Below are positions 1-64,000 of a DNA stretch of 64,000 bases, one piece after another; the first letter of the stretch is position 1, and each line of letters opens with the position of its first letter. The stretch spans positions 60,327,401 through 60,391,400 of the forward strand of contig CM055092.1 in the NCBI GenBank assembly GCA_029204225.1, given 5' to 3'. The position numbers were made by a program, and so were the translations under genes. The DNA comes from Diphasiastrum complanatum (taxonomy: Eukaryota > Streptophyta > Lycopodiopsida > Lycopodiales > Lycopodiaceae). The notes below the pieces were generated by a model. It was not told the origin of the DNA. It saw only the letters and a program-made list of their open reading frames with translations, and ran no database searches.

Positions 1-330
1 TACTTTGGGTTTTCTGAGCTTCTATGCAACATAGTGCCTCACAGTGCAACCAAGGCAGCCCAAAGAATAGAAACCTTCAATGTATTGGAAAAGCAACTTG
101 GATTTCCCCATACCAATGTCCTTTGCACTAAAGGGAGAGATGAAAGTCAAGAAATGAAAGTAAACTTTAAAGACAAGACTCAACTATAAAGATCAGCAAA
201 TGCACACATATATATACCTTTCCAAATATATCTAACTTCTTGTAGATGACTATTTTTTTGAGTCTTTTTTTGACTGTAGGAGGGCGCTTTCTATAGTGGG
301 GACTTCAGTGAAAGTTGTGAGTGGATCTTG
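1..330. other. Unassigned left flank of copia-1
   Basis: No recognisable gene. Frame 1 of the plus strand is open from the window edge to a TAA at 187-189 (about 62 codons), but I do not recognise the peptide. It could be the end of an exon entering from the left or chance. The sequence does not resemble the 3' LTR found at 4221, so the 5' LTR of the copia element that follows is not here. Confidence 0.3.
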
Positions 331-458
331 GACAAGGGCTAGGACAGCCATACAGGGGGATAGTTTCAAATCCAAAAGCTGAGGGTTATTGAGCAAGTGC
401 CTGCATACCCTAGTTGGGTGAAAACCCCAGTTTACCTGTGTTTTATTTCTATCCAGCT

Positions 459-1356
459 ATGTCTAGTCTTGCAGAGAACCTGCTGAGTGAAGCCAGCTGG
501 CTTGATAGCACTAACTTTAGCATTTGGAAATTCAAGATCAAGAACATTCTTGAAGACAAAGAATGTTGGAAGCTTGTGACCGGTGAGGAGCCTGTTCCAA
601 CATCTGAACTTGAACTCAAGGACTATATCAAGAGAGGGGAAAAGGCACACATGATCATCAACATGTCGGTGAGGGATAATGTGATTCCTCTAATCAGGTC
701 AGCCAAAGGGCCTGTAGATGCATGGCACATTCTTTGTGCATTGTATGAGACAACAAGTACAACTAGGTTTCTCAACTTGAAGAACAAGTTGTATACTCTC
801 AGAATGGAGACAGGGGAGACAATTACTGATAATCTTACTAAGATTCAGGATCTTAGATATCAGCTTTCTGTGCTTGGAGAGTCTATTGCTGACAAAGACT
901 TGGTGCCAATAGTTCTGAATAGCTTGTCATATGCTTATCAGAACTTTGTGATGATGATATCTGTGAGGGAAAAGATCCTACCTATGGAGTGAAGAGGTCT
1001 ATGGTCTCTTGTTACAGGAGGAGATGAGGAGAGTTAATCTCTCTAAGAGGGAAGATTTCCTGGAGCATGCCTTTGCTTCTAAGAAGAAGCAAAATCCAGC
1101 CAAGGATAAAAAGAAAGGTAAAGGCAAGAACAAAGGAGCACCACAAACACTTGAGCAAGGAATGGAGAACTTGCAGATGTCAGAAGCACAATCCTCCTCA
1201 AGTACTTCTTCCACACCTCGAAGGAAGGGGAATTGCAATTACTGTGGTATATATGGACACTTTGCTTTTGAGTGCAGGAAGAAGCTTGCAGAGCAAAAGA
1301 AGGGCACAAAGAAGCAGGGAGGAAATGTTGTTGAGAGTGTTGCAAGAGAGGAGTAG
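459..1356 (+). pseudogene. copia-1 gag remnant
   Basis: Gag polyprotein of a copia element, the structural protein of the virus-like particle. The first ATG of the conserved N-terminus (MSSLAENLL) is at 459. The following SWLDSTNFSIWKFKI block is typical of the DUF4219/UBN2 gag domain. A TGA at 990-992 ends the first frame, and the rest continues in another frame to a TAG at 1354. A basic lysine-rich stretch (about 1080-1140) precedes a CCHC zinc knuckle, CNYCGIYGHFAFEC, at about 1233-1274, which fits CX2CX4HX4C. The knuckle is intact although the gene is broken. Confidence 0.88.
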
Positions 1357-1399
1357 AGTGACATAAGGCAAGCAGAGTTATTTTCTGTTGCATTGGCCT

Positions 1400-2667
1400 C
1401 ACAAGTTGCAACATGTGGTTGGTACATTGACTCAGGTGCTTCAAAGCACACGACCCCTCATAGGGATTGGTTTGATACCTTTGTGGGGATTTGTGCCTAG
1501 GTGATAACTCAACACACAAGGTCAAGGGAAGGGGCACAGTACCTGTAAAGCTTCCATCAGGAGAAGTCAAAGTCATTAAGAATGTCTTATATGTATCAGG
1601 ACTTGCTAAAAATCTTCTTTTAGTAGGAGCTATCACTCAACAAAATTTGAAAGTAGAATTTGATGCTACTTCTTGTCTTGTGTTGGACTTGAGTGATAGT
1701 ATGAAGGTTGTGTCCAAAGGATTGTAGGAAGATAATCTATACAGGTTGTACACTTCTATCCCTAGTCAGCATGCTTATACAACAAAAGGAAGTGATGTGG
1801 ATAGGTTGTGGCATGAGAGGTATGGACATCTTGGCTACCAAAGCATGCAGGTGTTGAACCAACGTCATATGGTGGAGGGACTTCCAGTTGTTAAGCCAAG
1901 TTCTTCAGTTTGCGAGGCTTGCGCTATGGGAAAATTGAAAAGACAGAAGTTTCCCAAGGAGAGCACCACCAGGGCAGCAGGTATACTTGACTTGGTACAT
2001 TCAGATTTGTGGGGGCCAACCCAAACCAAATTTGCAGGGGGGGCATTTCACTTTATGACCTTTATTGATGACTTCTCACGCAAGATTTGGATTTATTTCT
2101 TGAAGCTAAAATCTGAAACATTCAAGTACTTCCAGCATTTCAAAGCTTTGGTAGCAGAACATTCAAGAAAGAAGATAAAGATGCCCAGGTCAGACGATGG
2201 TGGAGAGTTCATTAAGACAGAATTTGTGGAATTCTGCAAGGCCAATGGGATCAAAAGACAGCTTACAGCTCCTCATACCCCTCAACAAAACGGCGTAGCC
2301 GAGAGAAAGAACCAAACTATTGTGGAGTGTGCAAGGTACATGCTCAAGGCAAGGGGCTTGCTCAACTCTTTTTGGGGCGAGGCAATGCACACAACAGTGT
2401 TTCTGTTGAATAGAAGTCCAAGTAAAGTTGTGGAAGGCGGGACTCCAGAAGAGGCATTTAGTGGCATTAAACCCAAGGTGGGCGATTTGCGAGTGTTTGG
2501 TTGTACGGCCTATGCCCATATTCCCAAGGATAAGAAGCTGGATGCAAAAATCAGCAAAGTGTATTTTCTTGGGATACAGTGAAAAAAGCAAAGCTTACCG
2601 ACTTTACGATCTTACTAGCAAGAAGAGGATCATAAGTCGAGATGTGATCTTTGAAGAACTGGTATAG
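1400..2667 (+). pseudogene. copia-1 protease and integrase remnant
   Basis: The aspartic protease active site WYIDSGASKHT is near 1420-1452 and is followed by a frameshift near 1490. The GAG-pre-integrase/zinc-binding region (HERYGHLGY, later CEACAMGK) and the integrase core lie in 1746-2582. Candidate catalytic residues are visible: the Asp in DLVHSDLWGP, the Asp in FIDDFSRK and the Glu in GVAERKNQT. The integrase C-terminus (VFGCTAYAH, then FLGYSEKSKAYRLY) crosses a frameshift near 2580 and stops at 2665. The order protease, integrase, RT is diagnostic for Ty1/copia. The DDE residues survive but the frame is broken several times. Confidence 0.9.
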
Positions 2668-2689
2668 TCCTATTGACAACTATTTTGCC

Positions 2690-4219
2690 AAGGAGCAATT
2701 CATAAAGAGTCAGTCGGATTGCAACCTGTTCGTGAAGGAGGAAGATGGGAACTGTCATGCCCATGACTGGTCTCGGGTAGCGTGTCCACGCTAGGGACCG
2801 GTAGACCAACAACCCGTAAGTTAATTGTGACGGGGCTCTTATGTGTACATGGTCATAATTAATGGTTGTAGGCCTAAACACATGGTGGTGGAGTTGGTAT
2901 GGGTCTATCAGTGAGTCATTAGGGAACTGGATGACGTGGCCCAGATAGACTGCAGAGGTGTCTGGTGAGGTGTCACAGTGCACTACTAGTGGTGCATAAG
3001 CCTTGGAGGGTATAAGTATACTCGCTGGGCTCTCGCTAGTGTATGCTTGATTTTGTGATTAGTAGCAACATGCTGATGGTGTGACTCCTCTTTCCATGAC
3101 TCTGATTGATCCATAGCTTGGGGGCTAGATCCGTACGATCTAGGTTACGGTTGGGTTGGTTTAACCTCCACCAATCCCATGTGTTGTTGCTTTGTATGGT
3201 ATGCTTAGACTAGAATCCTGTTGTGAGGACTTTATAGGAACATTGTTTTGATAGTTCTCTATGTGGATGACTTGGTCATCACGGGTAACGATGAGCAGCT
3301 TATTGAAAAGCTGAAGGCTCATTTATCAAATGAGTTCAAGATGAAGGATTTGGGTCTAATCCACTATTGTCTTGGCTTGGAGGTTTGGAAAAAGCAAAAC
3401 TGTGTGTTTATTTCCCAAGCTAACTATGCATGTGAAGTCTTGAACAGGTTCAACATGCAGGATTGCAAACGTATCCACGCCCATTGATACTAGCTGTAAG
3501 CCATCTAGAGATGATGGCACTCCTTTTGTGGACGAGTCTCTTTATAGGCAGCTTGTGGGTAGCCTGATTTATCTCACCACTAAGAGACCAGATATTTCCT
3601 ATGCGGTTGGTGTAGCAAGCCAGTTCATGAGTTTTCCAACTGAAGCACATTGGAAAGCAGCTAAGAGGGTTTTGAGGTATGTCAAAGGGACAACCTGCTA
3701 TGGGATTGAGTACACAGATGACGGAAAGCTTCAGCTTGGAGGCTTTACCGATTTGGATTGGGCAGGTGATAGGAATGATCGAAAGTCGACCACAGGTTAC
3801 ACTTTCAACCTTGGTTCAGGGGCCATTTCTTGGTGTAGCAAGAAACAACCCACAATTACCTTATCATCGATAGAGGCTGAGTACAGGGCAGCGGCAAAAG
3901 CTACCTGCGAGGCAATATGGCTCAGGAGACTTCTTGGGGAGGTGTAGATTCCATAGGATGGTCCTACTATTCTTCATTGTGATAGCCAGAGTTGCATCCA
4001 GCTTGCCAAAAATCCTGTGTACCATCCTCGTACGAAGCATATTGAGGTGGACCAGCACTTCTTACGAGAGAAGATACAAAGCAGAGAAATTCAGCTCGAG
4101 TACTGTTATACCAACGATCAAGCAGCAGATATCTTTACTAAGGCACTTGGTAGAGAAAAATTTGAAAAGTTTCGTAGCATGCTAGTTGTTGGTATGAACA
4201 AAATAGCCATTGACGGGGG
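2690..4219 (+). pseudogene. copia-1 reverse transcriptase/RNase H remnant, split by a solo LTR
   Basis: The conserved RT segment KSQSDCNLF lies just before 2750 and the YVDD catalytic box (LYVDDLVITGND) just after 3245. The solo LTR with one copy of its target duplication (2753-3241) separates them, and without it the frame would be continuous. The RT fingers, normally some hundreds of residues between the integrase C-terminus and KSQSD, are missing, so there was also a deletion before about 2690. RNase H follows: the Asp motif in DLDWAGDRND at about 3752-3781, SSIEAEYRA near 3867, and the TKHIEVDQHF tail. A frameshift lies near 3486 and a TAG at 3945. The C-terminus ends at the polypurine tract. 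Confidence 0.9.
2753..3236 (+). mobile_element. Solo LTR inserted in copia-1 RT
   Basis: A 484-bp block begins TGTCATGCCC and interrupts the copia RT. It is flanked by a perfect 5-bp direct repeat GGAAC at 2748-2752 and 3237-3241, the size expected of an LTR-retrotransposon target duplication. It holds a TATA-like GGGTATAAGTATAC at about 3007-3020 and no open coding frame. The right end (CTTTATA) is not the usual CA, so the exact terminus is uncertain. It may be a Ty3-type LTR judging from the TGTCATGCC start, but the internal region is gone, as after LTR-LTR recombination. Confidence 0.72.
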
Positions 4220-4580
4220 GTGTTGAAATAAATGCCTATTTTGCCCCTTAAGGCTTATATACTTGTAACTTGTAAGTTGTGCATAAGACATGGGGGTAAA
4301 ACATATATGTACATAGTACACCCCACTTGTGCTCATTAGGCAAGTAATAACAAGTAGGTTGAGGACCCATGTGGGTTCTAGAGCTAGAATTAGCAAGACA
4401 CCACCTCTATATGCTAAAAGTAGCCCATAGTTTGGAGGGGTTTCCACGCCCTACTACTCTTTGAATAATCATTCAAGTTGTGTGAGCTTTGAAGTCCTCT
4501 CTCTCTTGCTTTTGTCTTCTACTCCATAGCTGGTTTTTTTTCAAGCTTTCATAGTGTGCTTACTATGCTGTTATGATACT
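4211..4580 (+). repeat. copia-1 polypurine tract and 3' LTR
   Basis: The G-rich tract TGACGGGGGG at 4211-4220 follows the RNase H stop region directly. It is followed by TGTTGAAATAAATGCC, a typical LTR start with TG. The LTR runs for about 300-360 bp. Its right end is unclear because inverted copia-2 RNase H sequence begins at about 4585. The motif ACTCCATAGCT occurs twice (about 4520 and 4579). Confidence 0.7.
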
Positions 4581-4584
4581 CCAT

Positions 4585-5625
4585 AGCTAGGCCTTGGAAT
4601 TTGTCACCTTTGACATACCTCAACAACCTCTTCGCCGCTTTCCAATGGGTTTCAGTTGAGTTGCTCATGAACTGGCTTGCCATTCCAACCACATAGGCTA
4701 TATCTGGCCTCGTAATAGTAAGATAATTCAGGCTTCCAACAAGTTGCCTATAAGGAGTTTCGTCCAGAAGGCTTGCACCTAGTATTTATGGAAATGAAGA
4801 TTTTTTTGCAATCCTGCTTGTCAAATTTGTGCAAGACTTTTCATGCATCTTTACTCGGGAAATGAGAATACGACGTTTCTTCTTCCACACTTCTAACCCT
4901 AGGCAATAGTGAATCAAACTCAACTCTCTCATATCAACTCATCAGACAAATGAGCTTTCTCCTTTGCAATCAACTTCCCATTGTTACCTATGATGACAAG
5001 TTCATCCACGTAGAGAACATGCTTTACATAGTGATTGCAAATATGACTTGCTTTTTATAACGTGCTATTTTGCAAAATAGTCATATGTATTGTGCTCTAG
5101 GTGCTTGTTTCAAACCGTACAATGCCTTGCACACCAAATATTCCTTACCTTTTGCCTCAAAGCCTTGTAGATCTCTTTATCTGATTGCATGTTCAAAAAT
5201 GTGGTCTTCACATCCATTTGATGGACCTTCCAATCATAGAATGTAGCCAATGCCAAGACCATCTTGATGGATGTCATCTTTGCGACGTGCAAAATTCTTG
5301 TCGTAATCCAATCCTTCTTGCTACACATAACCCTTTCCAACCAGCCTTGCCTTATGGTTGTCAATGCTCCTATCCTCTTGGTATTTGGTCCTATAGACCC
5401 ATTTATACCCAATGGGACATGGCAATTCCACGAGAATTCCACATATCATTTTTGAGAATAGAGTCATACTCTTCTTGCATGACTTGATGCCATATTTTCT
5501 CCTTTCTTGCCTCAATGAAAGAATGTGACTCGGTGAATCCAAGATAGTAGTTATAAGTGCACACTGCAAACTTAGACTCTCTTGTTGCATAGGTTTCTTT
5601 TAAGACCTTCTCACTTGTCATCTCA
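4585..5625 (-). pseudogene. copia-2 RT and RNase H remnant
   Basis: On the minus strand, 5620-5110 encodes the RT N-terminal region: KDWITTRILHVAKMTSI and WKVHQMDVKTTFLN, the first RT Asp block of copia elements. The YVDD region lies near 5000 in broken frames (complement of ttcatccacgtagagaa). From about 4790 to 4590 the RNase H start reads RQLVGS, RPDIAY and THWKAAKRLLRYVKG, and the similarity stops abruptly at about 4587. The terminal RNase H part and the 3' LTR are absent. Confidence 0.85.
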
Positions 5626-5819
5626 TTCTTTCACCGTTTGCCGGTACCACCTTCGTAGATTCTTTGAAGGAGGTGGTGATGAAGATGGTGACCATGTATC
5701 CCATGGAATCCTACCCTTCTTTCTTATACCGTCATCTGTCTCATCCTTATGGTCATGCATGGGATTGTGTGACTATCCTCCTATGGCCCTCTTAGAGCTT
5801 GTCTTGGATCTTCCTCATT

Positions 5820-7440
5820 GGAATCTATGGTTAGAATAAATTCACTTGTGCCCATCTTCTCATGCTCTTCCACATGAGGTGAGTGATCATCATCAAAGAT
5901 CCTGACTTATGATCTTTTCTTGCTGGTAAGATCACACAGTCCATAGGCTTTCTCCTCTTCACAATATCATAGAAAGATACACTCGGATGATCTTGCGTCC
6001 ATTTTCATCTTGTCATCCTTGGGGATTTGAGTGTTTGTCGTACAACCAAACACCGACAAGTTCCCATTGATCCCCTTGAGTGCCTCATCTAGTGTCTTTC
6101 CTTTCACAACTTTTGTTCGTCGACTTTGATTCACAAGAAAAATAGTTTTTATGAAGTGCTTTGGCCCAAAAAGAGTATGGCAACTCCTTTGCCTTCATCG
6201 TACTTCGAGCACGCCCAATTATGGTTCAGTTCCTCCTCTCAACTATGTCGTTTTGTTGGGGTGTGTGCAGCAGTAAATGGCCTTTGAATACCGTCTGCCA
6301 TGCAAAATTCAACAATGTCATATGTATTCACCACTACCATCCGACTTGAGCATCGATATCCTCTTCCATGTTTGATTCTCCACCAAAGCTTTGAACTGCT
6401 TGAAGTACTTCACAACTTCAGATTTTTGCTTCAAAAAATATACGCAAGCCTTTCTAGAGAAATCATCTACAAAGGTCATAAAGTGATATCCCCCCCCACC
6501 CCCCGCCCCCCTAGCCCAAGGTCTAGCTTGGATTGGCCCCTGCGAATCTGAATGGTTCAACTCAAGTATCTCCTCACCACAATATCTAAAGTACCAAACT
6601 AAGTACTTTAAGCAGCTAAAGTACCAAGTTAAGTATCAACAGCAACTAAAGTACGAAATTAAGTACCAAGTTAAGTACCAAAATCAGCTAACGTAGCCGA
6701 TTAAGACCTAAAACCAACTATAGTTGCAAATTAAGAAGCAAAAGCAGCTAATTACTACCATAATACTAAAAGTGCTAAAAGTAACGAAATTCATTACAGA
6801 CAGAATCCTACGATGTAATTTACCCTTTCTCTTGTGGCTAGTAGCGCTTCCCTTGGGAAATTTTTGCCATTGCGGCTTTCCCATAGCTCAAACCTCACAA
6901 ACTGATGAGCTTGGCTTGATTAATGAAAGCCTCACTACAATATGGTCCTTGTTTAGCACATGCATGCTATGGTAGCTAAGATGGCCATTCCTCTCATGCC
7001 ACAACGTATCGACATCACCCTGTTTGGTTGTATAAGCATACTGATTGGGGATAGTTGTATATAATCTGTAGAGGCCATCTTTTTGCATCCCTTTGGCTAC
7101 AAACTTCATCCTATCAGCCTTGTCCTTGACAAGACAAGCTAAGTCATCAAATTCAACTTCGAAATTTTGCTTGGTGATAGTGACAACTGAAGGAAGGTTT
7201 TGAGCCCCGGTCCATAAAGGTCATTCTTGATGACCTTTACCTCTCCTAAGGGAAGGTTGACTAGAAAATTGCCCTTGACCTTGTGTAAAATTGTCACTCA
7301 AGCACACCGCCTGTCCATCACTTAACTCTTCAAAGGACTTAAACCAATACTTATCAAGAGTCACGTGCTTTGAAGCGCTAGAGTTGATGTACCAACCACA
7401 ATAATTGGTTTGTGTAGGCAATGCAACAAAGACTTTATGT
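5820..7440 (-). pseudogene. copia-2 protease/integrase remnant
   Basis: 7421-7221 minus holds the protease area: CGWYINSSASKHVT, in which the catalytic DSGA is changed to NSSA. 7109-6888 minus holds the pre-integrase zinc region (LWHERNGHLSYHSM). 6560-6318 minus holds integrase core peptides (HFMTFVDDFSRKACVYFLKQK). Around 6040-5900 lies the integrase C-terminus. A poly-C stretch at about 6487-6512 and a low-complexity block with repeated AAGTACCAA-like words (6585-6700) interrupt the coding region. Confidence 0.85.
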
Positions 7441-7655
7441 CATCTTGCTCCTCCTTTGCAATGCATTTAGCTTTTTATTTTCATTAAGCAAAATTTTTAG
7501 ACATATAACACATGATTAGATTCAAAGAAAAATGCAAGAGGGTAAACTAGGGTTTGGACCCAACTAGGGTGTCTTGTGTCTTGATGAATACTCCTCAGCT
7601 TCTAACTTTGAATCTATCACACGCTATGGCTGTCTAGCCTTGTCCAAGATCGGGA

Positions 7656-7894
7656 AATTATGCATACAGTGATGCAACAGAACATATCAAACTTTTGCTG
7701 AATGATGAGAAAGATGAAGCACTTGCAACTAGAAAAGCTTTCTTTGCCTTGCAGGTTCAAATAAATGCATATCACCAAGTAGCAGAACTTTGTAAGTTTG
7801 TAGACATCCGAATGTAGTCTTTAACTGGTGTGACTACCTGTGTGTGGTGGGACTACACTCTGAATGCCAGCATGTTCTTTTTTCTGTGTGATAG
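7656..7894 (+). other. Unassigned exon-like stretch between copia-2 and the MFS exon
   Basis: Immediately right of the copia-2 leader one plus-strand frame is open from about 7664 to a TAG at about 7806 (roughly 47 codons, with the acidic/lysine-rich motif NDEKDEALATRKAFF). I do not recognise it. It does not look like an MFS transmembrane segment. A TTTGCCTTGCAG at about 7744-7755 looks like a 3' splice site. It may be a broken host exon, an intron or chance. The rest up to 7894 is the intron in front of the MFS exon, ending with an AG. Confidence 0.3.
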
Positions 7895-9334
7895 GCAGCA
7901 TTAGCCAGGGCAGCAAATGGGCTTGGACTTGCAGTGGTCGTTCCAGCTGTTAAGTCCCTCGTTGCAGATTTCAATCAGGAAGAGACTCGAGGTGTTGCCT
8001 TTGGGTGGTTGCATGGTGCTGGACAGCTAGGAACAGTTGTCGGAGGGTTGTTTGCTACATTAATGGGAGAGAGAAAAGTTATTGGAGTGGCAGGCTGGAG
8101 AGTTTCATTCTTGATTGTCGCTTCCATCAGCCTGCTCTTGGGTATGGCACTTTACTTTTTGGTGCATGACCCTCATCATCAGCATGGTCATTCTTGTGGA
8201 AGGTGTGTAAGTTTGATGATCAATGTGCTGCCTGATCATAATTTTTCAATTTCTATAATGGAGATATCTTGAAAGTTCAAGAACTTGTGTCGTGGGTAAC
8301 TTGGGTTCATTGGTTCTTATCAATGTAAATATAAAAACAAAAGCATCCTGAATTTCAGTGTGAAGGATTTCTTTTCAGCAAAGGGTATTCCTGGAGATAT
8401 TTTGTGCAGTTACTGACTTGGTAGTTTTTTTATGAGCTTGGCCAAGCTTACCAGTGGTTTTCTCTACAGAAATCTGCACATACATGATGAAGAAATCAAA
8501 GAAGTATACGGTACTGTTAGGGAGCTTTTCAAAGAAATACAAACTGTTTTTTCTGTCAAAACATTTTGGGTTATTGTGGCTCAAGGAGTGGTCGGTTCAA
8601 CACCATGGGCTGCGATGCTCTTTTTCACCCTTTGGATGGAGCTTTTGGGCTTTACCCACTTTCAAGCTGCTTTCAATGTAGCGCTCTTCTCTATTGGTAA
8701 TGCAATAGGCTCTGTTTTTGGAGGCTGGGTTGGTGACAAAGCTGCAGCTTATTTTCCTGATGCTGGTCGAATTATTTGTTCACAATTCAGTGCTGGAGTG
8801 GGAATACCTTTATCGGGATGTTTATTGCTTGGACTCCCAAAGGATTCAAAGTTTGCATGGGCATACTCGATAGTGTTATTTTTCATGGGATTTCTCATGT
8901 CCTGGAATTCGCCTGCTACCAATTGGCCTATATTTTCAGAAATTGTCCCTCCACATCTTCGTACTACTGTTTATGCTATTGATATGGCCTTTGAGAATTC
9001 CATAGCTGCAATAGGGACGCCACTTGTCGGTTTCTTATCTGAGCATGTTTTTGGATTTAAGAAGTTGGCAGGCCAAAGTAAGATCAAGCAAGATCAAGGG
9101 AATGCACAGGCCCTTGCTCGTGGTCTATTTGTATGCATTGCAGTGCCTTTCACTATTTGTGTTTTGATAGTTTCCCTCTTGTATTTAACCTATCCAAAGG
9201 ACAGGGACCTTGTCAAGATCAGAGAATATAGCAGCAATATGTTTGAAATGGAATCAACCTTGGGTAAAGAGGAAGCAGGAGACTTGATTGGGAACCGTGG
9301 TCGTTGGTCTGTTGAAGGATACGAAGCTGAGTAA
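7895..9334 (+). CDS. MFS transporter, UNE2-like (3' exons; 5' part not in window)
   Basis: Membrane transporter of the major facilitator superfamily; the substrate is not known from sequence. Two exons fit: about 7895-8202 and 8470-9334, with a 267-bp GT-AG intron whose junction restores an Arg codon. The first exon encodes NGLGLAVVVPAVKSLVAD and GVAFGWLHGAGQLGTVVGG. The second encodes GVVGSTPWAAMLFFTLW, SWNSPATNWPIFSEIVPP and LRTTVYAIDMAFE. These blocks match the Arabidopsis UNE2 (At1g78130) type as I recall it. About 390 residues are present, with hydrophobic segments covering roughly the last two thirds of a 12-helix protein. The start codon and first helices are missing. Upstream lies copia-2, so they lie beyond the window or were lost. 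The frame is intact to TAA at 9332. Confidence 0.85.
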
Positions 9335-11094
9335 TGTTTGACAGTCGATGTTAAAGCCTCGAGTAGGAATTTGATGAATAAGATTATTTATTGGAGACAG
9401 GCAAAGTAGGCATTACTCAAGTTCTTTTCTGCCTCTGCCAAGACTTCTGCTGCCTTGTGTTTTGCAGTGGGATTCGTAAATTGGATCTTCAGTAAGTGGT
9501 GAGTTGGTTAGGACTTTCTTACCTCTCCTTGAGGTCAAGAGTCTTGACTCAATCTGCTGCACAAGAGAAAAAAAGGATACTGCAATTTATCTTTTGCATG
9601 GTAACAAAATATGTCTATCAATTTGGATGGCCAATGTTAGACCTGAAGCTGGCTTGCACGAGACTCTTATATATAGACCTTCAGAGGAGAAAAGAAAATC
9701 ACCTTCTTTGGTTTGGAAGGCACGTAAAACAAATTTGAAAAACCAACAATGTATTGGTAAGGGTGGTGACAATGATTTGTGATCTCTTATAGAAATTGAG
9801 GTATCAGCTCAAGTGAATTGTAATTTCTGAGGCAATTTGGAGGATGCCAATTATTAATCAGAGACTAGCGTAAGTTTGGATGGTGGTCACAAAGGTTACC
9901 TTTTGCAAGCCAGAAGGGAAGTTGCAAACGATTCATGAATAGGCAGACTTAGGCCTGCTGTATGAGTTGACAGGATATTATAACAAACCAGATTTGACCT
10001 TTTTACATGGAATTCTCAATAAAGTCAATGTTTCTCAGGAATGAATGTTTCTAGGAATCTGTTCGAATCGGACAAAATTGGGTTGATTCAAACAGCTGAC
10101 TCGAATCGGCCAGAAAATTATAGTGCTTAGTTTTGTTGAATGATGTTCATGCTGTAACCCGTATTTTCCCTTTCTATGATTGCTTTTTGACAAAGAAATT
10201 GTGTAGGGTACCATCATGATACAAAGTAGGTATCCTTTCTTTTTGTCTGGGTCACAACGGTTAAATTCTACTTGATGAAACCAAAGTGCTTGTAATTTTA
10301 TGTCCTAGTTTCTTGGTATGACCATCTTGTTAAATGACATTGCTGAAATCAGGATGGCATGCTCAATCTCCAGGAAGTTCTAACCGTGCATGGTTAACAA
10401 ATGAATACTATTTATTTGATACAGATATCAAATTGAAGAATCTACGCTGATCCATTCAGCAAATCAGTTGAATGGAAGAGAAGGTATGTTGTCATTGACC
10501 TGGATGGCCTTTTTGTCGAGTCATTTTCTTTTAAGTTAATTTTTTCATGGCTAGCAAAGTCAATCAAATGCTGTTGTTTCATGTTTTATAGTTCGTTGTG
10601 ATTCTTGAGGAAAAGCTCAGTGGGTATAGATAGTACTGAAGTTGCCATTGATGGAAATTTTGTTATTATGGCATTGATGCGAGTCATTTTTGTTGGTTTC
10701 TTAGGAATTATGAATGTTGGTATGGGTTTGAAGATATGTGATTTAGAAGGACGTGAAGTAGCGATGCGGCAAGATGAATAAGGGATAAAAAGAGGGAGAA
10801 AAGAGGAGGAAGAGGAAGGGCCAGGTGGATGAAATATGAGTGATGTTGATTTGATTTTACTTTGTATTGTTATTTGTTGGGTTTTTTTTGGATTGTTTCA
10901 TGCTAGTAGTTTCAATCCAAAAGCCGAATCCCGTACAGCCACGAAAACCCACTTTTAGTACAATAAAGCTTGTGCTTTGTGCACAAAGATACAGCAGGCT
11001 CTCAAGCCAGTAGTAAGGAAAATTTAGTAGGCAATCAATCGTTTATGTGGAGCATCGTTGATGCTAATAGTTATAACATCTGATGTATTGAAAA
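9335..11094. other. 3' flank of the MFS gene and intergenic DNA, no gene seen
   Basis: About 1.76 kb without a supported gene. The first part probably holds the 3' UTR of the transporter. Only short, unrecognised open frames occur (for example 9496-9738). A G/A-rich stretch near 10770-10830 is simple sequence. Confidence 0.5.
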
Positions 11095-11480
11095 CATAGA
11101 TGCACTGCGTTTCTGAATGCGTTTCAGAATCGCGGTCAGAAACGCGATTCAGAAACGTGTTTATGAAAATTTCAAAAAAATGCCAGAAACATTTTTTTTT
11201 TAAATTTTTGGGCGATATGCGTATCAGATGAAAGCTCTAATTAAAAGCATTATCACTGTGTAGTTTGTCGACTGTTTCGGGTGCAGGATGGTCCAGTTCA
11301 GGTGCATTAATCCATGTTTCCCCCGAACCCCCTGAGCATTTATTGAAAACCAGAGCAAATAACAACCAAATAGCTATTGAAAATAAGATCTATTTGTGCC
11401 CCATCTACTGCACTTCTGAGAGGCAAAACGCTGCTTTGACCATTGATCCCCTAAAAAAATTTCAGCCATAAGCTATTTTT

Positions 11481-11519
<39 letters not shown>

Positions 11520-11592
11520 TAGTACAATTCTGGTCTGAGAAACGCGGTTTTTGAAACGCGTCTTCTCAGAAACGCGTTTCTGTGCATCTATG
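11095..11592. mobile_element. MITE-like element with GCGTTTC-rich terminal inverted repeats
   Basis: The left end CATAGATGCAC at 11095 is mirrored by GTGCATCTATG ending at 11592. Just inside, both ends carry several copies of GCGTTTC/GAAACGC, arranged as small palindromes (for example GAAACGCGTTTC at about 11570-11581). The 498-bp body has no coding capacity and carries an (AT)n run. I could not find a clean target duplication. The structure is that of a non-autonomous TIR element; the superfamily is not assignable by eye. Confidence 0.65.
11483..11516. repeat. (AT)n microsatellite
   Basis: An uninterrupted AT dinucleotide run of about 34 bp inside the MITE-like element. Confidence 0.95.
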
Positions 11593-12300
11593 ATCGAAAA
11601 CAACATGAGGAAAAATAGGAGCATCAAGAGGATTTGAGACTGTCAGGAAGAACAAGAGTGGTAGGATCTTTTTGAATAACAACATAAAGGGTACATGCAG
11701 GTTCTTGCAGAATGGAGTGTCATCAATAGGTCTACCATCCCACTAAACTAGGAACTGGAGAAATTTGTGTTGGCAACATTTTTGAACATGAACTTAAATA
11801 ATGGCCACAAGAAGATCACCCTAGAAATCTAATTCTATTTCAGTCCAATTCAATTGTGACATCATCTGCAGAAATGAACGGGATTTTTTCACAGAGGAAA
11901 GGCTGCAAAAGTACAAAGGACTATCCCACAAGATTGCGATAGTCATTGATGACAATCCTTACACTGATATTTAAAACATGTTGCTATGTTAGATATCTAC
12001 TTGTACAAAATAAGTTTAAGTCAGTACCTGATCCTTAAAGCTACCACATTTTGTATCTTGTACTTGAAAAACTCTATATATATACATTTATAGAGTGCAA
12101 GTAAAGAAAGCGCAGAAGTTTGGCAGATGTATCAGACAAGTAGAATCATAGTAGTGTTAGCGTAATAGCTTTGGATTCTCAGCATTGTCTTATTAGTTTT
12201 CATACTGATCTAAGAAGTCCGCACAACACATGTATTAGTTTAATATTTCAGCTCCACTAATGAATGATTTTCCTTTCAACGTTTATATATGAATTTTGTT
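11593..12300. other. Intergenic DNA, no gene seen
   Basis: About 700 bp with no recognised coding region. It lies between the MITE-like element and the LINE remnant. A short (CT)n run follows at about 12306-12324. Confidence 0.5.
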
Positions 12301-12349
12301 TGCTACTCTCTCTCTCTCTCTCTCATGCTCGACTGATCCAACCAGTGAT

Positions 12350-13480
12350 GGCTGCCAAAGCCATTGCTGCTCCATGCGCTATGGCCATCGCTACCATCGC
12401 TCTAGCCTCTAGCGCCCAGCTGCTCCTGCTTCGTGCTCCATCGACCCATTATCTCAGGCCATCTTCAGACTACATTGCTCCATGTTCCAGCCAGATATCG
12501 CTGCTCCAGATCCCACGTTGCTTGCTTCCTTGTAGAAGGTTCGCTAGAGAAGCTATGGCCAAGAATAGGAAAGGCAACAAGTGCATGGATCTGCAGGTAT
12601 CACCTGCCCCCCGCTCTTCAACCTTCTGATGAATCTATCACTTCAACTGCACCTTCCGCACCTCCATCTATGATTGGTTCTAATTTACCTTATGCTATTC
12701 CTCTCTCTCCCACTTCTATTTTTTGTCTAATACAGAGCCTGCTATTGCTCTTTCCATAACCCCATCAGAAGAAGCGCTTCCATCAACCTCTTCAATGCTT
12801 TTTGCATTCAGTGAAGAGTTTATAAGGGTCTTCAGACTTCTTTCCAATCACCGAAAAGAAATGGACTCTCATCGAGAGATGATCTTACCGTGCAAGCACA
12901 CCTTCAGCAAATTGATTCATCCATTGCAAAACTCAAGCAGAAAATTACAGCCATCAAATGTGCAGTACCTTCTCATGTAGCTACTTCAACTATGATCCAA
13001 GACCTCGAAAGTAAAGGAGCAAGATCTTACATTTGTCCAATCTTGGGCAAAGGTCAAGATAAATTGACGAATGCTCTAGTTTCTTTCATTTCTGCTACGC
13101 TTACTGGGAGCCGGTTGCGCGAGCAAAAGGCTCTCAATGTTCGCATTAGATGCATCCCGGATTCTTAGGATGCTTTTATTAAAGCCAAGAATTTTTTGGA
13201 AGCTACTCTCCATCACCACAACAAAGGTTTAGACTCAGCCTGGCGTACCAAAAAAGATGCTAATACTCAGGTCCTGCGTTTCACCTCGTTGGAATTTTGA
13301 TGGGAGGTACCGCGTCATAGACAGAAGCTAACAGATACCAAAATTTTCCTGCATGAAGACCTTTTTGTACAAGTGATGGCAAGAAAGGAGGCTCTGCAAA
13401 AGGTGAGGGACACAAAACATCTCATTTCCAGAGACGGTAAAATCCGTTTTGTTGAAGCTAAACGTTTAGCTTCAACATAA
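12350..13480 (+). pseudogene. LINE (L1-like) ORF1 remnant
   Basis: Frame-broken coding sequence resembling plant L1-type ORF1. An early block near 12560 (MAKNRKGNK) is followed by frames broken at several sites. 12890-13168 has a coiled-coil-like segment (LQQIDSSIAKLKQKI) and then LREQKALNVRIR, and stops at a TAG. Further blocks follow in shifted frames: FLEATLHHHNKGLDSAW (about 13193-13243), KIFLHEDL (about 13340-13365) and ARKEALQKVRD near 13381-13410. The ALNVRI and KIFLHEDL blocks are those of ORF1 nucleic-acid-binding proteins. No endonuclease or RT of ORF2 follows, so the copy is truncated or eroded. Confidence 0.6.
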
Positions 13481-16090
13481 TAGATGAGCTTGAAGTTGGA
13501 GTTAGAATAGAGTTGAGTTTGAGTTTGAGTTTGATGTCCAGTTGACTTCGGAAATGGTTGCGTCTTCGCACGATATATTCCTAGGCTATTGCATAGTGGT
13601 TAGCTATAGTTTAGTTTTTCTTATCTGGTTGACGACACTGTCCCGTCTAGTTTCCATCATACTTGGATGTGTCGTTTTTTGTCTTATATGCCTTTTGGCA
13701 TGGAAAAGACATTATTACAACTTTTTTTCTTTCTTCCACATTATGTATGATAACAACTCTTTATACTAGTTCATACTTGTTTGTTTAGAACAAGTTCAAC
13801 GTTCAACTTTGAGCTGTATCGATCTTTTTGTTTTATTATTATATCTATTCCTTATTCATCTTGCTAACTAACATATCTATTTGATCAGCTACCAATTGAA
13901 ACTATCATGGCAGTCTATGACGCCCCAACTAGTTCCAAATAGTAAGATAAATCAACAATTTTAATATATTGTTAGCTGCACAATGAATTTCAAAAAATTT
14001 ATATAAATACAAATTGATAAGTATTTTCATTTATCTAATCTTATGAAACCGAGCATCAAAGGTATGGTTCTGATAATCATATGATCATTTTCATCATTTT
14101 CAAACAGTTTGGATGAGGAGTGGATTGAGTGGCTCTATGTATTAGGCCTTCTTTGTGCATTAGCAAATATCTTAATGACCCACATGAAAATGGACATCTT
14201 TGTAAAGTGTGGGCCACCAAAGCCTCAACTATACTATTTTGAGGACCATTAAGCTTCTCTCTCATTCTTGTGTGAGACGTGATTATTATTGTGAGTTTAT
14301 GAGGTAGAATACACCAACTTAGATTGTTATCTACTCTCCTTCTATTTAATTGTCCAACTATTAGCTGATAAGAGGTAGTCTTAATGATAAAATTGTGTTG
14401 CTCGAGATCTGAGGGTTTTGGATTGGGTCGCTCCCTTATAAGCAATCTACAATATGAGTCACCCATTTCAAGGTTGTCTACTAAGAAGATATTGCAGAGA
14501 GACTATCTTCAGCCCCTTCACTTCATTATTATTTTTCAATGGGATTAGTGATTGGAAACATGATGTTATTTATTTTTCCTCATTACTATATGGATATTGA
14601 ATTCTTGAACTATTAACAGCCACTTATTGATACTATTAGTGGTGCATGGATGACTTATCGAATAATCACAGGTTGGCAGTTGGTATAAAATAAAAATGTA
14701 TTGTCCAGTAGATAATGTTTGAATATTTTTATGTTAGACAGGTTCTATTTTAGGTTTGCAAAGTTGGATTTCCAAAAAAATTGGCACCCTTACAACACAA
14801 CTTTCACTTAAAGCCCATTTCGCACAAAAATTTGAGGACGTGGTATTAGAAAAAAAAATTGTATATCATGATTTGAATTATTGCCGCTAGTATTACAGTG
14901 ACCTTGGCCATCACTGCCACTCATCAGAGCAATGAGTTGTGCAGTGAAGAAAAAACTCAACTAAAAAGATTGTTAGCACTTGTGAGAGTAACAATCACAA
15001 CAACTATGAATGGAACGATAATGATAGCAACAACAATGCGAGCAAATGACAAAAAAAATGTGAGAGCAATTGTATTGACATCAACAATGAGAGCAAGGAA
15101 GAAAATGATAGAAAATGTGAAGAATAATTGTGAAAGAAATGGCTTGAAATGTTGCATTTAAATGGAGCGTTGCAATAACATTGTTTCAATTAAACTTAAG
15201 CAATGCTTTTAGGATTTAGCGACATTTTGAATAGTGTCAGAATGTTAATATAGGAACATTTTTATGGAAAGATTTTAGTTATGAGTTAGCTGAAACAATG
15301 TCGCTTTTAGACATTGTGACGAAAAAGGTTACGTTTGATGTATTTTAGCAACAAAGATGTGCCTCTAAAAAGTTTGGTGTAAAATTTCAATTTTTGAGAG
15401 ATTGATTTGACTAAAGTTAGCATGCCAACATTTGTTGGCATGCCCATCTACATCATCTGAGTCACCCATTGCTTGGTTTCAGAGAAAGGGTATTGATATA
15501 GATTTTAGACGATCTTTGGCATCAGTTGATGATGTGTGGGATAATGTAAAATATGATTTGAAAGAAGTCACAAGTCCCGTTCATGAAAACATTGTTGACA
15601 ATCCTATATTTTTGTTTTATTGTATTTGTGCTACATTATCGACATGTCCACAGGCTGACTTTCCACGTTCTTCCACATCTTCGCATCAAACATCCGATTG
15701 TCCTCTTGTTAAACGAACCCGGAAAATAAAAAATGTACCTGTCTCAAATGTGGCATCGACCATTTTGCATTCTCTTTTAGGAACACTTGCACATTTTTCA
15801 TCCCATGTAGCGGTTTTATAGAAGACATACAACTGCATGTGGTTGTTTGTTGTTCTCTGTCCATCAAAAGGCCAATTTTGTACCATATTTACTTAGTGTT
15901 TAGTGTTCAAATGTCAATCTGGGCTTGTACTTCACACTCATATGTATGTATCAACCTAGGCTTGTACTTTCACACCTATGTATGTGTCAATATTTTTCAC
16001 CTTGTGGTGGCCTAGAATATATATAGTGCAAACATCAAATGGCCTTTTTTCATGGCAATCCATGTTGGAATATCGCAATTTATATCGGCC
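13481..16090. other. Repeat-derived intergenic DNA, no assignable gene
   Basis: Contains short unrecognised open frames, the longest at 14077-14466 (minus) and 15432-15821 (plus, 129 codons, start MLACPSTSSESPIAWF). Neither shows a domain I know. A threonine/asparagine-rich low-complexity frame at 14898-15161 follows from an ACAAC-rich composition. A short tandem GAGTTT repeat lies at about 13513-13533. Confidence 0.4.
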
Positions 16091-16094
16091 AATT

Positions 16095-16107
16095 GGCTTT
16101 GATACCA
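16095..16107 (-). promoter_or_regulatory. Copia-type primer binding site (initiator tRNA-Met)
   Basis: The complement reads TGGTATCAAAGCC, the usual primer binding site of plant copia elements, complementary to the 3' end of initiator tRNA-Met. It marks a minus-strand element whose 5' LTR should lie to the right, from 16108 to about 16600. That segment contains diverged internal repeats (CTAGTGCCATGCCA near 16268 and CTAGCGCCACGCCA near 16447). No gag is seen to the left. Confidence 0.55.
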
Positions 16108-16989
16108 CATATAGCACATGCATCCCAAAGGGATCCAAGAACCATGACTTAGCTTTTTGGCTTTCAACACTTGTCGTCTGAATCCACTTGACATGCAAGC
16201 AACCAACTTGCCAACAAAAATCACACTTAACCAATTTGAAGTTTGGGATTAACATTGAGAGCCAACCTAGTGCCATGCCAGATCGGGGGTCTCGACATGG
16301 ATAACTTTCCTCCAAGCATGCCCCTCGACTTATATCAAACTAACCAACTCGAAGCTTTGTTACAAATGATTAACATACATTCCAAGCAAGCCATCTATGA
16401 ACTTACATCAGACTTAACCAACTCAAAGCTTCATCACGAGCATTGCTAGCGCCACGCCAAGTTGGACAGCCATAAACAAGTACCTTCCACTCAAACAAGC
16501 CATCTAACTTAGCCAACATGTTAAGCCCATTCCCTAAGAGCTTAACCAGTTCATATTCATGCAAGGAACACTGTCGTAATAGATATGATGACAACTATTT
16601 TTCTAGACCGAATGGTCCCAACAACATACCATTGGTGTCCCAAGACATGACCCTCAGCTAGGTGCGAGATCCAAAGATTTGAAGTGACCTTACAACTGGC
16701 ACTTTAACTGAATATTGAGACCTAGAAGGTAATCATAGTCAATTTGAAAAAAAATCCTATTTCATTAATAAGTAATGACGTATTCGATCATCGATCAACT
16801 CAAACACGCCAAGTATTTTAGTTGGAATGATCTCCAAACCTAATGCCACCAAATTCGAATAGCCAAAGACGATGACATAAAACTACCTTTTGAACAAGAT
16901 ATATGAGACTCATGATGTTATTCGGTCTAACAATTGCCTCAACTACATTTTGCACATTGATAAGCAACATCTTCCAATATTTCTTAGAT

Positions 16990-17480
16990 GAATTCGTTAT
17001 TTGTATATATTGACCACATTTTAGTATTTATTCGCAGTCTCAATGATCACATACAACACTTGAGAACAGTCCTTTAGCGATTGAGGAGGAGCTGCTTGCA
17101 CACCAAAAGCGAGAAATATGTGTTTTTGGTGGAAGAAGTGGATTTCCTTGGACACGTTGTGGGGTACGAATTGGCTAGTACCAAGGACAATTCATGAAAT
17201 CAAATCCTTCATAGGAATATGTAATTTCTACAAGCAATTCATTGAAGCATTTATCAGGATTGTGGCACCGTTGTTAGAACACACAAGAACTCATCCGAAG
17301 ATGACATGGAAACAAGAATGCAAAGAGACATTGCAATAACTCAAATGATGAATTACTCAAGAACATATCCTTGCCCTACCAAACTGTAGTAAAAGTTTGA
17401 AATTTATACGGATGTGTCAAACTTTGATCGACAACACAAACTTCGTCACTCGCTAACAATAATAATGCAAAATAATCGTT
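16990..17480 (+). pseudogene. Ty3/gypsy RT-RNase H remnant
   Basis: Heavily broken frames encode YIDHILVF (in place of the YxDD box) near 17008, HTKSEKYVF near 17100 and VDFLGHVVG near 17140. IKSFIGICNFYKQFIEAF (about 17199-17253) and then PLLEHTR follow. The LGH and GxxNFYRxFI blocks are characteristic of the RT/RNase H junction of Ty3 elements. Stops in every frame show it is dead. Confidence 0.8.
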
Positions 17481-17848
17481 CTAGAACAAATACGAGCTCC
17501 ATTATTTGAGGCTTTTTGAAAATTTGAAGACAAGCTTAAAGCGGAAGCACCTAAGATACTTAATGATTCCTTGGCTAAGAATCAACGCAACAATTGTTTT
17601 CCCAAATTGGCACATAATCGTTAATTGGTGACATGCCAAAATTCTATCATCTCATGCACATCTTGGAGTTCAAGAAAAACCCATGTGTCTTATCTGTAAA
17701 TTAATCAATCGCAAATTGACACAAGTTTTACATAAGTGAACTTAATCGACATTTCTCTTGTGCTACATGCAAATATATCTTTGGTTTTGTTTTTTTTTAC
17801 TGATGAATGAAGTCCACACCATTGCACTTGTTAAGTTTGGCCAGTGAA

Positions 17849-18246
17849 TCAAGTTTGGGTGTAGTGTGATCTTAATTTTAGGTTGGCCATGATCAGGACA
17901 TTAGCTTTCTCAAATGTTGTAAAGTTGACTTGGATGCAACAAGCATGTCTTGGAAGACTCGGATGGGTGGCACTCCCAAACATCCCAGAGCAAGTTAGGA
18001 AGTCACGAACTGAGCCTCTGACATGTGGCAAGAAAGTCAAGTAATCACAAATCATGAGCTAGCTCTAGAGCTAAAGTCATGACCTAGTCAACTCCTAGGA
18101 CCCATGTTCAAAAGCTAAGGTGATTCTATCAACCGAGGTAGCTCCCGTGACCCATGTTTAGGAGCTAGACTAATCATTGCCAAGCTTGCCAAGCTTAATC
18201 ACCAAAATGAAAACTAAGTTCAAATAAACGTGCTTTATCAAACAAC
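17849..18246 (-). repeat. LTR-like dispersed repeat, copy 1
   Basis: Read on the minus strand from 18246 it starts TGTTTGATAAAGC and holds repeated GAGCT words (CATGGGTCCTAGGAG, GTCATGACTTTAGCTC). It continues with ACCCATCCGAGTCTTCC and AAGACATGCTTGTTGCA. The copy at 21148 on the plus strand is clearly homologous throughout. Length and the TG start suggest an LTR. Confidence 0.6.
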
Positions 18247-18259
18247 ATTATATTCCAAG

Positions 18260-18510
18260 ACCACGTAGAGTTACAATAGAACTATAGGGGGAGTCTGCTG
18301 ACAGACAAAAACTTGGACAATTCAACAAACACCAGGAGTCCAGTCGTCTCCCTCTACCATTACATGTGTTGGTAGCTCTGAGACCAGTTAGTTTATATAT
18401 GTATGTAACCTCTTCTAGTTTTAATAAAGTCGGTTCTTGGAGATGTTTACCATTTTAATTTCACCTTCGAAACTAGTCTAGGTGGAAGGACCATTACTAT
18501 AACATTTTTG
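18260..18510 (+). repeat. Possible LTR fragment
   Basis: Starts near TAGGGGGAGTCTGCTGAC. It includes a TATA-like TTTATATATG at about 18391 and AATAAA at about 18423, and ends near CTATAACA. This order fits an LTR (promoter then poly(A) signal). No second copy is found in the window. Confidence 0.35.
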
Positions 18511-18799
18511 TGTCGTCGGCACATGAGGGTCAACTTCACCGACGTGTGGCCCGCCGCTATGCCTTTGGTAGATTACTGACCACTTTGCCTTGGGATTTCA
18601 TGATTGATTTGTCTTTGCCTTTGGTTATCTTTTGAGTATGGATTTCGAGTTGACTTTTGGGTTGGTTGGGATTTCTATTTTCGTAAGTCTAAATGGTTAG
18701 GCCAGTTACCTTTTCTAAGTTGGCTTTCTAGTGAGTCCATGTTGAATGAATGTTAGACTTAAGCATGTCTTTAGGAAATCGCTCAAGTCTCAATGCCCT

Positions 18800-19010
18800 T
18801 AGAGCATGAGATACTTGTCTTTGATAGTACTCTTGTTGAGCACGTAATAATCCACACACATTTGAAGAGTTTTGTCTGTCTTTTTTACGAACAACACTCG
18901 AGCTCCAAAGGATGAAACACTAGATCTAATAAATCCTTTGACTATCAATTCAGCAAGTTGTCATTTCAGTTCCACCAACTCTACTTGTGACATCCTCTCA
19001 ACAAACGCAA
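18800..19010 (-). pseudogene. Ty3/gypsy RT N-terminal fragment
   Basis: The minus strand encodes [20 protein letters not shown] and, in continuation, [19 protein letters not shown], a degenerate copy of the conserved Ty3 RT start (SPFGAPVLFVKK and CIDYRALNK type). It is on the opposite strand to the RT remnant at 17 kb, so it comes from a different insertion. Confidence 0.75.
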
Positions 19011-20290
19011 AAGAAATATTTTGATTTCTTTTTCTTGTCATCCTTTTCATTACTAATACCATTCCGAATCAGGCCAGAAATGTAATTAATAACCTTGTGA
19101 GGAACCAGTCACACATTTAATGATGTGCAACTATTGCATGGTTTAGGACAATTATTGGCATGATGTAGACTATCAATAGTAATGAGTTACATGTGAAAAA
19201 TGTCAACTAGTTTTTTACATCATTTGGCAATTTGGTTCTATATGAGGCCAAATATGCAAATAAAGTGTACATGGTTGATTTTCATGTATAAAACCAGTAC
19301 ACATGAATATTTTTAGGTTGGTTCCAAGATTATTTTGTTTACTTAGTCATTAAAAGTTCATTTTTAACTTTAGTTCGGCAATTTTGGCCAATATGACTAT
19401 TTTAGGGCTAGTTGTTGATAAGGTAGAGTAAACTCATCCATTTGGAGGAGAGAGAGTCTTCATTCACTGCTATAAATAATAGGGTCTACGTTGGAAATAG
19501 TTTTACTAAGAAGTATTTCCATTTTGGATGCTTTAGAGTCAAGACTAGCTTGTGATTTGTGGTTCTCTTCTACTTGTGAGTAGAATTAATGCTGTAAGTC
19601 TATCATGATTTTTTGCATTTGTTTACATTTGTCTTTGATCAAATCTCTTCTAACTTGTGTTGTGGTTGGATCTATGTGATCCTAAGAAATTTAGAAGTCA
19701 TTTTAGGTCATTTATACTCCAGGGACAGAAATTTATGTTATTTGATGTGATTAATCAAAACAAGTTTTTTATTTGTCGGAAAGTTTGTATACATTCAAGC
19801 TTCATTATTGTTTCTAGTTTCAAAATTGACAATCTCCACTAGTGAGTGAGCTATGATCCCCATGTTGATGATCTCCCTAGTGAGTGAGCTATTCTCCCCA
19901 TGTGGATGATTTAATCTTCTTTTTTGGATAAAAAATTTCCTTTGTAGATGAGCTTTGCTCCCCTTGGAAGAGAAGTCTCCCTATATGAATGAGCACCAAG
20001 ATTGTCAATTATTTTGCATATAGTTTTTTGTTGATTCAATAGGATTGATTGTAATAAACTCTTCAGATTGTGTGTAAGTTATCAATTTTCAGATATCAGT
20101 TTCAATCTATTGTGGTGATCATTTGTTGATCAAGATTCATAAAGATCCACATGTAAGTTGTCTAGTTTCAAGAGAGTTAGTCTTGCAAAGTTTTAAATCA
20201 TTATGATTTCACTATTCTTTCATTTGTTGAGAGGAGTGTGAGTGCTTAGTGCATTAGAACATGTTCATAGAGGATGAGTAATTATTTTGC
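19011..20290. other. Leader/LTR-like DNA in front of a copia gag, no gene
   Basis: AT-rich and non-coding. A TATA-like GCTATAAATAATAGG is near 19469, and two copies of AGTGAGTGAGCTAT occur near 19841-19890. It probably contains the LTR and leader of the copia fragment that starts at 20291, but I cannot place the ends. Confidence 0.4.
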
Positions 20291-21198
20291 ATGATGGCTA
20301 CTAAAAGTGGAATCATATTGGAAAGTAATGATAGGCTCAACTCAACTAACTATTCAACTTGGAAAGTAAGGATAGAGTTCCTATTTGAGTTCAATGAATT
20401 AATGTATATTGTTGCAGACGTGGAAGAGAGATTTTTGGTTCTTCAAGATAAAGTAAGGTATGATAAGAGGGCCAAAAAGGCACTCCACATCATAAAAATG
20501 AATGTCACTAATGAAATTTTTAAGGAAGTTGGGAAATGCACTTCTTCAAGTGAAGCATTGAACGCCTTGAAGGTGTGTTAGGGTTCTAGCCCTAAGACAA
20601 ATCTTCCAAAATATCCAAAAGGAAGGGAAAAGTGCTCATGCCTTTATTTTAAGAGTTAAGCCTTAATGATGATCTAGCATGTATTGATGATAGCATTAAA
20701 GAAGTAGAGCTTGTACAACTAATGCTCAGTGGATTGTTAGATGATCATGCTAACCTTGTGCAAAGTTTTGCCATCCAAAAGACATTGCCAGGTGTGGAGG
20801 AAATGCAAGAGGTCTTGGTGGTTGAAGAACATAGGCTACAAGCAAGAGGAGCAGCCACTTCAACTCAAGGAGAAGAAGAGGCATTGTTCTCTAAGGGCAA
20901 AGACAAAGATAAAAGCAAAGGTAAGGAATTCAAAAAGCAAGGGAACTTGGATCAAGGTGAGGCATCCTCTTTTGGTGGTAAGAGGAAGGCCATGTCTAAC
21001 CTTAAGTGTTTTTATTGTGGAATGAAAAGACACTTTGCTAGTGAATGTTACAAGAAAAAGAGAGATCAACGAGAGAAGCAAGGAAATCTCACTCTAGATG
21101 ATGATGATGTTGAACAAAATGATCATTCCTTTGTGATGTCTTCAAGTTTGTTTGGTAAAGCATGCTTTTATAAACTTAGTCTTTATGTTGTTGATTAA
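20291..21198 (+). pseudogene. Copia gag remnant (separate family)
   Basis: 20291-20580 encodes the gag N-terminus (LNSTNYSTWKVRIEFLF), stopped by TAG at 20579. After a short broken stretch the frame resumes at about 20664 and is open from 20722 to 21198. It carries the lysine-rich SKGKDKDKSKGK block and the CCHC knuckle CFYCGMKRHFASEC at about 21007-21048. The N-terminus differs from copia-1 and copia-3. No protease or integrase follows: the frame runs into the LTR-like repeat at 21148, so the element is truncated there. Confidence 0.8.
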
Positions 21199-21465
21199 GC
21201 TTGACAAGCCTTATAGAATCAATCTAGCTCACATGCATGGGTCTCGAGATCTAATCAACTTAGCTCTTGGACATGGGTCCCAGGAGCTAACTAGGCCATG
21301 ACTTGAGCTTCAGAGCTACGTCATGACTTATGACTACTTGACTAACTCATCACATGTCGGAGGCTCAATTTGTGACTTCATAATTTGCTCTAGAACTTTT
21401 GAGAGAGTCACCCATCCGAGTCTTTCAAAACATGCTTGTTGCACTCGAGTCAACTTTATAACACT
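21148..21465 (+). repeat. LTR-like dispersed repeat, copy 2 (inverted to copy 1)
   Basis: Starts TGTTTGGTAAAGC. It shares with 18246-17849 the blocks GATTAAGCTTGACAAGCC, CATGGGTCCCAGGAGCT and ACCCATCCGAGTCTTTC in the same order, but on the plus strand. It interrupts the gag remnant. Confidence 0.6.
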
Positions 21466-23332
21466 AGTGCCTCACAAAAGAATATTAAAACAAATCGTTA
21501 GGTCTTAACGATGAGTAAAGTCCCTGAGCATAAAGGGTATTCTCCCTTGAGCATATGCTGTCGTGGCCAACCGGCCCAGACCTCAAGAGCGGTCATTCCA
21601 AGGGACGTAGCGGATACCTTGTGACTATTATGCCCATTTTTTGAACAGATTAACAAGCAAAATATGTATGTACTTTTTTGCAAACTAAGGTGCTGAGCTT
21701 TTCGCCCTATGCGTCCGTATCGTGTCCGTACGACTGTCACGTGGCATGTCCAGAGTGGTCCGTTAGAGTTAAACTGCTTATTATGCATCGTAATGTACAT
21801 GTGAAAAAAGTCAAGGAACCCATTATGCAATTAAATGTGCCAGAGACAGACTGGTTAAGAATTCTGCCCCAACCCATTTCATAGTACTTTATATGGCCAC
21901 AAAGAGGTCAAGGTTAAACCACCTAGAAGGTTCTAGTGTTGATTTGTCATAAGATTTGAATTGGGTGTGAAGAGAGAGCATTCATTTTGGGAGTCGTAAT
22001 TTTGTTGATGGAAGTGGAACGTTGCAAATATTTTAAAACGAGCAAACGTTCGCATTTTGCCACGTTTCCTGCAAACCAAGTGAAGTCCAAATAAGGCACT
22101 TCCCACGTGACGGACATCTAATGGATCGCCAACGAAACGAGTCGTGTGCTGGGGCGGCTATGCCATTGATCGCCAGATTGTAGACCAGCCTTGGCACTAG
22201 CGTTGATCGCCAGACGGTAGACCAGCTTTGGCGCTAGCAGCAAAATTTACGATCCAGACGCTAAACGCGACGGTAGTGGTTGCAGTTTGCATTGGAGTGG
22301 CTCTTTTTGTGTTTACTTGCTTCTGGAGAGTTTACCAGATGTAATATATATATGTGTTATAACACCTTTCCCAGTCGCGGCGGCTTCTTTTAATTTATAG
22401 CTGTGATCCATGAGATAGTGGTGGACGGAGGTACGGTTGGCTAATTTGTTACCTGTTCTAAGACATACATTTTTTTGTTCATGCTGGTGCTGTGGTGGCT
22501 ATGGTTCTGATTTTGGAATAGGTTCTGTTGAATCCCTAGGGAAACTAGACTATGTGAGATTTGTCCTTATTGTAGTGCTTCAATAGCTTTATCTAGGTCC
22601 AAAAGGTTTTACGGATTGACACCTATTGTTGTTATCCGACGCACCCTGTTTTAAGGCCGTTTCTTTTCTTCTAGCGTCAATGATGCTGATAGGAAATTGC
22701 ATGATTAGCATTCTGAAATTTATGACATGACTTTTGACGCTCACCGTTGAAGGAATGGCGAGTTCTACTCTTCTAAATATTAGTCTGATTTTTGCTTGCA
22801 CCTGCAAGACCTATTATTTGCAACACACATGGTTTCGGTTATGGGTTTGATCTTTGTGTCACGTTTAGGAGGGTGTTGGTGCATATGGTTGTTTGTTTTC
22901 AGAGTAGGAACCTGTTACATGATTTTTATGGTTTTTGTTCTTCGACTACGTTCTGAAGGGGTGTGAACTCCTGACTATGACTTTGGCCGCCTTGTATCTG
23001 AGAGGCACGCACACTGGAACCGGCTGCTAACCCTAGGTGCACAAATGTTCCCCATGTGGATAGATGACCTGCGGTAGCAGGTTGCTGACATCTGGCAGAG
23101 CTTCTCTTATGTGGAGAGTGTCTTCATGGCCGGTTTTCGAGATTAGGCAAGCTGGTGTGAAGCAGTACGTTTAAGAGCAATTAGAACTATTGAATGTGGT
23201 TCTGTTTTAAGTTCGAATTTTTATCATGATAGTTTGTAGCCCTTGAGTTGATTTGGTGTGAAAAATCTTGTATGGATGATGGCCAATATGCCGTACCTGT
23301 GATCAAGGGAGTATTTGGTAATAATTTCAAAA
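21466..23332. other. Intergenic DNA with a 37-bp tandem duplication, no gene seen
   Basis: No open frame here resembles a known protein. It is more GC-rich than its surroundings between about 21980 and 22280. A two-copy tandem repeat of 37 bp (ATTGATCGCCAG... and GTTGATCGCCAG...) lies at 22165-22201 and 22202-22238. Confidence 0.5.
22165..22238. repeat. Two-copy 37-bp tandem repeat
   Basis: Two adjacent 37-bp units, each containing TGATCGCCAGA and TAGACCAGC and ending GCTAGC or ACTAGC, with about five mismatches. Confidence 0.85.
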
Positions 23333-23860
23333 CTCTACGTTTTAAAACGCAATGCATCTATTTCAACACCACACCAAAGGCATTTTGAATGCCATGCAAA
23401 TCGAACAACAAGGCAAACCCTATGGAATTTTTTGACAATATGACAAAAAGGGAGGCTTAAAAGATGCGTGAAAACCCACAATTTGTTCACCTGCAAGAGT
23501 GAACCAGAGTTTCGTAAACCATAGTGCATTTGATCTATTGCTCAACCTTAGATTAATTGCTCAACTGTAGATTAGAAACCCATGATCAACCCCAAGCTTG
23601 GGAGGTTGCATTGGCATTGTCAAAAGTTGTAGCCATGATATTTGTAGATCAGAAACCCTGCATCCCACAGGGGAGCTATCTTACCTAGTCGGGACGATCA
23701 CTAAGAGCTCTCATCTGTTCATGTCCCAACAGATTGAATGGATGTCCTAATGTCACTGTTGCATTCGAACGCGTTTGGAAGAGGTTTTAAACGTGTTTCC
23801 CAATGTGGCCGTTTCAAACCCGTTTGAAACGGCCAGATTTCAAAGATTTTTTTTCATTTT
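23333..23860. mobile_element. Possible MITE remnants related to the 11.1-kb element
   Basis: ACGTTTTAAAACGCAATGCA followed by TCTA at about 23337-23360 resembles the right end of the element at 11592. TGCATTCGAACGCGTTTGG near 23760 resembles its left end. A 13-bp-arm palindrome (GGCCGTTTCAAAC and its complement) lies at 23807-23834. The ends are arranged outward, so these may be two partial copies rather than one element. Confidence 0.4.
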
Positions 23861-24485
23861 TTTCCCCAAAAAAGTGGTCACGCCCCCTAAAGAATGGCAA
23901 ATATTTTTTCTTTTGGGAGTTGTGTGACCTCAAGGCCAAAGTGCTGTGCCAGGCGTTTTATGTTTTTTTTCTAAACTTTGAAGAAAATTATACCTGCCTA
24001 TTGTCCCGTTAATCTAGTTGGCTAATGCAAGCTAGAAAGACAACTAGTACTTGTTCTGAAACATTCAACTAGAAAAAGCCACGGGCCTTTTGTTCTATTT
24101 GTAAGATGTATATCAGGGAATTTGAAGATTTTAATGAGATGTGTATTCATTGTTATGCATTGGCCTTTCCGCAGCAACTTCAGACTCAAAGACTGTTTCA
24201 GTTTGTCATTCAAGTGGTAGCTATCTCATCAAGGGGTAATCTGATAATGAAGATTAAGAAAATCACATGCACCATTTGCAGTCACAGCATGCACATCTAA
24301 TATCTGATATTCAAGCAAAATTTGTGAGAATACTACGTTGAACAAAAGAGAAAAATCTTTATCATGAGAAATCAACGTGCCATGCAATGACTACAGAGGA
24401 AAAAGTGTAATCCTAATCAAAGATGACTACAGAGGAAAAAGTGTAATCCTAATCAAAGATTAAAGAGGAAGTAGAGCTTATTCAT
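23861..24485. other. Intergenic DNA with a 36-bp tandem duplication
   Basis: No gene seen. A perfect 36-bp tandem duplication (start TGACTACAGAGG) lies at 24388-24423 and 24424-24459, just outside the left LTR of the next element. Confidence 0.6.
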
Positions 24486-24734
24486 TGTTAGACTTCTTGC
24501 TCGCTATTACTTCCTTATATCCTATCACCCACTTGGAAAAACGTTTCCTGTCTTTTTCAGTACCAAGCTTATACCCGCCAAAATCTAAAGATTTCTGACT
24601 GTTAACTATCAGTCAGTTTAAACAGAATTCTGCTACGTGCTGAGATTCTCATGACTAGAGCTGCTGTCGTTATCAACTGATCCTGACGTCACTTTTCCAC
24701 AATCTGAGAATATTCCAGCATCCTTGTATTAACA
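24486..24734 (-). repeat. 3' LTR of the 24.5-kb copia element
   Basis: On the minus strand it begins TGTTAATACAAGGATGC at 24734 and ends near GAAGTCTAACA at 24486. Confidence 0.88.
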
Positions 24735-25570
24735 AATCCTCCCTCGCTGAAATTATTCAAACCAAGTCTTTTGCAATGTATATTGTGAGATTCTCGATCT
24801 AGCGCTTTAGTCAATATGTCAGCCGTCATTTTCTTAGTGGGACAATAGTGTACAGTTATGGACTCATCTTCAATCGTTTCACGAATGAAATGATATTGAA
24901 GATCAATATTCTTGGCTCTATGATGAGATCCTCCATTTTTGCTCATGAATAGAGCTCCTTGATTATCATTGAGAATGCTTATTGTGGGGATTTCAAATCC
25001 CCATTCTGTCATTAAGTTCTTGATCCACATAGCTTCTTTTGATGCTTGAGCCAGGCTCACATACTCTGCTTCTGATGTTGAAAGTGCCACGCTTTGTTTG
25101 ATACTTCCCCAGGCGATTGCTCCTTCGCACATTATAAATGCGTAACCAGATGTGGATCTTCTGCTGTCAATATCGCCTCCCCAATCTGCATCAGCTAAAC
25201 CAATCAAAACACCTGCATCTTAGTTCCCGATTAATAGTTCCTTCAAGTATCTAAGGATTCGCTTGGCTGCAACCCAATGCATCCATCCTGGATTACTATT
25301 GAATTGTCCTACTTTACTAACACTGTAAGCTATGTCAGGTCAGTGCAAAAGCTTTTGTAAATCAAAGATCCTACTAGAATTCCTCATTTTCTCTCGATCA
25401 GATTCACACATAGGGCTCATACTGCTACTAAGCACTACTCCTTTTTCAGCTGGAGTACTAACTGGATTTGCATCCATTAGACCGTATCTAGCTAACATTT
25501 CCAGAATGTATCTTTTCTGACTTAATCTAGTGATACCTGCAGCTATATCTCTTTTAATTTCCATTCCTAG
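24735..25570 (-). pseudogene. RNase H and late RT of the 24.5-kb copia element
   Basis: 25207-24689 encodes RNase H: ADWGGDIDSRRSTSGYAF, STSEAEYVSLAQASKEA, LNDNQGALFMSKN and the C-terminal TADILTKAL. 25564-25340 encodes the RT thumb (GITRLSQKRYILEMLARYG). The two pieces are separated by a TAA (complement of TTA at 25220) and a frame break near 25340. The RNase H catalytic acidic residues appear retained. Confidence 0.88.
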
Positions 25571-26300
25571 ACAATTATATACTTCTCCTAAATCTTTGAT
25601 AGAAATCTAATGCAAGTGCCATTTTAATTTCTTCTATCTTACTCTCATCATTCCCAGTGATTAGAATATCATCTACATATTTTGCTAGAATGACTATCAT
25701 TTCACATTCATGAATGATATATGTGTTGTTGTCTGCATTGCAAGGTCGCATCCCGATCATTTTTGCCTTTTTGTCAAACTTTTTATGCCATTCACGACAA
25801 CCCTGCTTGAGTCCATAAATTGCTCAACCCTGATCCATCATCAAATTCGGCTGGTTGATTCATATAGATTGTCTCATCTAGTTCTCCATTAAGAAATGTT
25901 GTCTTTACATCTGATTGCCGAACAATCCAACCTCTCTGAGTAGCTACAACAAGCAATATTCGTATAGTTCCAATGCGAACAATAGGAGCGTAAGTCTCCG
26001 TGAAATCAATTCCTTCTATTTGACTGCAACCTTTGGCCACTAACCTTGCTTTGAACCGTTCAATTGTACCATCTGGTCGTACCTTTAGTTTGAATACCCA
26101 CTTTGATCCGATAGCTCTTCTTCCCTTTGGCAAGGAAACGAGTTCCCATACGTGATCATCATGCATGGACTGTATCTCTTCTTCCATGGCTTGTTTCCAG
26201 TCAGACCAGTGGGAAGAGTTCTTTGCTTCATTCAGATTATGGGGCTCTAAAATTATTTCCTCTCTTTCTTCAGAGATGAAAACCATATCATCAAAATGTT
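25571..26300 (-). pseudogene. Reverse transcriptase of the 24.5-kb copia element
   Basis: 26286-25792 encodes the RT N-terminal half (WKQAMEEEIQSMHDD, GSKWVFKLK, YAPIVRIGTIRILL, QSDVKTTFLNGELDETIYM). 25760-25575 holds the catalytic YVDD box (AKYVDDILITGNDES). A frameshift lies near 25790. Confidence 0.88.
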
Positions 26301-26398
26301 AAGGAACCTTCTTAGTTCTCTAAGGCCTTCGAACGATTGAACCTTGAGCATAATCCCTTTGTTCTGTATCTGAACTTGTTGTTCTTTGCACTGGTTGA

Positions 26399-26830
26399 TC
26401 ATGAATGATTGTGAGGCTCTGTACGATTTTCCTCCACTGTCTTGGTCTGTGCATTCAGAAACACCACTGTGTGCTCTTCATAATCGCTATCCTTCATATC
26501 CAATTCCTTGTAGTGAGTTTCTTCTTCTCTGAACTCCACATCATGTGAAACAAGTATCTTCTTTGTTTCAGGATTGTATACTCGATAGCCTTTCTGATTG
26601 CTAGGGTATCCCACAAAAATACCTTTTGTAGCACGTGGGTCTAACTTGTGTTTGCCAGCACTAGTGTTGATCACAGAAAATAAGCATCCAAAGGTTTTCA
26701 AATGTGTCAGATCTGGTGCATGTCCTATCCTCAGCTCTCTTGGTGTCTTCCAGTCTAGTTTCTCAGCTGGAGATCTATTGCGCTTGTTCTGATGCTTTCT
26801 TTGGGTGGAAATTGAATGTTAATGTCCCCA
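26399..26830 (-). pseudogene. Integrase C-terminal remnant of the 24.5-kb copia element
   Basis: Encodes the post-core block KTFGCLFSVI, then FVGYPSNQKGYRVYNPETKK and the VSHDVEF turn typical of copia integrase C-termini. Nothing of the HHCC or DDE core is found to its right; the protease end of gag follows within about 100 bp. Confidence 0.85.
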
Positions 26831-26889
26831 CTTCCAGTTGCTGAGACATACGTGTTGTCTCCCATAAAGATTTGAATAGGAGGTATCAA

Positions 26890-27620
26890 TTACTTCATTT
26901 TTATAAACAAGCTGAGATCATGCGTCATATGTGAAGTAGCACCTGAGTCCAGGAACCAGTCCTTGCTTGACTCCACATCAATAGAATTCATGATGTCTTC
27001 CCGATCTCTTTGTGGATTTGGTGTAACCTTGATTCGAGCCATACGAGAGCACTCATCTTCCATCATTAGTGCTTCTTCAGCTACTTCTAGCTCCTCATTT
27101 TTAGCGATATTGGCCATTTCTTTAATGTGCAGACCCTTCATATTTTTCAGTTGTCCCTTCAATGGGCATTCTTTCAGGAGGTGATCAAGGCTATCACATA
27201 GATAGCAACATCTTTCCTTCTTCTTGAAATCCTTCTTAAACTTCTGTGAGCTCCTGAACTCGTTCTTTCCCTTGCTGTGGCTACCCTTCATGAGAAGCGC
27301 AAGTTCTTGCCCTCCTTGAGGTTGAACCTTACTCCTCCTCAGATCTGCTTCAAGTACTCTTCGAATGGCAATAGATAGCGTCAGTTCGTTTTCTCGCTCA
27401 TCAGCATACTGCCCTTCAATCGTAGCAATGAGAGATTCGAAGAAACTTGGTAGCCCTGCCAAGAACATGCAGGCTAGCTGTTTTTCTTGATCTGAAATCC
27501 GATGGCTGCAAGCTTTCGTGCTGTCTGCCGAAAGCGATCAGCATAAGCACTGGCGGTCTCTCCTTCTCCCACCTGCATGTTTGTGACGCTGCAAAATGAT
27601 CCTTGAGCCCAATCCAGTTC
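26890..27620 (-). pseudogene. Gag and protease start of the 24.5-kb copia element
   Basis: 27468-26890 is open for 192 codons: ending the gag domain (FLAGLPSFFESLIATIEG), then a basic region, the CCHC knuckle CYLCDSLDHLLKEC at about 27212-27171, and the protease site WFLDSGATSHMTHD at about 26960-26919. Upstream, 27620-27470 continues gag in another frame (ASAYADRFRQTARKL). The first third of gag is absent: the sequence begins within gag right next to the 5' LTR. Confidence 0.88.
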
Positions 27621-27624
27621 CATG

Positions 27625-27873
27625 GTATAGACTTCTTGCTCGCTATTACTTCCTTACATCCTATCACCCACTTGGACAAACGTTTCCTGTCTTTTTCAGT
27701 ACCAAGCTTATACCCGCCAAAATCTAAAGATGTCTGACTGTTAACTACTAGTCAGTTTAAACAGAATTCTGCTACGTGCTGAGATTCTCATGACTAGAGC
27801 TGCTGTCGTTATCAACTGATCCAGACGTCACTTTTCCACAATCTGAGAATATTCCAGCGTCCTTGTATTAACA
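27625..27873 (-). repeat. 5' LTR of the 24.5-kb copia element
   Basis: Matches 24486-24734 with about seven differences. On the minus strand it starts TGTTAATACAAGGACGC at 27873. No canonical tRNA-Met primer site is found just inside it, in keeping with a deletion that removed the leader and the gag N-terminus. Confidence 0.88.
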
Positions 27874-28347
27874 TAATCTTGACAGTTTAATTGTCTCAGG
27901 TTTAATGTAGGTTGCTGACTTAGAGGTATGCTATTGCTACTTGCTTAACATGTTCTGATGTGCAATCCTTCTGAAATCGTTAGATTGTGGCTACTATTGG
28001 TGTATACCCAGTGTAATTTCATGTCTGTAATATAGTTTTCAGCTTCTGAGGTAATTTGTTTTCACTAACTATCACTAACTAATGCGAGGTAGTTTTATTT
28101 GTAAAGGACATGTTTGCTGAAGTCTTCAAATGTGTTTGCAGGTCACCATTTCGGTATTTCTGGCTTGTGCGACAGTTCACTTCATTTTACACTAGACAAG
28201 TTCATTACAGGAGAGCTGATACATCCTATTTTAGTAAGTAGCAGGAGTGTTCTGCTGCCAGAGAACGACATTTTTCAAAGCTTTTTCAAGCTCACTGCCC
28301 TTCCCAAGACCACTTGCACCAGAAAGTGCTTCATAGCTTGCCTGATT

Positions 28348-29406
28348 ATGGCTCCCCATGGTCCTCTTTTGCGATGTATTGGCAATGTGCTGCACATTCC
28401 TCCTCATTCCTGTCATTTTTCTCACAATTTAAATGGGGCTTGTAACCAGGACTCGCGCTTGAAAGTCTTTGAGGATACGCTTGAGATCAGACTCCATTCT
28501 TTGACTTACATCGAAGAGTCACATGTTTTAAGCTTAGAATGGCTAAAAGATGCCTTGGAAGTGTTAGTAGCCACAAATGTGGATGCACAGGCTTTCATTC
28601 CTGCAGTTCACCTTCCTTTGTCAAAAAGGGATGAGAAGTGGATAAGGGATTATCTGGAAGATAGCTCAAGTGTTCTATATACATGCAATATGATTAGAGA
28701 GTACATTGCAGGAATAGACAACATCCTTATGCTTGTCAAACTGACTTTGCATTTGCTAAATTTGCAACCTGGTTCTTATAAGAGTGAGCTTAGACATGCC
28801 AACGACTCACTCTATGAGTGTGTCAGAGCTCTGAAGAATTGGACAGAGAACATCTATGACAGTGTGAAGGGGAAGTCTAAAGGTCATCATTTGATAGAGG
28901 ACATGCCTAAGCCCATTCTTATTACAAAATCAGAACCTGTTCCGAGAAAAAATGTATTTTTGACTGTTTTATCTGCAGCAAAACTGACAACCATTGTTAT
29001 CTGCAATACTGTGGTCACAGCTTTCACTAGTCAGAGAGATTCCCTTGTAGAGGTATCTGTGCCCGAGTCTTTTGCTTGGTCTCTCCCCCTTTTGACCCTA
29101 CAAAGAACAGTCAAATCAGTTATAATCAAGAGGATGGACAAGGGGCTGAATTTTTTCATTCCAGAACTGTGCAATGTGGAGTTTTGTCTGACAAAGTTGA
29201 AGGCTCTTCTGGATAGTTATGTGAACATTGATGTGGTCACTCTTGAAGAGGAGTTGACAGAGAAAACGTCTAACTTAGTGACTGACTTGAAGCATCAATC
29301 AGAAGGACTTGAGAAGTTTTTAAAATTATTAGAGGGCAAGATTGACAGGCTCTTCCACTTGACAATTGAGAATCGAAAGTCGTTTCTTGATAAGTTGAAA
29401 GGTTAG
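28348..29406 (+). CDS. BYPASS1/ROH1-like protein (UPF0496/PF05633 type)
   Basis: A single open exon. The first ATG in frame is at 28348, giving 352 residues to TAG at 29404. The frame is open further upstream to a likely 3' splice site TGTGTTTGCAG ending at 28141, so an upstream exon or 5' UTR intron is probable. Family features: an N-terminal helix with ESHVLSLEWLKDALEVLV, then LPLSKRDEKWIRDYLEDS; a central hydrophobic stretch near VFLTVLSAAKLTTIVICNTV; and a C-terminal helical part ending EGLEKFLKLLEGKIDRLFHL. BPS1 proteins limit a root-borne growth signal and ROH1 proteins bind exocyst Exo70 subunits; the role here is unknown. Length fits the family (350-400 residues). No frame damage is seen. 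A copia element sits 475 bp upstream. Confidence 0.8.
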   Translation: MAPHGPLLRCIGNVLHIPPHSCHFSHNLNGACNQDSRLKVFEDTLEIRLHSLTYIEESHVLSLEWLKDALEVLVATNVDAQAFIPAVHLPLSKRDEKWIRDYLEDSSSVLYTCNMIREYIAGIDNILMLVKLTLHLLNLQPGSYKSELRHANDSLYECVRALKNWTENIYDSVKGKSKGHHLIEDMPKPILITKSEPVPRKNVFLTVLSAAKLTTIVICNTVVTAFTSQRDSLVEVSVPESFAWSLPLLTLQRTVKSVIIKRMDKGLNFFIPELCNVEFCLTKLKALLDSYVNIDVVTLEEELTEKTSNLVTDLKHQSEGLEKFLKLLEGKIDRLFHLTIENRKSFLDKLKG

Positions 29407-32400
29407 AGTACTCAAATAAAATACCACAATGGGTTACAGTAAGTTCAGAGAAGTTTTTCCTTCTGATGTGCTTTGCAGAGGTTGATTTCATTCACGTAGG
29501 TACTCGCTTAGAGTTGTGGAGATTCTGGATCAAATTCACATCCTTTTTTCCTTTGAGCTTGTAAAGAAACATGCTCAGGATAAAAGTCCGTCGATCTGTA
29601 CATGGAAATCAAGTTGGCAGCCTATGTTTGTATATAGCTGTTGTGCACTGAAAGATATGAAGTATTGAAATATTCACTTCACAAAGAGGTATTGAAATTT
29701 TGTGTTTGTTTGTGTCTCATGTCATCTACAATGTATGAATCCCTTTCTGCATTATGAAGACATGCCATGGCTATCATGTTTTTGTTGGATGGCCTGTGTA
29801 AAGCAAGGTGATCCTCTCCAATTAACGGAGGCAGGTTTCAACATCCTTTACATAACCTGGCAACAAGCTAATTGAGCTTTTTAAAAGCAGCAGCGACCAA
29901 CATTGTTCTTAAGCATCTTGAAGGTAGCACGTTTTTGGTCTTTATGGTGTTTCATACTGGTTCATCTTGTTCTGGACAAATAAAATAAAACCTTTCTTTG
30001 TGGATGAGATTTGACTTTGAGCTTGGCTATTTGTTGCTAGATGTTGCTTTGCTGGATATGAAATATAATGTCAAAATGGTGTCTTGGTAAAGGGTACTTG
30101 GTGGACCTTAAGTGTTTCCTAAAGCGTTTACGCAATGAAGTCATTGGGTAGAGGAGATCCTACCCAATAAGAGTACTAGGGTTGGCCCCTCCGGGCCTCA
30201 CCTAGAACTCCTTACTGGGTAAAATGTCATCTAATGCACCTTGCATAATACGTTACATGCATGATAGCCTGAAGTGGTGAAACTCATGCCTTTGTTATTC
30301 ATGGATAAACATGCATTGGTCAGATCAATATTCAAATTTAAAAGAACGAGTACCAATAGGATGTGAAATACCGAAAATTGGTAGCCCTCTTCAAAGACCT
30401 ATAATCCATTTACAATTAGCTATTCAATTTTTTTTGTTGTGGAACATATACAAGATTATGCATTCTTTTTGTAATTGTAATGTAGGGTTCAAATCTTCCA
30501 ATTTAATTTGAGGTCTTTTTTGTTTGTTCCTAGATTGATAATGAGAGAGATTACTTGATGGTTGTCACAGCATTTCTAAGATATACAAAAAAAAACCTTA
30601 AGTGTCTAACATCTTTTATTGAACATGATAATGCATGTGGATGACTGTTTGGAAGAACAGAATGTTGTTTCTTCTTTTCAAGAACAATGTTGGGACATGA
30701 AGACAATTCATCTACTTTCAACTTCAATTTACAAGAGAAAATATTTTTGAATAGTGATAATACTATAGCACAATGGACCCATAAGAAATACATTTAATAT
30801 ATGAAGCACAAACCCGTTCATACAAAGGTGCAAATGTGTCAAGATTAAAGAATGGAGTGATCAAGCGTTAATGCTTTGTTCAAGAAATTAAAAAAAATAC
30901 TCTTTTTCCTTTCTTTTTATGGAGTTCATGCTCCACACTTTTAATTATTCAAATAGAATGTTATTATACATACGAATGCATGCCATGAATAGGTAGTTGC
31001 GTTCACCATGCCCAAGTCACAATACTTCAAAGGTTATGCAATTGATTGGCATGGGCCACAAATGCATGCCCAAACAATTGCAAACCATACATAGGTGAGC
31101 ATCAATCATGAATAACATGCTCTGAGAAACATCACATAGAGATGAGGTACAAGAAAAACATAATTCTCATAAAAGTTTTGCACTACATGCCCATTATTCC
31201 TCAAATCCAACACATATTCCATTGCCTATCATTAGCAGAAATATTGAATTGGCATTCAAAAAATAGATTAAATGGTGTCACAAGAATTGTGTATTGTATG
31301 GCAGCCAAACACATTGATGAGAAGTGGCCCATATTTGTGTAGAGCCTAGGAACTTAAAACTGGGCTTGAGCATTGATAGGGTAACGGGTTAAACCTCAAG
31401 GACATAGACCATCAACATGGTCATCACTATGCGGGTCTCGTAGAAATGTCCACTATTTGGAATTCATTAGGACAATTGTTATGCAAGGTATACTGCCTAC
31501 GGCATAAGCACGAGTGTGTCCACAGTCGAGGTGTTCAACAGAACGGGGGACTTGATGCGACAAAGTGTTGCCCTCGACGTGTAAGCATAATTAATTCTCG
31601 TGGTTCAGACTTGAAGCTGTGTACACGTAGGATAGATGAGCTAAAGTGATCCTAGGTAGGTGAAAGCATGGTCCGTGCCTTGTGGGGTGTAGGGTGACAT
31701 ATTGAAACTGCACAAGTTAACCATTAGCACAGACATGCGGCTCGAATTTGGGTGTAAATCATAGGTGGTTAGTTGCCGGTGCCGAATAGTTGTCGATCCT
31801 TCAACTATAAGGGTTGTCGACCAAATTTGTTGGGACATAACTGAGGCAATGTGCTACTTGACGATGGAAACACGGATAGTTGGATGCGTGTTTTTCTTGG
31901 GATGATTCTGTGATAGATTTGTATGGGTCCGGCTAGGCAAAAGTCCTTGGTAGGAATATCTCAAGGGGGGTTTAGGGTTTAGGGTTTAGGGACCTTGTCT
32001 TTGTTACCTGTTAGTAAACCTACTTAATTGTCTTGCTTGTATGTGTCAATGGTGAGTCTTAGTACTTGTGCTCTACTTGGTTTGCATGATTGCTTATGAT
32101 ACAATGATTTGTTAATACTTGAGAAGAATTTTTTTTTTTGGAGGCTGATACCATTAAACAAAGAAAATTATAGAGTACTCTCATGTGAACGACAACGAAA
32201 CAATTCAATATTTGCAAATGATTAGATGGTTTATCTGTTACTTGGGTTAGTTTCATTTGCGACAATGCCCATTAGATACAAGCAGAAAATCAAAAGTTGG
32301 AAAGGAAAATTTTAGGAGGGATCTTCTTGGGAGTAGTTGATGTTTATTGGGATGGCTACCTTTCGAAATTGAAACTCACTGAGCATGGGTGATATCCAAT

Positions 32401-32640
32401 TTCAATTGAGTTTTTCCTCAACGGGAGAGAGGAAAAGCTTTTATTCAATAATCTAACTCTAAGTCTGATTAGCTAAGTTTAGAAGTGGGGGAGGGGGAGA
32501 GCTATCACACTCACCCCCTCTCTTGGTGCAAAATATGAACTGATCATTGACATCCAATAATCAATGTGAATCTACAATGGAGTCAGAAGCGCCCTGATTA
32601 GAAATTTATTTATTTTAGGAGGCATTACTCTGTAGCTAAT
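29407..32640. other. 3' flank of the BPS1-like gene and intergenic DNA, no gene seen
   Basis: About 3.2 kb with only short, unrecognised open frames. 31340-31990 is somewhat GC-richer, lacks coding signal and may be an LTR or other repeat. It ends with three telomere-type units. A stretch near 30100-30240 (GGTTGGCCCCTCCGGGCC) looks repeat-derived. Confidence 0.5.
31971..31991 (+). repeat. Short interstitial telomere-type repeat
   Basis: Three perfect TTTAGGG units, the Arabidopsis-type plant telomere repeat, in an otherwise unrelated sequence. Confidence 0.9.
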
Positions 32641-32952
32641 TAGTATTTGCTCAACGACATTCAGTTAAAGCTTATTTTTTGATACAGCCTCGCGCTGTTG
32701 CTTCAAGCTATTGTACTCATTTTTCAATCAATCAGAGTGCAAGTTTTTGTCTACACTACTGCTTTGTTCTATTGCACATTGTGCATTCATCTTGATTATA
32801 ACTGACGCACACTTTCGATCCGCCACCATCCATTGCTAAAACTTCTGTAGCTATTCCGCGCATTTCGAACTTGATATCAGAGTTCTGTTTCTGTCAGATC
32901 TCTACTATTCCGATATCAGTCGATCCTTCCGTATTCTCATCGTTTTACGACA

Positions 32953-32964
32953 TGGTATCAAAGC
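32953..32964 (+). promoter_or_regulatory. Primer binding site of copia-3
   Basis: TGGTATCAAAGC, complementary to the 3' end of initiator tRNA-Met, directly after the CA-ending LTR terminus at 32952. Confidence 0.85.
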
Positions 32965-33097
32965 GGGTGGTTCAATAATTTGAATTTCTATTGCAGATTA
33001 TCAGTCTTGTTTCTACCAACACATCATTTTAGCAAGTGCACAACCAACAATTTTTTGATATCGTTGTTTCTACCAACAATCTCGCTCTCTACGCCAG

Positions 33098-33746
33098 ATG
33101 GATCCGTCTTCTAGTTCATCTATGATTGACAAACTCGACGGAGAGAACTACCATCTCTGGAAGTTTAAGATGAAAGTAGTTCTACTTGCCAAAGAATTAT
33201 GGGACATCGTTGATGGCACAAAATCAAACCTGAGGGTGATGCAACCATCATCACCAAATGGAGGCAACGAGATGGCAAGGCATTTGTCTTAATCACACTC
33301 TATATCATAGACTCCCAAATCATTCATATTCGAGCTGCTCAGATTGCTTACTGACCAGGTTCTAGACAAAATCACATAGCCAGATAATGCTTCTCGAAGA
33401 CCAGCTGACCAACCTACAATGGGATGGCAAAGACCTCACATCCTTTATCAGAAAGATGAAGGACCTATTCTTTTCGTTACACAACGCCGGAGCATACAAT
33501 GCAGTCTCAATAGAAAAGCAACTCACCTACTTGCTACGAGCTTTACCAAGATCCTTCCAGACTACCCGAACGTTGCTAGCCAAAGATCCACAGATGACTC
33601 TCGAAAATGCGGTAATCGAGATTAGAGAAGAAGTCAAAGCCCGTGAGCACCTTGATCACAAGGACACCTCTGATCAGGCTCTCTATGGCAGTAAGGAAAA
33701 GTCAAAGAAACCGTTCAGACCTAAGAGGGATTCAGACACAAAATAG
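33098..33746 (+). pseudogene. copia-3 gag remnant
   Basis: ATG at 33098 starts MDPSSSSSMIDKLDGENYHL, a copia gag N-terminus of the LDGxNYxxWK type. The first frame stops at 33290. The rest is open in 33387-33746 (LLEDQLTNLQWDGKDL, RALPRSFQTTRTLL) and stops at a TAG before the usual CCHC knuckle. Coding sequence then jumps within about 90 bp to the integrase C-terminus. Confidence 0.86.
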
Positions 33747-33779
33747 GATTAAGATCAACAGACGGAGGCAGTCGACAAA

Positions 33780-35480
33780 TCCGGTGTTCGTCACACGACA
33801 CCACACGAACTATGGTGGGGTAGAAAGCCCAATCTGATGCACGTTCGGATCTTTGGTTGTGTCGGTTATGCACACGTTCCAGATAAGCTTCGAAAGAAAC
33901 TGGATGAGAAAGTTGAACAAGGATACCTCGTCGGGTATGACAATCATTCATCATACTCCAGGATCTACATGCCAGAGACCAACAAAGTGAAGACCGTCAG
34001 AGACGTCAAGTTTGATGAAACCAGAACAACGGCCAATGATGATTTTGTCAGCTACGAAGTCTTAGGAAAGCACTACTACGACCTGTCATCCGTGACAGAG
34101 GGAGAAGACCGCAAACACTCAGAGAAAGATGTTCGGATCCCACATCAACTGAGCAATGAATCAAACAAAGAAAGGACCGCAAGCCTGCCTACAGCTAGAA
34201 CGTCATTAAACCACAATGGTTCCGCACCTAGCCGAAAAGACAAAGGCAAAGACATTGTAGTACCTGAAGAATCTCCCAAAAGATCAATAAGAGAACGAAG
34301 AGCGCTAGCTAGATTCGTGCTAGGCAACTCAGCTTCGACATCTAAATAGTTCTACGGATTCAACGATGACCGCAAACCTACGAGGAAGCCATCAATAGTC
34401 CCAAAAAGGACAAATGGGTGCAAGCCATGAATGAAGAGATCGAATCCATGAAGAAGAATGAAATATGGATGCTGCAACCAGTACCAGATAAGTGAAAAAA
34501 TTGTGCAATGCAAATGGGTATAAAAATTGAAGTACGGACCGAATGGAAATGTGTCTAGATACAAGGCCATACTTGTAGCGAAGGGTTTCTCTCAGAAGTA
34601 CGGTATCGATTACACAAGTACCTATTGTGCTTGCAAATCGACCACGACTATGCCGAAGGAAAGCTATACCTTCATCAGTCTAGGTACATCTAGAAGATGC
34701 TAGATGATTGCGGGATGACAGGTTGCAAAGGGACCAATAGCCCAATGCTTGCAGGAACAATTCTGACAAACGAAGATGGTCCGAAAACTGATGAAGAGAA
34801 GGAGGCCATGCAACACACATCTTATAGGAGGCTAATTGGATCATTGATGTATCTAGTAGATAACACGCGCCCCAACATTGCTTATACTATGTTTAGGATG
34901 AGCCAATTCAACATGAACCCAGGTCCTATACACTAGAAGATTGCGAAGCGAATCCTCCTGTACCTTCAGAAAATGAAAGATTTTGGGCTGTGTTACTCCC
35001 GTGCTGTCAGATTTCAATTGCACTCCTACAACGATGCAAGTTGGGCATCACTCAAGGATGACTGTAAAAGCATCTCAGAAGGGTGCACCATTGCAGCAAG
35101 GGCAGCCATTCTCTAGGTCAGCAAGAAACAGACCATCACCACTCAGTCATTTGGCGAAGCAGAATATGTTGTAGCCGCCAAGATGGCCAACGAGATCACA
35201 TGGCTCAAATAGTTCCTCGACGGACTGGGTGAAACCACCAACGAGCCTCTAATGCTGCAAATGGACAATACATCTGCCAAATACTTGACGAAGGATCTCG
35301 TGTTTCATTCAAGGATGAAACACATTGCAATCAAATATCATGGGACCTAGTCGAGAGGAACGAATTGAAAACCACCTTCATTGTGGAACGAAGCAGATGG
35401 TAGCCAACATCTTTACTAAGCCCTTAGACAAAGGGATGTTCAAAAGACATAAGACGAGTCTGGGAATTGTAAAACTACCA
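33780..35480 (+). pseudogene. copia-3 integrase C-terminus, RT and RNase H remnant
   Basis: 33837-34349 encodes the integrase C-terminus (RIFGCVGYAHVPDKLRKKLD, GYLVGYDN) and the linker to RT. Broken RT N-terminal peptides follow (VAKGFSQKYGIDY near 34574-34612). After a deletion that removes the YVDD part, 34697-34936 encodes the connection (RRLIGSLMYLVDNTRPNIAY). RNase H follows to about 35400 (SKKQTITTQSFGEAEY) with a TAG at 35210 and a frameshift near 35340. It ends with IFTKPLDKGMF. Confidence 0.86.
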
Positions 35481-35829
35481 CGCTTTGAGAGGGAGCTGAA
35501 GAAACTTAATGTTTCTACTCCCAAAGCTTTGATAGCATTCGAGTTCTTGTCTGTAGAAATGCCCGGAAAGGACCTACAGGTCTTTGTATCTGTAGAAATA
35601 TAAAGGATTGCCCACATGCAAAAACTGCCCCAAAATAACTGCCTACATAACGGTTTCAACAAAGGCCAAGACCCGAAGACACGAAGGTCAAACGAACGAA
35701 GACTCGAAGGCATTAGGGGATATTAGAACTCAAAATGAGCCCTTTGTCAAGATGCTTTTTTTTACTTTGCATGCTTTCACAACGCTTATGTATCCCAATC
35801 AATGGTGGCCATCTATGACGAATTGTAAC

Positions 35830-36640
35830 AGTGGCTCCAGATGATGTAGATGAAGTAGATATTGATATAGGAGTTGAATTTGAAGCTTCTATGGCTTCAA
35901 ATTATTAAAAAACTCCTTCTCGTTCTATAGACCTCTCTGACTCTCTTCCATCTGCAACTCCTATTAATCCATTAACTCTACTCGATGTTCCTGTATATTT
36001 TATAAATAATGACAGTTATATTTCTTTTAATGATATAGAAGATGTTTTGAATCTGAGAGAGGATGAAATCCTCTCAATTTTTGCACAAAATTTGCTAGAA
36101 TTTTCTGACATTATTGATTACACATGTAATGACCTTGAAAGTGAGATACATTACGATAAGGATGGCAATTGAATTTTTTTTTTTTTGGCAATGAGGCATT
36201 GGAGGCCATTATTGAAAAATCGAAAGCCTATGAAAAAACTTTGCCTACAGAGGAGGAATTTTTGGAATTCCAAAAAGAATATCCCCCAAGGACTCGGTAT
36301 ATCGCCTCGAGCAACGTAGAGGCCATTGGAGGACATGACATTAGCTTAACAAACGTCGTTGAATACGATGATGATGATTTTGTTTAGGAGGCCATACGTA
36401 CGCCAGAGGAACATATAAAATAATTTTTGTGAAAAGAGATTTGGCCATTAAAATATTGGGTTATACTCCCAATGAGACTTCAAAAAGATCATCTGCAATG
36501 GCCCTTTATTCGGGTTACATTGATATGAGCAAAAAAAAAAATTAGAATTTTTGGATCCATATGAAGGGAGATTATTTCTTCATGACAATACCATTCGTCT
36601 GAATCTTGAAGAGGATGATGATGAAAATTAAACAATCTTC
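35830..36640 (+). pseudogene. Companion gene P2 of copy A, unknown function
   Basis: I do not recognise this gene. It starts close to the left inverted repeat. The first segment encodes an acidic protein (LREDEILSIFAQNLLEF). It is interrupted by a TAA near 35906, and the frame breaks at a T run near 36175. The next segment, 36169-36387, encodes KTLPTEEEFLEFQKEY and a DDDD-rich tail. In a shifted frame the C-terminus has SAMALYSGYIDMSKKK followed by LEFLDPYEGRLFLHD. The same C-terminus occurs in copy B at about 45700-45832 (SSHFALYIAYVDLSK, LLDPYKRRKLLHD), so the peptide is conserved between copies. It converges on the transposase gene. Confidence 0.6.
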
Positions 36641-36730
36641 TATAATAGATTATTGATATATTACACGGATCTCTCTTTTGTTATGAATTTGAATGCCTTA
36701 CGAGTTTTTTTTTTTTTTCCAAAGAGTCTG

Positions 36731-38718
36731 TCACTTTTTTTCAATGGTGACATTCCCTTTGTATAGTCCTGTCTTTGAAAAAACTTCTTCCAACCTCTTA
36801 ATAGCTGCTTTAGCCACAGACTCCGGTTTATGATTCCATGCAAGGAGAATATGCAGATAAATAAGTCTTTCAATAATACGAACCTCAACATGCAATGTGC
36901 ATATGTGAACATTTTTTAATGGAATTGGCATGACACTTTTCATATTTGGATCTTCTGCTTCTCGTGTTGGGCCAGTGTTTGGTTGTCCCAAATTCATATT
37001 GTAGCAATCCTTCATGCAATAAAGACATGGATGCTTTGATGTAGCCCCGTGACAGACATTATACATAGATTTCAATTTTTTTAAATCGCTTGCAAGGTGC
37101 CATTGAATTTGAAAACTTCCATGGTTTTCAACTGAAAATTTCTCACCCTCCAAATGTCTCTTTATAATATCGCTATAATTTGTTCGTGAAAATATCCATG
37201 AAAGTATTTTATGGTCCTCTTTCAAGACCTGTAGAGAAGCAAGTAATGAATGACACGTTAATAAAAAATGGCTAAGTATAAAATGTTAATAACGATACTG
37301 AAAGAAAATTGAATTGTATACCTGGAATGCTGCGAACCACCATATGTGATTTTTCGATTGAACACTAAATGTTCGATCATCTGTATCTGAAATTTTGTTC
37401 ATCAAAGTGAGACTGACTCGTTCCAACTTTTGACCTTTGATGATTTCGGATTCATCCAATTTTATTACAATAATGATCTTTTCATTTACTTGATGTTCGG
37501 CTAGTTTATAGAATCGAATAATGTATTTTAGAACAATTTCAAAATCAAGAAAAATATTATTGCAATCGTTGTAATTGCACTCACCATATTCTGATTTGTA
37601 TCATTCAGTTATATGAAGTGGTTGGCCAACTACTTTGAACATTTCGTCATTATAATAGTTTCTTGCTAATCTTACCGGATATGGACAAGAAAAATATGTT
37701 TTCTTCACCATCACTTGAGAACAAGCTTCTTTAACTAATCTAAAAAAAGTAGAATAAGCATTTATGGTAATTCCATAAAATCACATGCACCTAGTATCAC
37801 ATTTGCATCCAAGTAAGTTTGAACCTTATTCAAAACAGTCTCTGCAATTTCATTTTTCATTTTTTCAAACCGAGCATTTTTCATCAATGCCTTTGCTGAC
37901 TTTCTTGGTAAAACATGACTTATAGAAGATCCGATGCATGAACGATCTATTAAATAGCTCTTTGCCACCAAACATGATCTGCAACATACATATAAACTCA
38001 AATTATGTTTAATAAACTGATAATGCATATTATCAAATGCAAATGAACGTTGTATGACCAATACAAATCAAATAAACTGTTCATAAGAAAACATACTTCA
38101 ATGCTCGAATTCTTCTTCTTTTTTATTGTCGCTATGTGTAGATAAGTCATCAATATTCTTCATCGGTACTCTCTTTCTTTTTCTTTTCATCGTTGCCTTT
38201 TTTATAACTTTTATATCAACAATAGATTTTAAACTGTTGGATCGCAACTTCTCCATGGATTCTAACATTTCTTGATTTGATCCCCGAAGAGTAGTGACAG
38301 TAACATTCATCTCTGACATAGCATTCTTGAGTGCATTGTTTTCAGCACTAGTGTGTTGCACATAATGAACCAATTGTTGATTTGCACGTTGCAATTGTTG
38401 ATTGGCAAACTGTAATTGCTGATTAAGACAAGATATGCTATGCATTCCAATATCATGCAACCTTTGACAATATCCAAGTAATCCGGTATTTCCTTCACAT
38501 ACAAATCTGAGAAGATGAGTTACAGACTTATCTGGACACAAATTGGTAGCTGGATCATTAGGATAAATTGATCCATCCACCCACAAGTCTATATTCTTAT
38601 GATTATTCATTCTCAGTTCTCTAACTATTACAACAACATTCTCTACAACATTCAAAGTTTTCTTCATAATTGGAGTGCATTCCATAGGAAGTGCAACATG
38701 CAAATGGAACATTGCCAT
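36731..38718 (-). pseudogene. Putative DDE-type transposase of copy A
   Basis: Likely the enzyme that moves this element. Exon 1 (38718-38098) begins MAMFHLHVALPMECT, then carries DLWVDGSIYPNDP and NTGLLGYCQRLHDIG and a glutamine-rich coiled coil, and ends in a basic/acidic tail. After a phase-2 intron exon 2 (37979-37322) encodes CLVAKSYLIDRS, GACDF, and the first acidic motif KLDESEIIKGQKLERVSLT (Asp codon at 37454-37456). After a 93-bp GT-AG intron exon 3 (37228-36731) encodes HLASDLKKLK (Asp codon at 37085-37087), the Cys pair HPCLYC and TLHVEVRIIERLI with a candidate Glu. The Asp...Asp...CxxC...LH layout is that of RNase H-fold transposases with a zinc-binding insertion. Damage: TGA at the end of exon 1, a -1 offset after GACDF, a stop near 37600 and loss of the C-terminus. 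Confidence 0.65.
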
Positions 38719-39099
38719 TGTTGAAAGCTAATCCGTAAATGCTTCAAACTACAATAAGTCAAACTGAATAGATCTAGCATACCTTACTTTTGTAATGTCT
38801 ATGTCGCACTGAAAAATCGTCTTGTCTCATATTTCACTATAATCATACAAAGATTTCAAAAGTGCTCATTGCACTCCCGCTTCAGTTTTTGTAGTGAGCA
38901 CACCAAAATTTACAGTCTTAAAGCTCTAGCCTCGAATTTTGAAACGCGCATGTAGAGAAGTTATTACATCTCATGCTTAACTAACTAATGTCTGAATTTA
39001 ACCATACTAGTTAAACATCGGACAAGGCCAAAAACTGGGAAAGCGACGACCAAAAGTTACCAGTTTACATTCTCTCTCTACGTAACCTCTCTCTAAAGT

Positions 39100-39143
39100 G
39101 AAATTTCTTAAAGGGCCCATTTTGAGCCCATATTTCCCCTAAT
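39100..39143 (-). repeat. Right terminal inverted repeat of copy A
   Basis: Complement reads ATTAGGGGAAATATGGGC and then TCAAAATGGGCCC. The left repeat at 35712-35750 and the repeats at 43945 and 49028 share this pattern. Confidence 0.85.
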
Positions 39144-39890
39144 GCGAAGACCCAAAGTTCAAAGACTGAAGGACCTCAAAGGGGAAGCCAAAGGTCGAAG
39201 GAAGACATAAAGCCATGAAGCTTGAAATACCCAAAGAACGAAAAATGGTGGATCTTCACGCTCCAAGTACAAAGGAGATTAAACAAAATACCAGGAGGAG
39301 AACCACCTCCACGGACAATGCCGACGACAAACTGAGTGCCATTAGAATGTGCTTAACCAGCCATTCTTGTAATCAGTGATTAGACTAAACCATTTCTCTC
39401 AATCCATATATAAATAGGACGAACATGAGAGAATCGATTGAACATCAATGTGAGCTAGGCATAAAACTGCCAGCCGATGTCCAAGAGTCTGCTAGTAAGC
39501 GAGATTGTCTGATATAATTCGTGAGAGACATAGTATCTCTTACGCCGACGCGTTGGGTGGGTTTGTCACACGGTGCTCAAGAAAAGATCATTGACAATAC
39601 AGTAGCTGTAATACAGATATTTTTCTTTATCTTGAATGATATCGAATGCTTTTATGTCTGATCGTTGTCAGTACATGTTCAACTGTTTATTCTTATTCCG
39701 CACACTGGCTCATTCTTGTTGAATGCTTAAACAAATTTTTTAAAAAAATGTAGGTCAACAGTGTCTACCTACACTCTAGAAGATTGTAGATCTTATCTAG
39801 CAACAGTAGCTACCAGTTAGATTCAAATTCTATCCGAGTACAGTGAACTCGTTGTTCGTGCTAAGATACACATCAGTTGTATCAGAGCTA
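39144..39890 (+). other. LTR-like DNA with TATA box and copia-type primer site
   Basis: The A/G-rich DNA resumes here after copy A with repeated CGAAGAC/CAAAG words like those before 35712. A TATA-like CCATATATAAATAGG is at about 39401. TGTATCAGAGC at 39878-39888 resembles the primer site TGGTATCAGAGC with one base missing. It may be a 3' LTR of copia-3 or the start of a further element; it shows no similarity by eye to the DNA before 32952. Confidence 0.4.
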
Positions 39891-40042
39891 TCAAGGTTGA
39901 AAGAGAAGAGAGTGCGAACGCGAATCCCTTTTGGTTTTATTTCGTGCGACAATAGCCAATCGACCTCATCAACAGACTTTGGTTGTAGCTTTAGTGGCTT
40001 CCAAGTCCTCTTCTTTTTGCAATTGTTTAATAATCCACTACC

Positions 40043-40339
40043 TCATATTTTGGTATTTCTAGTTTTCTGAGTTGAGATTCGGATACACCCCTGATGTAGT
40101 AGTTGTATTAGTAGATGGCATAGATTCAACATGTGTTGGATCAATTGGAACCTCTTTCTGCTTCTAAGCTCTAGTAACAACCAAAAGATTTTGAGAAATC
40201 TGACTGGATCAGATAACTCATTACACTTTGGTATCTCTAGATGAGGTGACCTTGTAACAATAATTGGTGGAACATTCAACCGAGGTAAAGGTGGTCCATT
40301 AGGTGGCCCATCAGGTGGTCCATCATCTATATCAAACAT
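40043..40339 (-). pseudogene. Possible retrotransposon gag fragment
   Basis: A 98-codon minus frame has a Gly/Pro-rich head (DDGPPDGPPNGPPLP) followed by IPKCNELSDPVRFLKIFW. This resembles the start of LTR-element gag domains of the 'DPxxFLxxF' sort. No zinc knuckle or polymerase is near. Weak assignment. Confidence 0.35.
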
Positions 40340-41682
40340 CTTTGTAAATTACTTCAAAAGGACAATGAGATTAGATCTAGATTTTTCAGTTAACTCCTAT
40401 CTCTGATCAGATCTATAAAAACTCTATCACTTGACAATAATCAGATTTTTGATTTTTGGGAAAAGGATCTTGATCAAGCGATCAACACTTCTAAACTAAG
40501 GATTTTTCTAAATCAACATCAAATTGTAAGATAACGTTCTAGAAATTTGACAGTGGCTGGATCTAGTAGATTGAAACTCAAAATTGTACTGGTGGCGACG
40601 GTTTTCTAGGCAAAGGTTGACTCGGCATAGTAAACTAGCTTGAGATTGCCAAATGAGCTCCAAAAATATTCTATTTTCTCACTATGGAGAGAGGGAATAC
40701 ATAGCAAATTCGACTTCCTTCTTGAAGTTAGGTGGATTTCCAGCATGTAACAAGGAAGTTAACTCACTCTCCTTCCTAGCCTAGATCCTAGAGTTATGTT
40801 TGGTAGGTAGCTAGTTGGTCAAATTTTCACCTTCAACTTAGGTGTAGGTCCTATAAAGTAGGGATGACCACCAAATAGACATGACCAACTCTCTTGACTT
40901 GACCTAACCTATATTAGGAGTGGGTTGCCATGTGGCATTTTGGCCATACATGTGTGGAACCCAATTACGTACAAAATTTACACTATTCTTCATGGATTTT
41001 GATCAAGCTAGATTTGTCAATTTTTGGCAATTCTTCACAAGATGAACAGTCACTTTAGCTTTCTATTTTTGGTATTATTCTTCGTCGACCTGACAATAGA
41101 TAGATCTGAATCACACCTATGTCCAGTGGAATGGGCGAAGGTTCTTTTTTTTGTTTTTTTAGGTTTTTCAATGGTTTTGTGATGCTTTTTGTTCTGTTTT
41201 TGCAAATCTATTGGGAATTAACCTTTGCCCTTCAAACTAAAGATTCAGTGTATGAAGATCGTGCTGTGTGCAACTCGACGAATGTTCTTTTCAACAAAAA
41301 AATATCAAGACTCATGACGATTTTGCCTCCTTTTTCACCAAAATGATAGAAATGATCAATTTTCTTTGCTTTTTCTGATTTCTCAGATCCAAATGGATCT
41401 CAAGAATGGTGATCTTTATGGATTCCCCTACTCAACAATCAAAGTAAATTTCAAACAAGAAAATACACTCAACTCGAGAAATGGATTTAGAGATCATAGA
41501 TAGTTGATACTGATTAAATATTCATCTCACTTGATGTGGATGAGACACATGTACAAATTTTTTTAATAGAAATATATTTTCAGTTTTTCAATGGTTGTTC
41601 TTACTTGTTTTTTTTTCCCTGTTATTAATTCATGTTATGATTCATTCATTTCAATTTCTATGGTTTTTCGACAAGTTTGTTT
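40340..41682. other. Intergenic DNA, no gene seen
   Basis: About 1.3 kb of AT-rich sequence with short frames only. It lies between the gag-like fragment and the hairpin element. If copy C once had a transposase it should lie in or left of this stretch, but I see none. Confidence 0.45.
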
Positions 41683-41883
41683 TTCATGGCCTTGGTTTGC
41701 CTTGTCTTTACCATGGTTTGTTTTTTTCGGATAAGTTCAGAAAGATGATCTGATGAAACTTTTGCCACAACCAATCCAAACATGTGACAAACTTAGATTT
41801 GTTGCAACAAAGCTTTCATCAGTTCATTTTCTGAACATATCCAAATATGCCAAGACAAGGACAATATAGAACAAGGCAATGAA
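41683..41883. mobile_element. Hairpin MITE-like element
   Basis: A 201-bp inverted repeat. The left arm (TTCATGGCCTTGG...GGATAAGTTCAGAAA...CTGATGAAA) is matched by the complement of the right arm (TTCATTGCCTTGT...GGATATGTTCAGAAA...CTGATGAAA). Arms are about 80 bp around a loop of about 35 bp. No coding capacity. Confidence 0.7.
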
Positions 41884-41959
41884 GACCAAAAATACAACCG
41901 ATATATACGAGACATCAACAAGGACAAGCGTCGATTGTAGTGGTCACTGGAGTTCAAGT

Positions 41960-43530
41960 GACTGAAGATCTCCCCAATGAAGACAATCTCCCCAGTGCAT
42001 TTCTTGCAGGAGACAATGAATCTTGTTATCGAAAACTCATATTATCTAGTTGCAATTACATTGTGTTTGCACCATGGAAATGGAGATCATAGAAATGAAA
42101 GCCTCATAGAAAAAGTGATTCATATATTTTCAAAAATGATGTATACAAAAAATTGTATTACATAATGCAAAATTCTATAGTTCATAATGTCTTTGCATTT
42201 TATATACTCTTCATGCCTTACTCTTACCTGCACAAGAGAAATTGTTTTAGTTAATATATTTTATGAAACCGATTCACTTAGAAATAGAAAAAAAAGAACA
42301 TTTTTATATGGCATAACGTACCTTTACACCATTCAATCAAAATTGATAGTTTTGAAATAGATCGAATTGCAACATGTCTAGTTCTGATCGAATGTGATTG
42401 ACACACCAATCTTCCTCGACCTCAGCCATTGCAAGAATGCTGTGATTTCCTTTTCACTGTTATCTGAAGTTGCTCTTGAGAGTTTGTACCAAAATCTTGA
42501 TCAAGTGGCTTCCAAACATTTTTGTATTCAATCCATCTTCTATAATATAGCAGCAAAGTGAGCATTTGTTTTTCAATGTGATATCTTAATGTCATGGATG
42601 AGTAACATACTCTACACTCAACTTGCTGATTTTGTTTTGTATCCCAACCATCATCCAACAACTCGGCGATTATATCAGCACTCAAGTCCTTACAAATAAA
42701 CCTTGTTTTCATTCTCTGAACATTGCATTTGAGAAAAAAATCAATAAAAATAGTAAAAGGTAGATACCAACTTAATCTATTATTCTTTGATCCAGTGCTA
42801 CATTTTAATATACTTTGAATATCAATATATAGCCTAGATCGAAAACTTTTTGAAATTGCTGCATCAGGAGAAATCCATTCCTCACTTGAAAAATCTAATA
42901 GAGGATATGGCTCTAATCTATCAACTAAACCATTTTTATCAGGAAAATATGTGTAATCATAAAAAAAAACTCCTGAGTCTAAAAGTGATTTTGGAGAACG
43001 ACCTTTATATTATAAAATACCGATATCCGAATGTATGACATCGATTATTCCTGCAATCGATTGAACTGATTGCCATTCAACGAAATTCGATGGATACAAA
43101 TATGCAAAACCAACAAAAACATCTCAAGAAAAAAATAATTTAAAAAAAATGCTAAATCTAAAGAAATTGAATCTAAAAACTTACAATTGCATTTCCTTCT
43201 ATCATTTGGCTTCAGATCATGAATGAGCTCATTGTGAAGCATGTTGAACTAAAACTTTCGTGATAGATTGACCGGCAAGTGATACTTTAAAATCTATTAT
43301 CCTGCCTTTCCAAGAGCTTCTATATATGTTATCCAATCTTTTTCTTTTTTGAAATGAGCCTTTTGCAGAGGATGCATCAAGATCCATTGATATTTTTGAT
43401 ATATTCTTGGTATCCATTGATCTTCTGCATTTTTTTCATTGCAAATATTGATTTCATCAATGGTTCCTCTTGGTCTCCGATTATGTGTAGCCGTTAGCCG
43501 AAAATACAAGTACGCAGGCTGAGATCGGAG
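41960..43530 (-). pseudogene. Companion gene P1 of copy C, unknown function
   Basis: I do not recognise the family. Exon 1 (about 43509-43230, with a frameshift near 43300) encodes DQWIPRIYQKYQWILMHP and a basic stretch, then LVQHASQ. A later exon (42712-42340) encodes IAELLDDGWD, VECRVCYSSMTLRYHIEKQ and KPLDQDFG. A GT-AG intron near 42320-42230 leads to an exon starting VRVRHEEYIKC. Copy B has the same peptides in the same order with an intron at the same place (CTC|GTAAGT ... GCAG|GTACTTAAAAG). No catalytic motif is evident. A DNA-binding or accessory role is only a guess from its repeated association with the transposase. Confidence 0.6.
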
Positions 43531-43945
43531 AGAATGTAGAGATTGCGAGGTAAACCTAAGAATGACAATCCAAAATAAGAGATAGAATGAAGAAAATGAG
43601 AGGTATACCTATGAATGACAAGACGTTCCTAAACTACAAGAATTAGTTAGCCACAGTTTATGACTATTGACGTCAAATTAACCTCGAGTGAACAATGACG
43701 GGCAGCATAAGAGGTATTCGGGCAGTAACTGTGGTCCAATCGCAATCGTTTGTTCTGCCCGGCGGGATATTTGAAAATCATGAAAATTTGGCCGGGAAAG
43801 TTAAATACAATTTCCGTCCGTCAACCACTGTTACAGTTCATCACAGATGGACACCATTCATTAGGATACATAAGCGTTGAAAGCGTGCGAAGTCAAAAAC
43901 AACATTTTGACAAAGGGCCCATTTTGAGTTCTAATATCCCCTAAT
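41960..43945 (-). mobile_element. TIR transposon copy C (inverted, truncated)
   Basis: A left-type end in inverted orientation lies at 43945: the complement reads ATTAGGGGATATTAG. It stays close to the copy A left end for about 115 bp (shared AACGCTTATGTATCC and CTGTAACAGTGG or TTGTAACAGTGG). Inward from it lies gene P1 on the minus strand. The other end is not found: the element stops next to the hairpin element at about 41.9 kb. It sits inside the coding part of P1 of copy B. Confidence 0.7.
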
Positions 43946-43949
43946 GAAT

Positions 43950-45265
43950 CGACTATGTGCTTCTATTCAACGAGACAGATGATAATAAATTATGGGTGCC
44001 AAGAAAATATTCAAAAAACTCTTGGGTTTTGATGCATCCATCATCAAGAGGAGCATTTCGAAAAAGGAACAGGTCAAAACTATCATTTCGATCTTATTGG
44101 AAGGCCATAATTTTGGATTTCAGAACATCATCAGGAGGAAAATCTAGTTCTAAAATTTTAGTCCAACATGTATATATGGATTCAGAGATAAATGTTTAAG
44201 GATTCAACCGTCAGGATCACAAAAAAAACAACTGTGAGTATTGATATTTTTGATACTTAGATTTTTGTCATTCATAAATATCTAATAGTAAACTTGCCAA
44301 TCTGATCATTTTTCTTTTGCAGATTTATATCCATCTAACATAAATGAATGGAAGCCGAGTGGATCTTTAGCAGGTGTGTTAGATGTTATTCACACTAATA
44401 TTGGGCAGTTGCAATATCGAGGTAGAACTGCAAAAGATCTAGCTGATATTGGGATCTTTTTTTATGAATCAATGTACATTCCTGATACAAAAGAAAATTT
44501 TGGACAAATAGTACCAATTCCATTATCTAGTTTTGAAAGTGATGAATGGATTGCACTAGATGCTACAGTTTCAGAATCATTTTGTTGCAAGATATATAAT
44601 ATATAAAAAAGCTCATTAAAAATGAGCACGAGATAAAAAACAGTCAGATTGAGTTGATCAGATAGTTTATTATCTGAACTTATGGATGAAGGTTAGGACA
44701 AAAGATCATATGGAGAAATAGAATGCAGAATTAAAATGTCTTCCATGTGCTTCCGTTATCAAATTGAAAAAAAAAAATGTTGAGCTTATACCTCCATTAC
44801 AAAGATGAAAAAAAAATAAAGGTAAATGGGTGCCACTCGATCAAGACTTGGAAGCCAGTGGACATTCAAAACCAAAAAATATTGAAATTATATACAATGA
44901 TGCCATTTTGACGTGTGTTGAGGTGGAAGACAGGCGAGAACTATTGCTCCCGCAAGATGATGTACTTTTAGACGTCAAATTCATTTTCAATGGTAAACTC
45001 GTAAGTAACTGTAAACACTTGATCTTTTATGAATAGTTTCAATCAAAACTTTCTAATGCAATCTTTGTACTAATTGGAACTAACTTTGTATTAGTTTTAT
45101 GCAGGTACTTAAAAGACATGAGCTCGAGATCAAATGCAGAGATATTGGCGAAACAATCCAACTTATGGAAGAACATTGAGATTCACTATCAACAAATACA
45201 TGCCAATCATCATGTCTTTTTATCAATATAGAAAATTGCATTCCAATATTACACCATGGACACAA
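43950..45265 (+). pseudogene. Companion gene P1 of copy B, unknown function
   Basis: Exon 1 remainder (43957-44199) encodes LWVPRKYSKNSWVLMHPSSR and LVQHVYMDSE, matching copy C. After an intron (acceptor TTTTGCAG at about 44322) the next exon encodes NINEWKPSGSLAGVLDVIH and PLSSFESDEWIALDATVSE, and stops at 44604. Further exon 44826-45000 encodes VPLDQDLEASGH and an acidic region; donor GTAAGT at 45001, acceptor GCAG at 45104, last part from 45105 (LKRHELEIKCRDI). Stops occur in several exons, so it is decayed. The function is unknown. Confidence 0.6.
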
Positions 45266-45355
45266 CTTGATTGTAAGAATCTATATTGATATCAATAAAA
45301 AAAAACCCATAAACGGGTTGTTTACATGTAAAATGATTGTATCTTTTTTTCTTTT

Positions 45356-45652
45356 TTATGTATCTCTATTTACAAATAGATCTCTAATCAATTTTTCTAT
45401 ATTTTCTTTCTTAGTATTAGGATTTAATAAGGGAACAGCTCCCTCTATAATCTCGCTTTCCTCTATTTCGAAAAGGGCCTCAATGCCTTTTAAGACAAGA
45501 GGACTCTCTGTTATAATATTGTCTTCATCTGTATTAGGAAGGACTTTTATTCTTTTTCTATCATATAAAATAAGATCTGCATCTTGAGCAACCTGAAAGG
45601 CTGTTAAGGCAGGAGCAGCTTGCTTTTGAGGGGCCCTTGATCTCAGGTGCAA
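45356..45652 (-). CDS. Unrecognised 98-codon open frame inside copy B
   Basis: An undamaged minus-strand frame amid broken genes. It starts MHLRSRAPQKQAAPALTAF, is then acidic (NTDEDNIITESPLVL, EIEESEIIEGAVPLLNP) and ends KLIRDLFVNRDT. It has no counterpart in copy A or C that I can see. It may be an exon captured by the element, part of another insertion, or a third element gene. The sequence has no membrane segment or known motif. Confidence 0.35.
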   Translation of the reverse strand: MHLRSRAPQKQAAPALTAFQVAQDADLILYDRKRIKVLPNTDEDNIITESPLVLKGIEALFEIEESEIIEGAVPLLNPNTKKENIEKLIRDLFVNRDT

Positions 45653-45654
45653 CT

Positions 45655-45832
45655 CTTACACTGTTTTGGGCATAGGGTCTGATCAACTCTTGCCGAAATC
45701 TACAGTGAATTCCATGCTCAAATCATCTCATTTTGCATTGTATATTGCTTACGTTGATCTGAGTAAGCATGAAAACTATGAGTTGTTGGATCCATACAAA
45801 AGAAGAAAATTGTTGCATGATTCTAAGTTGTA
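45655..45832 (+). pseudogene. C-terminal remnant of P2 in copy B
   Basis: Encodes SSHFALYIAYVDLSK and LLDPYKRRKLLHD, homologous to the C-terminal part of P2 in copy A. The N-terminal part is missing; the preceding 400 bp are unrelated. Confidence 0.55.
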
Positions 45833-45879
45833 ACTTTCATTGGAAAAAATATCGGAAGCATAGTAGATACTGCTGAATT

Positions 45880-48560
45880 GTACTTTGTAAATATTTTTAT
45901 TTAATATACAAAATTTTATTGTGTGTCTATAGCCTACTGGCTTGTATAAATTTGCATGCTTTTTGAAATTTTTTATAATCCGTCAATTTTGTATTATGAC
46001 GAATTTGGATTCTTCTGTAAAACCATTGGAAAAGTTGCAGTATATAACTGTTTTTTGTGCTAGTCCCGCCATGTTGTGTACTTTTATGAAATGTCGTGCT
46101 TTCTTGCCAATGAGATTTTTCCATTCCTTGCGATGACCATATGCTAAGACTTCCACTATTTCTTGCAAAGAATGTCGAATGATGTCGTAATATGTGCTGC
46201 ATGTCATAAAAACATAATCTAAGAAAGTACCAAAAGTATCTAATTTAATTGCAAATATTTGTCTATCGTAGTGTAAAATCAAAATCTTATCATATAATGT
46301 GTTATATGATCAACACCCCATGCACTTTGAACTACATCCACAAATTCACTGGTTGTTTTCTGTATCATTTGTACATCAGTATTTGAAAATTTATCTTTTC
46401 TCAAGTATTTCACCATGTTGTCTAACTTTTTCCAAACTTCTACTTTGTGTATACGAGTAAAATCTTCTTCTTCGAAATCTTGAGTTGCTACAATAATTTC
46501 TTTCCAAACCGTGTATTGAACCTTGGATTGTTTGCCAGAATAATTTGATAAAAATTTGCGAGCTTTATATCCTCCAATGCTCGGCTTGCATGGAATATTT
46601 CATGTTTTACTTGATAGCTTGTCATCTTTTTTTATTTTAACTTGGCCTTTATGTAAGCCTGCTTTGGACAACACAACCTCTAATATGAAAATAGCTTTCT
46701 TCGTAGAGGCCTCTAACTCGGAATTCCATGCAAACAAGATGTGAAGATATATTATTTTTTCTATAATACGCACCTTCGCATGCAATGTACAGATATGAAC
46801 ATTTTGTAAAAAAATCGGTAGTACAGGTTTCCAATCACGATCTTCTCGATCTCTTGATATTCTTACATTGATCATACATTTTAATGTGTTCAGATCTCCT
46901 GCTAAATGCCATTCAATGTTGAAAGTGCCAATTCCAGGAATATTGAGTCGAACTCCCTCCGTGTGATTTTTTATGGTGGCAGGATATGTTCTATTAAATA
47001 TCCATGAGAGAATGTTATGGTCTTTTTTCAGCACCTATAAGAGAATACAAAAACGTGATTAGCCCCATAATATTAACACAGAGAAGGTTTTAGATATGAA
47101 ATCCATATTCAAATGATTATCCCTATTTATTATGTGAAGGAACTGCTATATCTGAAATGCTGCCAACCACCAGATACCATTTTTTGATTGAACATTGAAA
47201 TTGAGGCCTTCTGAGTCTTCTGAATTTGAAAGTGCTCCATTCATGATCGTGAGACTGACTCTTTCCATTTTTTGTCCTTTTATAATTTCAGACTCATCTA
47301 ACTTGAGAACAACTATCAACTTGTTATTGACATTCTCATTTGTAATATCGTAAAAATTTATGGTGAATGTTAATAAGTGAATAATGTCAATAAATAAATT
47401 GTTGGAATTGTTATAAGCTAGACTTTCTCCTTTCGAGCAATACACTTCATTGATATGAGATGGATTACCAACTATTGTCTGCATACCTTGGTTTAACATG
47501 TCTCTCTTTTTTAAAGATGAAATGGTCGTGAGATTGGAAACGTTTTAGTATTTACCTGTGCAAATGCCTCCTTTATCATCTTAAACATTGTTGCATATGC
47601 TTCCTACTGATGCTAGAAAAGTCACATGCCCCTTGAAGCAATGTAGTGTCTAGTATTTTTCCAACTTCATCCATAATGCTATCAATAACTGAAGCCTTAA
47701 TCTTTTTTTCATTTTGTTATTATTTAACATTGATTTCATAGATTTAGAAGTCAAGATAGAGCCTAGTGAGTTTCCAATTGAAATCTCGTCGGCCAAATGG
47801 TCTTCAACAACCAATGCTAATCTGCATTGCAAACATAATGTTCATGAAAATGTCAGTAAAAATTAAGACACTCATAGTATTCACAACAGTATATAATAAG
47901 CAAATCAACAGAAAGTTGAAATGAATAAATAACAAAATTAGTGCTTATGAATCAAAAAGTTCAAGCAGTATTCAATACGAAAAAGCTATAACTTACTTGA
48001 ATGCACGGATTCGTCTTTTTCTATGACTCCTCTGGATGATAGATCACATATATCCTTGTTTACCAGTCTTTTCCTTTTGTTGCTTTGGACCTTTTCTGTT
48101 GAGCACATCCATATCTTTAACAAGAGACAAATATAAGATACACATGGATTGAAATGCAATTTTTATCTCATCATTACTAGTTGTATAATGATGCAAAGAA
48201 GATTTCAACCTTTGGATCTCCTTCTTGAGCATCTCATTTTCATCCAAACAAGTTTTCATCTTTGTAGATTTTTCTTCGCACTCCTTTGATATTTTCCTTG
48301 ATTCCTCTTCCAAATAATGTATTCTTTGCATTGAATGTGCATTCCCATAGAGCATCAAATTCTCACAGTAACCCAAAAGGCCATTTTTACCATGACACAT
48401 ATAGATTATTAACTGACTCACCGAATGAAAATCTGGATGTTGCAATGAACATGGATCGATAGGATACAATATTCATGATGACCATAAATCTACATGCTTT
48501 AGCTTTTCCTCCCTGTATCGGACCATATCATAAGTTGACAATTTGGGTTGCTTTGAATTT
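45880..48560 (-). pseudogene. Putative DDE-type transposase of copy B
   Basis: Paralogue of the 36.7-38.7 kb gene. Exon 1 (about 48560-47997; longest open part 48469-48044) carries NGLLGYCENLMLYGNAHS and a Glu/Lys coiled coil. Exon 2 (from about 47820) carries LALVVEDHLADEIS, GACDF, EAYATMFKMIKEAFAQ in the -1 frame, and KLDESEIIKGQKMERVSLT (Asp codon at 47296-47298). Exon 3 (47034-46600) carries IEWHLAGDLNTLK (Asp codon at 46894-46896) and TLHAKVRIIEKII. It extends further than copy A: SIGGYKARKFL and QSAWGVDHITHY follow in broken frames to about 45.95 kb. Damage: an in-frame TAA near 47509, intron 2 donor AT in place of GT, and a deletion removing the CxxC segment present in copy A. Confidence 0.65.
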
Positions 48561-48984
48561 CTTGTCCTGAGCGGAGCATATTCTGGTTACAGATCCACAT
48601 GAAGATGATAAAGCTTTGTCATCAGTACAATAGTATAGTAACAAACAACACAATAGCAATAACAAAGTTGGAGATGGCACTAACGACTCTGTTGGAGATA
48701 GAGATGGCGCTAAACACTTGTTTTTGACCCTGGAGATAGAGATGGCGTAGGCTTTGTTTTAGAAATGTCACTCCTAATTCAAATTTTTGAGTGTTCCCAA
48801 CTATTGGGAGGGAATATTTCAGCATTTTGAAAATTCTATTTTAACTATGGTTAAGCACCAGTGAAGTTTGATGTGACTAAACTAAGGTGCATTCATTTAC
48901 ATGGAAAGTAGTGCGTGCAGATGCGTAAAGAAGATAGAAAATGATATTATAATTACTTTATAGTTATTTTTCTCTCTCCTACAT

Positions 48985-49028
48985 GGCATTTCTTATAGGG
49001 CCCTCTTTGGGCCCATATTTTCTCTAAT
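48985..49028 (-). repeat. Right terminal inverted repeat of copy B
   Basis: Complement: ATTAGAGAAAATATGGGCCC followed by AAAGAGGGCCC. It aligns with the right end of copy A (ATTAGGGGAAATATGGGC). Confidence 0.8.
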
Positions 49029-52000
49029 GATCTAGGTGTGAATTTGAAGGTGTGGCAAAACTAAACAAATTTCGCAACTTAACATTACAGAAATAAATCA
49101 GTTTGTAATGTTTTCGTATAGTAATCCTCCTTAACTTAACAAGTTATACAACAAATTGAGGAGAATAAGCTCACCTGAATCCATCCACAACAATAACCGT
49201 GTTAGAACAAAGAAATTATTGTGGGAACTACAGGTGTCAAAACTTATTCTCAGTTGTTATCCACATCACAATTTGATGTAAAAACTGCGAAGTAAGGATT
49301 TTAAAGTAAGAAGTATAAATAATAGCTTTTATTTCATACTATTTACAAACTCTTCTCAACTTTTTTCAAACTCTTCTCCCATGCTTCCAATATTATTCAT
49401 AATATTTAGGTAATTGCCCATCACTATCATACCAATGTAAAAAAGTAGGCAAATATTATAGGTAATAAAGAAATTAGTAAAGTACTAGTAATTGACGATA
49501 TAACTAGAAAGGTAGAAGAACCCAAAGTTCCTCAAAGCCTCTTAAAATCCACTAGTTATAGGTTGTGCATAGTCATTTCTTACTGACTATCATCAAAATA
49601 CCTCGTTTTGCTTCCCAAGTAAGTTTATTAATTAGCAAACAATGTCTGTTTCGATAACCTGCATGTAAACCATAATCATAATAGAAATACATGTCCTTTT
49701 GCCACAATTCATGCAACATAGGACCTCCCATGTAAATTTATATCATCAATATATCACAGTACGACCCTTAGTGCTTCGTACGTATCCAACAACTTTTACT
49801 CAAATCAGTAGCATGTGCGTGTTTCAAGAGATTGTAAAATTATAAAATTAGATGGCTTGTATTGCATGACTTCATTGAGCACCATATGATTTTACAAAAT
49901 ACAAAATACAAACCCATTTTGCATGACCATTTAGATTAAGTGTATAATCAAATGCTATATAAGTGATATGAGCATTCGAGTACGTTTTAACCTAAGCTCA
50001 ATGTACTCATATGTTCTTCAGTCCACCAACAGTATCTATTGTATGGTCTTCTTGGTTATCAGAATAGAAAGGGTGATAGCCACATACTGCAATAAGTTTA
50101 TATATTTTTTATAAAGTAACGTCTTGCATCAATTAAAAACTTAATCTGTAGACTGCAATGCATAGGGCATCAACTATGTTTATAATAGGCAAGTCTCATT
50201 TCTTAACCATTTTTCAGAACTTGTTTAACTTTGGATAATATAACTTAGTTTATCCAAAATAGCATTTTGAGTTTTTTTATGGTACTCTGACCATTGTTCC
50301 TTAATGCCTATTTAACATAAAGTAGTACGTGAAGTAATGTAAAAATAGGTACAATAGAAGGAACAATTCTATTCCAAGGCCTGTAGTAGTCAAAATCAAA
50401 AAATGTGCAGTGACTATTTGCATTATACAGTCTATTTCAGAATTCTATTAATACAATTTAGTCTGAAAAGAACAACAAAAAAATTGCTAGCACTGCCATA
50501 TGCCAAATTCTAACTGTCGTATCATGTTATTCAAAACCATGACCACTTGCCACGTGGCCAAAAGAGTAACATATTTGAAAGTAGGCAGCATAAGTCAATA
50601 GAAACGCATAATTCTTAAACGGGGTTCTGCATGTATGTAAGGGTAGCATACCCTGAATCATGAAAGTCAACAAAAAACCAAGCCCCTTCTTTTTAAAGAA
50701 CTTCTATCAACTTATCAAACTAAGTCCATGTTAGACATCTGCAATAGTAAATATAGATATAGACATCCACAGTTGACTATCAGTCAGAGACAAAAAAAAA
50801 TCAAACTTTTTTCAAGGCAAACAGAAATCTATTTCTTTAACTTGCTATTCAGAAGTCATTTTTCAAATAGCACATTTTTTGTATTCAAAAATCTACTGTA
50901 ATTTTTTTTTTTTTTCTGAAAAATACCCACAATAGATTTTTGCCTTGGCAGACACCGCATATTTTAAATATCAGATCATGTTATTAAGAAACATGACGTA
51001 TTCTTAAAAATTTTCAAACCAGTCAAGACATTCGAAGTGAGCAATAATTAAGAATGATGTCCAAACTGAAATAGTTGATAGTTGCTATATCTTCTAGCTA
51101 ATTTCGATTGCTAATGACAAGGTTGATTAAGTAAGTCTAAATATATTATTCTTGTTGAGGAAAACATTCTTTTCATAAATATAGAATAAAAAATCATTGT
51201 TTGAAAGAACATTGAATGAGCTTTGTAAAATATTTGAGATCTTTCCACAATGTTAGTGTTTGTTAAAAAAAGTTAGTTGTTAGAGAGCCATCTTTTTGAT
51301 CAAATGTAAGGTGTCAAAAGAAGAGGTGGTGATTTCCCTCTCAATTTTATAAACTAGGAGATTCGCCTTTCTCCCAAACGCCAATGCAATATGAAAAATG
51401 AAATTCGAAGTTGCGATTTGCAAATTGCCTTGAAACATCTCAAATAGTGTACAAAGCTTGCCCAATGTTCTTTCAAACAATGGTTTTTTACTTTGAAAAC
51501 AATCGTTAGTATAGAAGCATAGTAAATTGACAAATTTAGGTCATGTATATGCACATATAAGCTTCCATTAGTCATACTTACAAGCTGATGTGTCTATTTT
51601 GTTAAGATGCTTGTACAATTTGGAAAATGAGTATCTCCCATTTCTCCAAAGCAAAATACCAATGATTAGTTGCATGGACTTATGATCAGCCAAAATTTTA
51701 AAGGTGCACATATCACTTATAAAAAATGGTCAACTAACTTGTTCGAAAAGTTCTTAGCAAAAAGAGCTTAAATGTTTGCTACATCATAGAAGAGTGTTTT
51801 CTAGAGGCACATTAAAATGGAAATTTTTTTGAAGAGATTTGGGGACTATTGTAAATCTTTAAGTAGATCATATCCATGTGCTATACAATTTTTTATCACC
51901 AACAAATTATTTGAAAAAGTTAATTATAATGCCCTATGTAACATCAATGATCATTGTTTCATGTTAATAACAAAATGAACTCTAAGCATTGACCCAAAAG

Positions 52001-52730
52001 ACATCAACCCTGGCCACAACCAAACACGCAAAAGACATCGACCCTGGCCACAACAGATTGTAGTGTAACACCAGGATCGTCATATATTAATTGTTTGGTA
52101 CATGTGTATGAAAGATCCTAATGAGTTCTAATCAGGTCCAAGCTAGCTTGACTTGTACTCAGCTCATAAATATAAAACATCTATTTACAATTACAAGTAT
52201 CAATCTATTTGTAAACAATTAGAAATAGAGAGTTAAAAGACAACTCTTGAAATGAAGTTGGGCTGAAAAACTCAATTTGTTACTAAGCCATTTAGCAAGC
52301 AACCTAGTTAAGCGCACACCCTGATCATCATTGACTAACATCGTTCATCATCTTGAAATCTTGATCAAGCCTGCAACACAACATAGGTAAAACACTCAGG
52401 ACTTTTGATTCAGGCAACACAAACAAAGTAGGCACAATAATCACAATCATAATAACCAAGAAAGCAAACAAGTGACAGACAAAATACAAGCTTCTGAGCA
52501 AGACCAACGCTGCAAATGAGAGCTACAAAAGCCCATCCACAAGGCTTAATATATCACCTGTTTTCTTTCCCATCAATCTCCTAAGTTATGACATAGCAAC
52601 TTCTGATACAAAAATCATGCTTTTGTCTTAAGATGATATTTCGTGGTTATGTAGAGGTCTTATTGTCATCATGCAAGGAGATGGATGATACATAATTCAA
52701 GTTGTAGATGCTTGCCACAAGAACTACAAA
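49029..52730. other. AT-rich intergenic DNA, no gene seen
   Basis: About 3.7 kb with only short open frames and no recognisable domain. A segment at about 51390-51485 recurs at 55630-55720. A diverged tandem duplication of about 35 bp (AAAAGACATC and ACCCTGGCCACAAC) lies at 51996-52064. Confidence 0.55.
51390..51485. repeat. Dispersed repeat, shared with 55630-55720
   Basis: Both copies, in the same orientation, contain GAAATTCGAA(G/A)TTGCGA, AAATTGCC and CAAATAGT(G/C)TACAAAGC, followed by ATTGTTCTTTCAAA or ATGTTCTTTCAAA. Confidence 0.75.
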
Positions 52731-52740
52731 AGCTCTACAA

Positions 52741-52805
52741 TATGCCACATGGCTATTGTCTTTGAGAAAATGGGTTGAACTTAGGCCTAGGACAAAATTG
52801 TAAAC
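52741..52805 (+). repeat. Dispersed repeat with GACAAAATTGTAAA core (three copies)
   Basis: Same-strand copies lie at 52741-52805, 55541-55605 and 57387-57455. Each begins with ATGCCAC(A/G)TG-like sequence and ends CTAGGACAAAATTGTAAA or TATAGGACAAAATTGTAAA. Confidence 0.7.
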
Positions 52806-52809
52806 ACTA

Positions 52810-53920
52810 AAAAGAAATTAGGTTTTTTGAGTCTAAAAGATGACAAAGTTTTAAAAAACCCCTAAGGAGAAAGAGCAATAGAGAGGAAGAGAAAACAAGA
52901 GAGTAAATTGTGGACAAAAGAGTCTCCATTTTATTCTCCAGATACACAACATTAGCGGCAATAATTGGGGCTTGGTGACTTCAATCTGTTTCATGTTCTC
53001 CCAACACAATTGCCCTATCTTCATCTTCTCAGCCTTGCAATTAGCTTTACCTGCCAATGCCAAGGACGTGGCCAACATGTTTCACCCAAGAAACCTCTCC
53101 ACAAAAATGTAATGACACACTACATGCAGAGAGAAAGAACTGACCACAAGGTCTCTATTAGCACTATAGTGAATGTGCAGAATGCAGATGAAGATGTACG
53201 ACTTTTTGTTAAAAAGAATTCTGTTTGTTTCATCATTTATCAAATGAAATGTTCATCATCATGTATCAATGAATGTATAGAAAGAACCAGAAGAAAAAAG
53301 CAAACAGTAGAAGTAGGAAAAAAATAAAATACCTGAAGCTTGTAAGAGATGAAGAGTTCATGCTCGTCCTGCAAACAATGTTTCTTATTCTACTTTTGTG
53401 TGCCACTTTATGTACCTAACCGCTGACCTCAGAAATACAACACAGGCCGCCATACAGATGTTCAACGTTCCAAAGATGCACCCTCTCTTTTATTTTTGCA
53501 GCTAGCCCCTTTAGCAGTGTTTCACACATCGGTGTCCTGAGTTTTTTTTAAACTACTCGTTAGAAAGATGTTGAATTCAATTGACACGAAATGTAGTTTA
53601 GGCTGGCCAGATCAATTTTTGGAAACACATGTCACAAGCGCCCTAATTTTTTTGTAACGACTGGGTTCCCTCACACAGCTTTTGTACACAATATATTTTT
53701 TGAATGCCTCTGCTGCAGTCTGTCATGATAATAATAGCATCTCAATTGCTGTGTAATCTCATATTTTACAGCTGGTGCCATCCTATTATACATGCACAGT
53801 TAAGTTGAATCATTCCTCTCCAAGCACAATGGTAGCTACCAAACCATAGAATGTTTGCTCACACCATCTAAGCAAAGCTCACTAAGTAGCTAGAAGTTTT
53901 CTTTGTGGAATTTGAAGATT
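52810..53920. other. Intergenic DNA, no gene seen
   Basis: Contains two overlapping short frames (52851-53078 minus, 52965-53327 plus) with no known domain. The RBOH fragment that follows does not extend into this stretch as far as I can see. Confidence 0.45.
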
Positions 53921-53924
53921 AGCA

Positions 53925-54719
53925 TCCGTGTAACCAAAACTCATGGAGAACAGCCTTGGAAATGCAGTCACCCTGAAGCCCTTTTCTCCTGGCGAGAGCA
54001 TCAAAAAGTTCTCTTGCAAACTCTTCTGAGTCCTTCATTCTTGCAAGCAACGCGATGCAAGAGATGAAGTACCGTCGCACACATATGCCTACCTTTTTAA
54101 GTTCATCTCGATCACAAATCTTAATATTGCCTCAGCTTGCAAGCTAAAGTAGAAGCATTTTAGTTGCTCACCAACGCAGGGTCCAAATTTGTTTCAAAAA
54201 AGCATGCCATCCGACGACGCCAGCTGTTCGAATCGAGCCTCCACTGCTTGCCATAGAGCGTTCTGATCAACATTGGTAGTTTGCTGAAAAATCGAAAGCC
54301 TCACAAGGCTTGCAGCTCCGGATGTCGTCCGATGGAACTTCTCCAGTTGCACCAATGGATCGAATCCATGAGCATGTCTTTCAGAGAAAACTCTGACTAT
54401 AGCACTGCTGCGGGATTGATAGACAGTTTTTTAATTTCTTATGTCAGCTGTTTCAACCGAGAAGAGGCGTTGTGTGTAAGGGAGCTTCAAAGCGACGGTT
54501 TTCGATCCCATCCAATAATAGCACTCACCTGCTCATTATCAATTGCTGCTGGAGCACTCTACAAATACTGACGGAGTCTTCGTGCACGTCTAACATCACG
54601 TCTAAGAAGCCATGGCAGCTATCTCCGCTACTTGCAGTAGCACCAGAATTGTCCATCTGCATCTGCCAATCTACACCAACATCGTACTCTTGCTGATCAC
54701 AATTAAGAGCAGGCGTCAT
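53925..54719 (-). pseudogene. Respiratory burst oxidase (RBOH) N-terminal fragment
   Basis: RBOH proteins are plasma-membrane NADPH oxidases that make superoxide; their cytosolic N-terminus binds calcium. Here the minus strand encodes FLDVMLDVHEDSVSI at 54571-54617 (the conserved early block), ALWQAVEARFEQLASSDG near 54215-54270, FGPCVG, and EEFARELFDALARRKG near 53975-54022, then GDCISKAVLHEFWL. Blocks occur in the order of the family's N-terminal region. A TGA replaces a codon just before NKFGPCVG, frames change between blocks, and similarity ends after LHEFW. EF-hands, membrane core, FAD and NADPH domains are absent. It is either a truncated pseudogene or a captured gene fragment. Confidence 0.78.
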
Positions 54720-55406
54720 CCCACGTTTAGCAGCCTAGAGCTTCCTTGATCTTCAGCCTTTCCTCTGACAACTTTCTATGAGCCAATTTAGATAAAGCCA
54801 AAGCCCGACGGTTGAATATATTGCAAAGAAATTAGAACGCCTTCCCATCTCAGAAGCTCAATAAAAAATGTAACCTGAGGGTTTGCATATTTTGCAGCTT
54901 TGTGGCATTGTTTATACCTCTTGTTTAGACTCAGGCAATGCACTTGTGCGTACTGATGAATGAAAGCAGAGAGTAGCGATGACATGCAAGCAAGATGAAT
55001 GCAGTAGCGATGAGATGCAGTTCAAACGTGATACCAGAATGTCTACGCAAAACTAAGAGCTGAAATCTATACAACGTGGGGGCAATCAACAGGTCAAGGC
55101 TCCGCTCCTTTGCTGCCGATGTGTACCTCTCCACCAGTTTTGTATGAAAAAAGAACGTAGCTGTTTCGCTGCCTTTCTTGCCAAAACACAACAGAAAAAC
55201 AGCATGCAAACTCCATGCTACCAACGTGCACCTCAACAGCATGCAAACTCTGCTCTTGTCTTGTGCTGCTAACGTTCACCTCTCCAATGCTTTTGTATCA
55301 AAAGAAAAGATTTTGCATGCAGCAGGGCAGCAGGGCATTGAAAAACGAAAAAACTAGATCGAACACAGAAACTCCACTCCTGTGTTGCGCATGCAGAACT
55401 TTCTAT
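54720..55406. other. Upstream flank of the RBOH fragment, no gene
   Basis: Short frames only. Segments such as CTGCTAACGTTCACCTCTCC (55266) and diverged relatives near 55117 and 57253 show local duplication. Confidence 0.45.
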
Positions 55407-55550
55407 TTACGAGTTACTAGCTATGAAATCATACCCTTTGATTTTCATGTAATCTTACACTCCAGAACATGCCACGTTACGAGTTAGTTAGGAGCTTTGA
55501 AATCATAGCCTTTGATTTTCATGTAATCTTACACTCCAGAACATGCCACG
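55407..55550. repeat. Two-copy tandem repeat of about 70-74 bp
   Basis: Units 55407-55476 and 55477-55550 both start TTACGAGTTA and end CAGAACATGCCACG. They share CTTTGATTTTCATGTAATCT. Confidence 0.92.
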
Positions 55551-55764
55551 TGCCTATCTGCCTGAGCAGAGAATTGAAACTGGGGTATAGGACAAAATTG
55601 TAAAGAAAACAAAGAGAAGAGAGAATACGAAAAATGAAATTCGAAATTGCGAACTACAAATTGCCATGGAATATTTCAAATAGTCTACAAAGCTCGCACA
55701 TTGTTCTTTCAAATGATAGTTTTTATTCTATATTTCTCAAATTGATTCGTATTCAAAGACTTAT

Positions 55765-56400
55765 TACTTTTGTCGATTATTCAATTCATTTAGTTATTGT
55801 GATCGGTCCTTTCCTTCCATTACATCCATAGAGATTACCTCAACAAATAGCCATTAAAGTTTTCAACCTTTTATAATTCCGAATTTGATGGAACGGAACC
55901 TTGCTTCTACCATCAGAGCTGGTAAATTGATAATTCAAAATAAATTCCCCTTTCTATGGAAGATAGTTCGACAAGTTATGCAAAGAGATCTCACATGATC
56001 GAATAGAGTACGTATATGCATAGGGTAGGTATACAAACATTTGAACCTGTTTTAGCAGACGAGCACACTACTCGTTTACACGTAGTGGCTCAAGCAGGTT
56101 TTAATGCAGACTTTGATGGATATGAAATGACTGTACATCTACCTTTATCTCTGAAAGCTGAAACAAAAACTACTTTACAATGTTATTCACAGGCAACGCT
56201 CGCATGCAAATACATAGGCGTAGGTTGTCTGATCATTCTACACTGTTCGTCTACACTGCCCGTAATGGTTTTCCTCAGCTACGCTTCCTTAAACAAATCT
56301 CTCATGTCCTGGCTACGGCCGATCCTATTTGTGTACGGAATCAAAATATGCTTCTTGGACTCTATATACTAACAATTCATGTTTTTATGCAAATATATAT
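55765..56400 (+). pseudogene. rpoC1: Nuclear copy of plastid rpoC1 (fragment)
   Basis: Broken frames read as the plastid RNA polymerase beta' subunit. VDYS and VIVIGPFLPLHP are at about 55777-55830, then QQIAIK and IQNK-type peptides in stopped frames. RVGIQTFEPVLAD follows near 56020. The universal metal-binding loop reads GFNADFDGYEMTVHLPLSL at 56097-56153, with the third Asp of the NADFDGD motif changed to Tyr. ADPICVRNQNMLLGLYIL closes it in another frame near 56318-56372. The plastid gene encodes the subunit holding the polymerase active-site Mg2+. Many stops and frameshifts show an old plastid-to-nucleus transfer with no function. Neighbouring plastid genes are not seen, so the piece is only about 640 bp. 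Confidence 0.85.
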
Positions 56401-56615
56401 AATACATCTAAATTGATCACTGATCAGACAAATTTCCAAAAAAAAAACAAATTTCAGTTATGAGATTAACGCCCCGTGCCAAAATAGCTCCGTTTGAACT
56501 CTTCAATTTAAAAACTATGGTTACACTTCTCACAACATATGCATACAGAGAACGAGATCAACTTTACATAAATACCTGGAAACTCCTTGCTGCTTTCACA
56601 ACAAAAAAGACAGAG

Positions 56616-57100
56616 AATAGAGAAAAACAGAGAATAAAAAGCTCGAACGTCCACTGATTGCTTGCAAATACACAACAAGCTCCGTCCTCTTACTACCAAT
56701 TTTCGCTCATTGTATTCCGGTTGATTCCAAATCTCCACTCCAAACCTCCGTCCTCTTCCTACCAAGTTCTGCTCAATAGCCTGATTGGCTGCACCTCTCT
56801 GCTGTAATCTGTCTCTGTCATCACTCTTCTACGAACTAGAACTTTTGTATGAAACAGAACAAAGAAAAATCAAGAATAAAAAGCTCCAACGTCTGTTGAT
56901 TGCTTGCAAACACACAACAATGTCCCTCCTCTTCCTACCAGCTTTTGCTCACTGTAATCTGATTTGTTGCAAATCCCCACTCCAAACCTCCCTCCTCTTG
57001 TTGCCAACTTCCGCTGACTAGCCTGATTGGCTACAACTGTCCGCTGCTATCTGTCTTGCTAGCAACAAGTCCGCTACTTTTGTACATGAACACGCACCAG
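56616..57100. repeat. Diverged tandem duplication, period about 242 bp
   Basis: GATTGCTTGCAAATACACAA at 56656 recurs as GATTGCTTGCAAACACACAA at 56898. ACTCCAAACCTCC recurs with the same period, as do TAGCCTGATTGGCT and ACTTTTGTA. Confidence 0.85.
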
Positions 57101-57787
57101 AAGAGGAGCTAGCAAGAAAGGCCACGAAGCAGTGAGCTTTTTTCTTTTCATAAAAAAAGCAGTAAAGCAGGTGGGCACTTTTTAGGCTTTTTCTTTTGTT
57201 TTCAAGAGCTTCCATGCACAAAAGCAGGTGAGTGGTTTTTGGAATCAGAGGCTTTTTTACAAACGTTCACTTCTCCGCTGCTTTTCTACGTGAAAAGAAA
57301 TCAATTAGCTGATTGCTATTCTCGGCAGCATGCCATCCACCCAATCAGATAGCCATTGATTTTCATGCATATCGACGCTGGATAGCATGCCATGTGGCTA
57401 TGCTCTTTGAGCAGATAACACGAATTCAGGTATAGGACAAAATTGTAAAAAGCGACAACCACAAGTAAACATAGTATTAACGAAAAAACTCTGGAACATG
57501 TTAACTGACATACCATGTCAGTAGAACCTCGTGCAACATAACCAACAATGAATAAAAACTACTACGAATTCAAGTCGCCATAACTAGCTACAAGGGAGTA
57601 AATCGTAGAGCATCAAATCCACACAATTAAATTCCAGTGTAAGTGTCTATGTTTTGTAAGAGTCGCAGCAGTTCGGCAATTTTTAAATTTTTCCATTTTT
57701 TGCATCCAGGCGATCATGTCATCGTTTTCTCCTTTTTGCCACCGTGACATTCAGAAATAAAAAATTAGTATCATCGTCATAAAAAAT

Positions 57788-57825
<38 letters not shown>

Positions 57826-58190
57826 ATTTGTGTGTGTGTGTATGAGTGCATGCCCATGCATTGATTTCTCAAAAACTCGATATCTTTACAATTCCCTGGA
57901 CTGCTTTTAGGGTTCTTGGCTTGAACGCATGTTTCTTTGTGCATACAACGCAAAAATTCACTGGTTCTGGCCACTCTTCCACGCCGTAGGAGCCCACAAC
58001 CCTTTTCCCAAACCAAAAACACGCTTCTAAAGATGCTTCCTGTGACTTAGAGGCTCGGGGACCAAATGCAGAGGCTTTTGGTCAGTGTCCGACATTTCGT
58101 ACCGTACCGTACAACGGCTTCAGTACATCAGGATCATACCAGGTTGTACATGTCTCAAAATGTATCATACTTATCATAGGTTTAACTGTA
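57101..58190. other. Intergenic DNA, no gene seen
   Basis: Contains the third copy of the GACAAAATTGTAAA repeat (57387-57455) and a (TG)n microsatellite at 57790-57822 with a short second run at 57830-57841. No coding signal. Confidence 0.55.
57790..57841. repeat. (TG)n microsatellite
   Basis: About 33 bp of TG repeats, a short interruption TATGATT, then another 12 bp. Confidence 0.95.
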
Positions 58191-58194
58191 CAAC

Positions 58195-58590
58195 AGGTTC
58201 GTAACCCGAACCCTAACTTTGTAGCCACACTTTCGGGTCTCTAAACCTTGAACCCTGACATTAACTAAGCCTCACCCAATCTATAACTCTAATCGTAAAA
58301 GGTAACCCTAAACTCTAAAACCTATGCTCTATTCCCTAATATGAATACGAACCCTAATCCATAATTAATATCCCAATCCATGATTAATACTCTAAATCCT
58401 AATCTTGACCCTAAACCTATCCCTAAATCTACACACACATTATCTCCCTCCCCTTATTTTTATCCCAAAATCTTAAAATGTAACCTAAACCTTAAAGTAG
58501 TCCTAACCTAAAAAAAATTCACCCTAATCTTAAACCCTAACCCTAATCCTAAATCTAACCCTAATACTAACCTTAAATCTAACAACTCTA
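58195..58590 (-). repeat. Degenerate telomere-like CCCTAA-rich tract
   Basis: About 400 bp dominated by variants of CCCTAA/CCCTAAA (AACCCTAAC, AACCCTAATCC, TAAACCCTAACCCTAATCC), with many one-base variants and insertions. It reads as an old interstitial telomeric or subtelomeric array. Confidence 0.7.
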
Positions 58591-58685
58591 GGAAAAGGGA
58601 GAAGGAGGGAGATTATTGTTAATGTCTTTTTGGGCACCCAATTATTATTAACAGCCTGCAATCTACATCATTGGCTCCATAGTTG

Positions 58686-58795
<110 letters not shown>

Positions 58796-59136
58796 TATTA
58801 ACATCTTTTTTGGGCACCCAAAAACTTGGCATACAAAAAAATCCTCAATAGACAAATCAGGAAACAAAACGATTTGAGCATCAAAATGGCAAGAGTTATA
58901 CTAATAGTTGCAAATCTTCCAACTATCTGCAAGAGATAGAGCGGGTGGATATATACCATAAGAATAACCCAATGCTTCCTTGAGGAAAGACTCAATGAAT
59001 CAATTTGGAGCTTCTTGAAGACCCACTGCATAGAAGTCGAAAGTTCTGTTTCCACAGCCAAAAGCTTTGTTTTCATAGTCGATTAGGTGTGCCAGTTGGT
59101 TATTGCTAGGTAATTGGATGACATGGATGGGTAATC

Positions 59137-59140
<4 letters not shown>

Positions 59141-59186
<46 letters not shown>
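59141..59186. repeat. (GA)n microsatellite
   Basis: About 45 bp of uninterrupted GA repeats. Confidence 0.97.
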
Positions 59187-59188
<2 letters not shown>

Positions 59189-59287
59189 CAAACTACAACG
59201 ATAGGTACAATTTCAATGCTCTACAGGTGTTGTTAATGATAGAATAGTTATGGAGGATAAATTGTTAATGATAGAATAGCCTCGTAT

Positions 59288-59758
59288 CTTATTAGCACGT
59301 TGGGGTTTGGCCCCGACCCTCTTCAGCTCGTCCCAGGTGTCGGCCTGTTGCTGCCTGCCCAGTCTGCCCGCCCTGCTTGACCTCTTCTCCACGTGGCAGA
59401 TCTCAATTTATCCCATAATCAACTGGGAGAAATGTATCTGCCTGCATATACTATGAAACTGCTCACCATCTCCCATGCATGCGTGAAGATGGAGGTGCTT
59501 GTGCACAGGCCTGGTGCCCGGCGCCCATGCTCCCGCGTGAGGGTCCCGGCGCCTCTGTGTGGTCCCAGCGCCATGGCGCCAGCGCCATCATGGACCCACG
59601 CGTGAGGGTGGCATTAGTGCAATGTGTGTGGTCCCAGTGCCAGTGCGTTGCCGGCGCATGCGTGACAAAGAGTGTTTTGTCCCCTGCCCGGACTCCACAT
59701 GTCAGTCGATTATTGGGTCGGGGCCAAAGCTGACCTCAGGCTGTCCCGTGCCAATAAG
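59288..59758. mobile_element. GC-rich TIR element between 26-bp direct repeats
   Basis: The left end CTTATTAGCACG and the right end CGTGCCAATAAG are inverted. Further in, TTTGGCCCCGACCC (about 59306-59319) is mirrored by GGGTCGGGGCCAAA. The 471-bp body is strikingly GC-rich for this locus and rich in GGCGCC-like palindromes. Outside it, a perfect 26-bp direct repeat (GATAGAATAGTTATGGAGGA...) lies at 59238-59263 and 59766-59791. No protein is supported. Confidence 0.6.
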
Positions 59759-59791
59759 CGACAAGGATAGAATAGTTATGGAGGATAAATT

Positions 59792-60658
59792 ATGAAAGTG
59801 AGACTAAACAAAATAATAGAACTACAAAATGATGAAAGTGAGACTTAACAAAATGCCAAAGTGAGGCCGTTGTCATAGTATTCACCACTCGAAGTTGTTT
59901 GCAGCCACATTTGCTGTCATTTCTGGATTGGCAACCAGGTTTTCTACTCGATGGTTCTCCAGAAAAAATATGTTGATCAGAGGAGATCCTGGGGCAGGGA
60001 AGCAACACCGTTTTTTGCCAGACATTTCCTTTGTATGTGGATGGCAATGACTCGAGAACATCAACCTTTGTATCGTTTACTAAAGACGTAAAGCAAGCCA
60101 ACGAAGGGTGAAGGCACCAAGTAATGCTGCCTTGATGATCTTCAAATCCCTTATCGCAGGTGTAGCAGGCGGAGTGTATGTATTCCTGTGATCCGCTTAC
60201 CCATTATTTACCCTTTCTTTCCTCAAACAGGATTCACATATATCTGCATCGATTCAAATGTGCAGCTGATTTTCTTGTAATAATCATCAGTTTTGATCCT
60301 CCAAGAAGCGGTCTGTGGTTAGAACTTAGGACCTCCTTAAGGTCAGGACTCTGGCTGTGGGCTAGATTGTCAATGGCTGCAGCAGACGCCCACTGGCCCG
60401 ATGGAGGAGGATGGGGGGAGAGAGAGAGAGAGAGTTCGATCCCGATGGAGGAGGATGGAGGGAGATAGAGGGTTCCATAGTGAGGGAGAGAGAAAGAGGG
60501 GAAGAGAGAAATAGAGGGAGGGAAATTAGGATTTGAATTTGGGGAGGTGGTTATTCTAAAAAATCCATAGTTTTTGTGTGACATTTTTTATTGGCAAATG
60601 GTGACATTTTCAACGGCAAACAGGACATTTTTGCCGGGCACGTATACACATGTATTTT

Positions 60659-60704
<46 letters not shown>

Positions 60705-61080
60705 GTAATCTCCACCTTGGCGTTTGATTGGATGTATACAAATTTCAGACCAATTACACAAAGTACATTTGAAAGGCTTGAAGCAATGAGATGCCAAAAA
60801 GAATGTGGGGCTGGGAACTTGTAAAACCGAGTCATTGTAAAGACTGAAATTAAGCAGCTAGATACCAGAAGTTGATCAATGTAAAGCTATCATTCTCAAT
60901 TGCATAAATAAATGGCTTATGAACATGAGTCAACACATCATTTTTCAAGATTGATTCATGGCAAACACGTTCCCTGATATGCATCTCGACCAGGGCCATT
61001 GTTGATCAAGCTCTTTTTGCACTTCTTAACATTGCAATCTTTAGAAATAAAATCAACTAATCCAGTAGAGTTTGCAATAA
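59792..61080. other. Intergenic DNA downstream of the phosphatase gene
   Basis: Contains GA-rich simple sequence (about 60418-60520), a (GA)n microsatellite at 60664-60702 and unrecognised short frames (for example 59790-60101 minus). The left part may include the phosphatase 3' UTR. Confidence 0.5.
60664..60702. repeat. (GA)n microsatellite
   Basis: About 39 bp of GA repeats. Confidence 0.97.
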
Positions 61081-61619
61081 TCACTTGTAATCTCTTGCCA
61101 TGCAGGATTCAGGTTGGCGTACAATTATCACTGCATCTCCAAATGATTCTTCTCCATATACATCTTGGTTCCGATGCCAGGTCCAAAGAGCATGAGTTGA
61201 ATTTTTAACCTGCAGATCATTAAACAAAATCCTAAATAAGTCAGAAGGGGAAACAACACTCAGTTTGGACTTCTACCACAGGGATACCTTCATTTACGCA
61301 TGCATGTACATAATAATCGTATAAATTTTAGCAAATGTAAAATATTGATACTAAGATTGACTTGATCTCCTAGTTTGACTAGGAAAGAACATATGCATGA
61401 ATCATGTTGTTGCACGTAGAGCATATAATCGGGGGACAGGAATAACACGATAGGGAAGAAAGCTAGACCTAGAACATTGGCTCATTTTCCTTGCTTTTAA
61501 CAAAAAAATGGTAACCAAGGGCATTCACTTGAGCTCCATCTGGGTATGTAGTATATTTAAATTGTAACAGGAAAGAGCAATTTTCTTAGCTACTAAATGT
61601 TAAACATCCTTTTGTGGAC

Positions 61620-61675
<56 letters not shown>

Positions 61676-63550
61676 CTCCAATATGCCATGCCCGAAGCTG
61701 CTGTCTCGAAATGCACTCCATTCAGGCTGTCTGTCCCAGCAGAATTTGCTCTTAGCAGGTCCACTGGAGAAATTAAAAATGCATAAGTTTCCAAATTGAG
61801 GGCGGTTGTCAGTTGGTTTGGGGCAGCCATTTGGGTCATCGGCATGTGTAACATCAATCTGCTCAATGTTTCCACCATCTCCAACTGTTATGTAAACTGG
61901 GCCACATGGGTCAAGGTTGTAATTGTAGACTCGATTCATCCTTTCATATGCATGGACCTGTTAAAAAAAAGAATGGTTATTCAGAGTTTGAAACCAATGT
62001 CCTATTTTTATTTAGTCTTCAGAGATCACAAGATTCATCTTGCTACAGATGACTCAAAGCAAGGATTCCACAAGCATGAGCTTGAAAGTTTAGGTAGCAC
62101 TCAAAATTTAAGCATTAGGCTTACATGTCACACATCATCAATGTACAATGTGTTCCCTCTTCATGAAAACATATTCTTGTACACAGGTCTATGAGCTCAG
62201 GATTTCAAAAACCAGTTTCCTTGATCAACAATTTACAAAGATCTAGATACATACGGAGAACAGAATTTGCCTGGACTCAAATGAACAACCGCTAAACCTA
62301 GTGGCATGGTCAAGAGAAAAATCCTATTTAAAGATGGTGGGGTTGACTCCCATTTACAAACTAGAAATCTTGAAGGCCACATTTGACCTTTAGGAGCAGT
62401 AATCTGTTTTTACAATTGTTTCATGGATTTGCACTATGCCTATTGCATGAAATCATGTCCTTTTCATGCCATGTAGGTGGCCACTGATTCTCTAATGTCA
62501 GATTGCAAACTAAGAAAGTAAGAGAATTAGGCATTCTTCAAGTAACAGCATATTCCTCATAACAGCTTCTGCCTGGACACCATTCTATTACTTATTATCA
62601 TCAAACTTTTGGACCATGCAGTTTGGGCACTTGAACCGAGCATTTGTGTTTGACAGTTACTGATTATTGAGCACTAATTACAAATCGCAGAGCTAGCCCT
62701 AATTTGGAAGCTCCCAAAAGGCCTTATCATCCATGCTGGCTAATTGTTTGAGAGATTTAGATCAGAGGATACCATAGCTTTAGGTTATATTCAACTTAGA
62801 TACTTCATGATTCTCCTGGAGACAAGTCATTGAAATTCCTATTCACAATAAATTGATCGTTACATTCACAATATCTTCTCCCTATCTATGTTCTAGATAA
62901 TTTTCTTATAAGTTCATATCTAAGGCCTTTTCTGGAAACAAGAGGTTGTGGGCATCAGTGTTTACAGCCTTTAGGGAGTGGGGTGCCACAGTGTTAGCTT
63001 CATCTTTAAGGGTTTAGGGCAAAAACTGATTTTCATCATTTGTCTCCAATTTTCTACAAAGTGGTCATATTTGGATTCTAGCAACATGTTTTGAATGATC
63101 TCCTCAAGTCACATAAGGACAATTTCATTTCTTGCAATCAAGGTCTGAAATTTGGATGCCAAAGAAACTCCAAAACTTCTAGTTTTGATACTTCATCCTG
63201 TTCAACGGTTTTGGGTCTTTAGTCACATCTAATTGCATCTACAGTCTTCTATTAGTTGGGCAATGAGGATATGTTTCACAAGGATAACAATCTAGTTACC
63301 GATCTTTGAATTTTCAGCCAAGAAATCATTTTAAAAAACTCTCTCTCACTTCCTGGTTGCTGTGTCGCTATTGTCGCCGCCCATATTCACATCCCTTGTT
63401 ATTTTCAGCAGATTTGCAACAAAGTTCAAACATCTCTAGATTACTTACATGTTTGCTTATAGGACTATTGCAAAGCCACGTGCCATCTAAAAGCTCAATC
63501 ATCACAATGCAGAGTAAGGCCTGGTCAGAATACCCTAAATACGGACACAT

Positions 63551-63636
<86 letters not shown>

Positions 63637-64000
63637 CGAGGGCATAATCAATCACAACTATACTATGACAATATAGTATTTTGAAACTCAATTGATGGTA
63701 GAAAGGCACAACCAAGGCACGCAGATAGCATGTTAAAACAAACGTATGCTTTATATCCCGTCTGAAACCCAAAACTAGTAGGAGCGAGTAGCAACATTGA
63801 CAATCTTATATAATAATTGATGAGATCAAGACGTACTTACATGACCAGAAAAAACAACATCAACCCCATAAGCATACAGCAGATCTTCCATTTCCAACCT
63901 CATGCATTCTACTTCTCGATAATGTGAACTGTAACTGTTGTACCAGGGTGGATGCCATGCAGCAATAAGCCAAGGAGTTTTGCTTCGGTCAACTTTTGCA
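61081..64000 (-). CDS. Purple acid phosphatase, last three exons (partial at window edge)
   Basis: Secreted metallophosphoesterase with an Fe-metal centre that releases phosphate from organic esters. Three exons: 64000-63841, 61957-61676 and 61209-61081 (TGA at 61083-61081), joined by GT-AG introns of 1883 and 466 bp. Exon a encodes WLIAAWHPPWYNSY, then YGVDVVFSGH at the donor. Exon b starts VHAYERMNRVYNYNLDPCGP, so the metal-binding GHxHxYER block is split by the long intron. It continues with VYITVGDGGN, KFCWDRQPEWSAF and SSFGHGILE. Exon c encodes VKNSTHALWTWHRNQDVYG and ends at ARDYK. About 190 residues are seen of the 450-550 usual for plant high-molecular-weight PAPs; the signal peptide and other metal ligands lie beyond the window. 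All frames are intact. It is nearest in my recollection to the PAP15/PAP23 type, but the subfamily is unsure. Confidence 0.93.
61621..61673. repeat. (GA)n microsatellite next to a splice donor
   Basis: About 50 bp of GA (CT on the coding strand) beginning immediately after the GTT of the phosphatase intron donor at 61675. Confidence 0.97.
63552..63635. repeat. Compound (TC)n(AC)n microsatellite in the phosphatase intron
   Basis: About 50 bp of TC followed by about 34 bp of AC, inside the 1883-bp intron. It is the same GT/GA pairing as the compound repeat at 58.7 kb, in inverted orientation. Confidence 0.97.

Follow-up and report, generated by a model that had tools for sequence, protein, structure and literature searches.

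What moves the transposon-like sequence at positions 35712 to 49028 of the window, by which we mean the whole 64,000-nucleotide stretch of Diphasiastrum complanatum DNA analysed here, and how does it enter its targets? A sequence-only reading had described the region as an unrecognised family of transposons with terminal inverted repeats (TIRs), present in nested copies with companion genes and a spliced gene for a putative DDE transposase. The observation is confirmed and its interpretation is partly supported. We consider it likely that this is a large autonomous cut-and-paste family with a DDE transposase of the CMCT type, integrating without target duplication. The CMCT clade, in the part of its description in PMC12730594 drawn on here, comprises EnSpm/CACTA, Mirage, Chapaev, Transib/RAG1, Plavaka, ESTA and Lanisha, with 5'-CA..TG-3' termini in most cases and target duplications of 2-5 bp.

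The elements and their family

The window holds three nested elements (Table 1), all with companion gene sequence: gene 1b in A, gene 1a in element 2, and gene 1 in element 3. The left end lies at 35711, one base before the 35712 first read, and further ends were located at 39144, 43946 and 49029. Position 43946 marks the left end of a minus-strand element, with arms of 69 nt (90%) and 55 nt (89%) complementary to 35711-35834, and gene 1 of element 3 appears to be the site into which element 2 inserted. The deletion junction at 35835 is unique to copy A among 40 scored matches.

Table 1. Positions of elements, genes and motifs in the window
Feature	Position	Strand	Remarks
Element A	35711..39144	.	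both ends present; internally deleted; sits inside Ty1-copia element
Left end of A (CATTAGGGG...)	35711..35834	+	deletion joins it to gene 1b sequence at 35835
Gene 1b remains in A (companion gene, 3' part)	35835..36636	+	alignments, frames
Transposase gene of A	36731..38718	-	exon 1 ~38718-38104, exon 2 ~37978-37322, exon 3 37228-36731
TLH..RIIE motif	36869-36898 (A), 46759-46788 (B)	-	
Second Asp and C-x2-C of A (HLASDLKKLK...CLYC)	37016..37099	-	
CLYC motif	37016-37027	-	A only
HLA(S/G)DL motif	37070-37099 (A), 46879-46908 (B)	-	
Intron 2 of A	37229..37321	-	GT..AG
KLDESEIIKGQK motif	37427-37462 (A), 47269-47304 (B)	-	
Right TIR of A (...CCCCTAATG)	39110..39144	-	
Element 2	41470..43946	-	left-end fragment, reverse orientation; left end 43946-43825; gene 1a ~43500-42422; 2.5 kb align with copy J023 at 88%
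Element 3 (B-type family)	43947..49029	.	right end TCTCTAATG at 49029; left part truncated by element 2
Gene 1 of element 3	43948..45830	+	degraded
Transposase gene of element 3 (copy B)	45927..48472	-	exon 4 in 45927-46244; exon 3 46279-47034; exon 2 part 47146-47544; exon 1 48044-48472
HILRHHSTFF...GSLSIWSSQGMEKSHW of B	46107..46196	-	H-x4-H and likely catalytic Glu; spacing from A-type consensus

A search of the 1.74-Gb genome for other copies found a high-copy family, with the three window elements as members, that shares the ends CATTAGGGG…CCCCTAATG. The 32-bp left end has 373 exact matches and the 31-bp right end 199, against 0 for the reversed pattern used as a control. Because the terminal C stands on 373 of 396 exact matches to the remaining 31 left-end bases, and the terminal G on 199 of 203 exact matches to the rest of the right end, both bases are part of the element. 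All 13 fetched left ends read CATTA and none CACTA. The A-type right end is reached at the same point in 11 of 20 fetched copies, and variants of its TAATG are TAACG (L018), TGATG (L011) and TAATT (L027). When right ends were sought for nine left ends, both ends were recovered for one, C13, in its second window; expected-distance windows for C335, C9, C13, C8, C15 and C3 held no element (that of C15 gave only a 29-base repeat match), C17 gave part of the element with no end in its first window and no match in its second, and the windows for C6 and C24 gave no match. An exon of copy A is 89-100% identical to all 40 scored genome matches, the window included. The full element measures ~8-10 kb, with inverted repeats of ~35 bp at both ends; inside, gene 1 (+) and the four-exon transposase gene (-) point towards each other. 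The elements are the remains of a large, very abundant and probably autonomous TIR DNA transposon.

The transposase gene

The two paralogous minus-strand genes and their splicing hold up. Copy A has a frameshift and a TGA (37601-37603) in exon 2 and has lost exon 4 by deletion at ~36703; copy B is without the C-x2-C stretch, and its second donor is AT. A consensus of 14 copies, every one of them broken, gives an uninterrupted protein of 792 aa and requires three introns, with GT donors in 14, 12 and 13 of the 14 rows and AG acceptors in 12, 14 and 6, the third acceptor being AA in 5. Differences among the copies fall almost evenly on codon positions 1/2/3 (5.9/5.4/6.2%). Between the A-type consensus and copy B they stand at 34/24/54% over 447 codons, and therefore the protein was once under selection.

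The motifs that had been seen in both A and B map as in Table 1, with CLYC confined to A. In the consensus the signature residues are D383, D475, C495, C498, H540, H702, H707 and E727, and this order of D, D, C-x2-C, H, H-x4-H, E is the CMCT signature as published (PMC12730594, in part). The consensus spacing is D-C 20, H-H 5 and H-E 20, next to D-C 19, H-H 5 and H-E 20 for RAG1, as taken from residue numbers given in PMC4914335. In 5000 shuffled sequences, a loose version of the pattern occurred 14 times and a tight version never. Judged by motif order and spacing, then, the protein has the D/D/E triad that defines CMCT membership, its second D and its E separated by C(2)C and H(3-4)H, and the proposed Asp, Asp, CxxC, His layout of RAG1/Transib type is borne out. 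The Glu of RIIE, which had been taken as catalytic, does not fit the RAG1/CMCT spacing. The Glu of QGMEK in exon 4, which has the H-x4-H-x19-E spacing and is kept in copy B and lost from A, is the likely catalytic residue. The acceptor ahead of this exon reads AG in just 6 of 14 rows, which counts against the model.

Database comparison by sequence agrees that no named family is matched. No Pfam model passed the cut-off with single exons, the spliced consensus or gene 1, NCBIfam gave no match to the transposase consensus, and phmmer at E ≤ 10 found 0 PDB chains for exon 3 or the core, RAG1/Transib included. IMG/VR and GTDB contigs, which are viral and prokaryotic collections, held no relatives. 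Matches that we take as chance are those below the Pfam cut-off to HisKA_3, NET2A_C and others in the coiled-coil exon 1, to BLYB in exon 2, and to CbiC and eRF1_2, and two PDB matches to the exon 4 motif at E = 1.3 and 1.6. A sequence-level match to any CMCT member is absent, a point against the CMCT reading.

Insertion sites

New beyond the sequence-only reading is that target duplication is absent at all three insertions where it could be tested (A, C13 and J026), and none of these sites carries a direct repeat of 1-10 bp. Each of the three elements has both ends intact, and their target flanks differ. For copy A, all 10 fetched related copia sites read straight through the empty site, 7 of them exactly AAGG^CGAA, and no base has been lost or gained. 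At all 40 scored places for C13 the joined flanks align through the junction, with no gap where alignment ends at query base 113-115, and at 13 of 40 for J026 they align as 120 on 120 bases; these two were judged by match length, with some rows off the query length by 1-6 bases in either direction. Internally, copy A is deleted and J026 has its left part inverted, rearrangements that also count against the reading. A 2-bp GC duplication around ATTA..TAAT ends would fit A and C13, and a 1-bp C duplication was also considered; both were rejected on the J026 site, T^C, and on the terminal C in 373 of 396 left ends.

These features suggest the following mechanism. The transposase, with a predicted RNase H fold and, after its second Asp and before its Glu, a putative C2-H2 zinc insertion as in CACTA, Transib and RAG1, would recognise the CATTAGGGG/CCCCTAATG ends, excise the element, and join both 3' ends to directly opposite points of the target, leaving the target sequence unduplicated. 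An accessory protein is the probable product of gene 1, on the model of the second ORF of CACTA elements. Tentatively, and short of an even chance, we would place the family as an undescribed superfamily-level plant lineage with a RAG1/CACTA-type core and zero stagger, a branch of the CMCT clade that makes no duplication.

Other explanations

That the element is Lanisha itself seems to us rather unlikely, if a serious alternative. Lanisha is reportedly found in a moss, and the family has the CMCT signature and CA..TG ends. Against this, the CMCT lineages, in which Lanisha (Maumus, McDaniel and Carey, Repbase Reports 2020) is placed, are described in PMC12730594 with 2 to 5 bp duplications and none is seen here, a weak objection.

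A divergent CACTA/EnSpm element is improbable. The family shares TIRs, two genes, CA..TG ends and a multi-exon transposase with CACTA/EnSpm, four exons being the number proposed for the ancestral CACTA transposase in the portion of PMC4158355 used here, but the 3-bp duplication expected from that source is absent. CATTA is one base off CACTA, and one CACTA copy of the same genome, L068, has D-x17-C2C (counted by eye). However, CACTA..TAGTG ends and a Transposase_21 domain were not found, the fetched left ends are uniformly CATTA, and PF02992 misses this protein yet gives 180 matches in the same genome. The reading already fails on ends, duplication and profile. An hhalign comparison with two CACTA fragments of this genome gave a probability of 0.2, with profiles of two sequences each, too shallow to weigh either way.

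Tyrosine recombinases and rolling-circle enzymes also leave no target duplication. Mobilisation by such an enzyme, in place of the DDE-like protein, is nevertheless very unlikely, given the inverted repeats at both ends, the DDE/zinc pattern on the largest conserved protein found, and no Pfam match of that kind within gene 1 or the transposase gene. End-joining capture of excised elements at double-strand breaks would likewise leave no duplication, but we give it the least credence, as A's empty site has no base loss or gain (C13 and J026 likewise by match length), both ends are complete at all three sites, and exact ends occur in hundreds.

Comparison with known systems

The length of a target duplication mirrors how far apart the two strand-transfer events fall, and it is usually regarded as constant within a transposase lineage. 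If the CMCT-type reading is true, a duplication-free RAG1/CACTA-like enzyme would mean that the stagger can reach zero within the clade that gave rise to V(D)J recombination, and would account for an abundant family escaping annotation that depends on duplications. The empty-site test is directly applicable to the same question in other genomes.

Spy, of the ISL2EU/PHIS group, also has TIRs and also leaves its target unduplicated. Its transposase is of PHIS type and its target is fixed, whereas here no PHIS-type Pfam match was obtained and the target flanks vary. Pfam contains a KDZ model. The KDZ-like plan that had been suggested is not favoured, because no Pfam transposase model matched and Kyakuja (KDZ) has been described with 7-bp duplications, absent here. 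The likeness to the CMCT clade lies in the CA..TG ends and the C2-H2 motif signature, and the difference in the missing duplication at three of three sites instead of 2-5 bp. Within that clade, PlavakaB, in what PMC12730594 gives of it, is described from fungi with duplications of 2 or 3 bp; its CATCA..TGATG ends are close to the CATTA..TAATG of this family, and the CMCT motif is shared.

Elements in the window

The three elements and the features around them are listed in the table. Element 2 appears to have inserted within gene 1 of element 3. Apparently three Ty1-copia elements have left remains. All genome searches refer to this one genome, of 1,744,706,496 bases in 5176 contigs, in which the window is C1:60327401-60391400. 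A plant source agrees with the presence of the ROH1-like gene and of copia and CACTA elements.

Elements and other features, with positions counted within the window
Feature	Position	Strand	Remarks
Element A	35711-39144		inside Ty1-copia element
Element 2	41470-43946		reversed left-end fragment
Element 3	43947-49029		carries copy B
First copia remnant	1728-3947		Pfam domains confirmed in 1728-2582
Middle copia remnant	24689-27537		named by eye; frame 24689-25219 without Pfam match
Last copia remnant	33753-35710 and 39145 onward		Pfam domains confirmed in 33753-34349; interrupted by element A
Open frame	8417-9334	+	MFS_1 match, E = 6e-17; probably exon of transporter gene
433-aa frame	28105-29406	+	match to plant-specific ROH1-like family, E = 1e-12
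Tandem repeat	56614-57056		242-bp unit, 1.8 times
Telomere-like ACCCTAA repeats	58521-58583 and 58688-63635		close to several GT and GA microsatellites

Ends, family size, and length

The exon of copy A gave 2687 first-look candidates in the genome, and the best 40, which were scored, are all 89-100% identical, the window included. Twenty copies were fetched. The match reaches the right end in 11 of them, with flanks that vary beyond it except for the common flank of copies L010 and L012, and with a base near the tip altered in 3 (L018, L011, and L027). CATTAG starts the left end at all 13 fetched places, 2 of which (L033 and L035) have one flank in common. Genome-wide, there are 373 exact left ends of 32 bases and 199 exact right ends of 31 bases, while a reversed-pattern control over the whole genome gave 0 matches. 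By eye, the left and right terminal repeats are identical at 30 of their first 35 bases, and among the first 100 places listed for each end, a left and a right end in matching orientation are separated by 2.6 to 11.9 kb in five cases; two of these pairs, equal in length, look like one duplicated stretch.

Element C13 measures about 8.3 kb from end to end. In copy J023, the left end falls at position 6782 of the joined stretch, and an insertion interrupts the copy at 16749, past which lies an exact right end at C10:5003422; minus the insertion, its length is estimated at about 10 kb. In another joined stretch, J026 (L030 plus L026), positions 4533-6108 have the left end CATTAGAGG... and then sequence about 65% like gene 1, which looks like the left end of the B-type family.

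Insertion without target duplication

Three insertions (A, C13, and J026) were tested for target duplication, two of the three copies being internally rearranged, and a direct repeat of 1-10 bp was sought at each and found at none. All 10 related copia sites that were fetched have the flanks of A contiguous, and 7 of them read exactly AAGG^CGAA. Sites L046, L047, and L050 have a single base change at most 4 bases from the junction, and L050 and L053 diverge from the copia sequence no more than about 10 bases past it. C13 and J026 were judged by match length, where mutually cancelling gaps are not strictly excluded. The C13 query, left flank L038 joined to right flank L066 at base 60, is matched across the junction in all 40 scored places (best 40 of 892 candidates); judged by their length, matches ending at query base 113-115 have no gaps (109/109, 110/110, and 102/102 among them), and those extending to base 119 are one base short, most likely near the 3' end. 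For J026, whose left flank was predicted from an inverted piece, the joined flanks match as 120 on 120 bases in 13 of 40 scored places (best 40 of 1354 candidates), the remaining rows being mostly of equal length or one base off, and one being six bases short.

The three junctions read G^C, G^C, and T^C, and the outermost C belongs to the element: it is present in 373 of the 396 places where the other 31 left-end bases match exactly (T in 17 of the remaining 23), as the terminal G is in 199 of 203 right-end matches. No fixed target was found in 16 left and 13 right flanks; there is a weak preference for a purine as the adjacent base (21 of 29).

The transposase gene and gene 1

The transposase majority consensus of 14 copies has four exons and an open frame of 792 aa. 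Its rows are A and 13 of the 20 fetched copies, not all independent, with near-duplicates L010/L012 and L015/L016; those left out (L013, L014, L017, L019, L020, L023, and L028) were mostly incomplete here or near-duplicates of L015. Every row is broken, with 2 in-frame stops in partial A and 3-10 in the other 13. For introns 1, 2, and 3, the donor is GT in 14, 12, and 13 of the 14 rows and the acceptor AG in 12, 14, and 6, so the last acceptor is the weakest point of the gene model; exon 4 is backed by copy B, where it is conserved. Copies differ from the consensus evenly over codon positions 1, 2, and 3 (5.9, 5.4, and 6.2%), as would be expected of decay after insertion. Comparing copy B with the A-type consensus over 447 codons gives differences of 34, 24, and 54% at these positions, so selection acted on the protein as the A-type and B-type families diverged. 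A protein search found more relatives, about 60-65% identical in exon 3; several of them are free of stops over the region matched.

Gene 1 and the transposase gene face each other. The gene 1 consensus has frames 1a (272 aa plus an upstream exon) and 1b (261 aa), possibly parts of a single gene, and neither is over cut-off in a Pfam search.

Comparison with known transposons

Sequence searches of Pfam, NCBIfam, and PDB with the transposase gave no match. The element is not CACTA as defined, differing in its ends, in the duplication, and in PF02992. Canonical CACTA transposases (PF02992) have at least 180 matches in the same genome, with 150 scored of 5471 candidates, such as L067 and L068. 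Lanisha is named without description in the accessible part of PMC12730594, which, among the matches listed for that word, is the sole transposon paper by title. A literature search for duplication-free transposons of such a kind, through titles and abstract openings and with most subscription papers and Repbase outside its coverage, gave no description of the element; this absence is not proof of novelty.

In the 792-aa consensus, we infer the catalytic and zinc-binding candidates to be D383, D475, C495, C498, H540, H702, H707, and E727. Copy B keeps all but the two Cys, the stretch with them being lost there. The sequence-only reading had proposed the Glu of RIIE as catalytic, but its spacing does not fit the RAG1-like pattern; QGMEK of exon 4, with the alternative Glu, is missing from A. 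Mouse RAG1 has catalytic D600, D708, and E962 and zinc ligands C727, C730, H937, and H942 (PMC4914335). Consensus and RAG1 agree in the distances from C to C (3), from H to H (5), and from the last H to E (20), and nearly so from the second D to the first C (20 versus 19), whereas the two D are 92 apart in the consensus and 108 in RAG1. When the 560-aa core was shuffled 5000 times, 14 of the resulting sequences had the loose pattern and 0 the tight one, a guide only, as the patterns were chosen post hoc. By this pattern and its ends, the element probably works like a transposon of the CMCT clade (EnSpm/CACTA, Transib/RAG1, and relatives); that clade is stated in PMC12730594 to make duplications of 2-5 bp, whereas our element, at three insertions, joins its target without one.
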